A stretch of DNA of 61,611 nucleotides from Desulfobulbaceae bacterium (lineage in GTDB: Bacteria > Desulfobacterota > Desulfobulbia > Desulfobulbales > VMSU01), in contig VMSU01000225.1 of assembly GCA_013792005.1 (NCBI GenBank), forward strand, positions 1-61,611, given 5' to 3'. The translations under genes and the position numbers were made by a program. This document shows positions 1-61,611 of the stretch, piece by piece; position 1 is the stretch's first letter; each line of letters opens with the position of its first letter. The notes under the pieces were generated by a model that was not told the DNA's origin, ran no database searches, and was given only the letters and a program-made list of their open reading frames with translations.

Positions 1-20
1 AATAATAATGGAGCGAAGCT

Positions 21-392
21 ATGGATAAAAAAAAACAAGCTCAGAGCTATTTGGATCACCTTGCCGAACGAACTAAAAACAAACCACCGACAAAACAAGG
101 CGTAAATAAGGTTATATTTTTAGCCATCAAAAATGATGTGAAAGAAGCCCTTGACGCGGGCTATTCCGCCAAAACAATATGGACCGATATGGTTGAGTCT
201 AAGCGGGTCACATTTTGTTACGCCACGTTTATGAACTATGTAAATAAATTAATTCTTCAGCCTCAAATAGAAAAAATAATCTCTGAAGAAAACCCTTCCG
301 ATAGCAAACCAGAAACAAATAAAAACACAAAGTCAACCACTCCAGCAGGCTTCACTTTCAACCCTATCCCAAATAAAGAGGAATTAATCTAA
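21..392 (+). CDS. traK: TraK-like oriT-binding relaxosome protein
   Basis: A 123-residue basic, Lys/Asn-rich protein with a predicted helical N-terminal half and a Pro/Thr/Asn-rich tail. GGAG lies about 6 bases before the ATG. It is called TraK mainly because it is directly followed by recognisable traL and traM in the order seen in IncP plasmids, and its size is close to RP4 TraK (134 aa). In that family TraK binds and bends oriT DNA so that the relaxase can nick. If the homology holds, oriT lies just left of base 1. Sequence similarity alone is weak; the order carries the call. Confidence 0.65.
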   Translation: MDKKKQAQSYLDHLAERTKNKPPTKQGVNKVIFLAIKNDVKEALDAGYSAKTIWTDMVESKRVTFCYATFMNYVNKLILQPQIEKIISEENPSDSKPETNKNTKSTTPAGFTFNPIPNKEELI

Positions 393-1117
393 TGGCAAAA
401 ATCCACTTAATTTTACAAGGTAAAGGCGGCGTTGGAAAATCAATGATCGCCGCTACAATCGCGCAATATAAAATATTCAAAGGACAGACACCACTTTGCA
501 TAGACACAGATCCAGTTAATTGTACCTTTGAAGGGTATAAGGCTTTAGGTGTAACGCATCTGGATATAATGGAAGCAAATGAAATTAATCCGCGCAATTT
601 TGATAAACTTATTGAACTTGTGGCATCATCAAAAAATGATGTAATTATCGATAATGGGGCCAGCTCATTTGTCCAGTTGACGCATTATCTTATTACCAAT
701 CGAGTAACAGAATTACTTTCAGAAATGGGACACGAAACGGTGATACACACGGTTATTACTGGAGGACAAGCTTTCCTTGACACAGTGAATGGCTTTGCTC
801 ACCTTGTCAGTCAATTCCCAACCAAAGTCCTGTTTGTCGTTTGGCTTAATCCTTATTGGGGGCCAGTCGAATATGAAGGCAAAACTTTTGAACAAATTAA
901 AGTTTACACTACCCACAAAGCCAGAATTTCAGCCATTGTTCATATTCCTGACCTTAAAGAAGAAACCTTTGGCTATGATTTAAACGCTATGCTTCAAAAG
1001 CGTCTTACGTTTGATGAAGCGATAGGGATGGAATCCCTAACAATTATGACCAGACAACGACTTAAAATTATAAAAAATCAGTTATTTGAACAACTTGATA
1101 TTGCAAAGGTATTATGA
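392..1117 (+). CDS. traL: TraL-like conjugal transfer P-loop ATPase
   Basis: A 241-residue ParA/MinD-like P-loop protein with deviant Walker A GKGGVGKS at residues 10-17 and a Walker B-like VIIDNG segment near residue 90. The ATG overlaps the traK stop by one base (TAATG), so the two are translationally coupled. IncP TraL is an accessory transfer protein whose exact role is not settled. It is not a partition ATPase: a separate parAB pair lies at 3.7-5.3 kb. The family is clear from the fold and the K-L-M order. Confidence 0.8.
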   Translation: MAKIHLILQGKGGVGKSMIAATIAQYKIFKGQTPLCIDTDPVNCTFEGYKALGVTHLDIMEANEINPRNFDKLIELVASSKNDVIIDNGASSFVQLTHYLITNRVTELLSEMGHETVIHTVITGGQAFLDTVNGFAHLVSQFPTKVLFVVWLNPYWGPVEYEGKTFEQIKVYTTHKARISAIVHIPDLKEETFGYDLNAMLQKRLTFDEAIGMESLTIMTRQRLKIIKNQLFEQLDIAKVL

Positions 1118-1554
1118 TGGCTGACGATATTGAAAAACTTTTTATAGAAATAGCCCAAAAACATGGCGTTGCTCTTTCAAAAGATGATCCTATTATGATC
1201 TTGCATACCATTAACAAACGGCTGCTCGAAGACAGCGCCAAAGCACAACAAAATTTGCTCAATCAATACAAGAGCGAAATGGAAGACTCAGCACTTCGGT
1301 GGGGGGATACTGCAAAAGGTATGGCCGAGCGCGTCCTTAACGCTTCATTATCGGCAAGCAAAAACGCGATGGGCAAAATTATGGAAGAAAGTGCGAAAAC
1401 AGCAACAAGGCTTGTAAAGGATGAAATTGAAGACTCTTTGATTCCCATAGTTCTACAAATCAAAAATGCTCGGCGGATTGGCATTTTCAATATGGTAGCA
1501 GCAAGTTTATCATTAATGGCTGCGTTGGTAGCCCTTTGGTCTACGTTCAGATAG
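1114..1554 (+). CDS. traM: TraM-like conjugal transfer protein
   Basis: A 146-residue protein, close to RP4 TraM (145 aa). It is mostly alpha-helical and charged, with a predicted coiled region in the middle and one C-terminal membrane helix (about residues 123-143, rich in Ala/Leu/Met). Two adjacent ATG codons at 1114 and 1117 overlap the traL stop, so either may be used. It completes the traKLM operon. The stop codon lies inside the stem of a strong terminator, which marks the operon end. Confidence 0.75.
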   Translation: MMADDIEKLFIEIAQKHGVALSKDDPIMILHTINKRLLEDSAKAQQNLLNQYKSEMEDSALRWGDTAKGMAERVLNASLSASKNAMGKIMEESAKTATRLVKDEIEDSLIPIVLQIKNARRIGIFNMVAASLSLMAALVALWSTFR

Positions 1555-1590
1555 CATACAGCTTCGTTGAAATCTGTGTGCTATTTTTTT
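1551..1590 (+). terminator. Rho-independent terminator of traKLM
   Basis: An 11-bp stem (1551-1561 with 1574-1584, one G-T wobble) has a 12-base loop and is followed directly by a run of T through 1590. The traM stop codon is in the left arm. Confidence 0.85.
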
Positions 1591-1978
1591 GTTTTAAAGT
1601 CTGTTCTCTAATCCGTGCAACTCTATCATGTCTAACCCCAATTTGCACCGCCAAGCAGCTTAGTATAACTCCAAGGGGTAAAATTTTCTAATTTTCTCAA
1701 ATAGTTATTTTGTTGAGTAATTTAGTAGTCATTATTATTCTGAAAGGTGGTTTGGATTGTTTTTTCCAGTCGCCCGTCAATTGTTGTGATTCTTATATTT
1801 TTAAGCATAAGACCGATTGACACAAGTGGGTAGATTGAATCTCGTTGAGCATTGGATTTAATTGACATGCTAAAGGCAGATAGTGACTGTCTTGAGTATG
1901 TTTTGTGAGAGAATCGATGATTGTTTTTATTAAAAAATAAAAAACAACAACAGATAAAAAAGAGATTTTTCCACGAAC

Positions 1979-2210
1979 TATGACTAATTGGGAAAAGGGG
2001 AAAAGTAGTTGTTGTTTTACATAGTATATTTACATATATATTTGGCGTCTTTTTTTTTCAATGAAATCAATGGGTTTAGTGTGCAAAATATGACCATTTG
2101 GGGATGGAATATGACCATTTGGGAACGAAGTATGACAGATTGGGGAGGTAACTATGACCATTTGGGAACGAAGTATGACTATTTGGGAAATTTAACTATG
2201 ACCATTTGGG
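1979..2210 (+). repeat. Rep-binding iterons
   Basis: The 14-bp unit TATGACCATTTGGG occurs at 2089, 2110, 2131 (variant), 2153, 2174 (one change) and 2197. Start-to-start spacing is 21, 21, 22, 21 and 23 bp, so all copies lie on one face of the helix. A diverged copy (12 of 14 matches) is at 1979. This is the standard architecture of an iteron-controlled origin recognised by Rep_3-type initiators. Confidence 0.9.
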
Positions 2211-2326
2211 AAAAACATCATAAAATCTTACACCTAGTCATTAATTAAATAAATACCCCCATAATAAGGAATACTTTGTTTGGTAATCTTTTTATTTCTG
2301 CCTGAAAGATTAAAAATAGCCTGAAT

Positions 2327-2386
2327 TATGACCAATTTGGTGTTAAATATGACTTACTTGTTTTTAAGTCATGCTCTATGTATAAT
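2327..2386 (+). promoter_or_regulatory. rep promoter with overlapping iteron-like operators
   Basis: TTGTTT at 2358-2363 and TATAAT at 2381-2386 are 17 bp apart. Two iteron-like sequences starting at 2327 (TATGACCAATTTGG) and 2348 (TATGACTTACTTG) are 21 bp apart and run into the -35 box. This fits autorepression by the initiator, which is common in iteron plasmids. Confidence 0.7.
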
Positions 2387-2438
2387 ATGGCCATATCTAT
2401 AAAATCTGATTGAAACCAATAAATTATGGAATACTACC

Positions 2439-3656
2439 TTGGAAAAAGAAATTGCTAGTCGCTTGATTTATAAGCACAACAAATTGATTGAATCCGCGCA
2501 TCGGTTGAGTCTCCAAGAACAGCGGGTTCTATTGCTGATGATTTCCTTGATCAACGGCGATGATGAGGATTTTAAAAGTTATGTTTTTGATGTGAAAGAA
2601 TTTGCAAAGATGATGGGTTATAAAGGGCAATCAATTTATAGCGAAGTAAAAAAAGTTACCAAAAAATTAATTACCCGAGTCCTTGAAATAGAGGATTTAG
2701 AAAATCGTCGTTTGTTGCAGATAAGCTGGGTGTCCTCAGCTGAATATATTGAAGAAAACGGCTCTGTCGAGATCAGTTTTGACCCAAAGCTAAAGCCGTA
2801 TCTTCTAAAACTGAAAGAAAGATATACTAAATACTCGCTTCTGCATGTTATTCGTTTGCGTAGTGCGTATTCTGTTAGGATTTATGAGCTCTTGAAACAG
2901 GTAGAACTGTTTAAAGAGAGAAGTTTCCTTTTGGTTGATTTGCGGAAACTTCTGGGAATAAAAGAAGATGAGTATAAGTTATATGCCGATTTTCGGCGGA
3001 AGGTGCTGGAACATTCCATAAAAGAGATTAATGAAAAAACTGACCTGCGCTTGTCTTATGAGACGGAAAAGAAAGGCCGTGGGGTAAACAAAATTAAGTT
3101 TTTTATCAACAGCAAAGAAGAAAAACAAAAAGCATTGCCAGAGCCAGAGGCGATTAGCAATAAGCAGCTATACGAGGAGTTGATTAAAAAGTTTAACCAA
3201 CACCCGAGTCAGGCCAGAGAGTATCTTAAGAAGTATCCTGAATGTCAAATTGAGGAAAATTTAAAACATGTTGAGCGACGGGTACGCGCGGGTGAAATAA
3301 ACGACATTGGGGCTTATACGAGAAAGGCCATCACGGATGATATCAAAGATCAACTAAGCATTTTTGATATAGAAAGGGTTCAAACGCGGCAACACGAACT
3401 AGAAAAAAAAGAAGAAGAACGCTTGGCGGCTGAGTATCAAAACTATAAAGATCAAGAGATAGATCGTTTAAAGAGAAGTTATAGTGACGAGCTACTCGCC
3501 CAGATGGAAAAGGAAGCAGAAGCAAGGGCGATAGAAAAACATGGCCGAGGCATAGGATTAAAAATGATGGCCAAGCTTGAATTGCGCAGCAAAATTGCTG
3601 AAGAAAACAACCTGCTCAGTCTGGAGGAATGGATCGAGGAGCAACAAAAACATTAA
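2439..3656 (+). CDS. Rep_3-family plasmid replication initiator
   Basis: A 405-residue protein with a Rep_3-like N-terminal two-thirds: an initial LIYKHNKLIESAHRLSLQEQ segment, then paired winged-helix regions to about residue 225. The Lys/Glu-rich helical C-terminal extension (about 230-405) is longer than in many relatives. It should bind the upstream iterons and open the origin. The start is taken as TTG at 2439, because the only nearby ATG (2426) is in another frame and the next in-frame Met is inside the conserved domain. The stop codon overlaps the first bases of a 24-bp palindrome. Confidence 0.9.
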   Translation: MEKEIASRLIYKHNKLIESAHRLSLQEQRVLLLMISLINGDDEDFKSYVFDVKEFAKMMGYKGQSIYSEVKKVTKKLITRVLEIEDLENRRLLQISWVSSAEYIEENGSVEISFDPKLKPYLLKLKERYTKYSLLHVIRLRSAYSVRIYELLKQVELFKERSFLLVDLRKLLGIKEDEYKLYADFRRKVLEHSIKEINEKTDLRLSYETEKKGRGVNKIKFFINSKEEKQKALPEPEAISNKQLYEELIKKFNQHPSQAREYLKKYPECQIEENLKHVERRVRAGEINDIGAYTRKAITDDIKDQLSIFDIERVQTRQHELEKKEEERLAAEYQNYKDQEIDRLKRSYSDELLAQMEKEAEARAIEKHGRGIGLKMMAKLELRSKIAEENNLLSLEEWIEEQQKH

Positions 3657-3678
3657 AAGTTCGGAGCTCCGAACTTTT
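3655..3678. promoter_or_regulatory. Candidate parS site 1 (perfect 24-bp palindrome)
   Basis: A perfect palindrome with half-site AAAAGTTCGGAG followed by its complement, placed between the convergent rep and parB genes. The same 20-bp core recurs once more, inside parB at 4003-4022. Paired identical palindromes next to parAB are what a ParB binding centromere looks like. It could also serve as a bidirectional terminator hairpin for the convergent genes, as short A and T runs flank it. Confidence 0.65.
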
Positions 3679-3711
3679 AGGTTATCGCAATGGCGATGGT
3701 AAAGGATGTCT

Positions 3712-4566
3712 CTATTTTGTCAGTTTGGTGAGAAGGTGATGAAGATCATCGAACTCTTGCCAAAAGGTAGTCTTCTCTTCTTCTGAAATGTCCTGGCGGT
3801 CCATTTTCCGCAAAGTCTTTTTTAATTCCTGCAGTTTACCCAAAAATAGTTCGCCCTTGGAGTGATGCGCCCGCTCCTTGGTCTGACGAGTTATCTTGCG
3901 GACCGCATAGCCTTTTAACCCCCCCTGTTTTATTTGGTCAAACAAGGATAGCATCATCTCTTCGCTGTCTTGTTTGGCAATTTCAATCAGTACCATTTTA
4001 GAAAGTTCGGAGCTCCGAACTTCATCTCGAATCGCTTGTGGCAATTTCGTCAGAGAGAGAATCTCAGAGACAGTTGATTTGGCTTTGCCAACAACTTCAC
4101 CCAACTTTTCTTGCGTATAGCCATGGCTGGCCATGAGCTTAGCCAAGCCCTCGGCTTCTTCGACCGGTTTTAAGTTTTCTCGCTGGAGGTTTTCAATAAT
4201 GGCAATTTCATCCGGATCGCCCATGGTAATCAAGGCGGGGATTTCGATTAAGCCTGCCAGGCCTGCGGCCCGGAAACGCCGTTCACCAGCGACAATAATA
4301 TAGCGAGAATCGTCATCGGCCAATCTTTCTTCCCGAACTAAAATGGGCTGCAGTACACCTTGGTCACGGATAGACGAAGCTAATTCTGCCAGCTTCTCTT
4401 GATCAAAAAATTTGCGAGGTTGATCAGGATTAGGGAAAATTTGGTCCAAGGCCAAACGAAAAAGTCGCCCTTCCTTGACCGTTAAGAATGCCGAGGGATG
4501 ATCTTCGGTTTGACGACGGCGAATCACCGCTCCACCCTGTTTAATCTGATTAGCTAATTTTGACAT
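3712..4566 (-). CDS. parB: ParB-family partition protein
   Basis: A 284-residue ParB/Spo0J/KorB-type protein. Visible elements are the N-terminal nuclease-like domain with GERRFRAA at residues 94-101 and ENLQREN at 125-131, then a helix-turn-helix region at about 150-175. The C-terminal dimerisation segment is Lys/Glu-rich and helical. The GERRFRAA motif is the CTP-binding box of this family. It overlaps parA by 13 bases and convergently faces rep. It carries a candidate copy of its own binding site within its coding sequence. Confidence 0.95.
   Translation of the reverse strand: MSKLANQIKQGGAVIRRRQTEDHPSAFLTVKEGRLFRLALDQIFPNPDQPRKFFDQEKLAELASSIRDQGVLQPILVREERLADDDSRYIIVAGERRFRAAGLAGLIEIPALITMGDPDEIAIIENLQRENLKPVEEAEGLAKLMASHGYTQEKLGEVVGKAKSTVSEILSLTKLPQAIRDEVRSSELSKMVLIEIAKQDSEEMMLSLFDQIKQGGLKGYAVRKITRQTKERAHHSKGELFLGKLQELKKTLRKMDRQDISEEEKTTFWQEFDDLHHLLTKLTK
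4003..4022. promoter_or_regulatory. Candidate parS site 2, inside parB
   Basis: A perfect 20-bp palindrome, half-site AAGTTCGGAG, identical to the core of the site at 3655-3678. It lies in frame in parB and encodes part of the E-V-R-S-S-E-L segment (about residues 182-188), just after the helix-turn-helix domain. A coincidental second copy of a 20-bp palindrome is very unlikely. Confidence 0.65.
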
Positions 4567-5318
4567 AAAGATAAAATCTCATGAGTTAGTTGCTTATAGT
4601 CTAACGCCCCAGAACTTTTAGGGTCGATATTCAAGACGGAGGCGTTAGTCATGTGCGCTTGATTTAAAGGCTCACAGACACGGATAAAGGTATTTAACAG
4701 CAAACCTCGATGATTATCAAGTTGTTGTAAAAACCAATCATTGGACACCTTTTTGCGACTATCAAAACGATTCAATAATACCTTTATTATAAAATCACTG
4801 TTTAATCCCTCCTCGATGTTGCGAATAGTGTCCATGAGATCAAGCATCCCTTCCAAGGAATAACGGGACACATCACAGGGCACTATGGCCATGTGGCAGG
4901 CAAAGAGGGCATTATAAGTCAATGTGCCAAGCGTTGGGCGGCAATCAATCACGATAAAGTCAAAGTCAGCATCCAGTTTTTTGAGGGTGTTCTTGAGCTT
5001 AGTGGCGCCCAAGGGGTCATGGATCAGCTCCAGTTCGGCTTTATCCAAGCGTATATGAGAGGAGACCAGCGAGAGATTGGTGATTTCCGTGGGTAGAATA
5101 GCTTCTTTTAAGTGTAGTCGGCGCAGAAGCACATCATGAATACCGTACTTCATCTCATGAGGATCATAGCCCAAACTGATGGTTGAATGGGCCTGAGGGT
5201 CCAGGTCAATCAGAAGGACTTTTTTTCCGCTTTGAGCCAGTCCGCGGGACAAATAGAGCGAGGTGGTGGTCTTACCGACACCACCTTTTTGATTGATGAT
5301 AGCAATAATTTTTTTCAT
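4554..5318 (-). CDS. parA: ParA-family partition ATPase
   Basis: A 254-residue type Ib-size ParA with deviant Walker A KGGVGKTT (residues 11-18), a Walker A' DLDPQAHST segment near 38-46 and Walker B FIVIDCRPTLG. There is no N-terminal DNA-binding extension, so autoregulation is more likely by ParB or by a separate factor. It is the first gene of a parAB operon transcribed toward rep. Plasmid segregation is the expected role. Confidence 0.95.
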   Translation of the reverse strand: MKKIIAIINQKGGVGKTTTSLYLSRGLAQSGKKVLLIDLDPQAHSTISLGYDPHEMKYGIHDVLLRRLHLKEAILPTEITNLSLVSSHIRLDKAELELIHDPLGATKLKNTLKKLDADFDFIVIDCRPTLGTLTYNALFACHMAIVPCDVSRYSLEGMLDLMDTIRNIEEGLNSDFIIKVLLNRFDSRKKVSNDWFLQQLDNHRGLLLNTFIRVCEPLNQAHMTNASVLNIDPKSSGALDYKQLTHEILSLCQN

Positions 5319-5479
5319 AGAATTTTTTTGTTAGTTTAGTCTTTCAGGCGCCTCATTTTCTGTTTTTCCATTAAGACCCAAAAATCTTGTGGTGTCATAA
5401 TGGTCATGTTTTGCCAGGTTTTGGTATTGAAAGAAAAATTTGGCCTTTTGCTTCTTTATCAAAGTCTAGACCTTTTTCA

Positions 5480-5668
5480 TCATCCTCTTTTTTCTAATTG
5501 CGGTTGACTTTTAGCAATTTCAACGATTGTTTCTAGCCGGATTAATCTGGAATTCAAATTTCGCAAATCATCATCCATACGGTCAACTTTTTCAATAAAT
5601 ATAGATAAGCGTTCATTCATTAAGATCCCCGATTTTAAAGCCTCCATAATTTTTCCACTAATTCCCAC
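5480..5668 (-). CDS. Small coiled-coil protein, unknown
   Basis: A 62-residue protein starting at GTG with a good GGAGG about 6 bases upstream. It overlaps the end of the preceding RHH gene by 11 bases. The middle (about residues 18-55) is a predicted amphipathic helix or coiled coil with Leu/Ile spacing. No family is recognised. The overlap suggests that it acts with the RHH protein. Confidence 0.55.
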   Translation of the reverse strand: MGISGKIMEALKSGILMNERLSIFIEKVDRMDDDLRNLNSRLIRLETIVEIAKSQPQLEKRG

Positions 5669-5954
5669 TTTGGCCCTCCTTTAAAATTGCATGTGTTATT
5701 CCCATTTTTTTCTCAACCTCACTCATGCGATCCGTAACATTCTTTGCTGTATCAATAAGTAAATCCGCTAAAGTCTCCAGGAGCATTACATCATTCTTTG
5801 AAGCCTCGTCGTCAAAAGCATCAACAGCTTTTCTGACGATCTCGGCAAAAGAGGCCTTTCTCTTTTTTGCGATTTTGTCAACTTTGGCAATCATGCTTGG
5901 TAGCATAAGTATTGGCTTTCTTAGCATTGTTTCTTGATGTGCTGGTGTTCCCAT
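5658..5954 (-). CDS. Ribbon-helix-helix (CopG-like) DNA-binding protein
   Basis: A 98-residue protein. Residues 11-50 (LRKPILMLPSMIAKVDKIAK, then KASFAEIVRKAVDAF) fit a beta strand followed by two helices of the RHH fold; the rest is a helical tail. GGAGG lies 6 bases before the ATG. It heads a two-gene operon. Upstream is a palindromic segment (6014-6105) that could be its operator. Copy control, partition accessory or transfer regulation are all possible. Confidence 0.65.
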   Translation of the reverse strand: MGTPAHQETMLRKPILMLPSMIAKVDKIAKKRKASFAEIVRKAVDAFDDEASKNDVMLLETLADLLIDTAKNVTDRMSEVEKKMGITHAILKEGQSGN

Positions 5955-6013
5955 TGTAAACCTCCGTACTATATGTGATCAAAGGAAAATACCCCTATAT
6001 GTCAGATAATAGT

Positions 6014-6105
6014 ACATGTGCAGCACATGTGCAAGATGGTAATGCTTTTTATTATTTTTTAGATTTATCAAAAAAATAATGCCGAAAAATTATATTCTTG
6101 CACAT
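6014..6105. promoter_or_regulatory. Candidate operators in the 5955-6248 intergenic region
   Basis: ACATGTGC occurs twice (6014 and 6025), the second within the perfect palindrome GCACATGTGC (6023-6032). ATGTGCAA (6027-6034) is repeated in inverted form as TTGCACAT at 6098-6105. The sites lie between the divergent RHH gene and the 84-residue gene at 6249. RHH proteins bind short inverted repeats, so self-regulation is a reasonable guess. Confidence 0.4.
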
Positions 6106-6248
6106 AGCCGTTTTTAGTGGTTTAGTGGTATAGTGGTGTTGAAGTAAAGAGGTGTGTAGGTTTACGCTTGTTGGAGAGTTAGGCATAGTTTATGTTGCTG
6201 CAAAAAATGCAGGGATACATAACAAATTAACCACCAACAGGATTTTTT

Positions 6249-6503
6249 ATGACGACATCATCAGCGCAAAAAAAAGTAACTTTTGTACTTCCCGCGCAAC
6301 ATAGTTGGCTCAAAGGCCTGCGGGGTAATTCCTTGGTTCTCGAATATCTCCTTAACAAAGAATTTGGCACCAAAACAGGAAGTGGTAAAGATGCAGATAT
6401 ATTGGCTGCGGAAAAGATTGTAAAAGCACAGAAAATTATAGAAAAAATGCGCTTAAAAAAATTTGAACAACTTACTGATCCCGACACAAAAAAAGACAGC
6501 TAA
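6249..6503 (+). CDS. Small Lys-rich protein, unknown
   Basis: An 84-residue basic protein, with an N-terminal strand-like segment (KKVTFVLPAQHSWLKGLRG) and a long C-terminal helix. The N-terminal pattern could be a short RHH-like or nucleic-acid-binding unit, but no family is clear. The ribosome site is weak (CAGGA). It is divergent from the RHH gene. The antisense frame over the same bases looks like a shadow. Confidence 0.45.
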   Translation: MTTSSAQKKVTFVLPAQHSWLKGLRGNSLVLEYLLNKEFGTKTGSGKDADILAAEKIVKAQKIIEKMRLKKFEQLTDPDTKKDS

Positions 6504-6619
6504 ATAGTAGGTAACTTATTGTTAAAAGCAGTCGAATTCGTTATACAAGCAATCCCCGAAATATTTTTATAAATTATTATTCCCTTCAGTAAAAACAAAT
6601 GGCGCTGGAAAAATTCGGC

Positions 6620-6745
6620 TTGTCATGTTTTATACAAAACTTTTAATCAGATTTACAATAATTATAGGTAATTTTTAGAACTATACCAGTACCAGGTATT
6701 AACAAAAGGAAAACATGGCAGAAATAGATGATACCTATACCAGTA
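6620..6745 (+). promoter_or_regulatory. trb operon promoter and operator repeats
   Basis: TTGTCA at 6620-6625 is followed 17-18 bp later by TTAATC/TAATCA. The leader and the first trbB codons hold repeated TACC/GGTA elements: CTATACCAGTA at 6681-6691 and again at 6735-6745, TATAGGTA at 6663-6670 (inverted), and an ATACC to GGTAT dyad at 6683-6699. Clustered repeats around a start codon suggest a transfer repressor acting on the mating-pair operon. In RP4 TrbA and KorB do this; no trbA gene is visible here. Confidence 0.5.
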
Positions 6746-7692
6746 TTAAAGAACGAGCCAAGAAAAAACTTGAGCGAGATATGGGCGTGACACTGTTAAG
6801 GGCGCTTCATGATCCCACAACCGTTGAAATTATGCTCAACGCTGATGGTCAACTATGGCAGGAACGTTTGGGAAAAGGAATGAGGTGTATAGGTAAGCTA
6901 CGCTTTGCACAGGCGGAGGCGATCATAAAAACTGTGGCGGGTTATCACGGCAAAGAAATTACCAGAACCTCGCCCCTTATTGAGGGGGAGTTACCCCTTG
7001 ATGGTTCGCGTTTTGCGGGTCAGATCCCACCTATTGTTTCCGCACCAACATTTGCCATTCGTAAGAAGGCCATCGCAATTTTCACACTCGAAGAATATGT
7101 CAAGGCTGAGATCATGACCAGTACTCAGTGTGATTCGTTGATTGATGCCGTTAATAATCACCGTAATATTCTGGTGATAGGTGGAACCGGCTCAGGTAAG
7201 ACCACACTGGTCAATGCCATTATCAATCAAATGGTATTGAGTAACCCTAAAGAACGGATTTGCATTATAGAAGACACCGGGGAACTTCAGTGTGTCGCCA
7301 CAAATTTTGTTCAGTATCACACGTCATTTGACGTCTCGATGACAGCTCTTCTTAAAACCATCCTAAGGATGCGGCCAGACCGGATATTGGTCGGTGAAGT
7401 ACGCGGGCCGGAAGCGTTAGACTTATTGGATGCCTGGAACACAGGACATGAAGGCGGCGCGGCAACTCTTCACGCTAACAATCCTACCTCCGGCCTGACT
7501 CGTTTAAAATCGTTAATAAGCCGGAACCCTTCAGCTCCATCCAATATAGAATCATTGATAGCAGAGGCCGTGCAAATAATTGTTCACATTGCCCGAACCA
7601 TAGATGGTAGTCGCTGTATTCAAGATATTATCGAAGTTTCCGGGTACGAAAACGGTCGTTATCTATTCCGGTCGCAAGAGCACAATTCATAA
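6715..7692 (+). CDS. trbB: TrbB (VirB11-type) transfer ATPase
   Basis: A 325-residue hexameric traffic ATPase of the type IV secretion system (RP4 TrbB is 320 aa). Walker A GGTGSGKT is at residues 156-163, the Walker B region RILVGEVRG at 223-231 and the His box GHEGGAATLHAN at 244-255. The N-terminal domain (1-130) is complete. It is the first gene of the trb operon and acts on the cytoplasmic face of the inner membrane, powering pilus assembly and substrate transfer with TrbE. Confidence 0.97.
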   Translation: MAEIDDTYTSIKERAKKKLERDMGVTLLRALHDPTTVEIMLNADGQLWQERLGKGMRCIGKLRFAQAEAIIKTVAGYHGKEITRTSPLIEGELPLDGSRFAGQIPPIVSAPTFAIRKKAIAIFTLEEYVKAEIMTSTQCDSLIDAVNNHRNILVIGGTGSGKTTLVNAIINQMVLSNPKERICIIEDTGELQCVATNFVQYHTSFDVSMTALLKTILRMRPDRILVGEVRGPEALDLLDAWNTGHEGGAATLHANNPTSGLTRLKSLISRNPSAPSNIESLIAEAVQIIVHIARTIDGSRCIQDIIEVSGYENGRYLFRSQEHNS

Positions 7693-7749
7693 CCAACGCG
7701 ATATTTCATCACGTTAAAATATCAATCACAATTTACAAGGAGTAAACCC

Positions 7750-8163
7750 ATGCAGCAGTCACCTCGTTCCCGTCGACAATCCTTCATCTTTTTCGGCTTA
7801 TTAGGGCTTTTAGCCTTTATGGTTTTGGTCCCTCAACATGTTTCTGCGGCTGTTGGTGCCGGTGGCGTGTTGCCGTATGAAGATTGGTTGACGGCCTTAC
7901 GAACCTCCGTCACTGGTCCGGTGGCATTCTCCCTTTCTCTTATCGGTATCGTAATTGCCGGTGGCGTTTTAATCTTTGGTGGTGATCTTAACGGGTTTTT
8001 CAGAACTTTGATTTTCCTTGTCTTGGTTATGGCGCTGCTGGTTGGTGCTCAAAATGTTATGGGCAACTTCTTCGGTCGTGGTGCTGAAATCGCTGTGCTT
8101 AGTGATTCATTGATTCATCAAGCCAATGCCGTTGCCATGTTTGCAACTGGAAGAGTGGCATAA
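7750..8163 (+). CDS. trbC: TrbC prepilin (VirB2-type)
   Basis: A 137-residue protein with a long N-terminal signal (hydrophobic at about 15-33, ending SAA) and two membrane helices (about 54-76 and 83-103) separated by a short GGDLNG loop, as in conjugative pilins. RP4 TrbC is matured to a cyclic pilin. AAGGAG precedes the ATG. Its position between trbB and trbD confirms the call. Confidence 0.92.
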
Positions 8164-8165
8164 CT

Positions 8166-8477
8166 ATGAGCCTTCGCACGATCCCCATCCGGCGGGTTGC
8201 TCATAGACATAACTTGTTCATGGGGGGGGATCGTGAATTAGTTATGTTTGCAGGTCTGCTGGCATCGGCTCTTATTTTTAGTGCTCAAGAACTGAGAGCC
8301 ACGGTGTTTGGACTCATATTGTGGTTCGGTTCGTTGTTTTTGTGCCGATTAATGGCGAAATCTGACCCTAAAATGAGATTTGTGTACCTGCGGCACCGCA
8401 AATATAAGGCGTATTATGCCGCTCACAGTACACCTTTTAGGCTTAATCCGGATAGCCAAGGGAAACAATACCGATGA
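8166..8477 (+). CDS. trbD: TrbD (VirB3-type) T4SS protein
   Basis: A 103-residue inner-membrane protein with the VirB3 layout: a short N-terminal RRVAHR segment, adjacent hydrophobic helices (about 25-60), and a basic C-terminal tail (LRHRKYKAYY). It starts 2 bases after trbC and overlaps trbE by 4 bases. It is needed for pilus assembly and usually works with the VirB4-type ATPase encoded next. Confidence 0.92.
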   Translation: MSLRTIPIRRVAHRHNLFMGGDRELVMFAGLLASALIFSAQELRATVFGLILWFGSLFLCRLMAKSDPKMRFVYLRHRKYKAYYAAHSTPFRLNPDSQGKQYR

Positions 8478-11014
8478 ATGTTGCATATATTACAATTGCC
8501 ATTTCAACTCTGGGTTTAATGCTGTTGACTGTTTTGTTTACGCGGATCCGTGCCGTCAACGTCGAAGCGAAATTGCAAAAGCATCGCTCGGTAGCGGCAG
8601 GTTTCGCCGATCTGCTTAATTATGCAGCAGTAGTTGATGACGGCATAATTGTTGGTAAAAACGGTTCGTTTATGGCCGCATGGATTTATGAAGGCGAAGA
8701 CAACGCCAGTAGTATCGATCAACAACGGGAAATAGCATCATTACGGATCAATCAAGCACTGTCCAATCTCGGCAACGGATGGATGATCCATGTCGATGCA
8801 GTTAGACGACCTGCTCCGAATTATATGGAGAAAACACTTTCACATTTTCCTGACCCGGTATCGGCAGCTATTGACGAAGAACGGCGCAGATTGTTTGAAA
8901 GATTTGGCACCATGTACGAGGGGTATTTTGTACTGGTTGTTACCTATTTCCCGCCTTTATTGGCGCAAAAGAAATTCATCGAACTAATGTTCGATGATGA
9001 TGCCGTCACCCCCAATCACAAAGAACGAACAAAGGGTTTGATTGATCAGTTTAAAAGAGATTGTGTGAATATTGAATCGCGCCTATCGGCGGCGCTAAAG
9101 TTATCTCGTTTACGTGGCCAAAAGATCGTCAATGAAGATGGAACGACCGTCACCCATGACGAATTTTTGAGATGGCTGCAATTCTGTACAACCGGCTTAA
9201 ACCATCCGGTGATTCTGCCCAATAATCCGATGTATTTAGATATGCTCATAGGCGGACAAGAAATGTGGGGCGGGGTGGTGCCCAAAATTGGCCGAATGTT
9301 TCTTCAAGTTGTTGCCATTGACAGTTTTCCCTTGGAGTCAACTCCAGGCATTTTGACAGCTTTGGGCGAACAACCTTGTGAATACCGTTGGTCATCACGC
9401 TTTATTTTCATTGATTCTCATGAAGCCATCGCACATCTGTCAAAATACCGCAAAAAATGGAAACAAAAAATTCGTGGCTTTTTTGATCAAGTTTTTAACA
9501 CAAATTCTGGCACGATTGATCAGGATGCCATGTTAATGGTCGCTGATGCTGAAGCCGCCATCGCTGAAACAAATAGTGGAATGATCGCCCAAGGCTACTA
9601 CACCAGTGTCGTGATCTTGATGGACGAAGATCGCACTAAGCTAGAAGCAGCGGCGCAGGGAATCGAAAAGGCCATTAATCGGCTAGGGTTCACCGCCCGA
9701 ACTGAAACTATCAATACACTGGATGCTTTCTTAGGTTCACTGCCTGGTCACGGGGTGGAGAATGTGCGGCGACCGCTCATTAACACCTTGAACCTGGCCG
9801 ACTTACTGCCAACAAGCACCATTTGGACAGGATCAAATTACGCGCCTTGCCCAATGTATCCACCTATGGCCCCGCCACTGATGCACTGTGTGACCCATGG
9901 AGCCACACCGTTTCGCTTCAACCTGCATGTTCGGGATTTAGGGCATTCGTTGATGTTTGGCCCCACCCGAACCGGCAAATCAACCCACCTTGGGATTATT
10001 GCCATGCAGTTTTTGAGGTATGAAGGCATGTCGATTTATGCCTTTGACAAAGGCATGTCGATGTATCCCACTACCAAAGCGGTCGGCGGTACTCATTTTT
10101 CCGTGGCAGCGGATAACAGTAAACTCTCGTTTTGTCCTTTGCAGTTTTTAGATACCAAAGGGGATCGCGCTTGGGTGATGGAATGGATCGACACCATCCT
10201 TGCGCTTAACGGTGTGATAACCACACCGAGCCAACGCAATGAAATTGGTAACGCTATTATGAGTATGCATAATAGCGGCGCCAAAACCCTTTCCGAGTTT
10301 TCTTTGACCATACAAGATGAAGCCATCCGTGACGGCATCAGACAGTATACCGTTGATGGCATGATGGGCCACCTACTCGATGCGGAAAAAGATGGTCTAT
10401 CACTTTCTACGTTTACCACCTTTGAAATCGAAGAACTCATGAATTTGGGCGAGAAATTCGCCTTGCCGGTGTTGTTGTACTTGTTCCGGCGAATTGAAAG
10501 AAGTTTGCACGGCCAGCCTGCCGTTATCATTCTCGATGAAGCATGGATCATGCTTGGGCACCCGGTATTTCGCGACAAAATCAGGGAATGGCTCAAATCG
10601 TTTGCAAAAAAGAATTGTTCTTTGTTGTTAGCGACCCAAAGTCTCACTGACGCGGCTAATAGTGGCATTCTCGATGTAATCGTCGAATCCACGGCCACCA
10701 AGATATTCTTACCCAACATCTTTGCCCGCGATGAAGACACTTCCGCCCTTTATCGGCGCATGGGCCTAAACACCCGACAAATTGAAATCTTAGCGACCGC
10801 TATTCCTAAGCGTCAATATTACTGTGTTTCGGAATCCGGACGCCGCCTATATGATCTTGCCCTCGGTCCGCTTGCCCTTTCCTTTGTAGGTGCAACTGAC
10901 AAGGAATCTATTGCTGCAATCCAATCTCTGGAGGCTAATTTTGGTACTAATTGGGTCCATAAATGGTTGGAGAACAGAGGTTTGAATCTTAACGACTTTG
11001 GAGTGATATCATGA
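8474..11014 (+). CDS. trbE: TrbE (VirB4-type) transfer ATPase
   Basis: An 846-residue protein, normal for the CagE/TrbE/VirB family. There is an N-terminal hydrophobic segment, a VirB4 N-domain, then Walker A GPTRTGKS at residues 496-503 and Walker B AVIILDEAW at about 682-690. It energises pilus subunit handling at the inner membrane. The start overlaps trbD and the end overlaps trbF by 4 bases, so the operon is tightly coupled. Confidence 0.97.
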   Translation: MNVAYITIAISTLGLMLLTVLFTRIRAVNVEAKLQKHRSVAAGFADLLNYAAVVDDGIIVGKNGSFMAAWIYEGEDNASSIDQQREIASLRINQALSNLGNGWMIHVDAVRRPAPNYMEKTLSHFPDPVSAAIDEERRRLFERFGTMYEGYFVLVVTYFPPLLAQKKFIELMFDDDAVTPNHKERTKGLIDQFKRDCVNIESRLSAALKLSRLRGQKIVNEDGTTVTHDEFLRWLQFCTTGLNHPVILPNNPMYLDMLIGGQEMWGGVVPKIGRMFLQVVAIDSFPLESTPGILTALGEQPCEYRWSSRFIFIDSHEAIAHLSKYRKKWKQKIRGFFDQVFNTNSGTIDQDAMLMVADAEAAIAETNSGMIAQGYYTSVVILMDEDRTKLEAAAQGIEKAINRLGFTARTETINTLDAFLGSLPGHGVENVRRPLINTLNLADLLPTSTIWTGSNYAPCPMYPPMAPPLMHCVTHGATPFRFNLHVRDLGHSLMFGPTRTGKSTHLGIIAMQFLRYEGMSIYAFDKGMSMYPTTKAVGGTHFSVAADNSKLSFCPLQFLDTKGDRAWVMEWIDTILALNGVITTPSQRNEIGNAIMSMHNSGAKTLSEFSLTIQDEAIRDGIRQYTVDGMMGHLLDAEKDGLSLSTFTTFEIEELMNLGEKFALPVLLYLFRRIERSLHGQPAVIILDEAWIMLGHPVFRDKIREWLKSFAKKNCSLLLATQSLTDAANSGILDVIVESTATKIFLPNIFARDEDTSALYRRMGLNTRQIEILATAIPKRQYYCVSESGRRLYDLALGPLALSFVGATDKESIAAIQSLEANFGTNWVHKWLENRGLNLNDFGVIS

Positions 11015-11763
11015 ATTGGTTATTAAAAAAGAAATCCGCTGACGAAGATCAGCGACGAACTCACGAGCCGTTAGTAGGAGGGCGACGCCAAGGGGAAAAT
11101 GAAAACCCCTATCTGGCCGCTCGTCGAACCTGGAATGATCAAACAGCCGCCAATAAGGCAGCTCGCCAAATGTGGCAATTACTCGGTATCTTGTCGTTGC
11201 TCATCGCCCTGGCCGGAGTTGGTGGGATGATCCACATTGGCAGTCAATCGAAAATTGAACCTTATGTGGTTGAGGTGGATAAATTGGGCCAATTTGTTGT
11301 TGTCGCTCCGGCCCAACGTGCCAACGCTACGGATCCTCGTATCATACATGCCAGCTTAGCATCATTTATTTCGGATCTCCGTCTAGTGTCGCCTGACGCC
11401 AGCCTTCAGCGTAAGGCTGTACTCTTCGTTTATTCGATGTTGTCACCGAAAGAAGCTGCATTTGGTAAGGCTAACGAATTTTTGAATGGCACAGATGAAA
11501 GTAGCCCATTCAAGCGGGCAGAAAAAGAAATGGTGAGTATTGAAATTGATTCGATCATTCCGCAGACACCGGACACTTGGCAAGTAGATTGGATTGAAAC
11601 CGCTCGTGACCGCCAAGGAATTTTAAAAGACAAACCTTTCCGGATGCGGGCACTTGTTACAATCCAAACGGTAGGGACAACCCCACAAACCACCGAAGAA
11701 CAATTACGAAATAACCCGTTTGGAATATACGTTCGTGATTTTTCTTGGTCGAAACAACTTTAA
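11011..11763 (+). CDS. trbF: TrbF (VirB8-type) T4SS protein
   Basis: A 250-residue bitopic inner-membrane protein with a hydrophilic N-terminus, one membrane helix (about residues 60-80) and a periplasmic VirB8-like domain with conserved PYVVEVDKLG and a C-terminal NPFGIYVRDFSW. It links the inner-membrane ATPases to the outer core. The ATG overlaps the trbE stop. Confidence 0.95.
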   Translation: MNWLLKKKSADEDQRRTHEPLVGGRRQGENENPYLAARRTWNDQTAANKAARQMWQLLGILSLLIALAGVGGMIHIGSQSKIEPYVVEVDKLGQFVVVAPAQRANATDPRIIHASLASFISDLRLVSPDASLQRKAVLFVYSMLSPKEAAFGKANEFLNGTDESSPFKRAEKEMVSIEIDSIIPQTPDTWQVDWIETARDRQGILKDKPFRMRALVTIQTVGTTPQTTEEQLRNNPFGIYVRDFSWSKQL

Positions 11764-11775
11764 GAGGCTTGAGCT

Positions 11776-12672
11776 ATGAAAAAGTATCTTTTCGTACATT
11801 ATTTTGTCGTGTTGATTTTGGGATTTGCCCCTGTGATTGCATCTGCCGCTGACAATCCGGCAAAGGTTTATTTTGACACCAAGGAAAAGGCACTAAATCC
11901 GCAAGAAAAATTTGCGGTTGAAATTGCCAATAAATGGAAAGAAGCCAGTGCTACGGGGATGAAGCCCGTTCCTGGTCCCGAAGGTGCTGTTGTGTATGTT
12001 TATGGAGCGCAACAAATAAATGTAGTATGTGCCGTGCTGCAAGTATGTGATGTAGCGTTGCAACCAGGCGAACAGGTCAACAACTTGAACGTGGGAGATC
12101 CGCGTTTCACGGTCGAACCGGCAATAAGCGGGGTTGGCGCGAACGAGGTTCAACATCTTATCCTGAAACCATTAGATGTAGGGCTTGAAACTTCTCTTGT
12201 TGTCACCACCAACCGGCGCACATATCACATAAACTTACGTTCACATCGTACCGAATTTATGCCCCGTGTGAGTTTTATTTACACCGAAGATGCTCTTGCC
12301 AAGTTCGATATGATTAGACTCCAGGAAAAGAAAGTTAAAGAAGAAAACACCATTCCCCAGACTGGTGAATACTTGGGCGACTTGGATTTTGATTATGATG
12401 TTACAGGAGTTGCGTCGTGGAAGCCTGTGAGAGTCTATAACGATGGGACTAAGACCATTATTCAAATGTCGTCTGCAATGGCCCAAACCGAAGCGCCAAC
12501 CCTCTTGGTCGTGCGTAAGGATGGTGGCGTATTTTCAGACGATGATACCGTAATGGTTAATTATCGGGTGCAAAAAGACCGTTATATAGTCGATACGATT
12601 TTCGACAAGGCCATCTTGATTGCCGGCGTCGGTAGCAACCAAGACCGCGTAACCATAACCAAGGGGAAATGA
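11776..12672 (+). CDS. trbG: TrbG (VirB9-type) outer-core protein
   Basis: A 298-residue periplasmic protein with a signal peptide (cleavage after about ASA, residue 24), an N-terminal VirB9 region and a C-terminal beta domain (WKPVRVYNDGTKTIIQM onward). In the family it forms the outer-membrane ring with TrbH and TrbI. Spacing to both neighbours is short. Confidence 0.95.
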   Translation: MKKYLFVHYFVVLILGFAPVIASAADNPAKVYFDTKEKALNPQEKFAVEIANKWKEASATGMKPVPGPEGAVVYVYGAQQINVVCAVLQVCDVALQPGEQVNNLNVGDPRFTVEPAISGVGANEVQHLILKPLDVGLETSLVVTTNRRTYHINLRSHRTEFMPRVSFIYTEDALAKFDMIRLQEKKVKEENTIPQTGEYLGDLDFDYDVTGVASWKPVRVYNDGTKTIIQMSSAMAQTEAPTLLVVRKDGGVFSDDDTVMVNYRVQKDRYIVDTIFDKAILIAGVGSNQDRVTITKGK

Positions 12673-12673
12673 T

Positions 12674-13216
12674 ATGAATAAATTTTTCTGGGTTACGTTG
12701 CTTTTGGTCGGTTTAGCTGGGTGTGCATCTGCACCTCCCACACCGTATGGTAATTTTGTGCCGTATAATATGACGCATGACACCGACATGAAGATTATTG
12801 ATGATGTGGTGCAAAAGCTCGTGGAACTATACCCTCCGGCCAGTACCCGTTTTGACCTACAGCACACCAACACAGATTTTTTTGGTACTCACCTTGTGGA
12901 AACCATGCGGACTAAAGGGTATGCCGTCCAAGAGGTCAAAGCAGAATCCAAACCAACCATGACCGCTGTCAACTCTTCATCTGATATCTTTTCAGGAGTG
13001 CAAGCAGATCCCAAGCCAACCGTTGCCGTTGTTAACTCTCCACCAGTGGTTCTTTCGACGCCTGGCGGGTTATCTCTATCGTATATCATGGATCAAACCA
13101 AAGACTCAGACCTATACCGGATCACGTTGCTGATTAACCAACAATCATTGTCTCGCGTCTATCAACTTAAAGACGACACGATCTTCCCGGCAAGCTATTG
13201 GATTCGAAAGGAGTAG
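12674..13216 (+). CDS. trbH: TrbH lipoprotein
   Basis: A 180-residue lipoprotein with lipobox LAGC (Cys at about residue 17). It is in the trbH position between trbG and trbI, and its C-terminal half (YRITLLINQQSLSRVYQLK) resembles other TrbH proteins. It contains an internal near-repeat (ESKPTMTAVNSSSD and ADPKPTVAVVNSPP, about residues 94-122), which may be a local duplication in the linker. It should stabilise the outer-core ring like VirB7. Confidence 0.9.
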   Translation: MNKFFWVTLLLVGLAGCASAPPTPYGNFVPYNMTHDTDMKIIDDVVQKLVELYPPASTRFDLQHTNTDFFGTHLVETMRTKGYAVQEVKAESKPTMTAVNSSSDIFSGVQADPKPTVAVVNSPPVVLSTPGGLSLSYIMDQTKDSDLYRITLLINQQSLSRVYQLKDDTIFPASYWIRKE

Positions 13217-13221
13217 GTATC

Positions 13222-14616
13222 ATGACCACAATTAACGATGATCAAATGGCCCCTAATGCTTCACCTGGCAGAGTGGGTGTGCGCCGTGTCAATAATCTGC
13301 CTGTCTACATCGGCGTTGGAATGCTGGGCTTTTTTTTGCTTATAATAGTGTTGGTTGCTGCTGACCGCTCTGCACAGCAAAATAGACCAGTTCAAACTAA
13401 AGAAGAAATCCCGGTTGATAGCGCCCTTAAATACGCTAAAGGAATTGTTGGCGCTCAACAAAACGGGATTATCGAATCAAAGGCCGTTGCCGCTCCGCTT
13501 GTTATGCCAGAAGAACTAAATGCGACCGCCCCTGGGTTATCGGCCCCGGTCGCAATCATTCGGCCTGATAATATGGACATACCACCAAAGCCTCCGACTT
13601 CTCAAACCTCTCAAAGCTTACAGCAACGTGGGCCAGACGATATTGAAAGAGATCGGCTTCGAACTCAAAAAATGCAGGCCCTTGAAGAAGCCGTGAAGGC
13701 TAAGACAAGCTTAACCTTCACGGCGACTCACATCACAAATAACGGCCAACCCAATACTCGTAAGGAAACAGAAAATCAACTGGCGGCAGCTCGGCAACAA
13801 ATTGAGAATAGCACTAATAATAATCCTACAGCGGCCTATAAAGCCCGCCTTGCTATGATTCAAAGTTCAGGCCTTTTGCCCGGTGGTAATTCTGGTGACG
13901 GCTCTGCTGCGCCGCAACTGCTGCAGACAGCGGCAGAGGGAAGCCCTAAAAATGCTGCTCAGTTTGACAAAAATGGGAATGGTGACCGCTGGCAGCTTGA
14001 TTCTCAACCGGACGCACCTCGTTCACTTTATGAGTTGCGGACTGGTTTTGTTGTTCCAGCGACCTTGATTTCAGGGATCAATTCGGAATTACCTGGGCAG
14101 ATCATCGGACAAGTCGCCCAAAGCGTATATGACACCCCAACGGGTAAATATTTACTGATCCCGCAAGGTTCGCGCCTCGTGGGTCAGTATGACAGTAACG
14201 TAGTGTATGGCCAAGCCCGGATATTGATTGCATGGCAACGTATTGTTTTCCCTGACGGCAAGGCGATGGATATTGGTTCCATGCCTGGTTCGGATAGTGC
14301 CGGGTATGCAGGCGTCAAGGATCAAGTCAATAATCATTATGTACGTCTATTTTCTTCGGCCTTTCTTATGTCGGGGATAACTGCTGGTATTTCGTTGAGC
14401 CAACCAGATCAAACTGGCACCACGGCTCAAACTGCAAGCAGTGCCATGAGTGAAGCCTTAGGACAACAGTTTGGGCAAGTCAGTGCTCAATTGATAGCAA
14501 AAAACATGAACATTGCGCCAACGCTGGAGATTAGGCCAGGGTATCGGTTCAATGTTATGGTGACAAAGGACATGACGTTTTCCAAGCCGTATCAATCATT
14601 TGATTATAAGCTCTAA
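13222..14616 (+). CDS. trbI: TrbI (VirB10-type) T4SS core protein
   Basis: A 464-residue protein with one N-terminal membrane helix (about residues 28-48), a Pro/Gln-rich periplasmic linker and a C-terminal VirB10 barrel (FVVPATLISGINSELPGQII through PTLEIRPGYRFNVMVTKDM). The start is placed at ATG 13222, preceded by AGGAGTAGG, and not at an in-frame TTG 24 bases upstream that lies inside trbH. It spans both membranes and senses ATPase energy. Confidence 0.95.
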   Translation: MTTINDDQMAPNASPGRVGVRRVNNLPVYIGVGMLGFFLLIIVLVAADRSAQQNRPVQTKEEIPVDSALKYAKGIVGAQQNGIIESKAVAAPLVMPEELNATAPGLSAPVAIIRPDNMDIPPKPPTSQTSQSLQQRGPDDIERDRLRTQKMQALEEAVKAKTSLTFTATHITNNGQPNTRKETENQLAAARQQIENSTNNNPTAAYKARLAMIQSSGLLPGGNSGDGSAAPQLLQTAAEGSPKNAAQFDKNGNGDRWQLDSQPDAPRSLYELRTGFVVPATLISGINSELPGQIIGQVAQSVYDTPTGKYLLIPQGSRLVGQYDSNVVYGQARILIAWQRIVFPDGKAMDIGSMPGSDSAGYAGVKDQVNNHYVRLFSSAFLMSGITAGISLSQPDQTGTTAQTASSAMSEALGQQFGQVSAQLIAKNMNIAPTLEIRPGYRFNVMVTKDMTFSKPYQSFDYKL

Positions 14617-14631
14617 GGGGAATTAATAGTT

Positions 14632-15405
14632 ATGAAGATCACTAAAAAATTATCTCTTGAGATTGCTTTGTTAGGTGTGTTGCTTTTGGGCCATCTTGGT
14701 GTCAAAACACAAGCCATTGCTGGTATTCCGGTTTTTGATGCCGCAAATTTAGCAAAGAATATGGTTAGTTCTGTTGAACTTGTTTCGCAAACCCTTAAAC
14801 AAGTTCAACAGTATCAAACGCAGTTGCAGCAATATGAAAATATGCTGCAAAACACGCAAGTACCATCTATGAATACGTGGGATGCCGCTAGCGCAACAAT
14901 GACCCAGCTACGCAACAATATTGACACTCTCAGTGTGTACAAAAATCGACTCGGCAGCACGGACGCATATCTTGGCACTTTTCACGACACCGCATCCTAT
15001 CGAAATTCTCCTTGTTACTCGCCTAATGGCTGTACGCCTGCCCAATGGGCAGAATTACAGAATTCGGCAGATCTGGGGTCTGAATCACAAAAAAGAGCCA
15101 ATGACGCACTCTTTCGCGGGTTGGATCAGCAACAAACCTTAATGGTGAATGACGCTAATACATTAGAGACCTTGCAAGGATCAGCACAAGGTGCGACCGG
15201 CCAATTACAAGCCATTGGCTATGCAAATCAATTGGCAAGCGCACAAGCAAACCAACTTTTGCAAATTCGTGGACTTTTAATTTCACAACAAAATGTTATT
15301 GCAACACGCAACCAAGCCCTGGCAGATCGCGAAGCCAAAGAAGCAGCGGCATCTGTACAGGCTCGCAGGGGTACGTTTCAACCAAGTTCTTTAACCACAT
15401 ACTAA
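14632..15405 (+). CDS. trbJ: TrbJ (VirB5-type) minor pilus protein
   Basis: A 257-residue secreted protein with a signal peptide (about residues 1-30) and a mostly helical body with Gln-rich heptads (SQTLKQVQQYQTQLQQYENM). It has a lone Cys pair, in SPCYSPNGC. TrbJ/VirB5 proteins sit at the pilus tip. The last 27 residues, ending QARRGTFQPSSLTTY, are nearly repeated in the small lipoprotein encoded directly downstream, a feature I do not recognise as typical of the family. Confidence 0.93.
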   Translation: MKITKKLSLEIALLGVLLLGHLGVKTQAIAGIPVFDAANLAKNMVSSVELVSQTLKQVQQYQTQLQQYENMLQNTQVPSMNTWDAASATMTQLRNNIDTLSVYKNRLGSTDAYLGTFHDTASYRNSPCYSPNGCTPAQWAELQNSADLGSESQKRANDALFRGLDQQQTLMVNDANTLETLQGSAQGATGQLQAIGYANQLASAQANQLLQIRGLLISQQNVIATRNQALADREAKEAAASVQARRGTFQPSSLTTY

Positions 15406-15418
15406 AGAGGTAATATTC

Positions 15419-15589
15419 ATGATCTCAATAAAGCGATTTTCAGCCTTAATTATAATTTCAGCACTTTTAGCGACCTTGGTTGCTGGTTGTGAAAAAACAG
15501 CGGACAAAGACCGTGAAGCCAAAGAAGATGCGGCAGCTACTCAGGCCCGTAAAGGTACATTCCAACCCAGTTCTTTAAAAAGTTACTAA
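15419..15589 (+). CDS. trbK: TrbK-position entry-exclusion-like lipoprotein (56 aa)
   Basis: A very short gene with a ribosome site (AAAGAGG about 10 bases before ATG), a signal peptide and lipobox VAGC (Cys24). In IncP plasmids trbK lies between trbJ and trbL and encodes a small lipoprotein giving entry exclusion; position, size and lipobox all match. The mature part is only 33 residues, and its final 26 (DREAKED through QARKGTFQPSSLKSY) copy the C-terminus of TrbJ with few changes. The next gene starts one base after its stop. Confidence 0.8.
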   Translation: MISIKRFSALIIISALLATLVAGCEKTADKDREAKEDAAATQARKGTFQPSSLKSY

Positions 15590-15590
15590 T

Positions 15591-16994
15591 ATGAAAACGG
15601 CTCCTATTTTTAAAAGTATAGGCATTTTATTTTTTCTCTTGTTGGTGCTTTACGCTGACAATGCTTATGCCGCCATTAGCAATCAAGATATCATGGAAAC
15701 CGTCTTGGATCGCTATAGACTTGCCGCCAATACTTGGTCAGCAGTAATTGCGGCACGGGCGACATGGTTGTTTTGGGTATTAGCTATGATCAGCATGGTA
15801 TGGACATTCGGCATGATAGCCTTGCGGAAGGCGGATATTGGTGAATTTTTCGCGGAATTTCTTCGCTTTACGATCTTTACGGGCTTTTTCTGGTGGTTGT
15901 TAATTAATGGACCAAATTTCGCCATAGACATTATTAATTCTATGCGTACGATCGCAGGTAATGCCTCTGGTGTTGGGCCAGGGCTGACGCCTTCAGGAAT
16001 TGTTGACATTGGCTTTCACATTTTTTTTACGATGCTAGATCAATCTACGGTCTGGTCCCCTGTTGATAGCACTGTTGGTATTATTATAAGTTTGGCAATC
16101 CTCATTGTAATGGCTTTAATCAGTGTAAATATGCTGGTACTTTTGATTAGCGGATGGATTTTGGCTTATGCCGGTATTTTCTTTCTTGGCTTTGGTGGAT
16201 CAAAGTGGACCTCGGAAATGGCCATAGGCTATTTTAAAACCGTACTAGGTATTGCTGTGCAACTTTACACGATGGTTTTGCTAGTCGGAATTGGTCAGTC
16301 ATTTGTTGATCAGTACTATCAAGCTATGTCTGCAGGCTTAAGCCTGAAAGAATTGGGGGTGATGCTAATTGTTGCGTTAGTTTTACTTATGCTTGTCAAC
16401 AAAGTACCGCCGTTGCTCGGTGGACTTGCAGGTGCCCACACAGCGCACTCGTTGGGAAGTGGTATGGGCGCAGGTGCCGTTATGGCAGCAGGGGCAGCAA
16501 TTGCAACAGCAGGCGCGGCAGCGGCAGCAGGTGCGGCAAATATAGCGGGTGGAAGTCAGGCTATCATGGCCGCCTTTTCCTCTGCCAATGCTTCCGAAAG
16601 CGGTGGCGGTAGTGGCGGTGGTGACTTGCTGGCCGCTATGGGTGGTGGCGGATCAGGAGATACCGGCGGTGGTAGCTCCCTGGCATCGGCAATGGGCGAT
16701 TCAGGTGGAAGCTCAAGTGGTGGGAGTACTTCGAGTGCAAGCTCATCAATCGGCATGGGTGATTCAGACGGAAGTTTAAGCGGCGGGGTTATGGCTGCTA
16801 CTCAAAAGGCAGGAAGAGTTATGGCCGGAGCAACCAAGAACCTTGCAAAAGGCACTTGGAATGTTGCTGCCCAAAAGGTTCGTACAAATACGATAGGCGG
16901 TCAGATTGCAAGCATGATTGAAGCGAGCAACAATAATGACACCACGGTAGACCCTGAATCAGAAGTAGCGGCCTTCCGGGATAAATCCTCTTAA
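15591..16994 (+). CDS. trbL: TrbL (VirB6-type) polytopic T4SS protein
   Basis: A 467-residue inner-membrane protein with a signal-like first helix, about six membrane spans to residue 290, and then a long Gly/Ser/Ala-rich low-complexity tail (about 300-410) ending in a charged segment. Such tails are common in TrbL and vary between plasmids. The conserved core (LLISGWILAYAGIFFLGFGG) is intact. It forms part of the inner-membrane channel. Confidence 0.95.
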   Translation: MKTAPIFKSIGILFFLLLVLYADNAYAAISNQDIMETVLDRYRLAANTWSAVIAARATWLFWVLAMISMVWTFGMIALRKADIGEFFAEFLRFTIFTGFFWWLLINGPNFAIDIINSMRTIAGNASGVGPGLTPSGIVDIGFHIFFTMLDQSTVWSPVDSTVGIIISLAILIVMALISVNMLVLLISGWILAYAGIFFLGFGGSKWTSEMAIGYFKTVLGIAVQLYTMVLLVGIGQSFVDQYYQAMSAGLSLKELGVMLIVALVLLMLVNKVPPLLGGLAGAHTAHSLGSGMGAGAVMAAGAAIATAGAAAAAGAANIAGGSQAIMAAFSSANASESGGGSGGGDLLAAMGGGGSGDTGGGSSLASAMGDSGGSSSGGSTSSASSSIGMGDSDGSLSGGVMAATQKAGRVMAGATKNLAKGTWNVAAQKVRTNTIGGQIASMIEASNNNDTTVDPESEVAAFRDKSS

Positions 16995-17012
16995 CCGTAA
17001 AAAGGATAACTT

Positions 17013-17588
17013 ATGAAAAAGCTAAAAATCATTCTCACAACTGGCTTTTTAGCGGTATCAACGGTCACCGTGTCCATTCCGGTTAATGCCGAAGACGTGC
17101 TAACGGGTGACACTCGTCTCGCGTGCGAAGCTTTGCTTTGTCTTGCGTCTGGCACACACCCGACCGAATGCGTTCCATCACTGAATAGGTATTTTGGCAT
17201 TTCTTATAAATACTGGAGTGATACGATACAAGGTCGCATAAATTTCTTAAATCTTTGTCCAACAAGTAACCAAATCCCAGGATTTGTCAATGCACTTGCA
17301 AATGGTGCCGGTCGATGTGATGTCGCATCGCTCAATCGCTCAAGAATGAATATTTTGGGATTAGGCCCAATTAGTAACCAATTGACTCCTTACTGTGCCG
17401 CCTATATCGGCCATGAATATGTAAATCTTGGAGACCTGACACCATCATATATTGGTACACCAGAACGGGGTGGGCATTGGGTTACAGCTAAAGAATATGA
17501 AGTAGCCCTAGCTACATATAACGCCCGCATTGCGGAGGAAGATGCAGAAGCAGCACCGACGAATCCCTTCCAATTCTTGAATCATTAA
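17013..17588 (+). CDS. trbM: TrbM-like conjugal transfer protein
   Basis: A 191-residue exported protein with a signal peptide ending near VNA (residue 26) and a Cys-rich mature part (C-E-A-L-L-C-L-A-S-G, ECVPSLNRYF). This resembles RP4 TrbM (195 aa), which is periplasmic. Several Cys may form disulfides. The exact role in transfer is unknown; order and motif support the name. Confidence 0.9.
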   Translation: MKKLKIILTTGFLAVSTVTVSIPVNAEDVLTGDTRLACEALLCLASGTHPTECVPSLNRYFGISYKYWSDTIQGRINFLNLCPTSNQIPGFVNALANGAGRCDVASLNRSRMNILGLGPISNQLTPYCAAYIGHEYVNLGDLTPSYIGTPERGGHWVTAKEYEVALATYNARIAEEDAEAAPTNPFQFLNH

Positions 17589-17593
17589 AATTT

Positions 17594-18106
17594 ATGTTCT
17601 TTGTTGATCTTCCGCCCCAGCTCCAAGAGCGTGTTGAGTGCTCTATTTCCGCATCTGCAAAGTATGAGGTTCCGGCGAATATCATACTGGCAATAGCGGA
17701 AAAGGAAGCAGGCACACCGGGCCAATGGGTGCGAAATGCCAACGGTACTTATGATGTTGGCTCGATGCAGTTTAACACAGCATATCTAAAAGATTTGGAA
17801 CAATACGGAATCACACCGAACGATGTAGCGGCCGCAGGTTGCTACTCGTTTGACCTGGCAGCCTGGCGGCTTCGCAAACACATCAAAAACGACCAGGGCG
17901 ACATCTGGACACGAGTAGCAAATTATCACTCCCGAACATACCGCTACAACACGGTGTACCGCGCTGATCTGATCCTTAAGGCCATCAAATGGGCTGATTG
18001 GTTGACTGCCCGGATGCCAACCTACGACGCGACAAAATCCAAAGCTCCAGTAAAAAAACCAAATGTCGAACAGCAAACCAACCTGGCCGCGCTTGATCAT
18101 CCCTGA
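17594..18106 (+). CDS. trbN: TrbN-like lytic transglycosylase
   Basis: A 170-residue SLT/LT_GEWL-type domain: the catalytic Glu is probably in IAEKEAGTPGQW (near residue 35), followed by the YDVGSMQFNT motif and a C-terminal VANYHSRTYRYN segment. It lacks an obvious signal peptide, as in some TrbN proteins. It should open peptidoglycan for assembly of the transfer apparatus. The C-terminus overlaps trbP by 44 bases. Confidence 0.92.
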   Translation: MFFVDLPPQLQERVECSISASAKYEVPANIILAIAEKEAGTPGQWVRNANGTYDVGSMQFNTAYLKDLEQYGITPNDVAAAGCYSFDLAAWRLRKHIKNDQGDIWTRVANYHSRTYRYNTVYRADLILKAIKWADWLTARMPTYDATKSKAPVKKPNVEQQTNLAALDHP

Positions 18107-18785
18107 TGGCACCCTAGAAGCCTTGAAATGGCTTGCCTTGCTGCTCATGACAGGGGATCATGTAGATAAATACCTGTTCAATGGCACCAAGGCTTTGCTC
18201 TTTGATACTGGCCGGATCGTCATGCCGCTCTTTATTTTTGTTTTGGCATATAATTTAGCTCGACCTGGTGCTTTGGATCGTGGAGCCTATCCACGCACAA
18301 TAAAACGCCTTATATTGTTTGGTGTCCTAGCGACGCCGATATTTATTGTTTTGGGCGGGGTCAAAGATGGCTGGTGGCCCCTAAACATCATTTTCACACT
18401 ACTCTCTTTGACAGTTGTTTTATTTTTGGTAGAGCAACACACAACAGGCGGCTACGTGACTGCAGCCGTCATATTTTTGATCAGTGGTTCATCTGTTGAA
18501 TTTTGGTGGCCAGCCCTGGCTTTAGGTGTGACAACTTGGTGGTATTGTAAGCGCCCTGGCTGGATACCTCTGGCTCTTGCTCTAACAGCTTTATCATCAT
18601 TGTGGTTCATCAACCAAAACATGTGGGCATTAGCAGCCGTGCCGATTGCACTTACGTCCATCACTGTTGATTTTCGTGTGCCTCGGCTTAAATGGGTCTT
18701 TTATGCCTATTACCCTTTGCACCTAATCGTGCTTTGGTTAATCCGGATTCCGATGGGTAAAGCTGGACACCTATTTTTTTATTGA
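18063..18785 (+). CDS. trbP: TrbP/TraX-like membrane protein
   Basis: A 240-residue polytopic membrane protein with the TraX-family pattern: LKWLALLLMTGDHVDKYLF at the start of the first span, RIVMPLFIFVLAYNLAR, and C-terminal YAYYPLHLIVLWLI. TraX N-acetylates F pilin and TrbP is its IncP relative. It is the last gene of the operon. No trbO lies between trbN and trbP. Confidence 0.92.
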   Translation: MSNSKPTWPRLIIPDGTLEALKWLALLLMTGDHVDKYLFNGTKALLFDTGRIVMPLFIFVLAYNLARPGALDRGAYPRTIKRLILFGVLATPIFIVLGGVKDGWWPLNIIFTLLSLTVVLFLVEQHTTGGYVTAAVIFLISGSSVEFWWPALALGVTTWWYCKRPGWIPLALALTALSSLWFINQNMWALAAVPIALTSITVDFRVPRLKWVFYAYYPLHLIVLWLIRIPMGKAGHLFFY

Positions 18786-18971
18786 TCCGATTGGCATGTA
18801 TGGGGTTTAGGGAGCAATGGAACGTAAAACCCGGTTAAGGAACCTGCCCGCTGAAGATGTCATTTTGCTAATCTTCTGGAATTGACGCTGCTGGGATTCG
18901 GCGTATCATAAAAGACATCGTCAGTTCAGGAAAATCTTGAATTCCTGTTGATGGCCTGTCTAAAAAAATAA

Positions 18972-19016
18972 GACATCTTCTTCGCCATTGCTGATGAAAC
19001 TCAAGACAAGGCTTCA
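18972..19016 (+). repeat. Copy 1 of a diverged 45-base repeat
   Basis: It matches 48289-48333 at 36 of 45 positions without gaps. In the frame DIFFAIADETQDKAS the other copy reads DIVFAFTDGTHAKAS, so both may be relics of one coding sequence. Each copy sits at a module border. Confidence 0.5.
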
Positions 19017-19099
19017 ACAATCACACATGTATGATTTAAACAGACAATTTTTATCCATTTGTCAATATCTTCGCCCTATCAAAAGGGTTTCCTTGAAAT

Positions 19100-19119
19100 C
19101 AAGGCACAAAAGTGCCTTG
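19100..19119 (-). terminator. Hairpin downstream of the selenoprotein gene
   Basis: A perfect 8-bp stem, CAAGGCAC with GTGCCTTG, around a 4-base loop, about 20 bases after the stop. The T run that follows is weak (ATTTC), so this may be a 3' end hairpin, not a strong terminator. Confidence 0.45.
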
Positions 19120-19139
19120 TAAAGTTTGACTAAAAGAAA

Positions 19140-19673
19140 TCAACAAATGGCCTGGAGAATAGCATCAACCTTAGGCCTGTCAGCTGGCCCGGTGCCGATA
19201 TGGTGAAGCCGCACAAAGCCTTTCGGATCAATCAACACATCACCGCCCCGTTGCCGGATATCGTTCGACGGTCTTTTAGGCAGTTGCCCGCGTAAAATTT
19301 CTTTTAAATAGGCCAACCAGGTACTTGGCCCCCAAATATCCCAAAAGCTTGCGTCAAGCATGCCGTAGGCCCGGTAAATATCCCGATTCGTGTCAACAAT
19401 CAGCGGCCAATCGAGGCGAGTTTCCTCCATATATCGCCGAGCCAGAGAACTGGCCTCAAAAGTTACTACGACCACCTTGATATTTTTTGTCGAAAGCTCA
19501 TTTTTTCGATCCCGCAACTGCGAGAGATGCCCCCGGCAGGGCAGTCAACCAAGATGGCGGTGAAAGACCATAAGTAGCCAGAAACCTGTGTAATCTGAAA
19601 GCTGGTGCAGTTGGCCTGTAGCATCTTGAAGTTCAAACGGAACAGCGGGTTGGTTAATTAGATTTATTTTCAT
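19140..19673 (-). CDS. Probable selenoprotein: Prx-like (AhpC/TSA, SelL-related) with U-L-P-C redox motif
   Basis: Read through one in-frame UGA, this is a 177-residue thioredoxin-fold protein of the AhpC/TSA_2 (PRXL2) type. It starts at ATG 19673 with AGAGG about 7 bases upstream. The UGA is codon 43 (19545-19547), exactly where the family has the first Cys of its CXXC motif (FHRHLG-U-LPCR; Cys46 is the second). The following 134 codons are open and conserved (VTFEASSLARRYMEE, GDVLIDPKGFVRLHH). A 6-bp stem-loop with G at the second loop base begins 19 bases after the UGA, fitting the bacterial SECIS form. The alternative is a nonsense-mutated pseudogene. Selenoproteins of this type are known from Desulfobacterota. 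Confidence 0.75.
19510..19525 (-). promoter_or_regulatory. Candidate SECIS hairpin
   Basis: The minus strand reads UCUCGC, loop AGUU, GCGGGA: six pairs including one U-G. The apical loop starts 26 bases after the UGA and has G as its second base. Bacterial SECIS elements typically have the loop 16-37 bases downstream and a G among the first two loop bases. A competing UGCC/GGCA hairpin lies closer to the UGA. Confidence 0.55.
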
Positions 19674-19918
19674 AAATGACCTCTGTGAGCGATATCTGTA
19701 AGTGCCTCTCTGTTGAATGGAAGCTGAGATAAGGAGTCCAATCCATGCTGGGCGGCACTAGGATGCCGTATCAGTGAGAGGAGGATGCGACATTTATCTT
19801 GTTGTTTACATAAAAGCGGAAGATCCCCCCTCCCGGGATCGCAGGAAGAAAGGTGGTGCTGAGGTTAGCGCCATTGATGATCATCGCTGTGGCCAACTTG
19901 CCTCCTGTATTTATTGTA
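19674..19918 (-). other. Intergenic stretch upstream of the selenoprotein gene
   Basis: It contains a possible short ORF on the minus strand (ATG 19884, or TTG 19896 after AGGAGG, to TGA at 19771-19773; 37-41 residues). No family is recognised and the spacing is poor for either start. GATCCC and GGGATC arms at about 19824-19844 can form a hairpin. The promoter of the selenoprotein gene may lie here. Confidence 0.3.
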
Positions 19919-20296
19919 TCATTTCGGTATGATCTTTCTTGAGCGGGACTGTGTTTTAATAAAAATAGTGGTGCCGGAGAAAAGCATCGCCATGAGACCA
20001 GACCCGATTATAATACGGTAAAGACTCCATGCCGCAGCTTTACTATGATGAAAGCGGCCAAGAAAGCCATGACGGCCATGTTCCTGCTTACTGAGTTTGT
20101 TTTCTGTCGACACATCAGGACGGTCTGGTGGATTTCCATGGGAATGATCCTGCATTTCCTGTGAATCTATTGTAGATGGCGGGTTGAATAGCTCATTGAC
20201 AGATATCAGCAGGCCGCTTCCACCCTGGATGAACAGAAAAAAAACCAGAGTGATACCTAAATATCGATGATTTCTTCGCAATACTCTTTCTTCCAT
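19919..20296 (-). CDS. Small PepSY-TM-like membrane protein
   Basis: A 125-residue protein with two membrane helices (about residues 13-33 and 90-112) joined by a His/Asp/Ser-rich periplasmic loop. The N-terminal RRNHRYLGITLVFFLFIQGGSGLLIS and the C-terminal LYRIIIGSGLMAMLFSG resemble the ends of PepSY-associated TM proteins, with the PepSY domain missing. GAGG precedes the ATG. It could be a metal- or haem-related membrane protein; the function is unknown. Confidence 0.6.
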   Translation of the reverse strand: MEERVLRRNHRYLGITLVFFLFIQGGSGLLISVNELFNPPSTIDSQEMQDHSHGNPPDRPDVSTENKLSKQEHGRHGFLGRFHHSKAAAWSLYRIIIGSGLMAMLFSGTTIFIKTQSRSRKIIPK

Positions 20297-20385
20297 ACAT
20301 TAACCTCTATTTTGTCATTATTGTTTTCGCCAACTTCTGCGCTATCTGGAGCGAATGAAATATTTCAGGACGCCAGATTCAGCCT

Positions 20386-20895
20386 TTATGCTCCGGTTCT
20401 GCCCCAGGGCTTAAAAACTGAGATGACTACGAGCACAAAAACTAGCAGTGCTTGAGTCGCTGCCATTGCCATATGGATTTGCATGGCTGCGGCATAACCG
20501 GGATCGATTGCTACATACCGGTCCATCGTCAAGGAATACTTTACCATGCGGTCAAACCAGGGGATAAACCAGAAAAAACCGACAAGGAGAAAGACGATAT
20601 TGGCGAACAATTTTCCGAGAATCCAATAGTGTTTCATATAGCCCCAGTTGCTCAGATGACAGTAAAAAAGTCCGCTCAAGAGACAGCCTATGGCAGAAGG
20701 CATGAGAATGTAATTGTCAACGTACAAAAGAGCTACGTTGCGGGCATACAGTTCAAGCCCGGACTCCGGTGTATACAGGCAATGGATAGCAAATAAGCTG
20801 GATGCCCCACCACCCCAGATACAGGCGAGATAGAGATGGAATACTCTCAGCCATTTTTGGGCATTTGTTGATAGTTTTGCTTTTTTCCTTTTCAC
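20386..20895 (-). CDS. DUF2269-like four-helix membrane protein
   Basis: A 169-residue protein with four predicted membrane spans, starting QKWLRVFHLYLACIWGGGASS and ending VISVFKPWG, a layout similar to DUF2269-type integral membrane proteins. It starts 7 bases after the histidine kinase gene and is probably cotranscribed. No catalytic motif is visible. Conserved His and Trp residues could bind haem, but this is speculative. Confidence 0.6.
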   Translation of the reverse strand: MKRKKAKLSTNAQKWLRVFHLYLACIWGGGASSLFAIHCLYTPESGLELYARNVALLYVDNYILMPSAIGCLLSGLFYCHLSNWGYMKHYWILGKLFANIVFLLVGFFWFIPWFDRMVKYSLTMDRYVAIDPGYAAAMQIHMAMAATQALLVFVLVVISVFKPWGRTGA

Positions 20896-20902
20896 TTACT
20901 TC

Positions 20903-21925
20903 TTACCCATACGTCAATGGGATAGTAATCCGAAAGGTAACCCCTTTTTCACTGTTTTCGGTCACATCAATTGAACCATTATGGGCTTCAATGACTTTTT
21001 TAACGATTGAAAGGCCCAAGCCAGTACCTTCCTTTTTCGTCGTCACGAAAGGAGTGAATATATCGCTTTGCTGTTTTGTTGGTATTCCTTCACCCATGTC
21101 AGCAATCTCTATGCTGATACCATCGCCTTGGCGTTTACTACGGATGATCACCTCACTTCCGTTAGGACTGGCCTCCAGTGCGTTATTTAGAAGATTTTGC
21201 AATGCCTGCTGCAGCCGGTGTTGATCATATTTGATGACCGGCAGGTCCTGCTGCAGTTTAGTCATTATTGTAACTGCATGTCGTGATGCCTTTTCCCCGG
21301 AAACCATCACGACTTCTTCGATGAGAGAATTAATCATGCCTTGTTGACGCTGTAAGTGTAACGGCTTAGCAAAGGCCAGCATGTCTCCGATCAACATTTC
21401 AAGCCGTTGAACCTGTCCAAAGGCAATGTCCAGTTTCTTGGCAAGTTTATCATCGGCCACTTTACACCGGACCTGCTGCACAAAACCCCCAATAGCCAGC
21501 AACGGTGTCTTCATGTCATGGGCGATGCAGGAGACAGCTCTTCCCATGGCAGCAAGACTTTCCGCTTCCAGTAGTCTTTGCTGTTGTCTTGTTTGCCGAT
21601 CCCTAAGAAGGCCAAAGACTAGGCCGAATATATTGAAAAGGACAATTTCAACGAGATTTCCAAAGTTATGCCCGGTAATTACTTCCGGTAGAGAGAGGAC
21701 AAAGGGCAGGTACAGAAAAGTGACGAAAAGGGATGCGCCTATACCTCCGTAAATACCGAACCAAAACCCAGCAAGGATTATCGGCAAAAAGTAGAGTTCC
21801 CGGAAAAAAATGTGATTTAAAATTTTCAGATGATCAGTCTGATAATGAAGAGTAGTGATACCAATCACCAACAGAGTGATTACCGAAATCTTTTTGATGT
21901 TTTGTTTTTTCATTAACGAGATCAT
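20903..21925 (-). CDS. Membrane sensor histidine kinase
   Basis: A 340-residue kinase. Four hydrophobic segments (about residues 13-110, DUF4118-like) form a sensor with little periplasmic exposure. The H box AHDMKTPLL has His136; the N box NLLNNALEAS, G1 DMGEGIP, F PFVTTKKEGTGLGLSIVKK and the C-terminal FRITIPL are all present. ATG at 21925 or 21913 could be the start. No response regulator gene is adjacent, so its partner must be elsewhere. It lies downstream of a MerR-type operator. Confidence 0.9.
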   Translation of the reverse strand: MISLMKKQNIKKISVITLLVIGITTLHYQTDHLKILNHIFFRELYFLPIILAGFWFGIYGGIGASLFVTFLYLPFVLSLPEVITGHNFGNLVEIVLFNIFGLVFGLLRDRQTRQQQRLLEAESLAAMGRAVSCIAHDMKTPLLAIGGFVQQVRCKVADDKLAKKLDIAFGQVQRLEMLIGDMLAFAKPLHLQRQQGMINSLIEEVVMVSGEKASRHAVTIMTKLQQDLPVIKYDQHRLQQALQNLLNNALEASPNGSEVIIRSKRQGDGISIEIADMGEGIPTKQQSDIFTPFVTTKKEGTGLGLSIVKKVIEAHNGSIDVTENSEKGVTFRITIPLTYG

Positions 21926-21985
21926 TGGTTGACCATATTAACTGCCTCTTTTTGTTCGTGTCACACGCTCTCTCTTATTGTGTCC

Positions 21986-22621
21986 TCATTTTTTCCAACT
22001 CGGAAGAAAGGACGGCACTTTTTTGGCGTAATCGTCATACACGCTGCCAAATTCCTGCCGGACCAGTTTTTCTTCCTGCTTTGCAAGACGAACGTAGACA
22101 ATCACCAATACTGGGAACATTGCCAGGGTCAGAAGAGTTGGCCACATAACAAGAAAACCAACCATGACCAGAATAAATCCGTCATATTGCGGATGACGAA
22201 CTAAGCTATATGGCCCGGTGATGGCAAGTTCTCCTGCTTGTTGTGCTGCGTGTAGCACTATCCAGGCCCGGTAGGTAAGATAAAATCCCGCGAAGATGAG
22301 AACATTGCTCAACAGATGAATGGGGTTGGTGTGTGGGTCTCCCTTGAAGCCGAATATGGTATACCAAAGGTGCCCGCTACCATGGGCTAGAATGTCGGAT
22401 TGCGGGAAATTGGCCTGCAACCAGCCGGACAGGAAATAGATGGTTAACGGAAAACCGTACATCTCGGCAAAGAGGGCGACGATAAAGGCGGAAAAAGCTC
22501 CCAGCGAACGCCAGTCGAGTTTTGTTTTCGGTTTTATGAAACTGTAGGCAAAGAGAATGAAGATGGCTGAATTTATTATGACCAAGGGCCATAACCCGTA
22601 TGCAGGGACTGTCTCGTTCAT
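21986..22621 (-). CDS. Isoprenylcysteine/phospholipid methyltransferase-family membrane protein
   Basis: A 211-residue polytopic protein with the ICMT/PEMT C-terminal signature: GPYSLVRHPQYDGFILVMVGFLVMWPT, followed by a basic QEEKLVRQEFGSVYDDYAKKVPSFLP tail. Relatives are frequent in copper-resistance islands, where the substrate is not established. It follows the DUF2933 gene by 17 bases in a likely MerR-controlled operon. Confidence 0.88.
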   Translation of the reverse strand: MNETVPAYGLWPLVIINSAIFILFAYSFIKPKTKLDWRSLGAFSAFIVALFAEMYGFPLTIYFLSGWLQANFPQSDILAHGSGHLWYTIFGFKGDPHTNPIHLLSNVLIFAGFYLTYRAWIVLHAAQQAGELAITGPYSLVRHPQYDGFILVMVGFLVMWPTLLTLAMFPVLVIVYVRLAKQEEKLVRQEFGSVYDDYAKKVPSFLPSWKK

Positions 22622-22638
22622 AATTTTATCCTCCTTTT

Positions 22639-22875
22639 TCAGTGATTGTCATGATTATGAGTTTCATTATCTTTTTGGTGATCACCATGGCCACGATGCA
22701 TGAAAAGATGCATCAAAGGGCAAAGAAGTAAAATCAAGTACGGTAAGGCGCCCAGTAGGTGAGCCTGATGTTCCGTCCAGAGGAAGTATCCTCCAGCCGC
22801 AATAAATGCCAGAAAAGCGAGCCGAGGACCTGAAAGAGCTTTTAGAAAATCCGCCCAAGAATTGTTGCTCGTCAT
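22639..22875 (-). CDS. DUF2933-like small membrane protein
   Basis: 78 residues with two hydrophobic segments and a His-rich tail (HLFMHRGHGDHQKDNETHNH). ATG 22875 is chosen because GGGAGGT sits just upstream; a longer in-frame version would begin inside the MerR-type operator region. DUF2933 proteins accompany copper and mercury resistance genes. The His-rich end suggests metal binding. Confidence 0.8.
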   Translation of the reverse strand: MTSNNSWADFLKALSGPRLAFLAFIAAGGYFLWTEHQAHLLGALPYLILLLCPLMHLFMHRGHGDHQKDNETHNHDNH

Positions 22876-22942
22876 GATGTTACCTCCCGCTGAAAAGTGA
22901 GTTAGATGGTATAGCTGTACTGTTTCCTCAAATATACGATAA

Positions 22943-22964
22943 ACATTGGACAATACTGCAAGGT
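22943..22964 (-). promoter_or_regulatory. MerR-family operator/promoter 1
   Basis: A 22-bp imperfect dyad with minus-strand half-sites ACCTTGCAG and GTCCAATGT around a 4-bp centre. It sits between TTCACC (-35) and TATCGT (-10) with the long spacer of 20 bp typical of MerR-type promoters. The site at 43776-43797 has the same right half and a similar left half. Confidence 0.7.
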
Positions 22965-23119
22965 GAAGATGTAAAGTAACTATCCAGCTCCCACCGAGAA
23001 AGGAGCCGTAACCCAGTTCTGTAACTGTTCTGCAGCGCCTCAGATGCGCGAAAGAGGCCCGCGAAGTGTGCTAGTTTCACATGAGCAGGCCGAACGGCTC
23101 GGTACTAGAAAATGAAGCT

Positions 23120-24346
23120 TTATTTTCGTGGGTGGCAATTTTCCAAAAAACCGTGCGAAGCGACGCAAATTAAGACCCCAGCTGCCAACAGATACGGCAG
23201 GTGGATATTATAAACGAACAGCATACTTCCAATCAAAGGTCCAAGCGTTTGGCCGGCACTGTTAGCCCCCGTAAGCAGCCCAAGGGCTTTTCCGAGGCGG
23301 TCTTTGGAGAGATGAGTTATTAAAATCGTTATGCTTGGTATAACGATGGCCATCCCCAAGGCAAGAATAGCGACGTAAAATAGAATTGCGTTCATTGAGC
23401 GAACGACCATTAGCGTAGCCATGGCACCCCCATAAAGAGAAAGCCGAACGGCAATATTTTGTTAGCACCGAATCTTTCAATAAATCCGGCAACGGTCGTT
23501 CCCTGGGCAACGGCCATCACAAAGCCGCACACCATAAACACGGAGCCTAATTGCGCCGCATGAAAATTCATAAGGGTCTGGGCATGAAGAACAAAGGTCG
23601 CTTCGAACAAAGATAAGGCAAATTGACTGACGAACGATAAAAGCAAATAGGCCACTATAGAATTTTTTATGTATGTTTCATTTCCTATTGCTGTTTTCAT
23701 CCCTGCGTTGACAACGGAAGACTCTTTTTTGCCGGAAGAGGACTCCGGTAACCAGATGCCAGCAATGATCACGGGAAATACGGCCAGTATCGAAGCGAGG
23801 AGGAAGGGGGCGGAAAAGTCATTGAAATCTGCCGCCAAGGTGGAATGGATGCCTTCTGACCATTGCACTGAGAAGCGCCCCCAAGGCCGGACCGGACACA
23901 ACCCCGAGGCCCACTGCTGTCCCATGCCAAGCCAGCCCTCTGGCACGGAATTTTTCCGGTGAAATATCGACAATATAGGCACTGGCCATTGGCAGCACAG
24001 CTGCTGAAAAAACGCCATTAAGCATGCGGGCGCCATACAACATACCAATATTTTCACTGATGCCGGCCAAGGCCATTGAGATCGCGTAACCCGTCAATCC
24101 AAGTAATAGTATCGGCTTGCGTCTTCCGGTGCTATCTGACACTCTTCCCCATAATGGAGCAAATATCATCTGCATGAGAGCAAATATTGCGGTAACCGAA
24201 CCAACATGCAGAGATATTTCAGAAGGTGTAAAGCCACGATATTTAATAAGTTCCTGTAGAAAGTAAGGGAGCACTGGCAACGAAAGGCCGTAGCCGATCA
24301 TAGACAAGTACAGACAGAGGTAAAGGATCAAAAGTTGCTTTGGCAT
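23120..24346 (-). pseudogene. MFS drug/metabolite exporter, two frameshifts
   Basis: Three consecutive frames together encode one TetA-like major facilitator protein of about 400 residues. The N-terminal part (from ATG 24346; motif LWGRVSDSTGRRKPILL between helices 2 and 3) runs to about 23870. The middle part runs to about 23430, and the last part to 23120 (LTGANSAGQTLGPLIGS). The second shift coincides with a run of five C (plus strand, 23427-23431). It is either a decayed gene or an assembly artefact; as written it would not give a full transporter. Confidence 0.8.
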
Positions 24347-24483
24347 TGGATTACTTTGAAGATAAACCCCATTTTGAAGAGGCGTTTGGAATTGAACACC
24401 TCCCAACATCTACGACAGGCAATCAACCTGTTGAATAGCGAGCAACCCCATCTTCTCGCCCTATTTATTGGGTGGCACGTTGG

Positions 24484-25296
24484 TTATTGGGTGGGTTCCA
24501 GCAACACATAATCAATCTCCTTACTTATCCATCTGGTAACGCCCTGGTGACGGTATTCGGCAAAAACACGGTGTTTGCCTGATTCGCCAAATACCAAACT
24601 TACCGCCGCCTCAGAGTTGCTTTCGTTGCCTTGTGAATCTGCATAAATAAAATCGCCGGCCGAACTAAACCATGACCCCTGTCGCCAGGCAGCAACCCGG
24701 ATCTTGGCGCCGTTGACTGGTTCCAGGTCTTCCACAATTTTACCGTCTTTGCGCACCTCAAAGACAAAGGTGACAGTATGCGTGGCATAGGCTTTGTCAG
24801 GGAACTGCTTAATTTGCACCTCGTACCCAGCTTGCCCGCCATCCTCTTTATCGTTCAACGCTCCAGAAACCGTTGCGGTGAACTTCTGGCTTAGATTTAC
24901 CCACCCCGACCCGTCTTTGAAGATGATCTCGGCCTGGTATGTTTCTCTATCCTGCAAGGGGGCGCTGAACAGATAGCCGCCATCGTCTTGTTGTTGCAGA
25001 GTCGGATGAATGAAGCTCTTTAAGTGCTTGTCCGTGAGGAAAAGGTCCACCCCCCCCGCGCCTTGAGCGGGTTGCGGGCTGAATTTAAGCAGATAAGCAT
25101 TTTTGTCCGGGACGCTGGTAATCTTGGCCTGATAATTTGAGGGGTTTTTTCTGACTTGCCAGAGATATGGTGTTGAGTCGTGCGTGTCAGGAACCTGGAT
25201 GACAGTCTGGCCGAAATCAAGATCTAACGCCGAGGATACACCGACAGAAAATAACAGAGTAACAATGGTGACACAAAACAAAAATAGATTCTTCAT
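24484..25296 (-). CDS. Secreted beta-rich protein, unknown
   Basis: A 270-residue exported protein (signal peptide to about residue 23, SSA). The middle and C-terminal parts look like Ig/FixH-like or YtkA-like beta domains (THTVTFVFEVRKDGKIVEDL, then GKHRVFAEYRHQGVTRW). It follows the polyferredoxin gene by 11 bases, whose own N-terminal domain is similar in style, so the two probably work together at the periplasmic face. No Cys or metal motif is obvious. Confidence 0.55.
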   Translation of the reverse strand: MKNLFLFCVTIVTLLFSVGVSSALDLDFGQTVIQVPDTHDSTPYLWQVRKNPSNYQAKITSVPDKNAYLLKFSPQPAQGAGGVDLFLTDKHLKSFIHPTLQQQDDGGYLFSAPLQDRETYQAEIIFKDGSGWVNLSQKFTATVSGALNDKEDGGQAGYEVQIKQFPDKAYATHTVTFVFEVRKDGKIVEDLEPVNGAKIRVAAWRQGSWFSSAGDFIYADSQGNESNSEAAVSLVFGESGKHRVFAEYRHQGVTRWISKEIDYVLLEPTQ

Positions 25297-25307
25297 GGGT
25301 TCTCCTG

Positions 25308-27401
25308 TTAATGATTATGGCGTAAAGCCATAGGTTGACCAAGGATAAAGACGTTGATCAACATGAAACCAACCGCCAGTAATGCCATGGGCACAAAGGC
25401 CCGCCAGGCTTTGTCGCCGAAGTGAGTTTTGGCGATTCTGTAACCGGCATAAAGGGAAAGGCCATTGAGGAGGATAATGGTGACCATCTGTAACCAAAAA
25501 AGAGACTCCAGGCCCATCAAAGGTGCTACCTGCCAGAGCTCATTGTTTGACGGAGAACCTGAGAGGCGTTGAACGGTCCCCTGCAGGGCCGGGACGACCT
25601 CGACCCCTTCGCGGAGTAAGTGGGTGACATTATGAGCAAGATGCATGGAGAGACCCACTGGAATGAGCATATAGGCAAAGCGGATAAAGATCTCCTTTAT
25701 CGTCAGATTATGGTCAGTGCCCACGATTTTTTTGACGAGTGCGCTGATCAAAAAAAGCAGCAAGGCTGGAACCATCAGGGCGCCAATTCCAAAGAGCAGG
25801 GTGAAGACGAATTTTTCCTGGCCCGCATGACTGACTACCCCAAAATCAGCTAGGGGCAGAGCCTTGATTATTGCGTCAATCCACAACTGCCAAGGAGCGA
25901 TCATCTCTGCTGTTACCAAGATGGTGAGCCCCACCAGGACCATGGCCAGGTACGCCTCGTCCATATGGCCCCTAGTCGATCCCCAAAGGTCACTGCCAAA
26001 AGCACGGAAACGCAGGACGATGTTGTTATGGCCGCACCCCTTGACGCATTCGCCGCAGAAATTGCAATAGTTGTTGCGGGCCAAAGTCATCGGTGTTTCA
26101 AACATGGGACAACCATGACTGTGATCGGTGCCATGGATACAGCCCTTCTCGGTATCTTTTCGACAGACCTCGAGGGCGCGGCTTCTCAGTTCCACTGGGC
26201 TGACCATGGAATAAAGTCCGATCAAGCCGCCAAGCGGGCAGATATAGCGGCAGAAAGACCTGTCTTTATAGACCAAGGCAGTGACAATGCTGGTCACCAG
26301 AAAGATAATCATCAGCCAGGCGGTCATGGCCGGGTTGTTGACGATGCCGCTGTATGAGTCCCACCAGGTGAGGGCCAAAAAGAGTATGGTCGATAGCCAG
26401 ATATTCCTCAATGGTCGTGGAAAACTCCGCCCTAAGCTAAATCTCCTGCCCAGCCAGTCCTGGGCAGCTCCGAATGGGCACATCATGCACCAGACCCTGC
26501 CGACCAGGACAAAGGTGAAGATGATGCCAGCCCACCATATCGTCCAGGTCAGCAGGGTTGCGATATTTTGATCGCCTTTCTGGACATCGACCAAACCAAT
26601 ATAGATGATAATTGCAAAGACGATTAACGTCGGGATTTGAAAAAGAGGCTGATACCAGGATGATCGCACGAATTTTTTGATCCAGGGGATATCCAGGAGA
26701 TTGGTTCTAGCGCCAATTTCGGTTGTTCCTTCACGCATCGCCAGGATAAGAATCGCGACGATCAGAGTGAGTAGAACCAGCCCCATGCTGAACAGGGTCC
26801 GGTAAAAATACGCCAGCGATGGGGGCTGGTAATCAATGGTGGTGTCCGTCAATATTGGGGCTGGATAGGTGGTGCCGCTCAGAGCCCGGACAGCCAAGGT
26901 CAGGGTATAGCCACCAGGTTTGGAAATCGGATACGATATACTGAAACTTCCGGCCTGTTGGCGGGAAGCCAGGGGTTTGAAGCCGCTAAGATCGATTGAC
27001 TCATCAACCGGGGGCGGCTCTCCGAAATCAAGCCCTCCTTCTTCCTCAGTTGGCGGAGTTGCGACGACCTGGTTTGACATGTCAGCCATGTTGTGAGGGA
27101 TGGAAGTTGTGGTTGGCGCCGGCGCCATATTTGCCATATCATGCGAGGCGACAAGGGCAAATTGAACCAGAATGTCGGCGTTAAGCACAGCGGCACCGGT
27201 TTGATGGTTGGTGACCGTTACGATAATTTCCGGAGTAACCCCGGAACTAAAATGTTCTGGTTGGACACTGATTTGTAGGTGGTTGGCACCGATCCGAAAG
27301 CTTTGCCCTTGGGAAGGCTCTGGTTGGTCGCCTCCGGCAAAGGCAACCTGGGTCAAGCCCATGATCAGGAGTATGAAAAATGACAAGGTCTTATGCAACA
27401 T
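25308..27401 (-). CDS. NosR/NapH-like membrane polyferredoxin with periplasmic beta domain
   Basis: A 697-residue protein. A signal peptide is followed by a periplasmic YtkA/FixH-like beta domain (about residues 35-190) with a Met/His/Pro-rich insert (about 88-125). Then come about ten membrane helices with NapH/NosR-type cluster motifs: CMMCPFGAAQDWLGRR, CRYICPLGG and CNFCGECVKGCGHN. The last is an incomplete ferredoxin motif followed by a His. Such proteins pass quinol-derived electrons to periplasmic partners. It lies between an FMN-bind-like protein and a secreted protein, directly after cusA, which suggests a role in metal redox chemistry. Confidence 0.85.
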   Translation of the reverse strand: MLHKTLSFFILLIMGLTQVAFAGGDQPEPSQGQSFRIGANHLQISVQPEHFSSGVTPEIIVTVTNHQTGAAVLNADILVQFALVASHDMANMAPAPTTTSIPHNMADMSNQVVATPPTEEEGGLDFGEPPPVDESIDLSGFKPLASRQQAGSFSISYPISKPGGYTLTLAVRALSGTTYPAPILTDTTIDYQPPSLAYFYRTLFSMGLVLLTLIVAILILAMREGTTEIGARTNLLDIPWIKKFVRSSWYQPLFQIPTLIVFAIIIYIGLVDVQKGDQNIATLLTWTIWWAGIIFTFVLVGRVWCMMCPFGAAQDWLGRRFSLGRSFPRPLRNIWLSTILFLALTWWDSYSGIVNNPAMTAWLMIIFLVTSIVTALVYKDRSFCRYICPLGGLIGLYSMVSPVELRSRALEVCRKDTEKGCIHGTDHSHGCPMFETPMTLARNNYCNFCGECVKGCGHNNIVLRFRAFGSDLWGSTRGHMDEAYLAMVLVGLTILVTAEMIAPWQLWIDAIIKALPLADFGVVSHAGQEKFVFTLLFGIGALMVPALLLFLISALVKKIVGTDHNLTIKEIFIRFAYMLIPVGLSMHLAHNVTHLLREGVEVVPALQGTVQRLSGSPSNNELWQVAPLMGLESLFWLQMVTIILLNGLSLYAGYRIAKTHFGDKAWRAFVPMALLAVGFMLINVFILGQPMALRHNH

Positions 27402-27413
27402 GATCTTTCTCCT

Positions 27414-27986
27414 CTATCGTTTTTTAAAAAGTTCTTCCACCAGCAGCAGGCCTCTTCGGGCCCCGGCAGCGATTGCTTGGGCACTTTCTTCCTGCCCGGC
27501 CGGGGCCTTGATGTCCTGACCTACCACAAATGGGTCGGCCGAGCCTTTGCCGTTGAATTGTGCCAAGAAGTCATTGCTGGTTAAAAGTGGCGATTCCTGG
27601 TTTTCAAAGAGGTGGATTCGGGCCAACCGGCCTTTGCTGGTGATAACGACCCCGGTTTCGATTTTGCCTTGTTGGCCCATGGCATCGATGAATAGGATGA
27701 CCTCGGTACGTTGCGATGGTCCGTCTGGTGTTTTCTTGATGATTGAAAAGTAGATGGATGGTTTCAGATCTTCCTCCGGTAGGGTTGTGCCCAGAGCCGT
27801 CTCTAAGTGCTGACGCTGGAGATCCGAGACGTAAAGGTTGCGTTGCTCGAAAGATTCGGCGGCAGGAGCCAGAGTTTTAAGCTTGTCACCTGGCCACTCC
27901 GTGTCATGAGCGATGGCTAACAGCGGGACGAAGAGAACAGCAAATACGATTAATACCAGGTAGAGGGTTCTTCTTTTTGAGGACAT
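27414..27986 (-). CDS. Secreted FMN-binding-domain-like protein
   Basis: A 190-residue protein with an N-terminal signal/anchor (residues 7-27) and a single domain resembling the FMN_bind fold of NosR/RnfG (GVVITSKGRLARIHLFENQES, FVVGQDIKAPAGQEESAQAI). The usual D-x-x-SGAT-(T/S)-S flavin attachment site appears as DIKAPAGQEES, so covalent FMN is doubtful. NosR itself joins an FMN domain to a polyferredoxin; here the parts are neighbouring genes 12 bases apart. This supports a split NosR-like electron carrier. Confidence 0.6.
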   Translation of the reverse strand: MSSKRRTLYLVLIVFAVLFVPLLAIAHDTEWPGDKLKTLAPAAESFEQRNLYVSDLQRQHLETALGTTLPEEDLKPSIYFSIIKKTPDGPSQRTEVILFIDAMGQQGKIETGVVITSKGRLARIHLFENQESPLLTSNDFLAQFNGKGSADPFVVGQDIKAPAGQEESAQAIAAGARRGLLLVEELFKKR

Positions 27987-28079
27987 GATCTTCTCCTTGC
28001 TTTGAGTAAGAGGTGTGAGTTCCAGACGTTAATTTCACTTGCGCCAAGGTGCTTCAGCCGTGTTCGTAAGCGATCTCAG

Positions 28080-31000
28080 CTAGACGCTTGAAGTATCCGC
28101 GTAGTGCTCCGCTTCATCGATCTCTCCTTGGGATGTGGGTTCATGGCTCTTGTTCAAGCCGATCTGCCTCCAGATGAAATAGATAACCGGGTAGACTAAG
28201 AGCTCCATGACCCCCGAGGTCACAACTCCGCCGACCATGGGGGCGGCGATACGTTTCATGACATCCGCCCCGGCGCCATGGCTCCACATGATTGGCAACA
28301 GACCGGCAATGATGACGGAGATGGTCATCATCTTGGGCCGGATGCGTTTAACTGCCCCGTGATGAATGGCTTGCACTAAGTCGCCACGGGTATTCATCCG
28401 TTGGTTTTTCTTCCACTGTTCAAAGGCCAGATCCAGATACAGGAGCATGACGACACCGGTCTCGGCATCAAGACCGGCTAGGGCGATAAGGCCTACAATC
28501 ACGGCTACGGAGATGTTATAATCCAACAGATAGATCAACCAGAAGGCCCCGACCAGGGAGAAGGGGACTGCCAGCAAGACGATGAAGGTCTTCACCAGGG
28601 ATTTGGTGTTCATGTAGATAATCACGAAGATAACCAGCAGGGTCAGTGGGATGACCACCATAAGCTTGGCTTTAGCTGCTTCCATGTACTCGAATTGCCC
28701 GCTCCAGACGATGTTGTAGCCCGTGGGCAATTGAATCTTTTCTTTGATGATCTTCTGGGCGTTCTTCACGTAAGTGCCTACGTCGATTCCTTTGATGTCG
28801 ACGTAGATCCAGGCGGTGCGCCGGGCATTCTCGCTCTTGATGCCGGGCGGGCCTTTGCGAATTTTGATCTCGGCTACTTGGGTGATGGGGATATGAGCCC
28901 CGGTCGGAGTCGGGATGAGTACCCGGCGTAAGGACTCCAGGTCGTTACGGAAATCTCGTAAATAGCGGACGTTAATCGGGTAGCGCTCCAATCCCTCGAC
29001 AGTTTGGGCTACGTTCATGCCGCCAATGGCTGTCTGGATAACGTCTTGGACATCGCCCACATTGAGCCCATAACGTGCAGCCTCTTCCCGGTTTATGACG
29101 TAATCGAGGTAATTGCCACCGACCACCCGTTCGGAATAAGCGCTCAAGGTTCCTGGGATGGTGCGAATCACTGCCTCAATCTCTTCGCCGATCTGGCTCA
29201 AGATGGTCAGGTCGTTCCCCATCACCTTGATGCCAACAGGGGTCTTAATGCCGGTGGAGAGCATGTCGATGCGGGTCTTGATCGGCATGGTCCAGGCATT
29301 GGTCAAACCGGGAAACTGGATAGCAGAGTTAAGTTCATCGATAAGCTGGTCAACGGAAATATACTTTTCTTCGGGCAAGATGCGGCGCAGGGGCTTTTTG
29401 GCCCAATCACTCCAGCCGGGCCAGCCGGAATAAAAGCGATGTGCCGGAACCTTACGCCACTCTTCCTCCGGCTTGAGCATGATGGTCGTTTCAAGCATTG
29501 ACAGAGGGGCAGGATCCGTTGCGGTTTCAGCTCGGCCAACCTTGCCAAAGACATGATGAACTTCGGGGAACTGCGAAATGATCCGATCGGTCTGCTGCAG
29601 AAGAGTCTTTGCCTGGGAAATAGAGACCCCCGGCAAGGTTGTCGGCATATAGAGTAGATCCCCTTCATACAGCGGGGGCATGAATTCTGAGCCCATCTTC
29701 GATATTGGGTAGAAAATGGAGGTTATCAGCAACACGGAGATAACCAGAACGACCACACGCCACTTGAGGACGACATCGACAATCGGGTGGTAGATGCGGA
29801 TCATAAGACGGTTGAGTGGATTGGCATCTTCTCTCGGAATCTTGCCACGGATGAACCAGCCCATGAGGACCGGAACGATGGTGATAGAGAGGAGTGCCGC
29901 CGCACCCATGGCATAGGTCTTGGTAAAGGCCAGCGGCTTGAAAAGCCTACCCGACTGTTCACCTAAGGTGAAAACGGGAAAAAAGGAGACGGTGATCACC
30001 AGCAAACTGTAGAACAGGGCTGGCCCGACTTCTTGGGCCGCCCCCATGATGATGTCCCAGTGCGGCTTTTTGCCACTGTAGCGTTCTAGGTGCTTATGGG
30101 CATTCTCAATCATGATGATGGCGGCATCAATCATCGCGCCGATGGCGATGGCAATACCGCCCAGGCTCATGATGTTGGCGTTGACTCCCTGCCAGCCCAT
30201 GATGATGAACGCGATAAGGATTGCCACCGGCAGGGTAAAGATCGCCACCAAAGCGCTGGGTATATGAAAGAGGAAAAGGGCGGTCACGATAGCGACGACA
30301 ATGCTCTCTTCGATAAGTTTTTCTTTCAAGTTGTCCACCGCCCGTTCGATAAGCCCGGAACGGTCATAAACAGCTTTGATGGTCACTCCTTCAGGGAGTC
30401 CTGCTTGGAGTTCCTCCAACTTTTTCTTGACGTTTTCGATGGTTTTTAAGGCGTTCTCCCCAAAGCGCATGACGACGATCCCGCCGACCGCTTCCCCTTG
30501 CCCGTCGAGATCCGTAAGGCCCCGGCGTAGTTCTGGGCCGATTCGCACCTCCGCAATATCACGAATCAGGATTGGCGTCCCCTTGGCGTCGGTGCCGAGG
30601 ACGACCTTTTCCAAATCCTCCACCGATTTAATGTAGCCCATACCCCGAACCATGAACTCTGTCTCGGCCTGCTCGACCAGACGACCACCGACATCGTTAT
30701 TGCTGCGCTGGATAGCCTGTTTTATTTTGAAAATGGGGATGTTGTAGGCCAATAGCTTATTGGGGTCGATAGCGACTTGGTACTGCTTGACGTAGCCGCC
30801 GATGCTGGCTACTTCGGCGACACCGTTAACGGAGGTCAAGGCGTAACGAAGATACCAGTCCTGCAAGGAGCGCAACTCTTGTAAGGTGTGATTTTTGCTC
30901 TCCAATACATATTCATAGACCCAGCCAACCCCGGTGGCATCAGGCCCCAGAGATGGCGTCACTCCGGCCGGCAGCCTTTTCGAGGCGTAGTTGAGGTATT

Positions 31001-31334
31001 CGAGGACTCGGGAGCGGGCCCAGTACATATCGGTGCCGTCTTCGAAGATGATATAGACGAAACTGTAGCCAAAAAAAGAGTAGCCGCGGACTACTTTGGC
31101 AAAGGGCACAGCCAGCATCTGGCTGGTCAGTGGGTAGGTGACTTGATCTTCAACCACCTGGGGGGCCTGTCCCGGAAACTCCGTGAAGATGATGACCTGA
31201 ACATCGGAGAGGTCGGGAATGGCATCAAGCGGGGTATTCTTTAGTGCGTAGATGCCGCCGATGATGACGAACACTGTGATGAGGACCACCATGAATTTGT
31301 TGCGGATGGAAGCGGCAATGATTTTTTCAAGCAT
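28080..31334 (-). CDS. cusA: CusA-type Cu/Ag RND efflux pump
   Basis: A 1084-residue HME-RND pump, full length, with 12 membrane helices. CusA hallmarks are present: TPLDAIPDLSDVQVII, YIIFEDGTDMYWARSRVLEY and the helix-4 motif AIGAMIDAAIIMIEN of monovalent-metal pumps. Met residues in the periplasmic domain (MPPLYEGDLLYMPTTLPG) fit Cu(I)/Ag(I) handling. It follows cusB after a 141-base gap that holds no gene. It exports metal from the periplasm via CusB and CusC. Confidence 0.96.
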   Translation of the reverse strand: MLEKIIAASIRNKFMVVLITVFVIIGGIYALKNTPLDAIPDLSDVQVIIFTEFPGQAPQVVEDQVTYPLTSQMLAVPFAKVVRGYSFFGYSFVYIIFEDGTDMYWARSRVLEYLNYASKRLPAGVTPSLGPDATGVGWVYEYVLESKNHTLQELRSLQDWYLRYALTSVNGVAEVASIGGYVKQYQVAIDPNKLLAYNIPIFKIKQAIQRSNNDVGGRLVEQAETEFMVRGMGYIKSVEDLEKVVLGTDAKGTPILIRDIAEVRIGPELRRGLTDLDGQGEAVGGIVVMRFGENALKTIENVKKKLEELQAGLPEGVTIKAVYDRSGLIERAVDNLKEKLIEESIVVAIVTALFLFHIPSALVAIFTLPVAILIAFIIMGWQGVNANIMSLGGIAIAIGAMIDAAIIMIENAHKHLERYSGKKPHWDIIMGAAQEVGPALFYSLLVITVSFFPVFTLGEQSGRLFKPLAFTKTYAMGAAALLSITIVPVLMGWFIRGKIPREDANPLNRLMIRIYHPIVDVVLKWRVVVLVISVLLITSIFYPISKMGSEFMPPLYEGDLLYMPTTLPGVSISQAKTLLQQTDRIISQFPEVHHVFGKVGRAETATDPAPLSMLETTIMLKPEEEWRKVPAHRFYSGWPGWSDWAKKPLRRILPEEKYISVDQLIDELNSAIQFPGLTNAWTMPIKTRIDMLSTGIKTPVGIKVMGNDLTILSQIGEEIEAVIRTIPGTLSAYSERVVGGNYLDYVINREEAARYGLNVGDVQDVIQTAIGGMNVAQTVEGLERYPINVRYLRDFRNDLESLRRVLIPTPTGAHIPITQVAEIKIRKGPPGIKSENARRTAWIYVDIKGIDVGTYVKNAQKIIKEKIQLPTGYNIVWSGQFEYMEAAKAKLMVVIPLTLLVIFVIIYMNTKSLVKTFIVLLAVPFSLVGAFWLIYLLDYNISVAVIVGLIALAGLDAETGVVMLLYLDLAFEQWKKNQRMNTRGDLVQAIHHGAVKRIRPKMMTISVIIAGLLPIMWSHGAGADVMKRIAAPMVGGVVTSGVMELLVYPVIYFIWRQIGLNKSHEPTSQGEIDEAEHYADTSSV

Positions 31335-31475
31335 GAGAATTCCCTAGTCAGGGGTTGAAGATTCGAGGGCCGAATTCCATTGATTGTGCCGAGCACAGCG
31401 AAACCATATCGATGAATTGAAGAGGGATTTTTTCTGCGCCTCCGCGCCGCTTTTGCGAAGAGTTACAGCGCGAGT

Positions 31476-32993
31476 TTACTTGAACAGGTCGTCCAGATCT
31501 TCGTTCTTTTTCCCTGTCGCGCCTTCTTGAGGTGGATCTTTCATCGGTTCCGGTTTTGCCGATTCGGATGGTTTCTTTGGTTCCAACATCTTCTGGATGG
31601 CTTCGCGCAGTTGGCTTTCGGAATCGAGCATGAATTGGGCCGAGGTCACGATCTCCTCCCCGGCGAATAGCCCTTGTGTGACCTGGACCATCCCCTGGTC
31701 CCCCTCAACTCCGATCTTGATCAGGCGTGGCTCGAACTTGCCGCCGCCGAGGGTAACAAATACGGTGCGCTTCTCACCCGAGTAGAGGACGGCGTTGCGC
31801 GGGATGACCAGGGCATCCTCGATCGGCTGGGTGTTCAGCCGAACATTGACGTATAAATCTGGTTTTAAATGGTAGCCGGGGTTGTCAAATTCAAGCCGGA
31901 CCTTTACCGTCCTTGTTTTGGGCTCGACGTAGGGGTAGATGTAGCTCACCTTGCCAGTCAACGTCTTCATGTCGCCATAGGGAAACTCGACCACGGCCTC
32001 CTGCCCCTCTTTCACCCAGGGGAGCTCGTATTCGTAGATATCGGCATTGATCCAGATCTTAGAAATATCGGAGAGTTTAAAAAGCTCCATGCCAGCGTTG
32101 ATAAACATCCCTTCGTTCACCATCTTCATGGTGACGATGCCGCTGTATGAAGAATAGAGGGTCATGGTCTTGCGGACCTTCCCTGTTTTCGTCAATTCGG
32201 AGATCTGCTGCTCAGAGATATCCCAATATTTCAGACGGCTGCGGGAGGCTTCAAGGAGCCGCTGGGCTCCTTCGGCAATCTGGGGGAAATCACTTTTGGC
32301 AAGCGCCTGGTTGTTGTTCAACGCCAGCAAGTATTCTTCCTGAGCGCTCACCAGATCCGGGCTGTAGATGGAGAGCAGAGGCGTGCCTTTTTTGACGAAC
32401 TGGCCGGTTTCATTGACAGTGAGGCGCTCGATCCAGCCGCTGACTTTGCTGTTGATCGAATACTGCCGACTCTCGTCGTAGGCTACCAATCCCACCGTTC
32501 GCAGATCTCTGTGCAGGGCCTTTTGTTCCACCTTGGCCGTGCTGATGCCCATGTTCTGAATCGTCACCGGGTCAATAGAGATGATCGAACCGGTGGCGGC
32601 CTGATCCTCGTAGACCGGGACCAAGTCCATCCCCATCGGCGATTTTCCGGGCTCGTTGCGAATATAGGTGGGGTCCATGGGCGCAGCCCAATACTTGATC
32701 TTACGCTCCCCTTGGGGCTTTGCTGATTCTGTCTTCGCACCGCCGGTGGTCCCGGGCTTGACTGGTACCAACTTCATGCCGCAGATCGGACAATCCCCCG
32801 GCTCGTCTTTAATGATGAACGGGTGCATGCCGCAGGTCCACTGTTGCTTCTCTTCCGCATGGGCAGACTGGGGGCCAGTGTAGGGAAAGATATGGGTGTG
32901 GCTTACGCAGTGCCAGGTGTAAGAGGTTCCGCCAGACAGGACGAGGGCCAGGACAAGCGTGCCACTCAAAAGCAACTGTTTAGTTCGGGTCAT
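31476..32993 (-). CDS. cusB: CusB-type adaptor with two heavy-metal-binding domains
   Basis: A 505-residue membrane-fusion protein. After a signal peptide come two HMBD units: WTCGMHPFIIKDEPGDCPIC and, diverged, WAAPMDPTYIRNEPGKSPMG, the latter with Cys replaced. HlyD-like barrel, lipoyl and helical hairpin regions follow (YSINSKVSGWIERLTVNETG; YSSYSGIVTMKMVNEGM). A Lys/Pro/Glu-rich tail ends the protein. Its first 85 residues are paralogous to those of the next gene upstream. It links CusA to the outer-membrane channel. Confidence 0.95.
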   Translation of the reverse strand: MTRTKQLLLSGTLVLALVLSGGTSYTWHCVSHTHIFPYTGPQSAHAEEKQQWTCGMHPFIIKDEPGDCPICGMKLVPVKPGTTGGAKTESAKPQGERKIKYWAAPMDPTYIRNEPGKSPMGMDLVPVYEDQAATGSIISIDPVTIQNMGISTAKVEQKALHRDLRTVGLVAYDESRQYSINSKVSGWIERLTVNETGQFVKKGTPLLSIYSPDLVSAQEEYLLALNNNQALAKSDFPQIAEGAQRLLEASRSRLKYWDISEQQISELTKTGKVRKTMTLYSSYSGIVTMKMVNEGMFINAGMELFKLSDISKIWINADIYEYELPWVKEGQEAVVEFPYGDMKTLTGKVSYIYPYVEPKTRTVKVRLEFDNPGYHLKPDLYVNVRLNTQPIEDALVIPRNAVLYSGEKRTVFVTLGGGKFEPRLIKIGVEGDQGMVQVTQGLFAGEEIVTSAQFMLDSESQLREAIQKMLEPKKPSESAKPEPMKDPPQEGATGKKNEDLDDLFK

Positions 32994-32995
32994 AG

Positions 32996-33448
32996 TTATT
33001 TCCTGTCTTCATGTGGAGAATCTGAAGTTTTGTTGGGTGGCTTGGCCCCTTGCGACTCATCAACCCCGGTGGCATCTGGTTTAACTGGTGTCAGCTTCAT
33101 CCCGCAGATCGGGCAATTGCCCGGCTCGTTTTGGATGACGGCCGGGTGCATAGGACAAGTGTTAAGATGTTTGGCCGCTTGCGACTCATCAACGCCGGTG
33201 CTATCGGGCTTAACTGGTATCAGCTTCATACCACAGATCGGACAATCTCCTGGCTCGTCCTGGATGATAGCCGGGTGCATAGGACAGGTGTATTTTAGCT
33301 TTTCAACTTCGGCGAAAACGACCTGTGTCCCAAAAGAAAGAGAGAGAGATTTATCACTCGAACAGTGCCAGGTATCATAGGTTCTGCCGGACAGGACGAG
33401 GGCCAAGACAAGCGCGCCACTCAACAGGATTTTTTTAGTCAGAGTCAT
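32996..33448 (-). CDS. Small secreted protein with tandem heavy-metal-binding domains
   Basis: A 150-residue exported protein with two HMBD units, YTCPMHPAIIQDEPGDCPIC and NTCPMHPAVIQNEPGNCPIC, each with a C-P-M-H and a C-P-I-C-G-M motif, joined by a VKPDxTGVDESQ linker repeated twice. The signal region (LLSGxLVLALVLSGxT, then TWHC) closely matches CusB, so it arose by duplication of the 5' end of cusB. It lies between cusC (4-base overlap) and cusB. It probably acts as a periplasmic Cu/Ag shuttle in the way CusF does elsewhere; CusF itself is absent. Confidence 0.8.
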   Translation of the reverse strand: MTLTKKILLSGALVLALVLSGRTYDTWHCSSDKSLSLSFGTQVVFAEVEKLKYTCPMHPAIIQDEPGDCPICGMKLIPVKPDSTGVDESQAAKHLNTCPMHPAVIQNEPGNCPICGMKLTPVKPDATGVDESQGAKPPNKTSDSPHEDRK

Positions 33449-34806
33449 TGCTGTCTCCTTTCTTCATGAGAAGAGGTAAAAGTATTGTTGGGCTGAGATT
33501 CCATCCCGGTTTCTGCAGCCGGGGTTCGGCTTAGATCCATGCCGGATTCAGCTTCAAGTCCGGCGACATTCCGTTGGTAGTCAGCCAGCACCTGGTAGTA
33601 ATCAATTTGATAACGATAGAGGGAAAGCAGTGAGTCGAGCAGGTTTAAAAAATCGACCTTATTTACCTGATAGGCAGCAAGACTGGCCTGGAAAGTTTGG
33701 TCGGCCTGAGGAAGAATTCCTGTCTTATACAGGGAAACCTGATTGCGATTTTTTTCCATCTGCGCGTAGGTGTCGTGGAGGTTGAATAGCACCTTGTTGC
33801 GGAAATCGTTATACTGATCGGAGGCCATATCGATCCCTGAGTCGGCCTCAGCTACTGCTTCGTGCCGTTTTTTACGGTTGAAAGGCAGATTGATGCCAAC
33901 CCCGGCACTGACGAAATCGGCACCTTGGACTGGGTCGCCCGGAACAGTAGCGCGGAACCGGTAACCGGCTGAAACGGTAATGTTGGGGTAGTACTCGAGT
34001 TGGGCGAAGTATTTCTGAGCCTTGTAGCGTTCGATTAGCGATCGATAGGAGGCGTAAAGAGGTCGATGCTTCTCTGAGCCTTGCTGCAACTCGTTAAGCT
34101 CGACCTCGACTGGAGTCATTTCCTCTATTGCCGGCGGAGTCACCTGCTTTGCAGTCGGTTGGTTGCGGAGGGTGTTGAGATCGGCAAGGATAGAGACACG
34201 CATTTGCTTTAAGGAGAAAAGTTTGTCCATCAGCTTGGAGCGCTCAACCTGGGCCTTGAGCACATCCTGCTGCAAGCCCTTGCCGACTTGGTATTTGGTT
34301 TCTGTCAGGTGGATAACATCATCCAGGATGGCGATGTTCTGGTTAATGATTCGAATCCCCTGGTCCTGAAAAAAAAGGCGATAGTAGCTATCCTTGACCT
34401 TTTTGACCAGTTGTAGTTTCCCATCCTCATAAACGCCACGGAACCAGAGGGCCTGTTGCTCGGCCATCTCACCCTTAGCCGCCAGTTTGCCCGGGAAGGG
34501 AAAGGTTTGGGCCAGGTTCAGTTCGTTCCCGGTCATCGGGGTCTCGTCAAAGGCCAAGCTGTCAATCGGGTAGTTGGAGAACGTCAAGGAGAGTCGTGGA
34601 TCCTCCAGAGAACGGGCGGGGATGATCTGGCGTTCGGACATCTGCCAACGCTTCTTGGCAGCATGGAGTTCGGGATTGTTGACCAAGGATTCGGCAACTA
34701 ATTCTGTTAGTGCTGGAGGAATTGGTTCGGCTGTGGCCAGAAGGATTGGCAGGACCAGGCTCACTCCCAAGGGCCCAAAGGCCAACCAACACACAAATCG
34801 TTTCAT
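33445..34806 (-). CDS. cusC: CusC-like outer-membrane efflux channel (TolC family)
   Basis: A 453-residue TolC-family protein with a signal peptide (ATA/EP near residue 27) and two OEP repeats of long helices and strands (YPNITVSAGYRFRATVPG; VDFLNLLDSLLSLYRYQIDYYQVLADYQRNVAGLE). There is no lipobox Cys. It is the first gene of a cusC-HMBD-cusB-cusA operon. Confidence 0.93.
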   Translation of the reverse strand: MKRFVCWLAFGPLGVSLVLPILLATAEPIPPALTELVAESLVNNPELHAAKKRWQMSERQIIPARSLEDPRLSLTFSNYPIDSLAFDETPMTGNELNLAQTFPFPGKLAAKGEMAEQQALWFRGVYEDGKLQLVKKVKDSYYRLFFQDQGIRIINQNIAILDDVIHLTETKYQVGKGLQQDVLKAQVERSKLMDKLFSLKQMRVSILADLNTLRNQPTAKQVTPPAIEEMTPVEVELNELQQGSEKHRPLYASYRSLIERYKAQKYFAQLEYYPNITVSAGYRFRATVPGDPVQGADFVSAGVGINLPFNRKKRHEAVAEADSGIDMASDQYNDFRNKVLFNLHDTYAQMEKNRNQVSLYKTGILPQADQTFQASLAAYQVNKVDFLNLLDSLLSLYRYQIDYYQVLADYQRNVAGLEAESGMDLSRTPAAETGMESQPNNTFTSSHEERRQQ

Positions 34807-34944
34807 GCCCTGCTCTCCATGGTATAACTGTTTCGCAGTGTCACAGCTGCTGTTCAGTCCTCCTCCAGGGAGGAGAGGACTGAACCAAATCGAACGAAAA
34901 TTGAACTGAATCTCGCTAGGCGTATTGATCTGTCATTGGTCTAC

Positions 34945-35427
34945 TCATTCCATCCCTTCCATCATCTGGTTGACCGCACCCATGCGTCCCTGCATTTTCG
35001 TAATCATCATTGGGTCCATCTGCCCCTTTGCCATCTGCTCAGACATTTCATTCATGTTGGCGGACATTTCCCCCATCATCTTTGACATGTTCTGCATCTT
35101 GGCATGGTCCATGCCCCCCAGTTTCTCCATGATACGACACATCTTCCCGATTGTATCATTCATCTGGTTCATCATACCTGACATGTCTTTCATCATGCTC
35201 TGGTCCATCATCTGGCCACCCATCATCTGATTAGACTTTTGGCTGCCCGACATGCCTTTATGTTGAGGTTGTGACTGGCTTCCCATTTTACCGCCCATAG
35301 TGTCACTCATGCTGCCTTTCATGTCACCTCCCATGCTACCACCGCCTGAGCTGCTGCCCATCTGAGCCAGGGCCGTTCCCGCTGTAAGCATAATCATTGT
35401 CATCACTGCCATACTTGCCTTTTTCAT
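34945..35427 (-). CDS. Met-rich periplasmic protein
   Basis: A 160-residue exported protein; about one residue in five is Met, with repeated MMxxM, MGG and MxxMxxxM patterns, and a single Cys. ATG 35427 is used because GGAGG lies 7 bases upstream; an earlier in-frame ATG overlaps that Shine-Dalgarno. Met clusters bind Cu(I)/Ag(I), so a metal sponge role is likely. It precedes cusC in the same direction. A shorter protein of similar style is encoded at 39.9 kb. Confidence 0.75.
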   Translation of the reverse strand: MKKASMAVMTMIMLTAGTALAQMGSSSGGGSMGGDMKGSMSDTMGGKMGSQSQPQHKGMSGSQKSNQMMGGQMMDQSMMKDMSGMMNQMNDTIGKMCRIMEKLGGMDHAKMQNMSKMMGEMSANMNEMSEQMAKGQMDPMMITKMQGRMGAVNQMMEGME

Positions 35428-35562
35428 CTCTTTTGCCTCCATTTGTGTTGGTGTTGAAATGATTCTCCTATCGTAACTATTGTTACTTTCTCGCTAGGAG
35501 TTGGATAGTTACTTTCTATTAAAATAGCATTCATCGTAAGTTGAATTGCCGGATCGGATATT

Positions 35563-36861
35563 TTATTCCTGGTCTCTCGACGCATCTGTTGCTTTCATCT
35601 TTTGCTCGTACATCATGGAGTCCGCTTGTGCTAGAAGCTCATCAATTGAACAAGGGACTTCAGGGTTATACATAGAAAAACCAATGCTCATCAATAATTC
35701 ATAGGGTCTCTCTGCTTGAAAATTAGCAATGCGCAACTGCTCGTGCAGTCTATTCGTAATAGTCTGACCTTTTTCTTCACTTGACGACCCCTGAGTCAAG
35801 GCCACAAACTCGTCTCCTCCCAAACGACTAACAATATCTGATTCTCTTAAAACGCTTTTCAATATTTGTGCTGTTTCTATTAGCGCTTTATCTCCCATTT
35901 CATGACCAAAATTGTCATTAATAGACTTCATGTTATCGAGATCCATATAGAGCATGAACAAAACATTATTGTGCCGATTAGCTATTTGAATTTGTTTTTC
36001 GGCAAGTTTCATAAACCCCCTACGATTGTAGAGTCCGGTAAGTTCATCAGTAATCGTAATGCGTTTAAGCGCCTCTTCAAGTTTCGTTTTTTCACTTATT
36101 TCTTTGGACAACTCTGCTGTTCGATCTTGGACAAGTTGTTCAAGATGATTTTGATACTTTTTGAGTTCGCCTTCCGTCTCCAATCGTTTCGCTGAAGTTT
36201 TTATTAGCTTGATAGTCATATAGAGCGTGAGTGATGACACCAGAACAATGATCATCCCTGAAATCACCATCATTCTGCGCACGAGTTTGTCGATCTGCTC
36301 GTTCACATCCCTTAGATAGATCCCGGTGCCAATGACCCAATTCCAGGGGGGAAATGCCTTGACAAATGACAACTTAGGCTCAATTCGAGACGGGTCATTT
36401 TTCCACTGCCAGTCGTACGTGACAAAACCCTCTCCGTCCTTTTTTACGAGGCGAATAAATTCGGCGAATAGACTTTTTACCTTAGTGTCGAGATTCCCGA
36501 ACAACTCCTTGTTTTCAAGATCTTCCCGGTATGGATGCATGATCATATGAGAATTCAGATCATTAATCCAAAAATAATCAAGGTTATCTTCCCCATAGCG
36601 CATACCTCGAAGATGTTCTATGACAATTTCTTGCGCTTTTTCTCGGGTGATCTTGCCACTCAGTTCTTCTTTTTGAACAACCTCTAGCATGTTCCAAGCG
36701 GTATTAACCATTTGGCGCAGCATGTATTTTTGTTGATTAATCAGAACGTTCCTGAAGGTAGGAAGCAGATACCCGAACACCGTAGAGACAAAAAGAAATA
36801 TCGCCAAAATAGCCGGCAAAATTATTTCGAAGAGATCTTTTTTCGATATGAAAACAGACAT
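35563..36861 (-). CDS. Cache-domain diguanylate cyclase
   Basis: A 432-residue signalling protein. A first membrane helix (about residues 10-32) is followed by a periplasmic single Cache domain (YFWINDLNSHMIMHPYREDLE ... WVIGTGIYL), a second membrane helix, a coiled segment, and a C-terminal GGDEF domain with the active motif RLGGDEF and DELTGLYNRRGF. ATG 36861 is chosen; the longer TTG-started form adds 26 residues without an evident ribosome site. It should make cyclic-di-GMP in response to an extracellular ligand. Confidence 0.92.
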   Translation of the reverse strand: MSVFISKKDLFEIILPAILAIFLFVSTVFGYLLPTFRNVLINQQKYMLRQMVNTAWNMLEVVQKEELSGKITREKAQEIVIEHLRGMRYGEDNLDYFWINDLNSHMIMHPYREDLENKELFGNLDTKVKSLFAEFIRLVKKDGEGFVTYDWQWKNDPSRIEPKLSFVKAFPPWNWVIGTGIYLRDVNEQIDKLVRRMMVISGMIIVLVSSLTLYMTIKLIKTSAKRLETEGELKKYQNHLEQLVQDRTAELSKEISEKTKLEEALKRITITDELTGLYNRRGFMKLAEKQIQIANRHNNVLFMLYMDLDNMKSINDNFGHEMGDKALIETAQILKSVLRESDIVSRLGGDEFVALTQGSSSEEKGQTITNRLHEQLRIANFQAERPYELLMSIGFSMYNPEVPCSIDELLAQADSMMYEQKMKATDASRDQE

Positions 36862-37158
36862 CCCTTTTCGCCCCACTTGAACTGTTCGTCGAATACAGCT
36901 GTCATTATTCAGGTCGCTTGTCGTCGTCTGGCCTAACAAGTGAACATCGTAACAGTGAAAACCTCATGCCTTTTAACCTTCTCTGCGCTTAGCATAGCGA
37001 TAACATGCTGACAAATCAAACTTTTTTTTAGTAAAATGTACTACATAGTGACTACCGAATGGCGAAGAGAAATGATGACCGTTTACCCGAAAATTAACAT
37101 AGTATGCGGCAGCTGCAAATGCTGCTGAGAAACGGGAAGGGCAGAAGTATCCACCACT

Positions 37159-37863
37159 TCAATACCAGGCGCTGACCCCTAGAACAAACTGGACATCGTC
37201 CACGGACGCTCCTTCTTCTCGGGCATAGTCGGCGGTTTTACCGTACAGCCTGGTCCAGTTGACGCCCAGGTAGGGGGCAAATTCGCGGCGGATCTCGTAG
37301 CGCAGCCGCAGACCAGCTTCGAGAGAAGACAGTCCGGATCCGATGCCGACGGCTTCGTCATCCTTGCCGTAAAGGTTCAATTCTATTTCAGGAACCAAAA
37401 TCAAGCGCTGGGTAAACATGATTTCATATTCAGCCTGGAGACGGGCCGAGGTGCGACCATTGTCGCCGACAAATATCGCCGCATCGACATCAAAGAAGTA
37501 CGGTGCCAGGCCCTTGACTCCCACGGCCAGCCAGTCTCGGTCAGGAGTAGGCCGGAGGTCACGTCGCCAGCCCATCTGCAGGTCCCAGAAGGGCGCGATG
37601 GCACGGCTGTACAAGGCCTGAGCCTCCGCCTCTTCGACACGGCCGTCTTTGTACTCACCATCGGTTTTGATCCAAAGCTTATCGAGATCACGACCGATCC
37701 AGCCTTCGGCATCCCAGACCAGCGGGTCTTGGCCGGAGACCGTGCGTACCTCAAGTTGATTCACCATCATCATAGAAAGTAGGGGGTCATCGTTCATCCC
37801 GCCGGCCAAGGAGATGGCAGGAACAAAAAGTATCGATACAAACAGCATCTTAGGAATAATCAT
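37159..37863 (-). CDS. copB: CopB/PcoB-type outer-membrane copper resistance protein
   Basis: A 234-residue outer-membrane beta-barrel protein with a signal peptide (to about residue 20) and the CopB pattern (WDAEGWIGRDLDKLWIKTDGEY ... AEAQALYSRAIAPFWDLQMGWRRD ... LRYEIRREFAPYLGVNW). The Met/His-rich N-terminal insert found in many CopB proteins is missing apart from LLSMMMV. It follows copA (multicopper oxidase) by 12 bases. Confidence 0.94.
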   Translation of the reverse strand: MIIPKMLFVSILFVPAISLAGGMNDDPLLSMMMVNQLEVRTVSGQDPLVWDAEGWIGRDLDKLWIKTDGEYKDGRVEEAEAQALYSRAIAPFWDLQMGWRRDLRPTPDRDWLAVGVKGLAPYFFDVDAAIFVGDNGRTSARLQAEYEIMFTQRLILVPEIELNLYGKDDEAVGIGSGLSSLEAGLRLRYEIRREFAPYLGVNWTRLYGKTADYAREEGASVDDVQFVLGVSAWY

Positions 37864-37875
37864 GGTCGGCCTCTC

Positions 37876-39675
37876 TTAACTGACGACAACTTTACGGAAC
37901 ATGCCCAGCATGTGATAGAGCAGATGGCAGTGATAGGCCCATCCACCTCTGGCATCGGCGGTCACCAAATAACTGATCTTGCTGCCCGGCTGCACAATCA
38001 CCGTGTGCTTGCGGGGGATGTGCCGACCATCGCCAGTTTCAAGCTCGCTCCACATACCGTGCAGATGCATGGGGTGGTTCATCATGGTGTCATTGACCAA
38101 AGTGATGCGCAGCCGTTCGCCGTAGGTAAGACGAAGCGGCTCGGCCTCACTGTATTTGATCCCGTTGATCGACCACATGTAGCGGGCCATATTGCCGGTC
38201 AGATGCAATTGAATCTCTCGTGACGGCTCGCGTGGGTCCAGGGTGGGAGAAATATTTCGCAGGTCGGCGTAGGTGAGTGACCGGCGACCATTATCCCGCA
38301 ACCCGACGCCGGGATCATTCAGCCGAGACTGTGCACTTGCTACCCGGGCATCCACATGGGGGCCGAACTCGGTGGCCGCATGCACCACTTTCGCATTGCT
38401 TCCTTCTCCCGCTGAGCCAAGCATCGTCATCCCGGCGCCCATCCCTGCCATGTCATGCATACTGTGATCCATGCCGGGCATCATGCCGCCATGCGACATC
38501 TCCCCCATGTTCATAGCCCCCATATCCATACCCATGTCCTGGTGGCCAAGAATTGGGTACTGATCAAGCGGCGGTGGTTCCATGGACAGTGATGGATCAG
38601 GGGTCAACGTGCCACGGGCATAACCGGTTCGATCAAGGGCTTGGGCGAAAACGCAGTAGGCCCGGTCATCCTTGGGGGCCACGATTACATCATAGGTCTC
38701 GGCTACGCCAATGCGGAACTCATCGACAGTCACCGGCTCGATATTCTGGCCGTCGGCGGCGACCACAGTCATAGCAAGACCTGGGATACGCACATCGAAA
38801 AAGGTCATGGCCGAACCGTTGATAATACGAAGGCGAACTTTTTCACCACGCTTGAACAGGCCGGTCCAGCCGGAGGCAGGCGTTTGGCCGTTCATCAGGA
38901 AAGTATAGGTATAACCAGTCACATCTGAGAGATCCCGGTCGCTCATCCGCATTCGGTTCCACATGGCCCGCTCGGACCAGGTACGGGACACGCCTTTCTC
39001 TTGGATGTCGCGGCTCACATCACCCATAGTTCGTTCGGCAAAATTGTAATAGCCGCTCATCTTCTTGAGGGTGGCATATATATCAGCCGGGTCTTCATCG
39101 GACCAGTCAGACAGCATGATCACGTAGTCGCGGTCGTAGCTGAACGGCTCTGGTTCCAGTGGTTCGATGATCAGCGGTCCGTAAAGCCCAGTCTGCTCCT
39201 GAAATCCGGAATGGCTGTGGTACCAGTAGGTGCCGCTCTGTTTAACATCAAACTGGTAGCGGAAGGTCTCACCAGGGGCAATTCCCTTGAAGCTGATATC
39301 GGGTACTCCGTCCATGGGCGCCGGGAGGATGATCCCGTGCCAGTGGATGGAACTTGTCTCCGTCAACCGGTTGGTGACATCCAACGTTACCTGATCCCCT
39401 TGCCGCCAGCGCAGCACGGGCCCTGGCACTGAACCGTTCACAGCCGTGGCCATACCGTTTATGCCGGTGAAGTTGACGGGCGTGGAGGCCAAGGTTAGAT
39501 CAAATTGTTTGCCACGCAGGATCGGCTGTGCCGCATAGGAACCGGCCGCAGCCAACAACCGATCGGGGATCCCCCCCAGGCCCAGCAGCGCCCCACCCAT
39601 CATCATGCCTTTGACAAAGCGGCGGCGCGGCAGAATGAGCGTGCCGGGATCAAAGAACGGGCTTTTTTTTATCAT
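37876..39675 (-). CDS. copA: CopA/PcoA-type multicopper oxidase
   Basis: A 599-residue periplasmic oxidase with a Tat signal (RRRFVKGMMMGG at about residues 17-28). Type 1/2/3 copper ligands are present: HWHGIILP, WYHSHSGFQEQTG, HPMHLHG and HCHLLYHMLGMF. A Met/His-rich insert (MDMGAMNMGEMSHGG and onward, about residues 380-415) fits Cu(I) loading. ATG 39675 has GGAGG 8 bases upstream. It oxidises Cu(I) and needs O2, which is notable if the host is anaerobic. It is upstream of copB. Confidence 0.96.
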   Translation of the reverse strand: MIKKSPFFDPGTLILPRRRFVKGMMMGGALLGLGGIPDRLLAAAGSYAAQPILRGKQFDLTLASTPVNFTGINGMATAVNGSVPGPVLRWRQGDQVTLDVTNRLTETSSIHWHGIILPAPMDGVPDISFKGIAPGETFRYQFDVKQSGTYWYHSHSGFQEQTGLYGPLIIEPLEPEPFSYDRDYVIMLSDWSDEDPADIYATLKKMSGYYNFAERTMGDVSRDIQEKGVSRTWSERAMWNRMRMSDRDLSDVTGYTYTFLMNGQTPASGWTGLFKRGEKVRLRIINGSAMTFFDVRIPGLAMTVVAADGQNIEPVTVDEFRIGVAETYDVIVAPKDDRAYCVFAQALDRTGYARGTLTPDPSLSMEPPPLDQYPILGHQDMGMDMGAMNMGEMSHGGMMPGMDHSMHDMAGMGAGMTMLGSAGEGSNAKVVHAATEFGPHVDARVASAQSRLNDPGVGLRDNGRRSLTYADLRNISPTLDPREPSREIQLHLTGNMARYMWSINGIKYSEAEPLRLTYGERLRITLVNDTMMNHPMHLHGMWSELETGDGRHIPRKHTVIVQPGSKISYLVTADARGGWAYHCHLLYHMLGMFRKVVVS

Positions 39676-39747
39676 GGGCACGCCTCCAGACGTGGTTAAA
39701 AAATGACGCCGAATCAAAAGGGGTTCTCAAAACCTAGATGCCTTTAT

Positions 39748-39786
39748 CCCGTTCCCCTATTCTTAGAAAGATCTGTGGGGAGCGGG
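39748..39786. other. GC-rich hairpin in the copA leader
   Basis: A 10-bp stem (39748-39757 with 39777-39786, one G-T) in the intergenic stretch 39718-39854, between the Met/His-rich gene and copA. No T run follows on either strand. It may be an attenuator, a processing site or mRNA stabiliser. Confidence 0.4.
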
Positions 39787-39854
39787 GTAAAGAACGCATT
39801 TAGCACCTCAATACCTGACCGAAAGATGGTAATTTTCTCCGGCCAAGTGTGAAC

Positions 39855-40268
39855 TCATTTCATCATCATTTCATGTTGTGTCATCATGCCGTTCATCATC
39901 TCCTGCATCATCATCATTTTATTCTCCATCATTTTCATATGGTCCTCCATGGATTTGCCGGATTCTCCCCCCATCATCTTGCCCTTGTCGCTCATCATGC
40001 AGCATTGCCCCTTCATCATGTTCATGCCATCCCGCATCATTTTCATGTGCTGGTGCATAAGTTCTTTTCGTGCTGCAGGGTCTTTTTCCGTTTCGATTTT
40101 ATTGCGCATTTCCTGCATCTGCTGCATGGAGGTGTCAACTTTTTCCGTATTCATTTGGGCCATCTCAGGAGCAGCCTGATTTTTGGGATGATGCGCCTCC
40201 TCGGCCAAAACTGGTAGGCTGATGGCAAGCATTGACAATAAAGAAGCGGTTAGAAACATTTTCTTCAT
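39855..40268 (-). CDS. Met/His-rich periplasmic protein
   Basis: A 137-residue secreted protein: a signal peptide (cleavage after VLA, about residue 22), then an alpha-helical body with many MM, HxxM and MxxM groups and one CC pair (GQCCMMSDKGKMMGG). ATG 40268 has GAGGAG about 8 bases upstream. It is probably a Cu/Ag-binding buffer acting with CopA and CopB, encoded next. It differs from the other Met-rich protein by its CC pair and His content. Confidence 0.75.
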   Translation of the reverse strand: MKKMFLTASLLSMLAISLPVLAEEAHHPKNQAAPEMAQMNTEKVDTSMQQMQEMRNKIETEKDPAARKELMHQHMKMMRDGMNMMKGQCCMMSDKGKMMGGESGKSMEDHMKMMENKMMMMQEMMNGMMTQHEMMMK

Positions 40269-40299
40269 CTTTGTTCTCCTCATACAAGGTTAGTGTTAA

Positions 40300-40318
40300 A
40301 AGGGGCATGATGCCCCTT
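40300..40318 (-). terminator. Terminator of the YHS-DUF5676-ATPase operon
   Basis: An 8-bp perfect GC-rich stem, AAGGGGCA with TGCCCCTT around a 3-base loop, followed on the minus strand by a short T run (TTTTAAC). It lies 20 bases after the ATPase stop. Confidence 0.7.
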
Positions 40319-40338
40319 AGCCAATGTTGTTGTTTTTA

Positions 40339-43005
40339 TTAAATCTTCGTCCGCCGTAATCGTAAGGCATTACCGATCACCGAGACCGAGGAGAGACTCA
40401 TGGCTGCCGCTGCAATCATGGGTGACAGCAGAATGCCCAGGAAGGGATAGAGTACCCCAGCTGCTACCGGCACACCTAAGGCGTTATAAATAAAAGCAAA
40501 GAAGAGGTTCTGCTTGATGTTGGCCATGGTGGCGCGCGAGAGTTTCCTAGCACGGATGATCCCGGTCAGATCGCCTTTGACCAAGGTGACTCCGGCCGAT
40601 TCCATGGCCACGTCGGTGCCGGTACCCATGGCAATACCGACGTGAGCCTGGGCCAGGGCGGGTGCGTCGTTGATGCCGTCACCGGCCATGGCAACCATGC
40701 GGCCTTCATCCTGGAATTTTTTCACCACCGCCGCCTTCTCATCGGGCAGCACCTCCGCCACGACTTGGTCAATCCCTAGTTTGGCGGCCACGGCTTCGGC
40801 TGTCGCCCGATTATCGCCGGTCAGCATCACCACAAGCATGCCCTCTTCGTGCAATTGGCGGATAGCGGCTGGGGTGCTCTCCTTGATCGGATCGGAGACG
40901 GCCAGCAGACCAGCGAGTTTGCCATCGGCGGCCACGAACATGACCGTCTGCCCTTCCTTGCGCATCTCTTCAGCACGATTGGCGAGAGCTGCGGTATCAA
41001 CACTGAAATCTTCCATCAGTTTGAGATTGCCCAGTAATACCTTTGCCCCATCGACAGTGCCGGAGACCCCCTTGCCGGTATGCGAATCAAAATCAGCGGC
41101 GTCAACAGGCGTACTCTTTCGCTCCACTGCCCCGGCCACGATGGCTGCGGCCAACGGATGCTCGCTAGCCTTTTCCAGGCTAGCCGAAAGAATTAACAGG
41201 CGCTCCTCTGTCATGCCGCTCGCAGTGACCACGCCGGTCAATTTCGGCTTGCCGAGGGTCAAGGTGCCGGTCTTGTCTACCACCAGGGTGTCGATTTTAC
41301 GCATGGTTTCGATTGCCTCAGCATTCTTGAATAACACTCCCATGGTGGCGCCTTTACCGGTAGAAACCATGATCGACATCGGGGTAGCAAGGCCTAAGGC
41401 GCACGGACAGGCGATAATCAGCACCGATACCGCCGCGATCAAGGCATGCGCGAGCCGCGGGTCAGGACCAACGGCGTACCATACACCAAAGGCAGCAAGC
41501 GCAATCGCGATCACCACCGGCACAAAGTATCCGGCTACGATGTCGGTAAGCTTCTGAATCGGTGCCCGTGAGCGCTGGGCCAGGGCCACCATCTTGACGA
41601 TTTGAGCGAGCAGGGTGTCACTCCCTATCTTTTCGGCCCGCATGGTAAGGCTACCAGTGGCATTGACTGTCGCGCCGATCACCTTGTCATCTTTTTGCTT
41701 TTTGACTGGAATCGGTTCGCCGGAGATCATCGATTCATCCACCGAGCTTGTACCGTCGACTACCATGCCGTCGACCGGCACCTTCTCGCCCGGTCGGATA
41801 CGGAGCACATCGCCAACCTGGACGTGTTCCAAGGGGATATCGATCTCGGTACCATCTTCATTGATTTTACGGGCCGTTTTCGGTGCTAACCCCAACAACG
41901 CCTTGATGGCGGCACCGGTTTGGCTACGAGCCCGCAGCTCCATGACTTGTCCCAGTAATATCAAGGTGACGATTACCGCCGCCGCCTCGAAATAGACTCC
42001 CACCGCGCCATCAGAACCACGCATGGTGGCAGGGAAAATTTCTGGGAAAAGAACAGCAATCAGACTGTAAATATAGGCTACGGATACACCCAGGCCGATC
42101 AAAGTAAACATGTTGAGGCTTCTGTTGATTATCGATTGCACCGCCCGTACATAAAAGACCCAGCCAGCCCAGAGAACCACTGGCGTCGACAGAATCAGTT
42201 CCAGCCAGCCAAGGGTGCGAGGAGAAGCCAGATTTTCGATGAGATGCCCGCCCGGCAGCATCTCCCGCATGGCGATAATCACCAGCGGCACGGTAAGCAC
42301 CGCGCCGAAAATAAAGCGCCTGCGCATAAAGTCGTACTCGGGATTTTCATCGTCCTGATCGAGGCTGATGGTGCGGGATTCTAGGGCCATGCCACACTTG
42401 GGGCAGGAGCCGGGGGTCTCCTGCACGATCTCAGGATGCATAGGGCAGGTGTATTCGGTGCGGGTCTCATTTGCCGCCGGAGTCATGGATTCGAGGGCCA
42501 TACCGCATTTAGGGCAGGCCCCCGGTGAGTCCTGTTCAATTTCCGGATGCATAGGGCAGGTATAGACGCGACCTCTATCATCCAGTGTCTTTTTCGGCTG
42601 GTCATTTTCTGTTTTTTCACCGGTATAGTGTTTGGGATCGTTTTTGAATTTCCCCAGGCACCGTTCGCTGCAAAAATAGTATGTGTTGCCGCCATGATGG
42701 TGGGGGGTAAAAGCGCTCTCGTCTTCGGTATGCATGCCGCAAACCGGGTCGGTAAAAACAGACGCTACTGCAGAATTTTCATGTGAGAAAGGTTCCTCAC
42801 TGGCTACAAACTTTGCGGGGTTTTCCTGAAAAGTCTTAAGGCAATGATCACTGCAGAAGTAATAAGTTGTTCCTTTGTGCTCTTGAGAAATAAATTCGTC
42901 TGGTGCATCAGTTGACATGCCGCATACGGGATCTTTCCGTTCTGTTTTTGTAACCTCAGCATGTGAATGTTCTTCATTGTTATGATGATGTTGGCCTGAA
43001 TTCAT
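40339..43005 (-). CDS. P1B-type Cu ATPase with YHS-YHS-HMBD-HMBD N-terminus
   Basis: An 888-residue heavy-metal ATPase. The first 210 residues carry two YHS domains ([28 protein letters not shown]) and two nearly identical HMBD units ([40 protein letters not shown]); no HMA domain is present. The catalytic core is complete: TGE-like [15 protein letters not shown] in helix 6, [17 protein letters not shown]. The CPC motif fits Cu(I)/Ag(I) export. Symbol left blank, as copA is used here for the oxidase. It is probably regulated by MerR operator 2, which lies upstream of the operon. Confidence 0.95.
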
Positions 43006-43081
43006 ATCCCATCTCCTTTTTGGTTCTGCAAAATTTATGGGGCTGCTGGAAATCGTATTTTAAAAATCAACTTCACATTTT

Positions 43082-43327
43082 TTAGGACAACTTATTATAA
43101 ATCCATCCAAATAATACGAAAAAGACAAGGCTTATTCCTGCAGCTTCCAGCATGCCAGTGATTATTCCCATTGGCGTCAGGGAAAAAAACATATGCCACT
43201 GACGCATCATCTCAACCGCTCCTGAGTAAATGCCTAAATTGCCGAATATACCGAGTATCAGCATGCTCAGAGCAGAAACCAGCGCCGCTGCGATTCCCAA
43301 AGCAAACACATTCAGTTTATTATTCAT
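43082..43327 (-). CDS. DUF5676-like small membrane protein
   Basis: An 81-residue protein with two membrane helices (about residues 10-30 and 52-75). Small proteins of this type (DUF5676) often occur with metal ATPases. It lies between the YHS protein gene and the ATPase, in an operon controlled by the upstream MerR-type site. Function unknown. Confidence 0.65.
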   Translation of the reverse strand: MNNKLNVFALGIAAALVSALSMLILGIFGNLGIYSGAVEMMRQWHMFFSLTPMGIITGMLEAAGISLVFFVLFGWIYNKLS

Positions 43328-43390
43328 GATCTACCTCCTTATCCTGTTCGTCTTTTCTTTTTTGTCCCAAACAGTACACAGTGATTGTTA

Positions 43391-43732
43391 TCAATGGTGT
43401 TGGTGTGTTCCTTGAGAATGACTCATATATTTTTCGGGATTCAGATCAAACAGGTTTTTGCAGCGATCAGAGCAGAACCTGACCGTCTGCCCCAAATGTT
43501 CACTATTAAGGGTTGGCTCATTTTCGGTTATTTCCATGCCGCATACCGGGTCTTTGCCGGATAGCATCTCCACACCCTTTGAGGACATCTCATGTGATGC
43601 ATGATTGCCATGGCCGGACTCCTTGCCATGCCCGCCATGATCATGGCCGCCACAACAGCCACCGCCTTTTTTCATCATAAAATACACAACCGCACCAATT
43701 GCCAAAAACCATAGAACGCTTCCTGTTGTCAT
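43391..43732 (-). CDS. Membrane-anchored YHS-domain protein
   Basis: 113 residues: an N-terminal membrane helix, then a CCGGHDHGGHGKESGHGNH metal-binding linker, then one YHS domain (DPVCGMEITENEPTLNSEH, FCSDRCKNLFDLNPEKY) and a His-rich end. It resembles the YHS units of the ATPase. It is probably a periplasmic or cytoplasmic copper donor/acceptor. It is the first gene after MerR operator 2. Confidence 0.85.
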   Translation of the reverse strand: MTTGSVLWFLAIGAVVYFMMKKGGGCCGGHDHGGHGKESGHGNHASHEMSSKGVEMLSGKDPVCGMEITENEPTLNSEHLGQTVRFCSDRCKNLFDLNPEKYMSHSQGTHQHH

Positions 43733-43775
43733 AACCCACCTCCATGTTTTTTTATTGATCTTAATTGTAAAATAA

Positions 43776-43797
43776 ACATTGGACTATAGTGTAAGGT
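43776..43797 (-). promoter_or_regulatory. MerR-family operator/promoter 2
   Basis: A 22-bp dyad with minus-strand half-sites ACCTTACAC and GTCCAATGT around a TATA centre. It lies between TTGACC (-35, 43795-43800) and TATTTT (-10, 43769-43774) with a 20-bp spacer. It drives the YHS, DUF5676 and ATPase genes. It matches operator 1 at 18 of 22 positions. Confidence 0.75.
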
Positions 43798-43929
43798 CAA
43801 GGGTGCCTCTGGTTTATTTTTGTGTGCCTCTCTCTGCCCCCCTATTTGAAGCATTAGGGGAACGCGGGAGAGTACCGAAAATCGACTGCCACAGTCACGG
43901 CAACGGTTCATGCTGCAGGCAATGACGTC

Positions 43930-45009
43930 TTAAAGCTTGGAGAAGGTTTGCAGTGTGCGAAAAGTTGCGAGCAATTCTGGGTCGAAATGGCTGCCGCCAT
44001 CCAATTCAAGGATGTCCAGAGCATCAGGCCCTGCCGAGGCTTGGCGATAAGGTCGATTGGTAGTCAGGGCGTCAAAGGCATCGGCAATGGCGATGACTCT
44101 GGCCTGTAGCGGGATTTTATCCCCTGACAGTCCGTCCGGATATCCACTGCCATCAAACCATTCATGGTGATGGAGCACTCCGGGAATGACCTCTTTCATT
44201 TCCTCGACATACCCCAGAATCTTAGCTCCGATTTGGGGATGATCATCCATTTTTCGTTTTTCCTCAGCCGTTAATCGACCAACCTTCCGCAGGATCGAGT
44301 CATCGATGCCGATCTTGCCGACATCATGGAGGATAGAGGAAAAGTGCAGAGCCGTCTTTTCTTCTCGGCTAAAGTTGAGTGATTCAGCCAGCAGGAGCGA
44401 ATATTTGCTCACTCGCTGAGTATGGCCGCCGGTGTATGGATCACGACTGTTAATCGCCTCAGCCAACGCTTCTGCTGTGTGCAAAAAAGTGGAATGCAGT
44501 CTTTCATGCAAACTGGCATTTTCCATTGCCACCGATGCCTGGCTGCCAATTGAACAGAATATTTCCAGTTCAATTTCGGAAAAATTTATTTTGCTACCGA
44601 CAATCCCCAGTAAACCAGATGCTTTCCCTTCTATTTCGAGGGGAGCAAAAATCATCTCAAGCAGGTGAGGGTAGGTGCTGTGTAATAATTGACGATCTGG
44701 GGTGGACAGAACCTCTTCTAGCGTGATGACGCTGCCTTTGTGAACTAAGCAATGATCAAAAAGATGGATGTTTTCAAACCGATTCGCTGGTAGTTCAGAC
44801 GATTTGAAACCAAAGGACTTATGGATGGTTAATGATTGTTTCTCCTCGTTACGCAGCAGGAGAAGTGCCTTGTCCGACCTCATGAGTTGAGAAGTCTTCT
44901 GGAGAAGCACCTCTTCGACCAGGTCAATCTCCAAAGTTGAATTGATCGCCTTTGACAAATCATGTAGGGCTCTGAAGGAGTGAATTACGGTTTCATTTTC
45001 TGATGTCAT
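43930..45009 (-). CDS. GAF/HD-GYP cyclic-di-GMP phosphodiesterase
   Basis: A 359-residue cytoplasmic protein with an N-terminal GAF-like domain (about residues 20-165) and a C-terminal HD-GYP domain. The domain includes HTQRVSKYSLLLAE, HDVGKIGI, HHEWFDGSGYPDGL and IADAFDALTTNRPYR, which hold the metal ligands. It should hydrolyse cyclic-di-GMP, opposite in effect to the GGDEF protein at 35.6 kb. Its start overlaps the ndh-like gene by 17 bases. Confidence 0.93.
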   Translation of the reverse strand: MTSENETVIHSFRALHDLSKAINSTLEIDLVEEVLLQKTSQLMRSDKALLLLRNEEKQSLTIHKSFGFKSSELPANRFENIHLFDHCLVHKGSVITLEEVLSTPDRQLLHSTYPHLLEMIFAPLEIEGKASGLLGIVGSKINFSEIELEIFCSIGSQASVAMENASLHERLHSTFLHTAEALAEAINSRDPYTGGHTQRVSKYSLLLAESLNFSREEKTALHFSSILHDVGKIGIDDSILRKVGRLTAEEKRKMDDHPQIGAKILGYVEEMKEVIPGVLHHHEWFDGSGYPDGLSGDKIPLQARVIAIADAFDALTTNRPYRQASAGPDALDILELDGGSHFDPELLATFRTLQTFSKL

Positions 45010-46405
45010 CTGTTTTTTGCCCTGTCAGAGTTTTCCTTGTCTCGCAGATGAATGGAATGATAAGTCTGATGCTTCGATCATAACTTATATAATTCCAAGC
45101 CCAGTTAACAACGGCTATGATTTTATTACGAAAACCGACGAGAGTCAGCAAATGAACAAACAGCCAGGTCAACCAGGCAGGGAAACCGCCGAAAGAAAAT
45201 CCAGCTCTTTCGACAATGGCGCGATTTCGACCAACCGTGGCCATGACGCCATGGCTTTTGTAGGTAAAGGGTGTTAGTTGACTGTCTCCTTTTTGGGCGA
45301 GGGCAGCCAGATTTGCCGCCAGATTGATGGCTTGCTGAATGGCAACCGGGGCAAGCATGGGATGGCCATCCGGCGTCTCTTGTGTGATCACGGCGGCAAC
45401 ATCGCCGATTGCATAGATATCATCGTATTCTGTAACTCTGTTGTAAGAGTCCACCTTGATACGCCCTCTGAAAATGATTTCATCTCTATCCAAACCTACA
45501 GGGATATTGCCGGTCACGCCAGCTACCCAGATTAGCAGTTTCGAGTCGAGTTCTCTGCCGTCAGAGGTACGCGCGGTTTTACCGTCATAGGTTATGATTT
45601 TTGTGTTGAACCACATGGTAACAGAAAATTTTTCGAGGGCTTGGCGGGCAAGGAGTGAGGCTTTTGACGACATGCTAGCCGAGAGCCGGTCAGAAGCCTC
45701 GATCAGATGTATCCGCATCATGCTCAAATCGAGTTCTGGGTAGTCAGTGGGGAGGATAAATTTCTTCAGCTCGCCGATTGCTCCGGCGATTTCAATGCCT
45801 GTCGGACCTCCACCGACAATAATGATGTTCATCAGACTTTCTCGTTCGGCAGTGTCATTGGTCAACAGTGCATTCTCAAAGTTTCTGAAAAGGCGTTGCC
45901 TGATGGCGATGCCCTGTGAAATTTCTTTCATGGAGAGGGCATGTCCTGCCAGATCTCGCATGCCGTAAAAATTGGTGCGAGCTCCTGTGGCAACAACCAG
46001 AAAATCATACTTCAGACAACCGGCACTGGTCCTCACGACTTTATTTTCAGGGTCGATTCGTTCGACTTCCACCATTCGGAAATGAAAGTTTTTCTGGTTC
46101 TGAAAGATTTTGCGGAATGAATTCGCCACGGAATCCGGTTCGAGCATTGCTGTTGCTACTTGATACAATAACGGCTGAAAGGTGTGAAAATTGTTTCTGT
46201 CCAACAGCACGATTTGCAGATCGGCTGTTTTCAGGTGCTGTGCCAAGTGCAATCCAGCAAAACCTCCCCCGACGATTACCAGACGTGGCCTGTTCTCATC
46301 AGCAATGGTGATGGAGATATCGAGTTCCGAGGGTGAGCAATTGTTCTGTGTCAAAGCATTTTTCGGTGTTGCAAATACTGTTTCGAGATCATGTGGTGTG
46401 CCCAC
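44993..46405 (-). CDS. ndh: Type II NADH dehydrogenase (NDH-2) family flavoprotein
   Basis: A 470-residue FAD/NADH oxidoreductase with an N-terminal extension of about 40 residues. FAD motif VGGGFAGLHLAQHL is at about 45-58, NAD motif IIVGGGPTGIEIAG near 195-208 and DIYAIGDVAAV near 335. The C-terminal membrane-anchoring region (LTWLFVHLLTLVGFRNKI) is present. It passes electrons from NADH to quinone without proton pumping. It follows the merR-like gene by 4 bases, so metal-dependent expression is likely. In copper islands NDH-2 can also act as a metal reductase. Confidence 0.92.
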   Translation of the reverse strand: MGTPHDLETVFATPKNALTQNNCSPSELDISITIADENRPRLVIVGGGFAGLHLAQHLKTADLQIVLLDRNNFHTFQPLLYQVATAMLEPDSVANSFRKIFQNQKNFHFRMVEVERIDPENKVVRTSAGCLKYDFLVVATGARTNFYGMRDLAGHALSMKEISQGIAIRQRLFRNFENALLTNDTAERESLMNIIIVGGGPTGIEIAGAIGELKKFILPTDYPELDLSMMRIHLIEASDRLSASMSSKASLLARQALEKFSVTMWFNTKIITYDGKTARTSDGRELDSKLLIWVAGVTGNIPVGLDRDEIIFRGRIKVDSYNRVTEYDDIYAIGDVAAVITQETPDGHPMLAPVAIQQAINLAANLAALAQKGDSQLTPFTYKSHGVMATVGRNRAIVERAGFSFGGFPAWLTWLFVHLLTLVGFRNKIIAVVNWAWNYISYDRSIRLIIPFICETRKTLTGQKTDDIRK

Positions 46406-46409
46406 AATC

Positions 46410-46817
46410 CTATCCTTCGCTGTTGTTTAGCGCTGCGAGGATTGGACATCCTGCCAATGGTCCATGGCCGTTACACTCGGAAGCCAGGTGTTCAAGTGCT
46501 GCTTTGATCCGAGTCAGGTCTTGGATCTTGCTGGTAATGTTTTCAATTTTGGTAAGGGTGCGCTTTTTGATGTCCGTTCTGGTACTATGTGGGTCATGCT
46601 GGAGACTCAATAGCTCCTTGATCTCATTTAGAGTGAAACCGAGCACCTTGGCTCTTTTAATGAATCTTAACCGCGCTACTTCGCCTTTGGGGTATACCCG
46701 ATAATTTGATTCTGTTCTTGGCGGCGGGGTGATAAGCCCCTGGCGTTCGTAAAAACGCACGGTCTCGATCCCTAGAGCAGCCTCTTTGGCCAATTTTCCG
46801 ATGGTCAATCCGTCCAC
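46410..46817 (-). CDS. MerR-family metal-responsive regulator (CueR-like)
   Basis: A 135-residue regulator with the MerR winged helix (LTIGKLAKEAALGIETVRFYERQGLI, residues 4-29), dimer helix, and metal loop Cys115-NGHGPLAG-Cys124-PIL. At the position where divalent-metal sensors have Cys there is Ser78, as in the Cu(I)/Ag(I) sensor CueR. The 8-residue space between the two Cys is that of MerR, so selectivity is not certain. It should act on the two 22-bp operators in the island. Confidence 0.9.
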   Translation of the reverse strand: MDGLTIGKLAKEAALGIETVRFYERQGLITPPPRTESNYRVYPKGEVARLRFIKRAKVLGFTLNEIKELLSLQHDPHSTRTDIKKRTLTKIENITSKIQDLTRIKAALEHLASECNGHGPLAGCPILAALNNSEG

Positions 46818-46869
46818 ATTTGCCTCCTACCTTTTTTATTACGAATCAAAAACGTCTCCGATGCAGGAA

Positions 46870-46891
46870 ACCATGGATAATGATACATGGT
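46870..46891. promoter_or_regulatory. Palindrome upstream of the MerR-family gene
   Basis: A 22-bp dyad with arms ACCATG and CATGGT separated by 10 bp; on the minus strand TTGACC overlaps its outer edge (46889-46894). Length matches the two MerR operators but the half-site differs. Possible autoregulatory site; the expected -10 is poor. Confidence 0.35.
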
Positions 46892-46957
46892 CAAGAGTTT
46901 AATGCGGTGTATATTGGCATAAAAATGACTGTACAGATAGTTTTATAGGAGGTTTTC

Positions 46958-47980
46958 TTGTTATTCCACACCGGGCAGACACACTGCTATGACGAGGCAG
47001 GGAAAGAAATTCCATGCCAGGACAGTGGCCAGGATGGCGAGTTCCGTATCGGGGCATCATGGCCTGAGCCCAGGTTTGTTGCTCTCGGGGGAACGGTCCT
47101 CGACCAACTCACCGGATTGATCTGGTCAAGGGATGCTAACCCCAACGTCTTTCCGGTTACCTGGCAGGAGGCGCTTGAAGGGATCGCCGCCATGAACGAT
47201 AGCAATTACCTTGGCTACAACGATTGGCGCATGCCCAATCGGCTCGAACTGCGCAGCCTGATGAGCTATCAAACCAAGAAACCTTCCCTGCCATCTGGCC
47301 ATCTATTTGAGAATATATTTCTTGGCTGGTACTGGACATCAACTTCAGCGGCAATTCATTTGGACTATGCCTGGTATGTACACCTGGAAGGGGCAAGGAT
47401 GTTTTATGGCAGAAAAGACCAATATTATCTTTTCTGGCCGGTGAGGGGAGAAGGGAATGGTCTGTTGCACCGGACTGGACAAACACACTGTTTCGATATC
47501 CAGGGTAAAATAATTTCAGGTACCGGTAGCGGCCAAGATGGCGATTACCGTCTCGGCCATGATTGGCCTGTTCCCCGCTTTGTGGCGGGAAAATTGACTG
47601 TTTTGGATCGACTGACAAATCTCTGTTGGGCTCGAAAAGCAGATAGCAGCAATGGCCCGGTCACTTGGCATCAGGCCCTTGCCGTGGTCCAGCGGTTGAA
47701 CAAGGACAGATTAGCCGGACTTAACCGATGGCGGTTACCCAACATCAACGAGCTGGAATCTTTGGTAGATTGTGCGGCTCACACCCCGGCACTGTCTGCT
47801 GATCATCCATTCATCAACCTACGAGACAGCTATTGGTCAGCTACCACCAGTTTTTTCGAAACAGATTGGGCGTGGGTTCTCTATCTGGAGAAAGGTGCCT
47901 GCGGTGTGGGTTATAAGCCAGGAAAGACATTTTTTGTCTGGCCAGTGAGTCTGGCTGATTCTTCAGCGGGATCAAGATGA
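46958..47980 (+). CDS. DUF1566 (Lcl C-terminal domain) tandem-repeat protein
   Basis: A 340-residue protein of two DUF1566-type repeats: GQTHCYDEAGKEI ... LTGLIWSRDAN ... WRMPNRLELRSLM ... YWTSTSAA in the first, and a parallel set (GQTHCFDIQGKII ... LTNLCWARKAD ... WRLPNINELESLV ... YWSATTS) in the second. TTG start at 46958 with AGGAGG 5 bases upstream; no ATG fits. No signal peptide is seen. Divergent from the MerR-family gene. The fold is related to lectin-like/FGE domains; role unknown. Confidence 0.8.
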   Translation: MLFHTGQTHCYDEAGKEIPCQDSGQDGEFRIGASWPEPRFVALGGTVLDQLTGLIWSRDANPNVFPVTWQEALEGIAAMNDSNYLGYNDWRMPNRLELRSLMSYQTKKPSLPSGHLFENIFLGWYWTSTSAAIHLDYAWYVHLEGARMFYGRKDQYYLFWPVRGEGNGLLHRTGQTHCFDIQGKIISGTGSGQDGDYRLGHDWPVPRFVAGKLTVLDRLTNLCWARKADSSNGPVTWHQALAVVQRLNKDRLAGLNRWRLPNINELESLVDCAAHTPALSADHPFINLRDSYWSATTSFFETDWAWVLYLEKGACGVGYKPGKTFFVWPVSLADSSAGSR

Positions 47981-48011
47981 AGCTTGCCTGTGTTACGATC
48001 ATCAATTTTGA

Positions 48012-48188
48012 GGTGGCAAAAAAAATGAACAAATCTTTTTGCCTGCCTGCGACTCGGTCAACGAGGCTCACAGGCTGACCATGCATTATCTGGACTGGTC
48101 CAATCAAGCAAGGCCCCATTCACAATTGAACAAAACGCCTGACAAAGCGTACGCAGTGATGATGCCACCGCCCGAACATGCAGCATGA
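48012..48188 (+). pseudogene. IS3-family transposase C-terminal remnant
   Basis: About 58 codons matching the end of an IS3-type integrase-core transposase: CDSVNEAHRLTMHYLDWSNQ, then ARPHSQLNKTPDKAYAVM, up to a TGA. The DDE core and N-terminus are missing. No clear flanking inverted repeat could be identified. Confidence 0.8.
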
Positions 48189-48288
48189 AATCAAACAGAG
48201 GTTTGGTGTCCATTATTGACAACCGACCCCAATCGTCAAGGTTAGTAAATCCTTGAACACATTTTGTGTACCCTTCCTAGGAAGTTAC

Positions 48289-48333
48289 GACATCGTCTTT
48301 GCCTTTACTGACGGAACTCATGCCAAAGCTTCA
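48289..48333 (+). repeat. Copy 2 of a diverged 45-base repeat
   Basis: Matches 18972-19016 at 36 of 45 positions without gaps, just after the IS3-family remnant. Most differences preserve the reading frame. Confidence 0.5.
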
Positions 48334-48487
48334 TTTTTGGTGTTTCGCTTCAATTGTCGAAAATGGACTTTCATGCCGCTTGATTGCTCTAAGTGAGAAC
48401 TTGATCTCAAATCCTCTAAACTACGGTCATCGTAGATTTTCCCGTGGCATGAACCGATATTCGAGTCTATGGATATCAATAAAATTC

Positions 48488-48515
48488 TTGACATTGAAAT
48501 GATTGTTCATATATT
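48488..48515 (+). promoter_or_regulatory. ArsR-type promoter and operator
   Basis: TTGACA (48488-48493) and TATATT (48510-48515) are 16 bp apart. The spacer holds the dyad TGAAAT GAT TGTTCA (48495-48509), similar to SmtB/ArsR-family operators. Autorepression by the gene that follows is expected. Confidence 0.7.
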
Positions 48516-48523
48516 AGAGTTTC

Positions 48524-48865
48524 ATGGGAACTATCGGGCTAAATAAAATGCTACCCAAACCTGCAGAGAATGCAGATGATCTCGCGCAACTTTTTGCCAT
48601 TTTGGGAGATGCAACGCGGGTGCGTATTTTATTTCTGATCCGCGATTCCGAGATGCCTGTTCAGGACTTGGCAGATACTCTTGAGATGACTCACTCGGCA
48701 ATTTCTCATCATCTGCGGTTATTGCGTCTTCATCATATAGTTAGAGGGCGCAAAGTTGGAAGGAGTGTTTTTTATTCACTAGAAGACAAATGTGTTTGGA
48801 ATCTTCTGGAATCCGGGGAGTCACATTTGCGGCATGATACTTTTGGAGAAAATGTGAAAAAATGA
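48524..48865 (+). CDS. ArsR/SmtB-family metal-sensing repressor
   Basis: A 113-residue winged-helix repressor (LAQLFAILGDATRVRILFLIRD, then LEMTHSAISHHLRLLRLHHIVRGRK, then GRSVFYSL). The C-terminal helix has DKCVWNLLESGESHLRHD, with Cys, Glu and His that could bind a metal. ATG 48524 is almost at the predicted transcription start, so ATG 48548 (residue 9) may be the real start. It overlaps the next gene by 4 bases and likely controls the whole RND/ATPase cluster. Metal specificity cannot be read with confidence; Zn, Cd, Co or Ni are candidates. Confidence 0.9.
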   Translation: MGTIGLNKMLPKPAENADDLAQLFAILGDATRVRILFLIRDSEMPVQDLADTLEMTHSAISHHLRLLRLHHIVRGRKVGRSVFYSLEDKCVWNLLESGESHLRHDTFGENVKK

Positions 48866-49308
48866 CCTTCTGGCCCAAAACAAACCAACTCATCACAGGG
48901 GTACTTCTCATTCTGCTAATGAGTGTGACCCTTGCCATTCCTTCAGGATCGCATCTTCAGTTCTGTTTTGGTGATAACGGTCATTTTGATGTCGCACTGA
49001 ATTCTTGCCATGACGTTCCTTCCCCACAACAACAAAGCACGTCTTTATCTGTCCAAACCCATCATGGTGAGTGCCTAGATCTTACTGTGGTCTGCGATTC
49101 CTCCGAAAGATTCGTCAGGCATTCGGACCATTTCGTCATACATAAAACAAAAACTACGAACGTTCCTCCCCAAACGTCAGGACTTCTCGCCAGCGCATTT
49201 TTCGCATTACCCACTCTGTCCAGGAACCGCATATCTCTTTTTTTATCCCCTCAAACCTCCCCATCGTTACATCTCGCTTCTCTCCGCACGATCGTGCTCC
49301 TTATCTGA
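48862..49308 (+). CDS. Secreted or membrane protein, unknown, upstream of czcCBA
   Basis: A 148-residue protein with an N-terminal hydrophobic signal (residues 8-27) and a Cys/His-bearing middle (HLQFCFGDNGHFDVALNSCH; HHGECLDLTVVCD), then a hydrophobic C-terminus. Relatives of this kind precede RND metal pumps in some genomes, but no family name is recalled. ATGA coupling with the ArsR gene supports it as a real gene. Confidence 0.55.
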   Translation: MTFWPKTNQLITGVLLILLMSVTLAIPSGSHLQFCFGDNGHFDVALNSCHDVPSPQQQSTSLSVQTHHGECLDLTVVCDSSERFVRHSDHFVIHKTKTTNVPPQTSGLLASAFFALPTLSRNRISLFLSPQTSPSLHLASLRTIVLLI

Positions 49309-49448
49309 TTTCTCTCCAGTAGTTTCCCTAAACAGTACAAGAGGAGGGATGCGTAAGATTGCATCTCAATTTCAACCGAGTTCGTAACCACCCAAAATTA
49401 TGTCGTAATTTTACTAGGGTGGAGAAAACTTTGAATGGAGAATTATAT

Positions 49449-50849
49449 ATGGATTGCAGAAAACTCTGGGTTCCCGTCGCGATAGCTTTGTTTGCTGCTG
49501 GATGCGCCACTCAGCACCCAACAATGGCGCGAAGCCTTACGGACACCGCTACGACTCAACCCACTATAATCACAGAAATTCAACTATCCAAAATTTCAGC
49601 GGATTCACCACCCGCCTCCGAAGTTGCTTCTCAATCTTTGATTATCGAAAAACTTACTTTGACCAAAGCCCTAGCCCTGGCTCTTCAGCACAATCCTACA
49701 CTCGCTGGTTTTGCCGAGGAGATTCGTGCCCGAGATGCTGCTGCCTTGCAGGCAGGTTTATCACCAAACCCTAACCTTGGCGTGGAAATTGCGAATTTCG
49801 CCGGGCAGAATGACCTTAGAGGCTTTGATGGTGCAGAGACAACCATTGCCCTTTCTCAATTGATTGAACTGGGGGACAAGAGGACCAAGCGGCGCCATGT
49901 GGCCGTTTTGGAGAAAGATCTTGCCGCTTGGGACTACCAAAGCACAAAACTTGATGTGCTCGCAGCTACCGCCAAAGCTTTCATTCAGGTGCTGGTGGCC
50001 CAAGAGCAGGTCTCTTTGAACGATGAATTGGTCAAATTGGCTGAAAAAACTGCAGCCGCAGTTGGCGAAAGGGTCGATGCAGGCAAGGTGTCGCCCTTGG
50101 AAAACACCCGAACACAAGTTGAATTGGCAGCGGCGCAAAGCGAGGCCAACAAGACATCCCGGGAATTAGAAGTCGCCAGACGACGCCTAGCCGCTTTTTG
50201 GGGTGCGGATCGATCTGAATTTGTCGAGGTTGTCGGCGACCTGACCACAATTACACCACTTCCTCCCGAAACAATGCTCCAGACATTTTTGGCGCGCAAC
50301 CCAGATTTGAATCGTTGGGAAAGCGAACTTGATCGAAATAAATCTGCTCTAGCTCTGGCCCGCTCAGAGGCTGTTTCCGATTTAAGCATCAGTGCTGGTG
50401 TTAGAAATTTTCGTGAGTCAAATACAAGCGCACTTGTAGTCGGCATTGACCTGCCGCTTCCCTTGTTTAATCGCAACCAAGGGGGCATCGGCGAAGCTCA
50501 GGCGAATGTCGAAAAGGCCCGTCATGAACAACGGGCTGCCAAAGTTGCTTTGCAGACCGAATTGTCTGAAATGTGGCAGAACCTAGCTGCCTCTTATGTC
50601 GAGTCATCGACCCTTCACGATAAAATTCTTCCCGGAGCGCTGGAAGCTTTTGAGGCAACCGATTTCGGATACCGTGAGGGAAAGCTAGACTTTCTACAGA
50701 TGCTCGATGCCCAGCGCACCCTTTTTACAGTTAAGAGGCAGTATCTGTTGGCACTGGGGAACTACCACATAACGCGCTCTAACGTGGAGCGGCTTATTGG
50801 TGCACCGATCAAGAGCCTTCAAAATCCTACAATTACAAAGAATAACTAA
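49449..50849 (+). CDS. czcC: CzcC-like outer-membrane efflux lipoprotein
   Basis: A 466-residue TolC-family channel. ATG 49449 is chosen because it has GGAG upstream and starts a lipoprotein signal with lipobox FAAGC (Cys at about residue 19). Two OEP repeats follow (KALALALQHNPTLAGFAEEI ... LPLFNRNQGGIGEAQANVEK ... GYREGKLDFLQMLDAQRTLF). First structural gene of the czcCBA set. Confidence 0.92.
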   Translation: MDCRKLWVPVAIALFAAGCATQHPTMARSLTDTATTQPTIITEIQLSKISADSPPASEVASQSLIIEKLTLTKALALALQHNPTLAGFAEEIRARDAAALQAGLSPNPNLGVEIANFAGQNDLRGFDGAETTIALSQLIELGDKRTKRRHVAVLEKDLAAWDYQSTKLDVLAATAKAFIQVLVAQEQVSLNDELVKLAEKTAAAVGERVDAGKVSPLENTRTQVELAAAQSEANKTSRELEVARRRLAAFWGADRSEFVEVVGDLTTITPLPPETMLQTFLARNPDLNRWESELDRNKSALALARSEAVSDLSISAGVRNFRESNTSALVVGIDLPLPLFNRNQGGIGEAQANVEKARHEQRAAKVALQTELSEMWQNLAASYVESSTLHDKILPGALEAFEATDFGYREGKLDFLQMLDAQRTLFTVKRQYLLALGNYHITRSNVERLIGAPIKSLQNPTITKNN

Positions 50850-50863
50850 GGGAGCATACAGAG

Positions 50864-52156
50864 ATGAAGAACAAATATACCATTTTGGGGGCTGTCGTTA
50901 TCTGTGCTTTAGGCCTTGGCGTGTCATTATGGAGCCCGACCGCATCAGCGGAACAAGCGGCAGACACTCATGATCATGAAAGTCACACCCAGGACAAACA
51001 CCCAGCCAACGAAAAAGAAGCTGAACATGCCGATCATAATGATGATGCAGAAAAGGATGCCCACGCTGAGTCAGAAGGCAAAGCTGAACATGGCGAGGAG
51101 GTAGTCCGCCTTTCTGATGAGGAATTGACAGAATTTGGTATCACGTTGGAAGTCGCCAAAGCGGGTTCTCTCGACCAGTACATCAACCTGCCCGGAGAAA
51201 TTGTTCTTAATGCCGATCGCATGGCCCATGTGGCTCCTCGGGTTGCAGGTATTGTCCGTGAAGTACAGATAACTGTGGGAGACAAGGTTAAGGCCGGAGA
51301 TTTGATGGCAGTGATCGAAAGCCGCGAATTGGCAGATGCCAAGGCGACATTCCTGGCCACCAGTGCTCGTGAGACACTTGCACAAGGGAATTTCCAACGC
51401 GAAGAGCGCTTGTGGGGAAAAAAGGTGACCAGCGAGCAGGAGTACCTTGACAGTCGTCAGGCCTTGGCAGAGGCACGCATCACCAAAAACTCGGCAGAGC
51501 AGCAATTGCACGCACTGGGGATTTCCGATCCTGAGCTCAAAAAAATATCCGGACATCCAGATGCCACCTACACCCGGCTTGAAATCAGAGCACCATTAGC
51601 TGGAACGATTATCGAAAAGCATATGACCCTCGGAGAAAACGTCAATGCCGATACCGGTGTATTTACCATCGCTGACCTTTCCACGGTGTGGGTCGACATC
51701 AATGTTTACCAGAAGGATCTGATCAATGTTCGCAAAGGGCAGGCTGTGGTAATCGACATCGGTCACGGCATTCCTTCAGCTACTGGAACGATCGCTTGGG
51801 TCGGCCCTCAAGTGGACGAGACGACACGCACGGCCAAAGCGCGAATGGAACTCGTAAACCAGGACGGCGATCTCCGCCCTGGTCTGTTTGTGACCGCTAA
51901 GGTGGCGGTGGGCAGCACTTCCGCAGGCATCGTCGTTCCTAAAGGCGCGTTGCAGACTTTCGAAGGAGGGACCGTGCTCTTTGTCCGTACGGACAAAGGG
52001 TTCGAACCTCAGCCGATCGAAGTCGGACAACAAAACAGCACTACGGTAGAAATCCTCTCCGGGCTCAAGGCTGGCCAGACTTACGTGAGCCAGGGGGCCT
52101 TCACCATTAAGGCGCAGCTATCCAAGGGTGCCTTCGGCGACGGCCACAACCACTAA
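50864..52156 (+). CDS. czcB: CzcB-like adaptor with His-rich N-terminus
   Basis: A 430-residue membrane-fusion protein. A signal peptide is followed by a His/Asp/Glu-rich segment (about residues 32-80, many HxxH and DHxS), then the HlyD lipoyl and barrel domains (RMAHVAPRVAGIVREVQITVG, RLEIRAPLAGTIIEKHMTLGENV). The His-rich stretch suggests binding of Zn(II), Co(II) or Ni(II), which contrasts with the HMBD-type adaptor of the copper pump. It links CzcA and CzcC. Confidence 0.93.
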   Translation: MKNKYTILGAVVICALGLGVSLWSPTASAEQAADTHDHESHTQDKHPANEKEAEHADHNDDAEKDAHAESEGKAEHGEEVVRLSDEELTEFGITLEVAKAGSLDQYINLPGEIVLNADRMAHVAPRVAGIVREVQITVGDKVKAGDLMAVIESRELADAKATFLATSARETLAQGNFQREERLWGKKVTSEQEYLDSRQALAEARITKNSAEQQLHALGISDPELKKISGHPDATYTRLEIRAPLAGTIIEKHMTLGENVNADTGVFTIADLSTVWVDINVYQKDLINVRKGQAVVIDIGHGIPSATGTIAWVGPQVDETTRTAKARMELVNQDGDLRPGLFVTAKVAVGSTSAGIVVPKGALQTFEGGTVLFVRTDKGFEPQPIEVGQQNSTTVEILSGLKAGQTYVSQGAFTIKAQLSKGAFGDGHNH

Positions 52157-52171
52157 GGAGAAGGGATTATC

Positions 52172-55100
52172 ATGGAAAAACTCATTCATTTTGTTCTGCG
52201 CAGTCGATTGCTGATGAGCGTACTCGGTGTACTGGTACTGGCCGCAGGCTGGTTCAGTTATCAACAATTGCCGGTCGATGCCTTTCCGGACGTCACCCCG
52301 GCCCTGGTCCAGGTTTTCACCGAAACCGAGGGTCTTGCCCCCGAGGAGGTGGAGAAATATGTCACCTATCCGGTAGAAACAGCCATGAACGGATTGCCTC
52401 GCCTTAAGGAAATCCGCTCAATATCAAATTTCGGCTTGTCAGTCATTAATATCTACTTTGAGGAAGGAACTGATATCTATTTTGCCCGGCAACTAGTTGG
52501 CGAGCGCTTGCAGATGGCTCGCGAACAGATTCCCGAAGGGTTTGGCGTCCCTGAAATGGGGCCGATTGCCACCGGCTTAGGACAAATTCTCTTCTATGTA
52601 CTTGAAGATGAAAAGGGCCAGCGCTCCCCGGAAGAGATGCGAGAAATCCAGGATTGGCTGATCAAGTTTAATCTACAGACCGTGGCAGGCGTGACAGAGG
52701 TGCTCTCTCTCGGAGGAGAGGTTAAGCAGTTTCAGGTTCGCGTACGCCCCGCAGACTTGCTTCGCTACGACTTGAGCATTGGTGAGATAACGGAAAAAGT
52801 GCAGGCCAATAACGGCAACGTCGGAGCACAATTTCTGGTCAAGAACGCCGAAGAATATATTATTCGCTCAGTCGGTCTTGCTGAAAAAATTTCTGACTTG
52901 GAACGTATCGTACTTAAGGTGCAGGACGGGACGCCGGTCTACCTTGAGCAGGTGGCAGATGTGGCTATCGGCGGCGAAATTAGACGGGGGCTTGCCACCA
53001 TGAACGGCAAGGGAGAAGTCGTAGTCGGTATGGTTCTCAAGCTGATCGGCACTAATACCTCCACGGTTATCGCCGACGTGAAGTCCAAACTTGCCGAAAT
53101 CAACAAAGTTCTGCCCGAAGGGGTGAAGGTGGTTCCTTATTATGATCAGGCCACTTTGGTCGCCAAATGCGTGAAAACGGTAACTGACTCCCTAATTTTT
53201 GGTGTAATTTTGGTCACCGGGGTGCTCTTGATCTTCATGGGAGGGATACGGGCAAGCCTCGTAGTGGCCCTGTCCATCCCTTTTTCGATCTTCTTCGCCT
53301 TTATTATGATGAAGATCTTTGGGATCAGCGCCAATTTGATGTCTCTGGGCGGACTGGCCATTGCAATCGGTATGATGGTCGATGCCACCATCGTCATGGT
53401 TGAGAACGTTGACCGAATGCTGAGGGAGGCCGAGCCGGATGATTCTCGAATGGCAATTGTTGCTCGAGCTTGTAGCGAAGTGGGGCGCCCAATCATTTTT
53501 GCTATCGTTATTATCGTCATTGTCTTCTTACCACTGTTCACCTTGCAAGGAGTAGAGGGCAAGACCTTCAAGCCACTGGCGCAAACGGTGGCGTTGGGCA
53601 TGTTTGGCTCACTGCTTTATGCCATGCTACTGGCACCGGTGGCATCCCATATACTGATGCGCCGTCCCAAGTTAGACGCTTCTTCCGGGGAAGTACCAAA
53701 GGAGGCTTGGGTTGTGCGTGTAATGTTGCTGCCCTATCGACCGGTAGTGAGCCTTTTCGTCCGATATCGGTCATTGGCAGTAGGGCTTGCGATATCCATG
53801 CTTGTCTTAGGTGCCTTGGTGCTACCGCGCCTCGGCTCAGAATTTGTGCCGCGTCTCGACGAGGGCGACCTATTGATTCGCGCCACCATGGCTCCGTCGA
53901 TCTCCATGGAGGAGTCACGCGACACCATGCTACGATTTGAAAAACGACTGATGTCGCAGTTTCCGGAAGTGACACGAGTGGTTTCTCGAGTCGGCCGTGG
54001 TGAAGTCGGCGCTCACGCCGATCCGGTCAACAGCGCTGAATCATTTGTCTCATTAAAGCCACAAGAACAATGGACAAGTGCTAAGACACCCGATGAACTC
54101 TATGCCTTAATCAGCGAGGCTTTTGAGTCATTTCCCGGGGCCCAATTCAACGTCACGCAGCCTATCGCGGCGGCAGTCGACGAACTACTCACCGGCACCA
54201 AGGCCGAGTTGGCCATCAAAATATTTGGGCCTGACATGGACATCCTCAAGGAAAAAGCGGCTGAAATCGAGGCGGTTATCCGGACAATTCCCGGCGCCGC
54301 AGATATTCAAAAAGATCAGGTGACCGGGACGCCGCAGTTGAAAATTAGCATCGACCGTCAGGCCATCGCCCGTTACGGCATCAATGTCGAGGATGTGCAG
54401 GACGTCATCCGAGTCGCTGTGGGGGGTGAGACTGCCGGGCAGATGTTTGAAGGAATACGTCGTTTTGATATTACCGTGCGCTTCGCTGAGGAAGCACGGA
54501 AGGATGCCGATGCGATTCGCCACCTCCTGATCGCCGCCCCCGGCGGAGCCAAGGTGCCTCTCGATCAGCTTGCCTCCATTGAGGAAATTGTCGGACCGCG
54601 CCAGATCACCCGCGAAAATAACCAACGGTTCATCACCGTCCAATGTAATGTGCGAGGCCGTGACATTGGCTCTTTTGTTGCTGAAGGCCAGCAAGCCCTT
54701 GCAGAAAAAGTGCAAATGCCGACGGGCTACCTGGTCAATTGGGGAGGACAATTCGAACTACAGCAGGAGGCCAACAAACGCCTAGCTCTCGTGGTGCCAG
54801 TCACCTTGCTGGTTATTCTCCTTTTGTTGTTCATGAATTTCGGTTCGCTGAAAAACACCTTCCTCATTCTGTTTAATATCCCGTTGGCCCTGGTCGGTGG
54901 GTTAGTAGCATTGTGGCTCACCGGACAGAACCTTTCTGTACCCTCGTCGATTGGTTTTATTGCCTTGTTTGGCATTGCCCTGGAAAACGGCATGGTTCTG
55001 GTCACGTACCTCAATCAATTGCTTCGTGATGGGGTGCCGGTGAACGAGGCGTCGATTCGCGGGGCCTGTCTACGGCTGCGCCCAGTGCTGATGACTGCCA

Positions 55101-55276
55101 TCACCACTGCTCTTGGTCTCATCCCTCTGCTGTTCAGCTCGGGAACCGGTAGCGAAGTACAGCGTCCCCTGGCAACGGTAGTAACCGGCGGGCTTATCAC
55201 CTCTACTATCTTAACGTTGCTCGTGATTCCGGCCCTTTACAAGTGGTTTTCTGTTCAAGTGGAAAAGGAGATTTAA
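52172..55276 (+). CDS. czcA: CzcA-family heavy-metal RND pump
   Basis: A 1034-residue HME-RND pump, full length (LPVDAFPDVTPALVQVFTETEGLAP, EEGTDIYFARQLVGERLQMA). In helix 4 the motif is LAIAIGMMVDATIVMVEN. The DFG...DGA signature of Zn/Co/Cd pumps is absent, and so is the CusA form, so the substrate is uncertain. The neighbours (His-rich adaptor, ArsR, Zn/Cd ATPase) point to a divalent metal. A PII-like gene follows 2 bases after the stop. Confidence 0.93.
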   Translation: MEKLIHFVLRSRLLMSVLGVLVLAAGWFSYQQLPVDAFPDVTPALVQVFTETEGLAPEEVEKYVTYPVETAMNGLPRLKEIRSISNFGLSVINIYFEEGTDIYFARQLVGERLQMAREQIPEGFGVPEMGPIATGLGQILFYVLEDEKGQRSPEEMREIQDWLIKFNLQTVAGVTEVLSLGGEVKQFQVRVRPADLLRYDLSIGEITEKVQANNGNVGAQFLVKNAEEYIIRSVGLAEKISDLERIVLKVQDGTPVYLEQVADVAIGGEIRRGLATMNGKGEVVVGMVLKLIGTNTSTVIADVKSKLAEINKVLPEGVKVVPYYDQATLVAKCVKTVTDSLIFGVILVTGVLLIFMGGIRASLVVALSIPFSIFFAFIMMKIFGISANLMSLGGLAIAIGMMVDATIVMVENVDRMLREAEPDDSRMAIVARACSEVGRPIIFAIVIIVIVFLPLFTLQGVEGKTFKPLAQTVALGMFGSLLYAMLLAPVASHILMRRPKLDASSGEVPKEAWVVRVMLLPYRPVVSLFVRYRSLAVGLAISMLVLGALVLPRLGSEFVPRLDEGDLLIRATMAPSISMEESRDTMLRFEKRLMSQFPEVTRVVSRVGRGEVGAHADPVNSAESFVSLKPQEQWTSAKTPDELYALISEAFESFPGAQFNVTQPIAAAVDELLTGTKAELAIKIFGPDMDILKEKAAEIEAVIRTIPGAADIQKDQVTGTPQLKISIDRQAIARYGINVEDVQDVIRVAVGGETAGQMFEGIRRFDITVRFAEEARKDADAIRHLLIAAPGGAKVPLDQLASIEEIVGPRQITRENNQRFITVQCNVRGRDIGSFVAEGQQALAEKVQMPTGYLVNWGGQFELQQEANKRLALVVPVTLLVILLLLFMNFGSLKNTFLILFNIPLALVGGLVALWLTGQNLSVPSSIGFIALFGIALENGMVLVTYLNQLLRDGVPVNEASIRGACLRLRPVLMTAITTALGLIPLLFSSGTGSEVQRPLATVVTGGLITSTILTLLVIPALYKWFSVQVEKEI

Positions 55277-55278
55277 AC

Positions 55279-55608
55279 ATGAAAGAGATCAAAGCGTACA
55301 TTGCCAAACACAAGTTGAATGACGTTACCCGTGCGCTCCATAAGATCGATGGTTTGTCTGGCATGAGTGTTGTTGAGCGCTATGGCTATGGGATTGGTTG
55401 GGCCAAGGCAAAGGAGTCTGGGCTGACTGACTTTCACCCAGGGGTCAAAGTCGAGGTCATTTGCCAAGACGATCTGGTTGAAAAGGTAATCTCAGCCATT
55501 GAGAAGGCCGCGCATACCGGCCTCAAGGGCGATGGCAAAATCTACGTAAGCACCATTGAGCAAGCCGTACGAATCAGCAGCGGTGAACGCGGCGATGGAG
55601 CCGTTTAA
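55279..55608 (+). CDS. PII-like protein linked to RND metal efflux (PII-NG type)
   Basis: A 109-residue PII-superfamily protein (MKEIKAYIAKHKLNDVTRAL; C-terminal TGLKGDGKIYVSTIEQAVRI, SSGERGDG). It lacks a GlnB-type T loop with the uridylylated Tyr context; the region is YGYGIGWAKAKESGLTDFHP. A PII group encoded beside heavy-metal RND pumps has been described as PII-NG. It may regulate the pump by ligand or nucleotide binding; this is inference. ATG 55279 is the natural start. Confidence 0.85.
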   Translation: MKEIKAYIAKHKLNDVTRALHKIDGLSGMSVVERYGYGIGWAKAKESGLTDFHPGVKVEVICQDDLVEKVISAIEKAAHTGLKGDGKIYVSTIEQAVRISSGERGDGAV

Positions 55609-55641
55609 GAGCTCAGCGTCCCATAATTTGTTCTGAAAAAG

Positions 55642-55682
55642 GTCAGCGCTGGTCTTCGACCACGATGGTGACCAGCGCTGAC
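55642..55682 (+). other. 13-bp perfect inverted repeat between PII-like and lipoprotein genes
   Basis: Arms GTCAGCGCTGGTC (55642-55654) and GACCAGCGCTGAC (55670-55682) enclose 15 bases. Two small alternative hairpins (GGTC/GACC and ACCA/TGGT) overlap within it. No T run follows, so it is more likely an mRNA processing or stability hairpin, or an operator, than a terminator. Confidence 0.6.
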
Positions 55683-55702
55683 TATGGTCAACGAGGTAAG
55701 AA

Positions 55703-56101
55703 ATGAAAGATTTTCTTTTCAAAATATATATAGCTGCCATCGCATGCCTAATGATGCTGTCCGGCTGCGCAATTACCCCAAACCTCTTAGATAAGGACTT
55801 CACCAAGGAAATGGTTCCAAGCCGCCAAACATATTTCAGTCAGGTTTGGGCGGCAGAAGGCAATAACGAATTCAGGGTTTCGGGGAAAATCCACCTGAAA
55901 GGCAGCATGGGATTCAATGTCCCGGATTATGTGGAGGTGACTTTGGTGGATGAAAAGGGTGCGGTTGTCGAGAGTCAAAAAGTACCATACTACCCAAGAA
56001 GACTAACTGGTCGGAAGCGCCACCTAGCAGCGCGTTTTACCGCTCATTTCACAGAAACGCCTCCTAGTGGAACTATCATCCGCCTGAGCAATGTGAATTG
56101 A
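55703..56101 (+). CDS. Small lipoprotein, unknown
   Basis: A 132-residue lipoprotein (lipobox MLSGC, Cys at about residue 22) with a small beta-sandwich-like mature part (FRVSGKIHLKGSMGFNVPDYVEVTLVDEKGAVVES). GAGG precedes the ATG. Placed between the RND pump genes and the ATPase gene; periplasmic accessory role inferred only from context. Confidence 0.6.
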   Translation: MKDFLFKIYIAAIACLMMLSGCAITPNLLDKDFTKEMVPSRQTYFSQVWAAEGNNEFRVSGKIHLKGSMGFNVPDYVEVTLVDEKGAVVESQKVPYYPRRLTGRKRHLAARFTAHFTETPPSGTIIRLSNVN

Positions 56102-56143
56102 CTAGGCCAAAGATAACCAAACTCCTTATGGAATGGCTTCATT

Positions 56144-58276
56144 ATGAACCGAATACAGATCGAGCGTTATGATATTGATAATTTGGACTGCGCTACCTGC
56201 GCTGCCAAAATTGAGCAAGAACTGAAAAAAACCGATGGGGTTGAGGACGCGGTTCTTGATTTCGCCACACTTACGTTACTTCTCAAAGCAACCGATACCC
56301 AAAAGGCTTTAGCGGTAATCAGCCGTATTGAACCGCAAGTCAAGTTCACGCGGAGAGACAAAGGAGGGAATAAGCAGGAAGCTCATGATCATTCAACGGC
56401 CAGCAATTATCGAAAAGAGATTGGAATTATAATTACTTCCGGCATCATTTTCGTCGGTCACATGGTGTTTGAAAACCGTTTTCACGCCCTGCTTTGGCCC
56501 TGGGTGGAATATGTAGTCGTATGCACAGCCTATTTTCTGGCAGGCTGGAATGTTTTCCTTGGAGCGATACGCTCGATTCGGCGAGGACTTTTATTCGACG
56601 AAAATGTACTAATGATTATTGCTACGGTAGGAGCTATGGCGATTCATGCTCTATCCGAGGCAGTCGGAGTGATGTTGTTTTTCAAAGTCGGAGAACTGCT
56701 ACAAAATATGGCCGTATCCAAGGCGAGGCGGTCGATTCGCGGAGTTTTGGCCGCCAGGCCGGACCGAGCATTGGTGAAAAATGACAGCGGTTTTAGCGAA
56801 ATATCTCCAGGTCAAGTCAAGGTGGGCGATATCATCTTGGTCAAACCGGGGGAAAAGGTTGCCCTTGACGGGGAGGTGGTAGAAGGGATCTCCCAGGTGG
56901 ACACATCGCCGTTGACCGGCGAGCCGGTTCCAGTTCAAGCACGCCCCGGCGACTCCGTTATGGCGGGCACCATCAACACAGCCTCTGCCTTGATGGTGCG
57001 GGTGACAAAACCTTTTGAAGCGTCTTCCATCGCCCGGGTATTGGAGTTGGTGGAAAGCGCAACCGCCCGTAAGGCGGTCACCGAAAAGTTCATTACCACC
57101 TTTGCCCGCTATTACACCCCGGCAGTGGTGGCCATCGCCACGATAATTGCCGTAGTTCCACCCTTGCTGATAGCTGACGCCCAATTTACAACATGGGTCT
57201 ACCGGGCGTTGGTGATACTGGTCATTTCCTGCCCGTGCGCACTGGTGGTCAGTATTCCCTTAGGCTATTTCGGCGGAATCGGTTGGGCCTCGCGTAGCGG
57301 AATTCTAGTCAAGGGGTCGATGTTTATCGATGTCCTTGCATCAGTAAAAACAGTTGTTTTTGATAAAACAGGCACATTGACTCGCGGAGTTTTTATGCTG
57401 GACAGGGTGGTTACAGTTAATGGCTTTTCTGCCGACTATCTCCTGCAATTGACTGCCGCTGCCGAACTGCACTCCACCCATCCCATCGGCAAATCTATCG
57501 TTGCCGCCATGAACGCCAAGGGGCTTGCCATCAACGAGGCGCTGGTAAGCGATCACGTCGCCATCCCTGGTATTGGAGTTAGTACCGTTTATGAGGGGAA
57601 GAGTATCACCGTTGGCAGTGACGCGCTTTTGCATAAAATGGGAATCGACCACGAACAATGCATTGTTGAAAGCACCGTGGCCCACGTGGTGGTAGATAAT
57701 CAGTACGCCGGTTACATTGTGATCGGGGACCAGTTAAAAGCGGATGCCAAGCAAGCTATCCGCCTACTCCGGCAAAACGGCGTTGATAAAATTATCATGC
57801 TGACGGGGGATAATGAATCAGCGGCGGCACACGTGGCTAAGGACTTGGAACTGGATCAATTCCATGCCGGGTTACTCCCAGAGGATAAAGTCCGCATATT
57901 CGAACAGATTTGCGCCCAAGAAAAAAGCAACGGCAAGGTAGCCTTTGTGGGTGACGGGATCAACGACGCACCCGTCTTGGCTCGTGCTGATGTAGGCGTA
58001 GCCATGGGAGCCCTTGGCTCAGATGCCGCCATCGAAACCGCAGATGTAGTCCTAATGACCGATTCCCCTGCTAAAATGGCAGAAGCAATACGTATTGCTC
58101 GGCATACTCGCCGCATTGTCTGGCAAAACATTGCCTTGGCCTTTTCGGTTAAAGGCCTTTTTCTATTGTTGGGAGCCCTTGGGATGGCCTCCATGTGGGA
58201 GGCAGTATTTGCAGACATGGGCACCGCACTTCTCGCTCTGCTCAATGCCTCGCGAGTGTTTCGTAAAGTAGATTGA
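56144..58276 (+). CDS. zntA: Zn/Cd-type P1B ATPase with N-terminal HMA domain
   Basis: A 710-residue metal ATPase. An N-terminal HMA-like domain carries NLDCATCAAKIEQEL (CxxC at about residues 15-18). The core has CPC in ISCPCALVVSIPLGYFGG, DKTGTLTRG, HP in LHSTHPIGKS and [10 protein letters not shown]. The CPCALVVSIPLG form and the C-terminal helix with Asp (MWEAVFADMGTALLALLNASR) fit the Zn/Cd/Pb subgroup. It moves cytoplasmic metal to the periplasm for the RND pump. Confidence 0.93.
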   Translation: MNRIQIERYDIDNLDCATCAAKIEQELKKTDGVEDAVLDFATLTLLLKATDTQKALAVISRIEPQVKFTRRDKGGNKQEAHDHSTASNYRKEIGIIITSGIIFVGHMVFENRFHALLWPWVEYVVVCTAYFLAGWNVFLGAIRSIRRGLLFDENVLMIIATVGAMAIHALSEAVGVMLFFKVGELLQNMAVSKARRSIRGVLAARPDRALVKNDSGFSEISPGQVKVGDIILVKPGEKVALDGEVVEGISQVDTSPLTGEPVPVQARPGDSVMAGTINTASALMVRVTKPFEASSIARVLELVESATARKAVTEKFITTFARYYTPAVVAIATIIAVVPPLLIADAQFTTWVYRALVILVISCPCALVVSIPLGYFGGIGWASRSGILVKGSMFIDVLASVKTVVFDKTGTLTRGVFMLDRVVTVNGFSADYLLQLTAAAELHSTHPIGKSIVAAMNAKGLAINEALVSDHVAIPGIGVSTVYEGKSITVGSDALLHKMGIDHEQCIVESTVAHVVVDNQYAGYIVIGDQLKADAKQAIRLLRQNGVDKIIMLTGDNESAAAHVAKDLELDQFHAGLLPEDKVRIFEQICAQEKSNGKVAFVGDGINDAPVLARADVGVAMGALGSDAAIETADVVLMTDSPAKMAEAIRIARHTRRIVWQNIALAFSVKGLFLLLGALGMASMWEAVFADMGTALLALLNASRVFRKVD

Positions 58277-58306
58277 AAAAATGGGCATTATCAATTTAGT
58301 ATAGAC

Positions 58307-58322
58307 ATGTGAAATTTCACAT
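58307..58322. promoter_or_regulatory. Perfect palindrome before the dsbB-like gene
   Basis: ATGTGAAATTTCACAT: the TGTGA and TCACA arms are separated by 4 bp, resembling a CRP/FNR-superfamily site of the N4 type. TATAGA just upstream could be a -10. It lies about 105 bases before the dsbB-like start, after the ATPase stop. Confidence 0.5.
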
Positions 58323-58426
58323 ACAGATTGGGAAATTTTTTCCAGACAAACCAGGCCAACGCCCCCCATGCCTCAAAGGGCAGAAGGCTCATTTTATCCA
58401 ATCACTACTTTAGAGGGATCTTTATT

Positions 58427-58864
58427 ATGACCCAATCAGATCAAACATCAAATCGAAACTGGTCTCTTCTTTTTCTTTGTTGGGTTGTGGCCAGCATGTC
58501 AACCTTGGGGAGTGTATTTTTCAGCTACGTAATGGAGTTTGCGCCCTGTGTGTTGTGTTGGTATCAGAGAATATGCTTGTTCCCTTTAGTTATCATTTTA
58601 GCAGTAGGCCTGTTTCCTTTTGACAAAGGAGTTGTGCGATATTCTCTCCCTCTAGCGATAGCGGGCTGGCTAACGGCATGTTATCATAACCTATTGTACT
58701 CAGGAATTATCCCGAAGAGTCTCACTCCATGCAGCAAGGGCGTTTCCTGCACCGAAGAATACATCAATCTTTTTGGTTTTCTCACAATACCAATGCTTTC
58801 GCTACTTTCATTTTCAGCAATCATCGCTATTTTACTTATCTTACAAAGGAGGATATCTAAATGA
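58427..58864 (+). CDS. dsbB: DsbB-family disulfide bond formation protein
   Basis: A 145-residue, four-helix membrane protein with CVLC in EFAPCVLCWYQRI (first redox pair) and CSKGVSC in the second periplasmic loop. It is the short BdbC type. ATG 58427 has GAGGGA upstream; the longer ORF start has no ribosome site. It reoxidises a DsbA-like partner using quinone. The stop overlaps the next ATG. Confidence 0.9.
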   Translation: MTQSDQTSNRNWSLLFLCWVVASMSTLGSVFFSYVMEFAPCVLCWYQRICLFPLVIILAVGLFPFDKGVVRYSLPLAIAGWLTACYHNLLYSGIIPKSLTPCSKGVSCTEEYINLFGFLTIPMLSLLSFSAIIAILLILQRRISK

Positions 58865-59514
58865 AGTATGTAATGTTTGGCATTACAAGTCTTGCGTTGT
58901 TCTTTGTCTTTGTGTTTGCCAGTTCCTACTACAAGGGATATCAGGCTGAAAAATACGGATTCATGGCTAAAGAAAACGCTACAACTTTTGTCAGAGAGCA
59001 CTCTCAAACGCTTGGGAGTGATGATGCGAAAGTCTATCTTGTTGAGTTTATGGACCCTGCCTGTGAAACCTGCGCAGCTTTTTCTCCCCTGGTGAAGAAA
59101 ATCATCGCCGCGAATCCCGGCAAAATTAAACTTGTTCTTCGCTATGCCCCTTTTCATGATGGTGCTGATTATTTTGTCAAGATTCTTGAGGCAGCTAAAA
59201 GACAAGGGAAATATTGGGAGACCTTAGAGGTAATGTATGCGTCTCAACCAAACTGGGCCAGTCACCACAACCCGAAACCTGAACTGATTTGGCAATTTCT
59301 TCCTCAAGCTGGACTTGACATTGAACAAATCAGGAAAGATATGAATGATCCAGCAATTGCCAAACTCATTGAACAGGATATTGCCGATGCCAAAACGCTT
59401 AGTGTTCAGAAAACTCCAGGGTTCTTTGTTAACGGGAAACCCCTCCAGACTTTTGGTTACGAGAATTTGCTTCAATTGATTCAAGCTGAAATTATTGCCA
59501 ATTATCCGAATTAA
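58861..59514 (+). CDS. DsbA-like thioredoxin-fold protein
   Basis: A 217-residue protein with an N-terminal signal/anchor (residues 5-25) and a DSBA/Thioredoxin_4 domain with CETC in FMDPACETCAAFSPLVKKI and the cis-Pro region TPGFFVNGKPL. It overlaps dsbB by 4 bases and should be its partner, making disulfides in secreted proteins or acting as a reductase. Confidence 0.9.
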   Translation: MKYVMFGITSLALFFVFVFASSYYKGYQAEKYGFMAKENATTFVREHSQTLGSDDAKVYLVEFMDPACETCAAFSPLVKKIIAANPGKIKLVLRYAPFHDGADYFVKILEAAKRQGKYWETLEVMYASQPNWASHHNPKPELIWQFLPQAGLDIEQIRKDMNDPAIAKLIEQDIADAKTLSVQKTPGFFVNGKPLQTFGYENLLQLIQAEIIANYPN

Positions 59515-59561
59515 TTAATCAACTGTGCCTGCAAAGGCCATTTTTGAGGCTAAAGTTCATT

Positions 59562-60065
59562 ATGAAAAAAGTATCACTATTACTTTTGTTTTGTCTGTCT
59601 TTGCTTGTTTTTGGCTGTGGACAGAAGCCAAAGGTAGCTACAATTGGCGAGGCTGCACCGGATTTCACCCTTGTGGACAGAAAAGGTAAAACCTGGACAC
59701 TTTCTGAGCTTAAGGGACAGGTAGTTTTTGTGAATTTCTGGGCAACCTGGTGCCCTCCTTGCCGCGAGGAAATGCCTTCAATGCAGAAACTTTACACAAT
59801 GCTGCCAGGGGATAAATTTAAAATGCTGGCGATCTTAAATAAAGACGACCCAGCACTGGCGGATTCTTTTGCTGCAAAGCTTGGCATTACAATGCCAATC
59901 CTTAACGACCAACAGAATACAATTGGTCCCAAATATGGACTTACCGGAGTCCCTGAGACTTTTATTGTTGATAAGCAGGGTATCCTTAGAGAAAAATATA
60001 TTGGCCCCGCACAATGGGACTCTCCTGGGGTCGTTCAAATGTTGACGAACTACATCAGCCAGTGA
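59562..60065 (+). CDS. TlpA/ResA-like lipoprotein thiol-disulfide oxidoreductase
   Basis: A 167-residue lipoprotein (lipobox VFGC, Cys at about residue 18) with a TlpA-type thioredoxin domain: FWATWCPPCREEMPS active site and cis-Pro GLTGVPETFIVDKQG. ATG 59562 is used because the lipoprotein signal begins there. It is oriented to act outside the inner membrane, and probably receives electrons for apocytochrome or thiol reduction. Confidence 0.93.
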   Translation: MKKVSLLLLFCLSLLVFGCGQKPKVATIGEAAPDFTLVDRKGKTWTLSELKGQVVFVNFWATWCPPCREEMPSMQKLYTMLPGDKFKMLAILNKDDPALADSFAAKLGITMPILNDQQNTIGPKYGLTGVPETFIVDKQGILREKYIGPAQWDSPGVVQMLTNYISQ

Positions 60066-60133
60066 TGACACGAACTCTATCCCCGTGTCCGTCTTAGACT
60101 GAACCGTCACGATGCCAACCGTTTAAACGGGTA

Positions 60134-60292
60134 ATGAAAATGCGCAAAGAAAAAGCGATAATCAGAACCGCTCCGCTTGTTGCAATATTTGTTTTTTTGA
60201 TCCTTACGATTATCGGGATCAGTTTGGGCGAGCCATCACGTGTTCTTGAACAGGCAACGCAAATTTGCTTATCCTGTATCGGAATAGGATAG
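60134..60292 (+). CDS. CD1871A-like CXXC miniprotein (52 aa)
   Basis: A 52-residue protein with one membrane helix (about residues 13-32) and a C-terminal CLSCIGIG motif (Cys45, Cys48). It matches the CD1871A family of CXXC-motif miniproteins, which occur beside TlpA-like and 4Fe-4S genes. It ends 2 bases before the polyferredoxin start. The palindrome CCGTTTAAACGG (60119-60130) lies just upstream. Confidence 0.75.
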   Translation: MKMRKEKAIIRTAPLVAIFVFLILTIIGISLGEPSRVLEQATQICLSCIGIG

Positions 60293-60294
60293 TT

Positions 60295-61224
60295 ATGGAT
60301 CTCGTTCGTAAATTGGTTCAAGCCCTATTTTTCTTTATTAGCAATGGGTTCTGGAATTTTCCTATTACCAGAGGTATTTACCAAGGGCCACTAAAGGTCG
60401 TTTGCTCGCCAGGACTCAATTGTTATTCCTGCCCAGCGGCAACAACCTATTGTTTTCTCGGCTCCCTGCAGCAACTCCTTGCCGGAGTTCGAATGGCCAT
60501 TGAAAACAGCCAATTTTTTGTTGGTTTTTATGTAGTAGGAAGCATGGGGCTAATCGGCAGCTTTGTAGGTCGAATGGTATGCGGGTGGGCCTGTCCATTT
60601 GGTCTGTTGCAGGAGCTTCTCTACAAAATTCCTTCACGGAAGTTTGGTGTTTGGCCTCCCTTACGCTACGTAAAATATGGACTCTTGCTTTTCATGGTTA
60701 TCCTCCTTCCTCTCTTTGAAATTGATGCAGTCGGACTTGGAGCTCCTTGGTTTTGCAAGTATTTCTGTCCGGCTGGCACCCTGGAAGCCGGATTCCCGAT
60801 GCTTATTTTGCAGCCTGATCTTCGAGCCACCTTAGGCCCGCTATTCTTTAACAAGCTCTTTATTCTTGTTATTTTTATAGTCTGGGCCGTTTTTGCCAGT
60901 CGGCCTTTCTGCCGAACGGCCTGCCCTCTTGGTGCATTCTATGCCCTGTTCAGCAAAATAAAACTGGTCAAATTAAGACTTAATTCCACCCAATGTACGA
61001 ATTGTGCCGCCTGCCATAGTGTCTGCCCGATGGGGGTACGATTTAATGAGTCCCCCGACGACATGGAATGTATATCCTGCCTGGCCTGCAGTAAAGCCTG
61101 TAAATTCAATGCAATTGATCTTGAAATTGGTGGTGTGGCAATCACAAACCAATCATTTGCAGGTGGTCCTAGAAACAAAAAGAATCCTCAAGGATCCTTT
61201 TTTCGAGTCACCAACGATCATTGA
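60295..61224 (+). CDS. 4Fe-4S membrane polyferredoxin (NapH/CcoG-like)
   Basis: A 309-residue protein with an N-terminal Cys set (CSPGLNCYSCPAAT), about five membrane helices, CGWACPFGLLQE, CKYFCPAGTLE, CRTACPLGAFY, and two C-terminal 4Fe-4S motifs (CTNCAACHSVCPMG and CISCLACSKACKFN). Its cytoplasmic ferredoxin clusters could collect electrons and pass them through membrane clusters to the TlpA-like or CXXC partners. Same operon as the miniprotein and the TlpA-like gene. Confidence 0.92.
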   Translation: MDLVRKLVQALFFFISNGFWNFPITRGIYQGPLKVVCSPGLNCYSCPAATTYCFLGSLQQLLAGVRMAIENSQFFVGFYVVGSMGLIGSFVGRMVCGWACPFGLLQELLYKIPSRKFGVWPPLRYVKYGLLLFMVILLPLFEIDAVGLGAPWFCKYFCPAGTLEAGFPMLILQPDLRATLGPLFFNKLFILVIFIVWAVFASRPFCRTACPLGAFYALFSKIKLVKLRLNSTQCTNCAACHSVCPMGVRFNESPDDMECISCLACSKACKFNAIDLEIGGVAITNQSFAGGPRNKKNPQGSFFRVTNDH

Positions 61225-61611
61225 CAATCTCTCACCCTGACTGATATCTTTTCAAGAGCCACGTCAACCTTTGTGTCGTCGGTAGTTTTCATGAAAAAAT
61301 CATGTTCTAAGGCACAGGGGACTCACTTACTTCCATCGACACCCCATTCTTCTCGAACTTAATCAGTAATTACCTTGCATCGGCATCTTACCAGGATCTC
61401 GGTCATTACTTCCCCTGATGTTTCTTCACTTAGGAAGCCCAAGCCGCATCTTCACTCCCTCCAAAAATAAATTGGGTATTTTTGACTAAAACCGCGAAGG
61501 GTCAAGTTTGGACGAGATAAACTTATCATATCAGATTGTTAGCACTGCCAACTTCCGACACCACCAATTGACTGATAATCCGCTCAAGATCAATGATAAC
61601 GCTGATTTCCT
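61225..61611. other. Right edge, no clear gene
   Basis: No complete gene is supported. A short minus-strand reading frame enters from the right edge and stops near 61530; too little is present to name it. No transposase remnant or inverted repeat was recognised. Confidence 0.3.

Follow-up and report, generated by a model that had tools for sequence, protein, structure and literature searches.

The window, the whole 61,611-nucleotide stretch of DNA analyzed, carries on its minus strand a gene for a SelL-related redox protein of 177 amino acids (19140..19673). The gene is an intact AhpC/TSA-type frame of 177 codons running from 19673 to 19143, closed by a TGA stop at 19142–19140 and preceded by AGAGG, a plausible Shine-Dalgarno sequence, upstream of its ATG. 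Codon 43 is an in-frame TGA (19545..19547, minus strand) at the first position of the redox motif RHLG-U43-LP-C46-R, giving a UxxC motif in which Cys46 (TGC, 19536..19538, minus strand) is the presumed resolving partner. A sequence-only reading of this DNA had described a TGA in a CXXC-type motif of an otherwise intact 177-residue AhpC/TSA-type gene, and the frame confirms this at codon 43. As that reading also anticipated, standard annotation shortens the product: ORF calling under table 11 leaves a single standard ORF of 125 aa starting at TTG 19517. This ORF lacks the active site, and no Shine-Dalgarno sequence was seen before its TTG. Inspection of the full-length protein by eye showed no evident signal sequence. 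Scans for promoters and terminators stayed at chance level, and an AlphaFold model from a two-sequence alignment (pLDDT 37) was unusable.

The protein matches the NCBIfam model NF040769, "SelL-related redox protein", at 196.2 bits against a cut-off of 120, with residues 9–176 aligned to profile positions 2–173 of 173. Pfam matches were to AhpC-TSA (67.8 bits) and AhpC-TSA_2 (55.6 bits). The NF040769 match is full-length, with nothing excluding membership, and all 15 aligned homologues match the model as well; the model itself describes a subfamily named by relation, to which no substrate is assigned. The window protein is thus an additional member of a catalogued family and no new kind, and its novelty falls below what the sequence-only reading implied because NCBI already models the family.

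The homologue search covered 146 relatives and 297 genomes sampled from the phylum. It yielded 20 homologues in other genomes with the motif RHL[GS]U, 31–78% identical to the window protein, and TGA occupies the residue-43 codon in 20 of 20. No Cys version was found within the RHL[GS]U clade in the genomes searched; Cys relatives form a separate group, RYxGCPxC, with 100/100 support. Compared with the closest relatives of the window copy, G083 (78% identical) and G024 (73%), dN/dS is 0.13–0.20 both 5′ and 3′ of the UGA. This indicates purifying selection and therefore that the part downstream of the UGA is translated in the same frame. A contig scan returned only one close relative, the closest named match being an uncultured Desulfobulbaceae MAG, and 72,556 plasmid records held no match above 30% identity to the window protein. 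In one homologue, L030 (G053:C1:1444821-1445336, a single-contig genome), a second UGA stands at the Cys46 position, 9 nt from the first, producing RHLGULPUR; one hairpin lies downstream of the two UGAs, and the resulting UxxU is the motif described for SelL.

These comparisons bear directly on the alternative that the TGA is a real stop and that the locus is a pseudogene or a sequencing error, leaving a 125-aa remnant translated from the internal TTG. Standard ORF calling does yield that frame only. However, the TGA is kept in 20 homologues, with purifying selection on both sides of it, and a base-calling error can be ruled out because genome after genome has TGA for Sec43. The TTG lies inside the loop of a covarying hairpin, the fragment would be without an active site, and the Sec machinery of the host is complete. 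On the sequence evidence this alternative is largely refuted by cross-genome conservation, and we regard it as extremely improbable.

The hairpin, a putative bacterial SECIS element, is positioned at 19510..19525 on the minus strand and reads UCUCGC-AGUU-GCGGGA. It is the 6-bp stem-loop with a G at the second loop position that had been noticed from the sequence. The stem begins 20 nt and the apical AGUU loop (19519–19516) 26 nt past the UGA. A bacterial SECIS is a hairpin just downstream of the UGA with a small apical loop containing a G (PMC1088965), and the window hairpin agrees with this description. Across the homologues, a 6–7 bp stem is capped by AGUU (GGUU once) and starts 19 or 20 nt past the UGA in most; the stem is 6 bp in the window, 7 bp are possible in many relatives, and in a few the outer pairs are shifted or lost. 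Both-side changes occur in five of the seven pairs. The covariation score of 0.363, compared with 0.108 for shuffled alignments, was equalled by none of 500 shuffles, and each slid register scored lower. Synonymous-codon identity over codons +7 to +11 is 0.78 against a background of 0.44, with CAG used for Gln in 19/19 cases and TTG for Leu in 20/20. All eight Cys relatives that were folded lack the hairpin. Scanning the window against Rfam at gathering thresholds gave no match, which we do not count against the hairpin because short bacterial SECIS elements vary. Two further Sec groups were observed, RHFGUxFA/C and RGFxUPFC/A (L057, L059, L060, L061, L063, L068 and L070-L080). Several members of the related RGFxUPFC group do carry this hairpin, and several RGFxUPFC/A members have the hairpin core GCAGUUGC in common.

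The host genome is a draft of 4.0 Mb in 252 contigs, 97.6% complete. It contains selA (614 bits), selB (385 bits), a tRNA-Sec with a TCA anticodon and two copies of selD, so the search for host Sec genes suggested by the sequence-only reading found all of them; they sit on other contigs than the selenoprotein gene. One selD, on C47, is free of TGA, while the second, L050 (G000:C98:27331-28260), has an in-frame TGA and is itself a likely SelD selenoprotein. A second above-cut-off tRNA-Sec candidate, on C189, proved to be tRNA-Trp. Of the 20 further genomes that carry the gene, 16 have selB above cut-off; the remaining four, all drafts, returned only fragments or other elongation factors. The TGA shared by 20 homologues, the covarying hairpin, the purifying selection and the host sel genes bear out the earlier suggestion of a likely selenoprotein. 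From these sequence data we conclude with near certainty that 19140-19673 (minus strand) encodes a genuine selenoprotein.

The window also carries a plasmid backbone (21..18785), in which Pfam matches identify DUF5338 (TraK-like), a ParA-like ATPase, a Rep3 initiator, ParA/ParB, a TrbB-type ATPase, TrbE, TrbI, TrbL, TrbM, SLT and TraX. The trb set is IncP-like. With replication initiator, partition and mating-pair formation genes all on the contig, the backbone supports the view that the element is conjugative-plasmid-like. The earlier description of the gene as plasmid-borne is supported by Rep3, ParAB and the trb genes, but the contig, 61.6 kb of linear draft assembly, has no end overlap and could not be closed. 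The single relaxase-domain match of the genome lies on another contig, C172 (L101, a 721-aa open frame), and could be the portion of the transfer apparatus that the selenoprotein-bearing plasmid lacks. Plasmid-borne Sec genes have precedent in Sinorhizobium meliloti, whose megaplasmid pSymA carries fdoGHI, encoding a Sec formate dehydrogenase, together with selABCD (PMC8124441). The window contig likewise places a selenoprotein gene on a plasmid, although it lacks the sel genes found on pSymA. Selenoprotein genes on mobile elements are easily missed, being overlooked because gene callers truncate them.

Because the contig belongs to a draft genome, assignment of the plasmid to its host carries a caveat. 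The contig could be mis-binned, with a true plasmid host that does not decode Sec: the draft consists of 252 contigs, the contig is not circularized and the gene is missing from three genomes of the same genus. Against this, the contig GC of 0.479 compares with ~0.50 at sampled loci of the same genome, close homologues are found in genomes of the same order, most of which have selB, and the decoding signal of the gene is independent of the bin. We consider mis-binning unlikely, at the level of a small residual chance.

Upstream of the selenoprotein gene, on the same strand, lie genes for a DUF2269-like membrane protein, a sensor kinase, an ICMT/PEMT-type methyltransferase and a DUF2933 protein (20386..22953, minus strand; Pfam). 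The ICMT gene is 2.3 kb upstream. Further along the minus strand, 28080..46405 contains the copper-resistance genes CusA, CusB, CusC/OEP and CopB, a GGDEF protein, a multicopper oxidase, a Cu P-type ATPase (40339-43005), an HD-domain protein and an NDH-2-like oxidoreductase, all assigned by Pfam. Copper-resistance genes on the same contig had been noted from the sequence, and CusABC, CopB, the multicopper oxidase and the ATPase substantiate this. The further suggestion that the copper trait would work only in Sec-decoding hosts was overstated: Cus, CopB, the multicopper oxidase and the ATPase need no Sec, and only the accessory selenoprotein would depend on SelABCD.

Synteny in the relatives indicates a recurrent association. 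In 8 of the 20, from five families (G077, G089, G027, G078, G054, G097, G043 and G090), the selenoprotein gene lies 80–2369 bp from a Cu P-type ATPase of the window type, often with an ICMT or HD-domain gene close by. In some relatives ICMT/PEMT-type and DUF2933 genes adjoin it within copper clusters, and in G044 an ATPase fragment is near it. Assuming random placement and ignoring shared ancestry, 0.08 linked genomes would be expected where eight were seen (P ~7e-15); counted by family under random placement, five of eight are linked (P ~3e-9). Relatedness among the genomes makes these values optimistic, though five families are represented. On the window contig 20.7 kb separate the ATPase from the selenoprotein gene, and the closest relatives, G083 and G024, have no copper genes beside theirs; a copper role may therefore not apply to the window copy. 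A literature search of partial coverage found no paper tying the SelL-related family to copper resistance or conjugative plasmids.

Two explanations of this neighborhood were weighed. A genuine Sec family protein might serve general peroxide or thiol redox control and lie near copper genes merely as shared accessory cargo. The nearest relatives, whose genes sit amid unrelated neighbors (ArgJ, ABC transporters, NrfD), favor such a general role, as does the lack of an adjoining copper ATPase in 11 of the 20 relatives. Against a general role, members of five families have the gene linked to one and the same ATPase, frequently together with ICMT and HD-domain genes, at a rate far above random placement, and the window itself has the ICMT gene. 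We give this general role a real chance, somewhat short of even. A role in copper stress explains the neighborhood most economically, and, taken as a whole, we think it probable, with moderate confidence, that the gene encodes a Sec protein of the SelL-related family acting as a plasmid accessory to copper resistance, most likely by repairing thiols that copper has oxidized. The sequence gives strong support to Sec decoding and likewise backs family membership, the host machinery, the plasmid-type backbone and the statistical ATPase linkage among relatives. We infer the reaction, electron donor, cell location and copper role of the window selenoprotein.

In UxxC thioredoxin-fold proteins the selenolate attacks disulfides or peroxides and a nearby Cys resolves the intermediate. 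The window protein would most likely be a selenol:disulfide, possibly peroxide, reductase guarding thiols under copper or oxidative stress. In the proposed mechanism, SelB with Sec-tRNASec would bind the hairpin starting 20 nt past UGA43, leading to Sec insertion, and the product would be a thioredoxin-folded, probably cytosolic protein. The selenolate of Sec43 would make the attack and the thiol of Cys46 would resolve it; the cycle would pass through a selenenylsulfide, with disulfides or hydroperoxides reduced by electrons from a thioredoxin-type donor. Carried on a conjugative-plasmid-like element with copper-resistance genes, the selenoprotein would most likely repair copper-oxidized thiols. 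More tentatively, and with the odds leaning against it, the SelL-related selenoprotein could be a dedicated mobile part of copper-resistance clusters in Desulfobulbales-type bacteria, a selenium-dependent thiol-repair or copper-handling enzyme within a plasmid-transferred resistance module whose full effect would require a recipient that decodes Sec. Should the linkage to copper genes have a functional basis, a selenoprotein family that is catalogued without an assigned function would gain a testable role, and a resistance accessory would depend for its activity on the genetic-code machinery of the recipient.

ResA and PrxQ/Bcp-type proteins use Cys; these oxidoreductases and peroxiredoxins are the best, albeit distant, sequence relatives of the window protein among solved structures (2ywn, 1st9). 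The TxxU motif of Sec peroxiredoxin (Prx) is absent, with His three residues before Sec43 and UxxC in place, and the match is to the AhpC-TSA fold only. Lists of deltaproteobacterial selenoproteins have included Prx-like thiol:disulfide oxidoreductases with Sec from 2006 onward (PMC1794560), with PF00578 proteins reported for Desulfotalea, Geobacter and Syntrophus (PMC1794560; PMC13188914) and UxxC or UxxU motifs given in a recent inventory (PMC13188914). Like the window protein, they combine an AhpC/TSA domain with UxxC in related bacteria, a likeness drawn by description to a broad group. SelL, mentioned in PMC2398784 and PMC3316567, is a selenoprotein of the Prx-like type that has a pair of Sec two residues apart. 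By description it resembles the window protein in being Prx-like with two redox residues at that spacing, but SelL proper has UxxU where the window protein has UxxC, and UxxU occurs only in the homologue L030.

The other frames of the window that become open if TGA is taken as Sec were surveyed and the most suggestive checked by Pfam, which revealed no second selenoprotein. One of these frames belongs to a broken MFS transporter; the others resemble extensions beyond natural stop codons. The MFS transporter gene, at 23120-24426 on the minus strand, is apparently broken, its pieces lying in different frames. A second redox/metal cluster occupies 56144-61224 on the plus strand and comprises genes for an HMA P-type ATPase and for DsbB-like, TlpA/ResA-like and Fer4_5 proteins.
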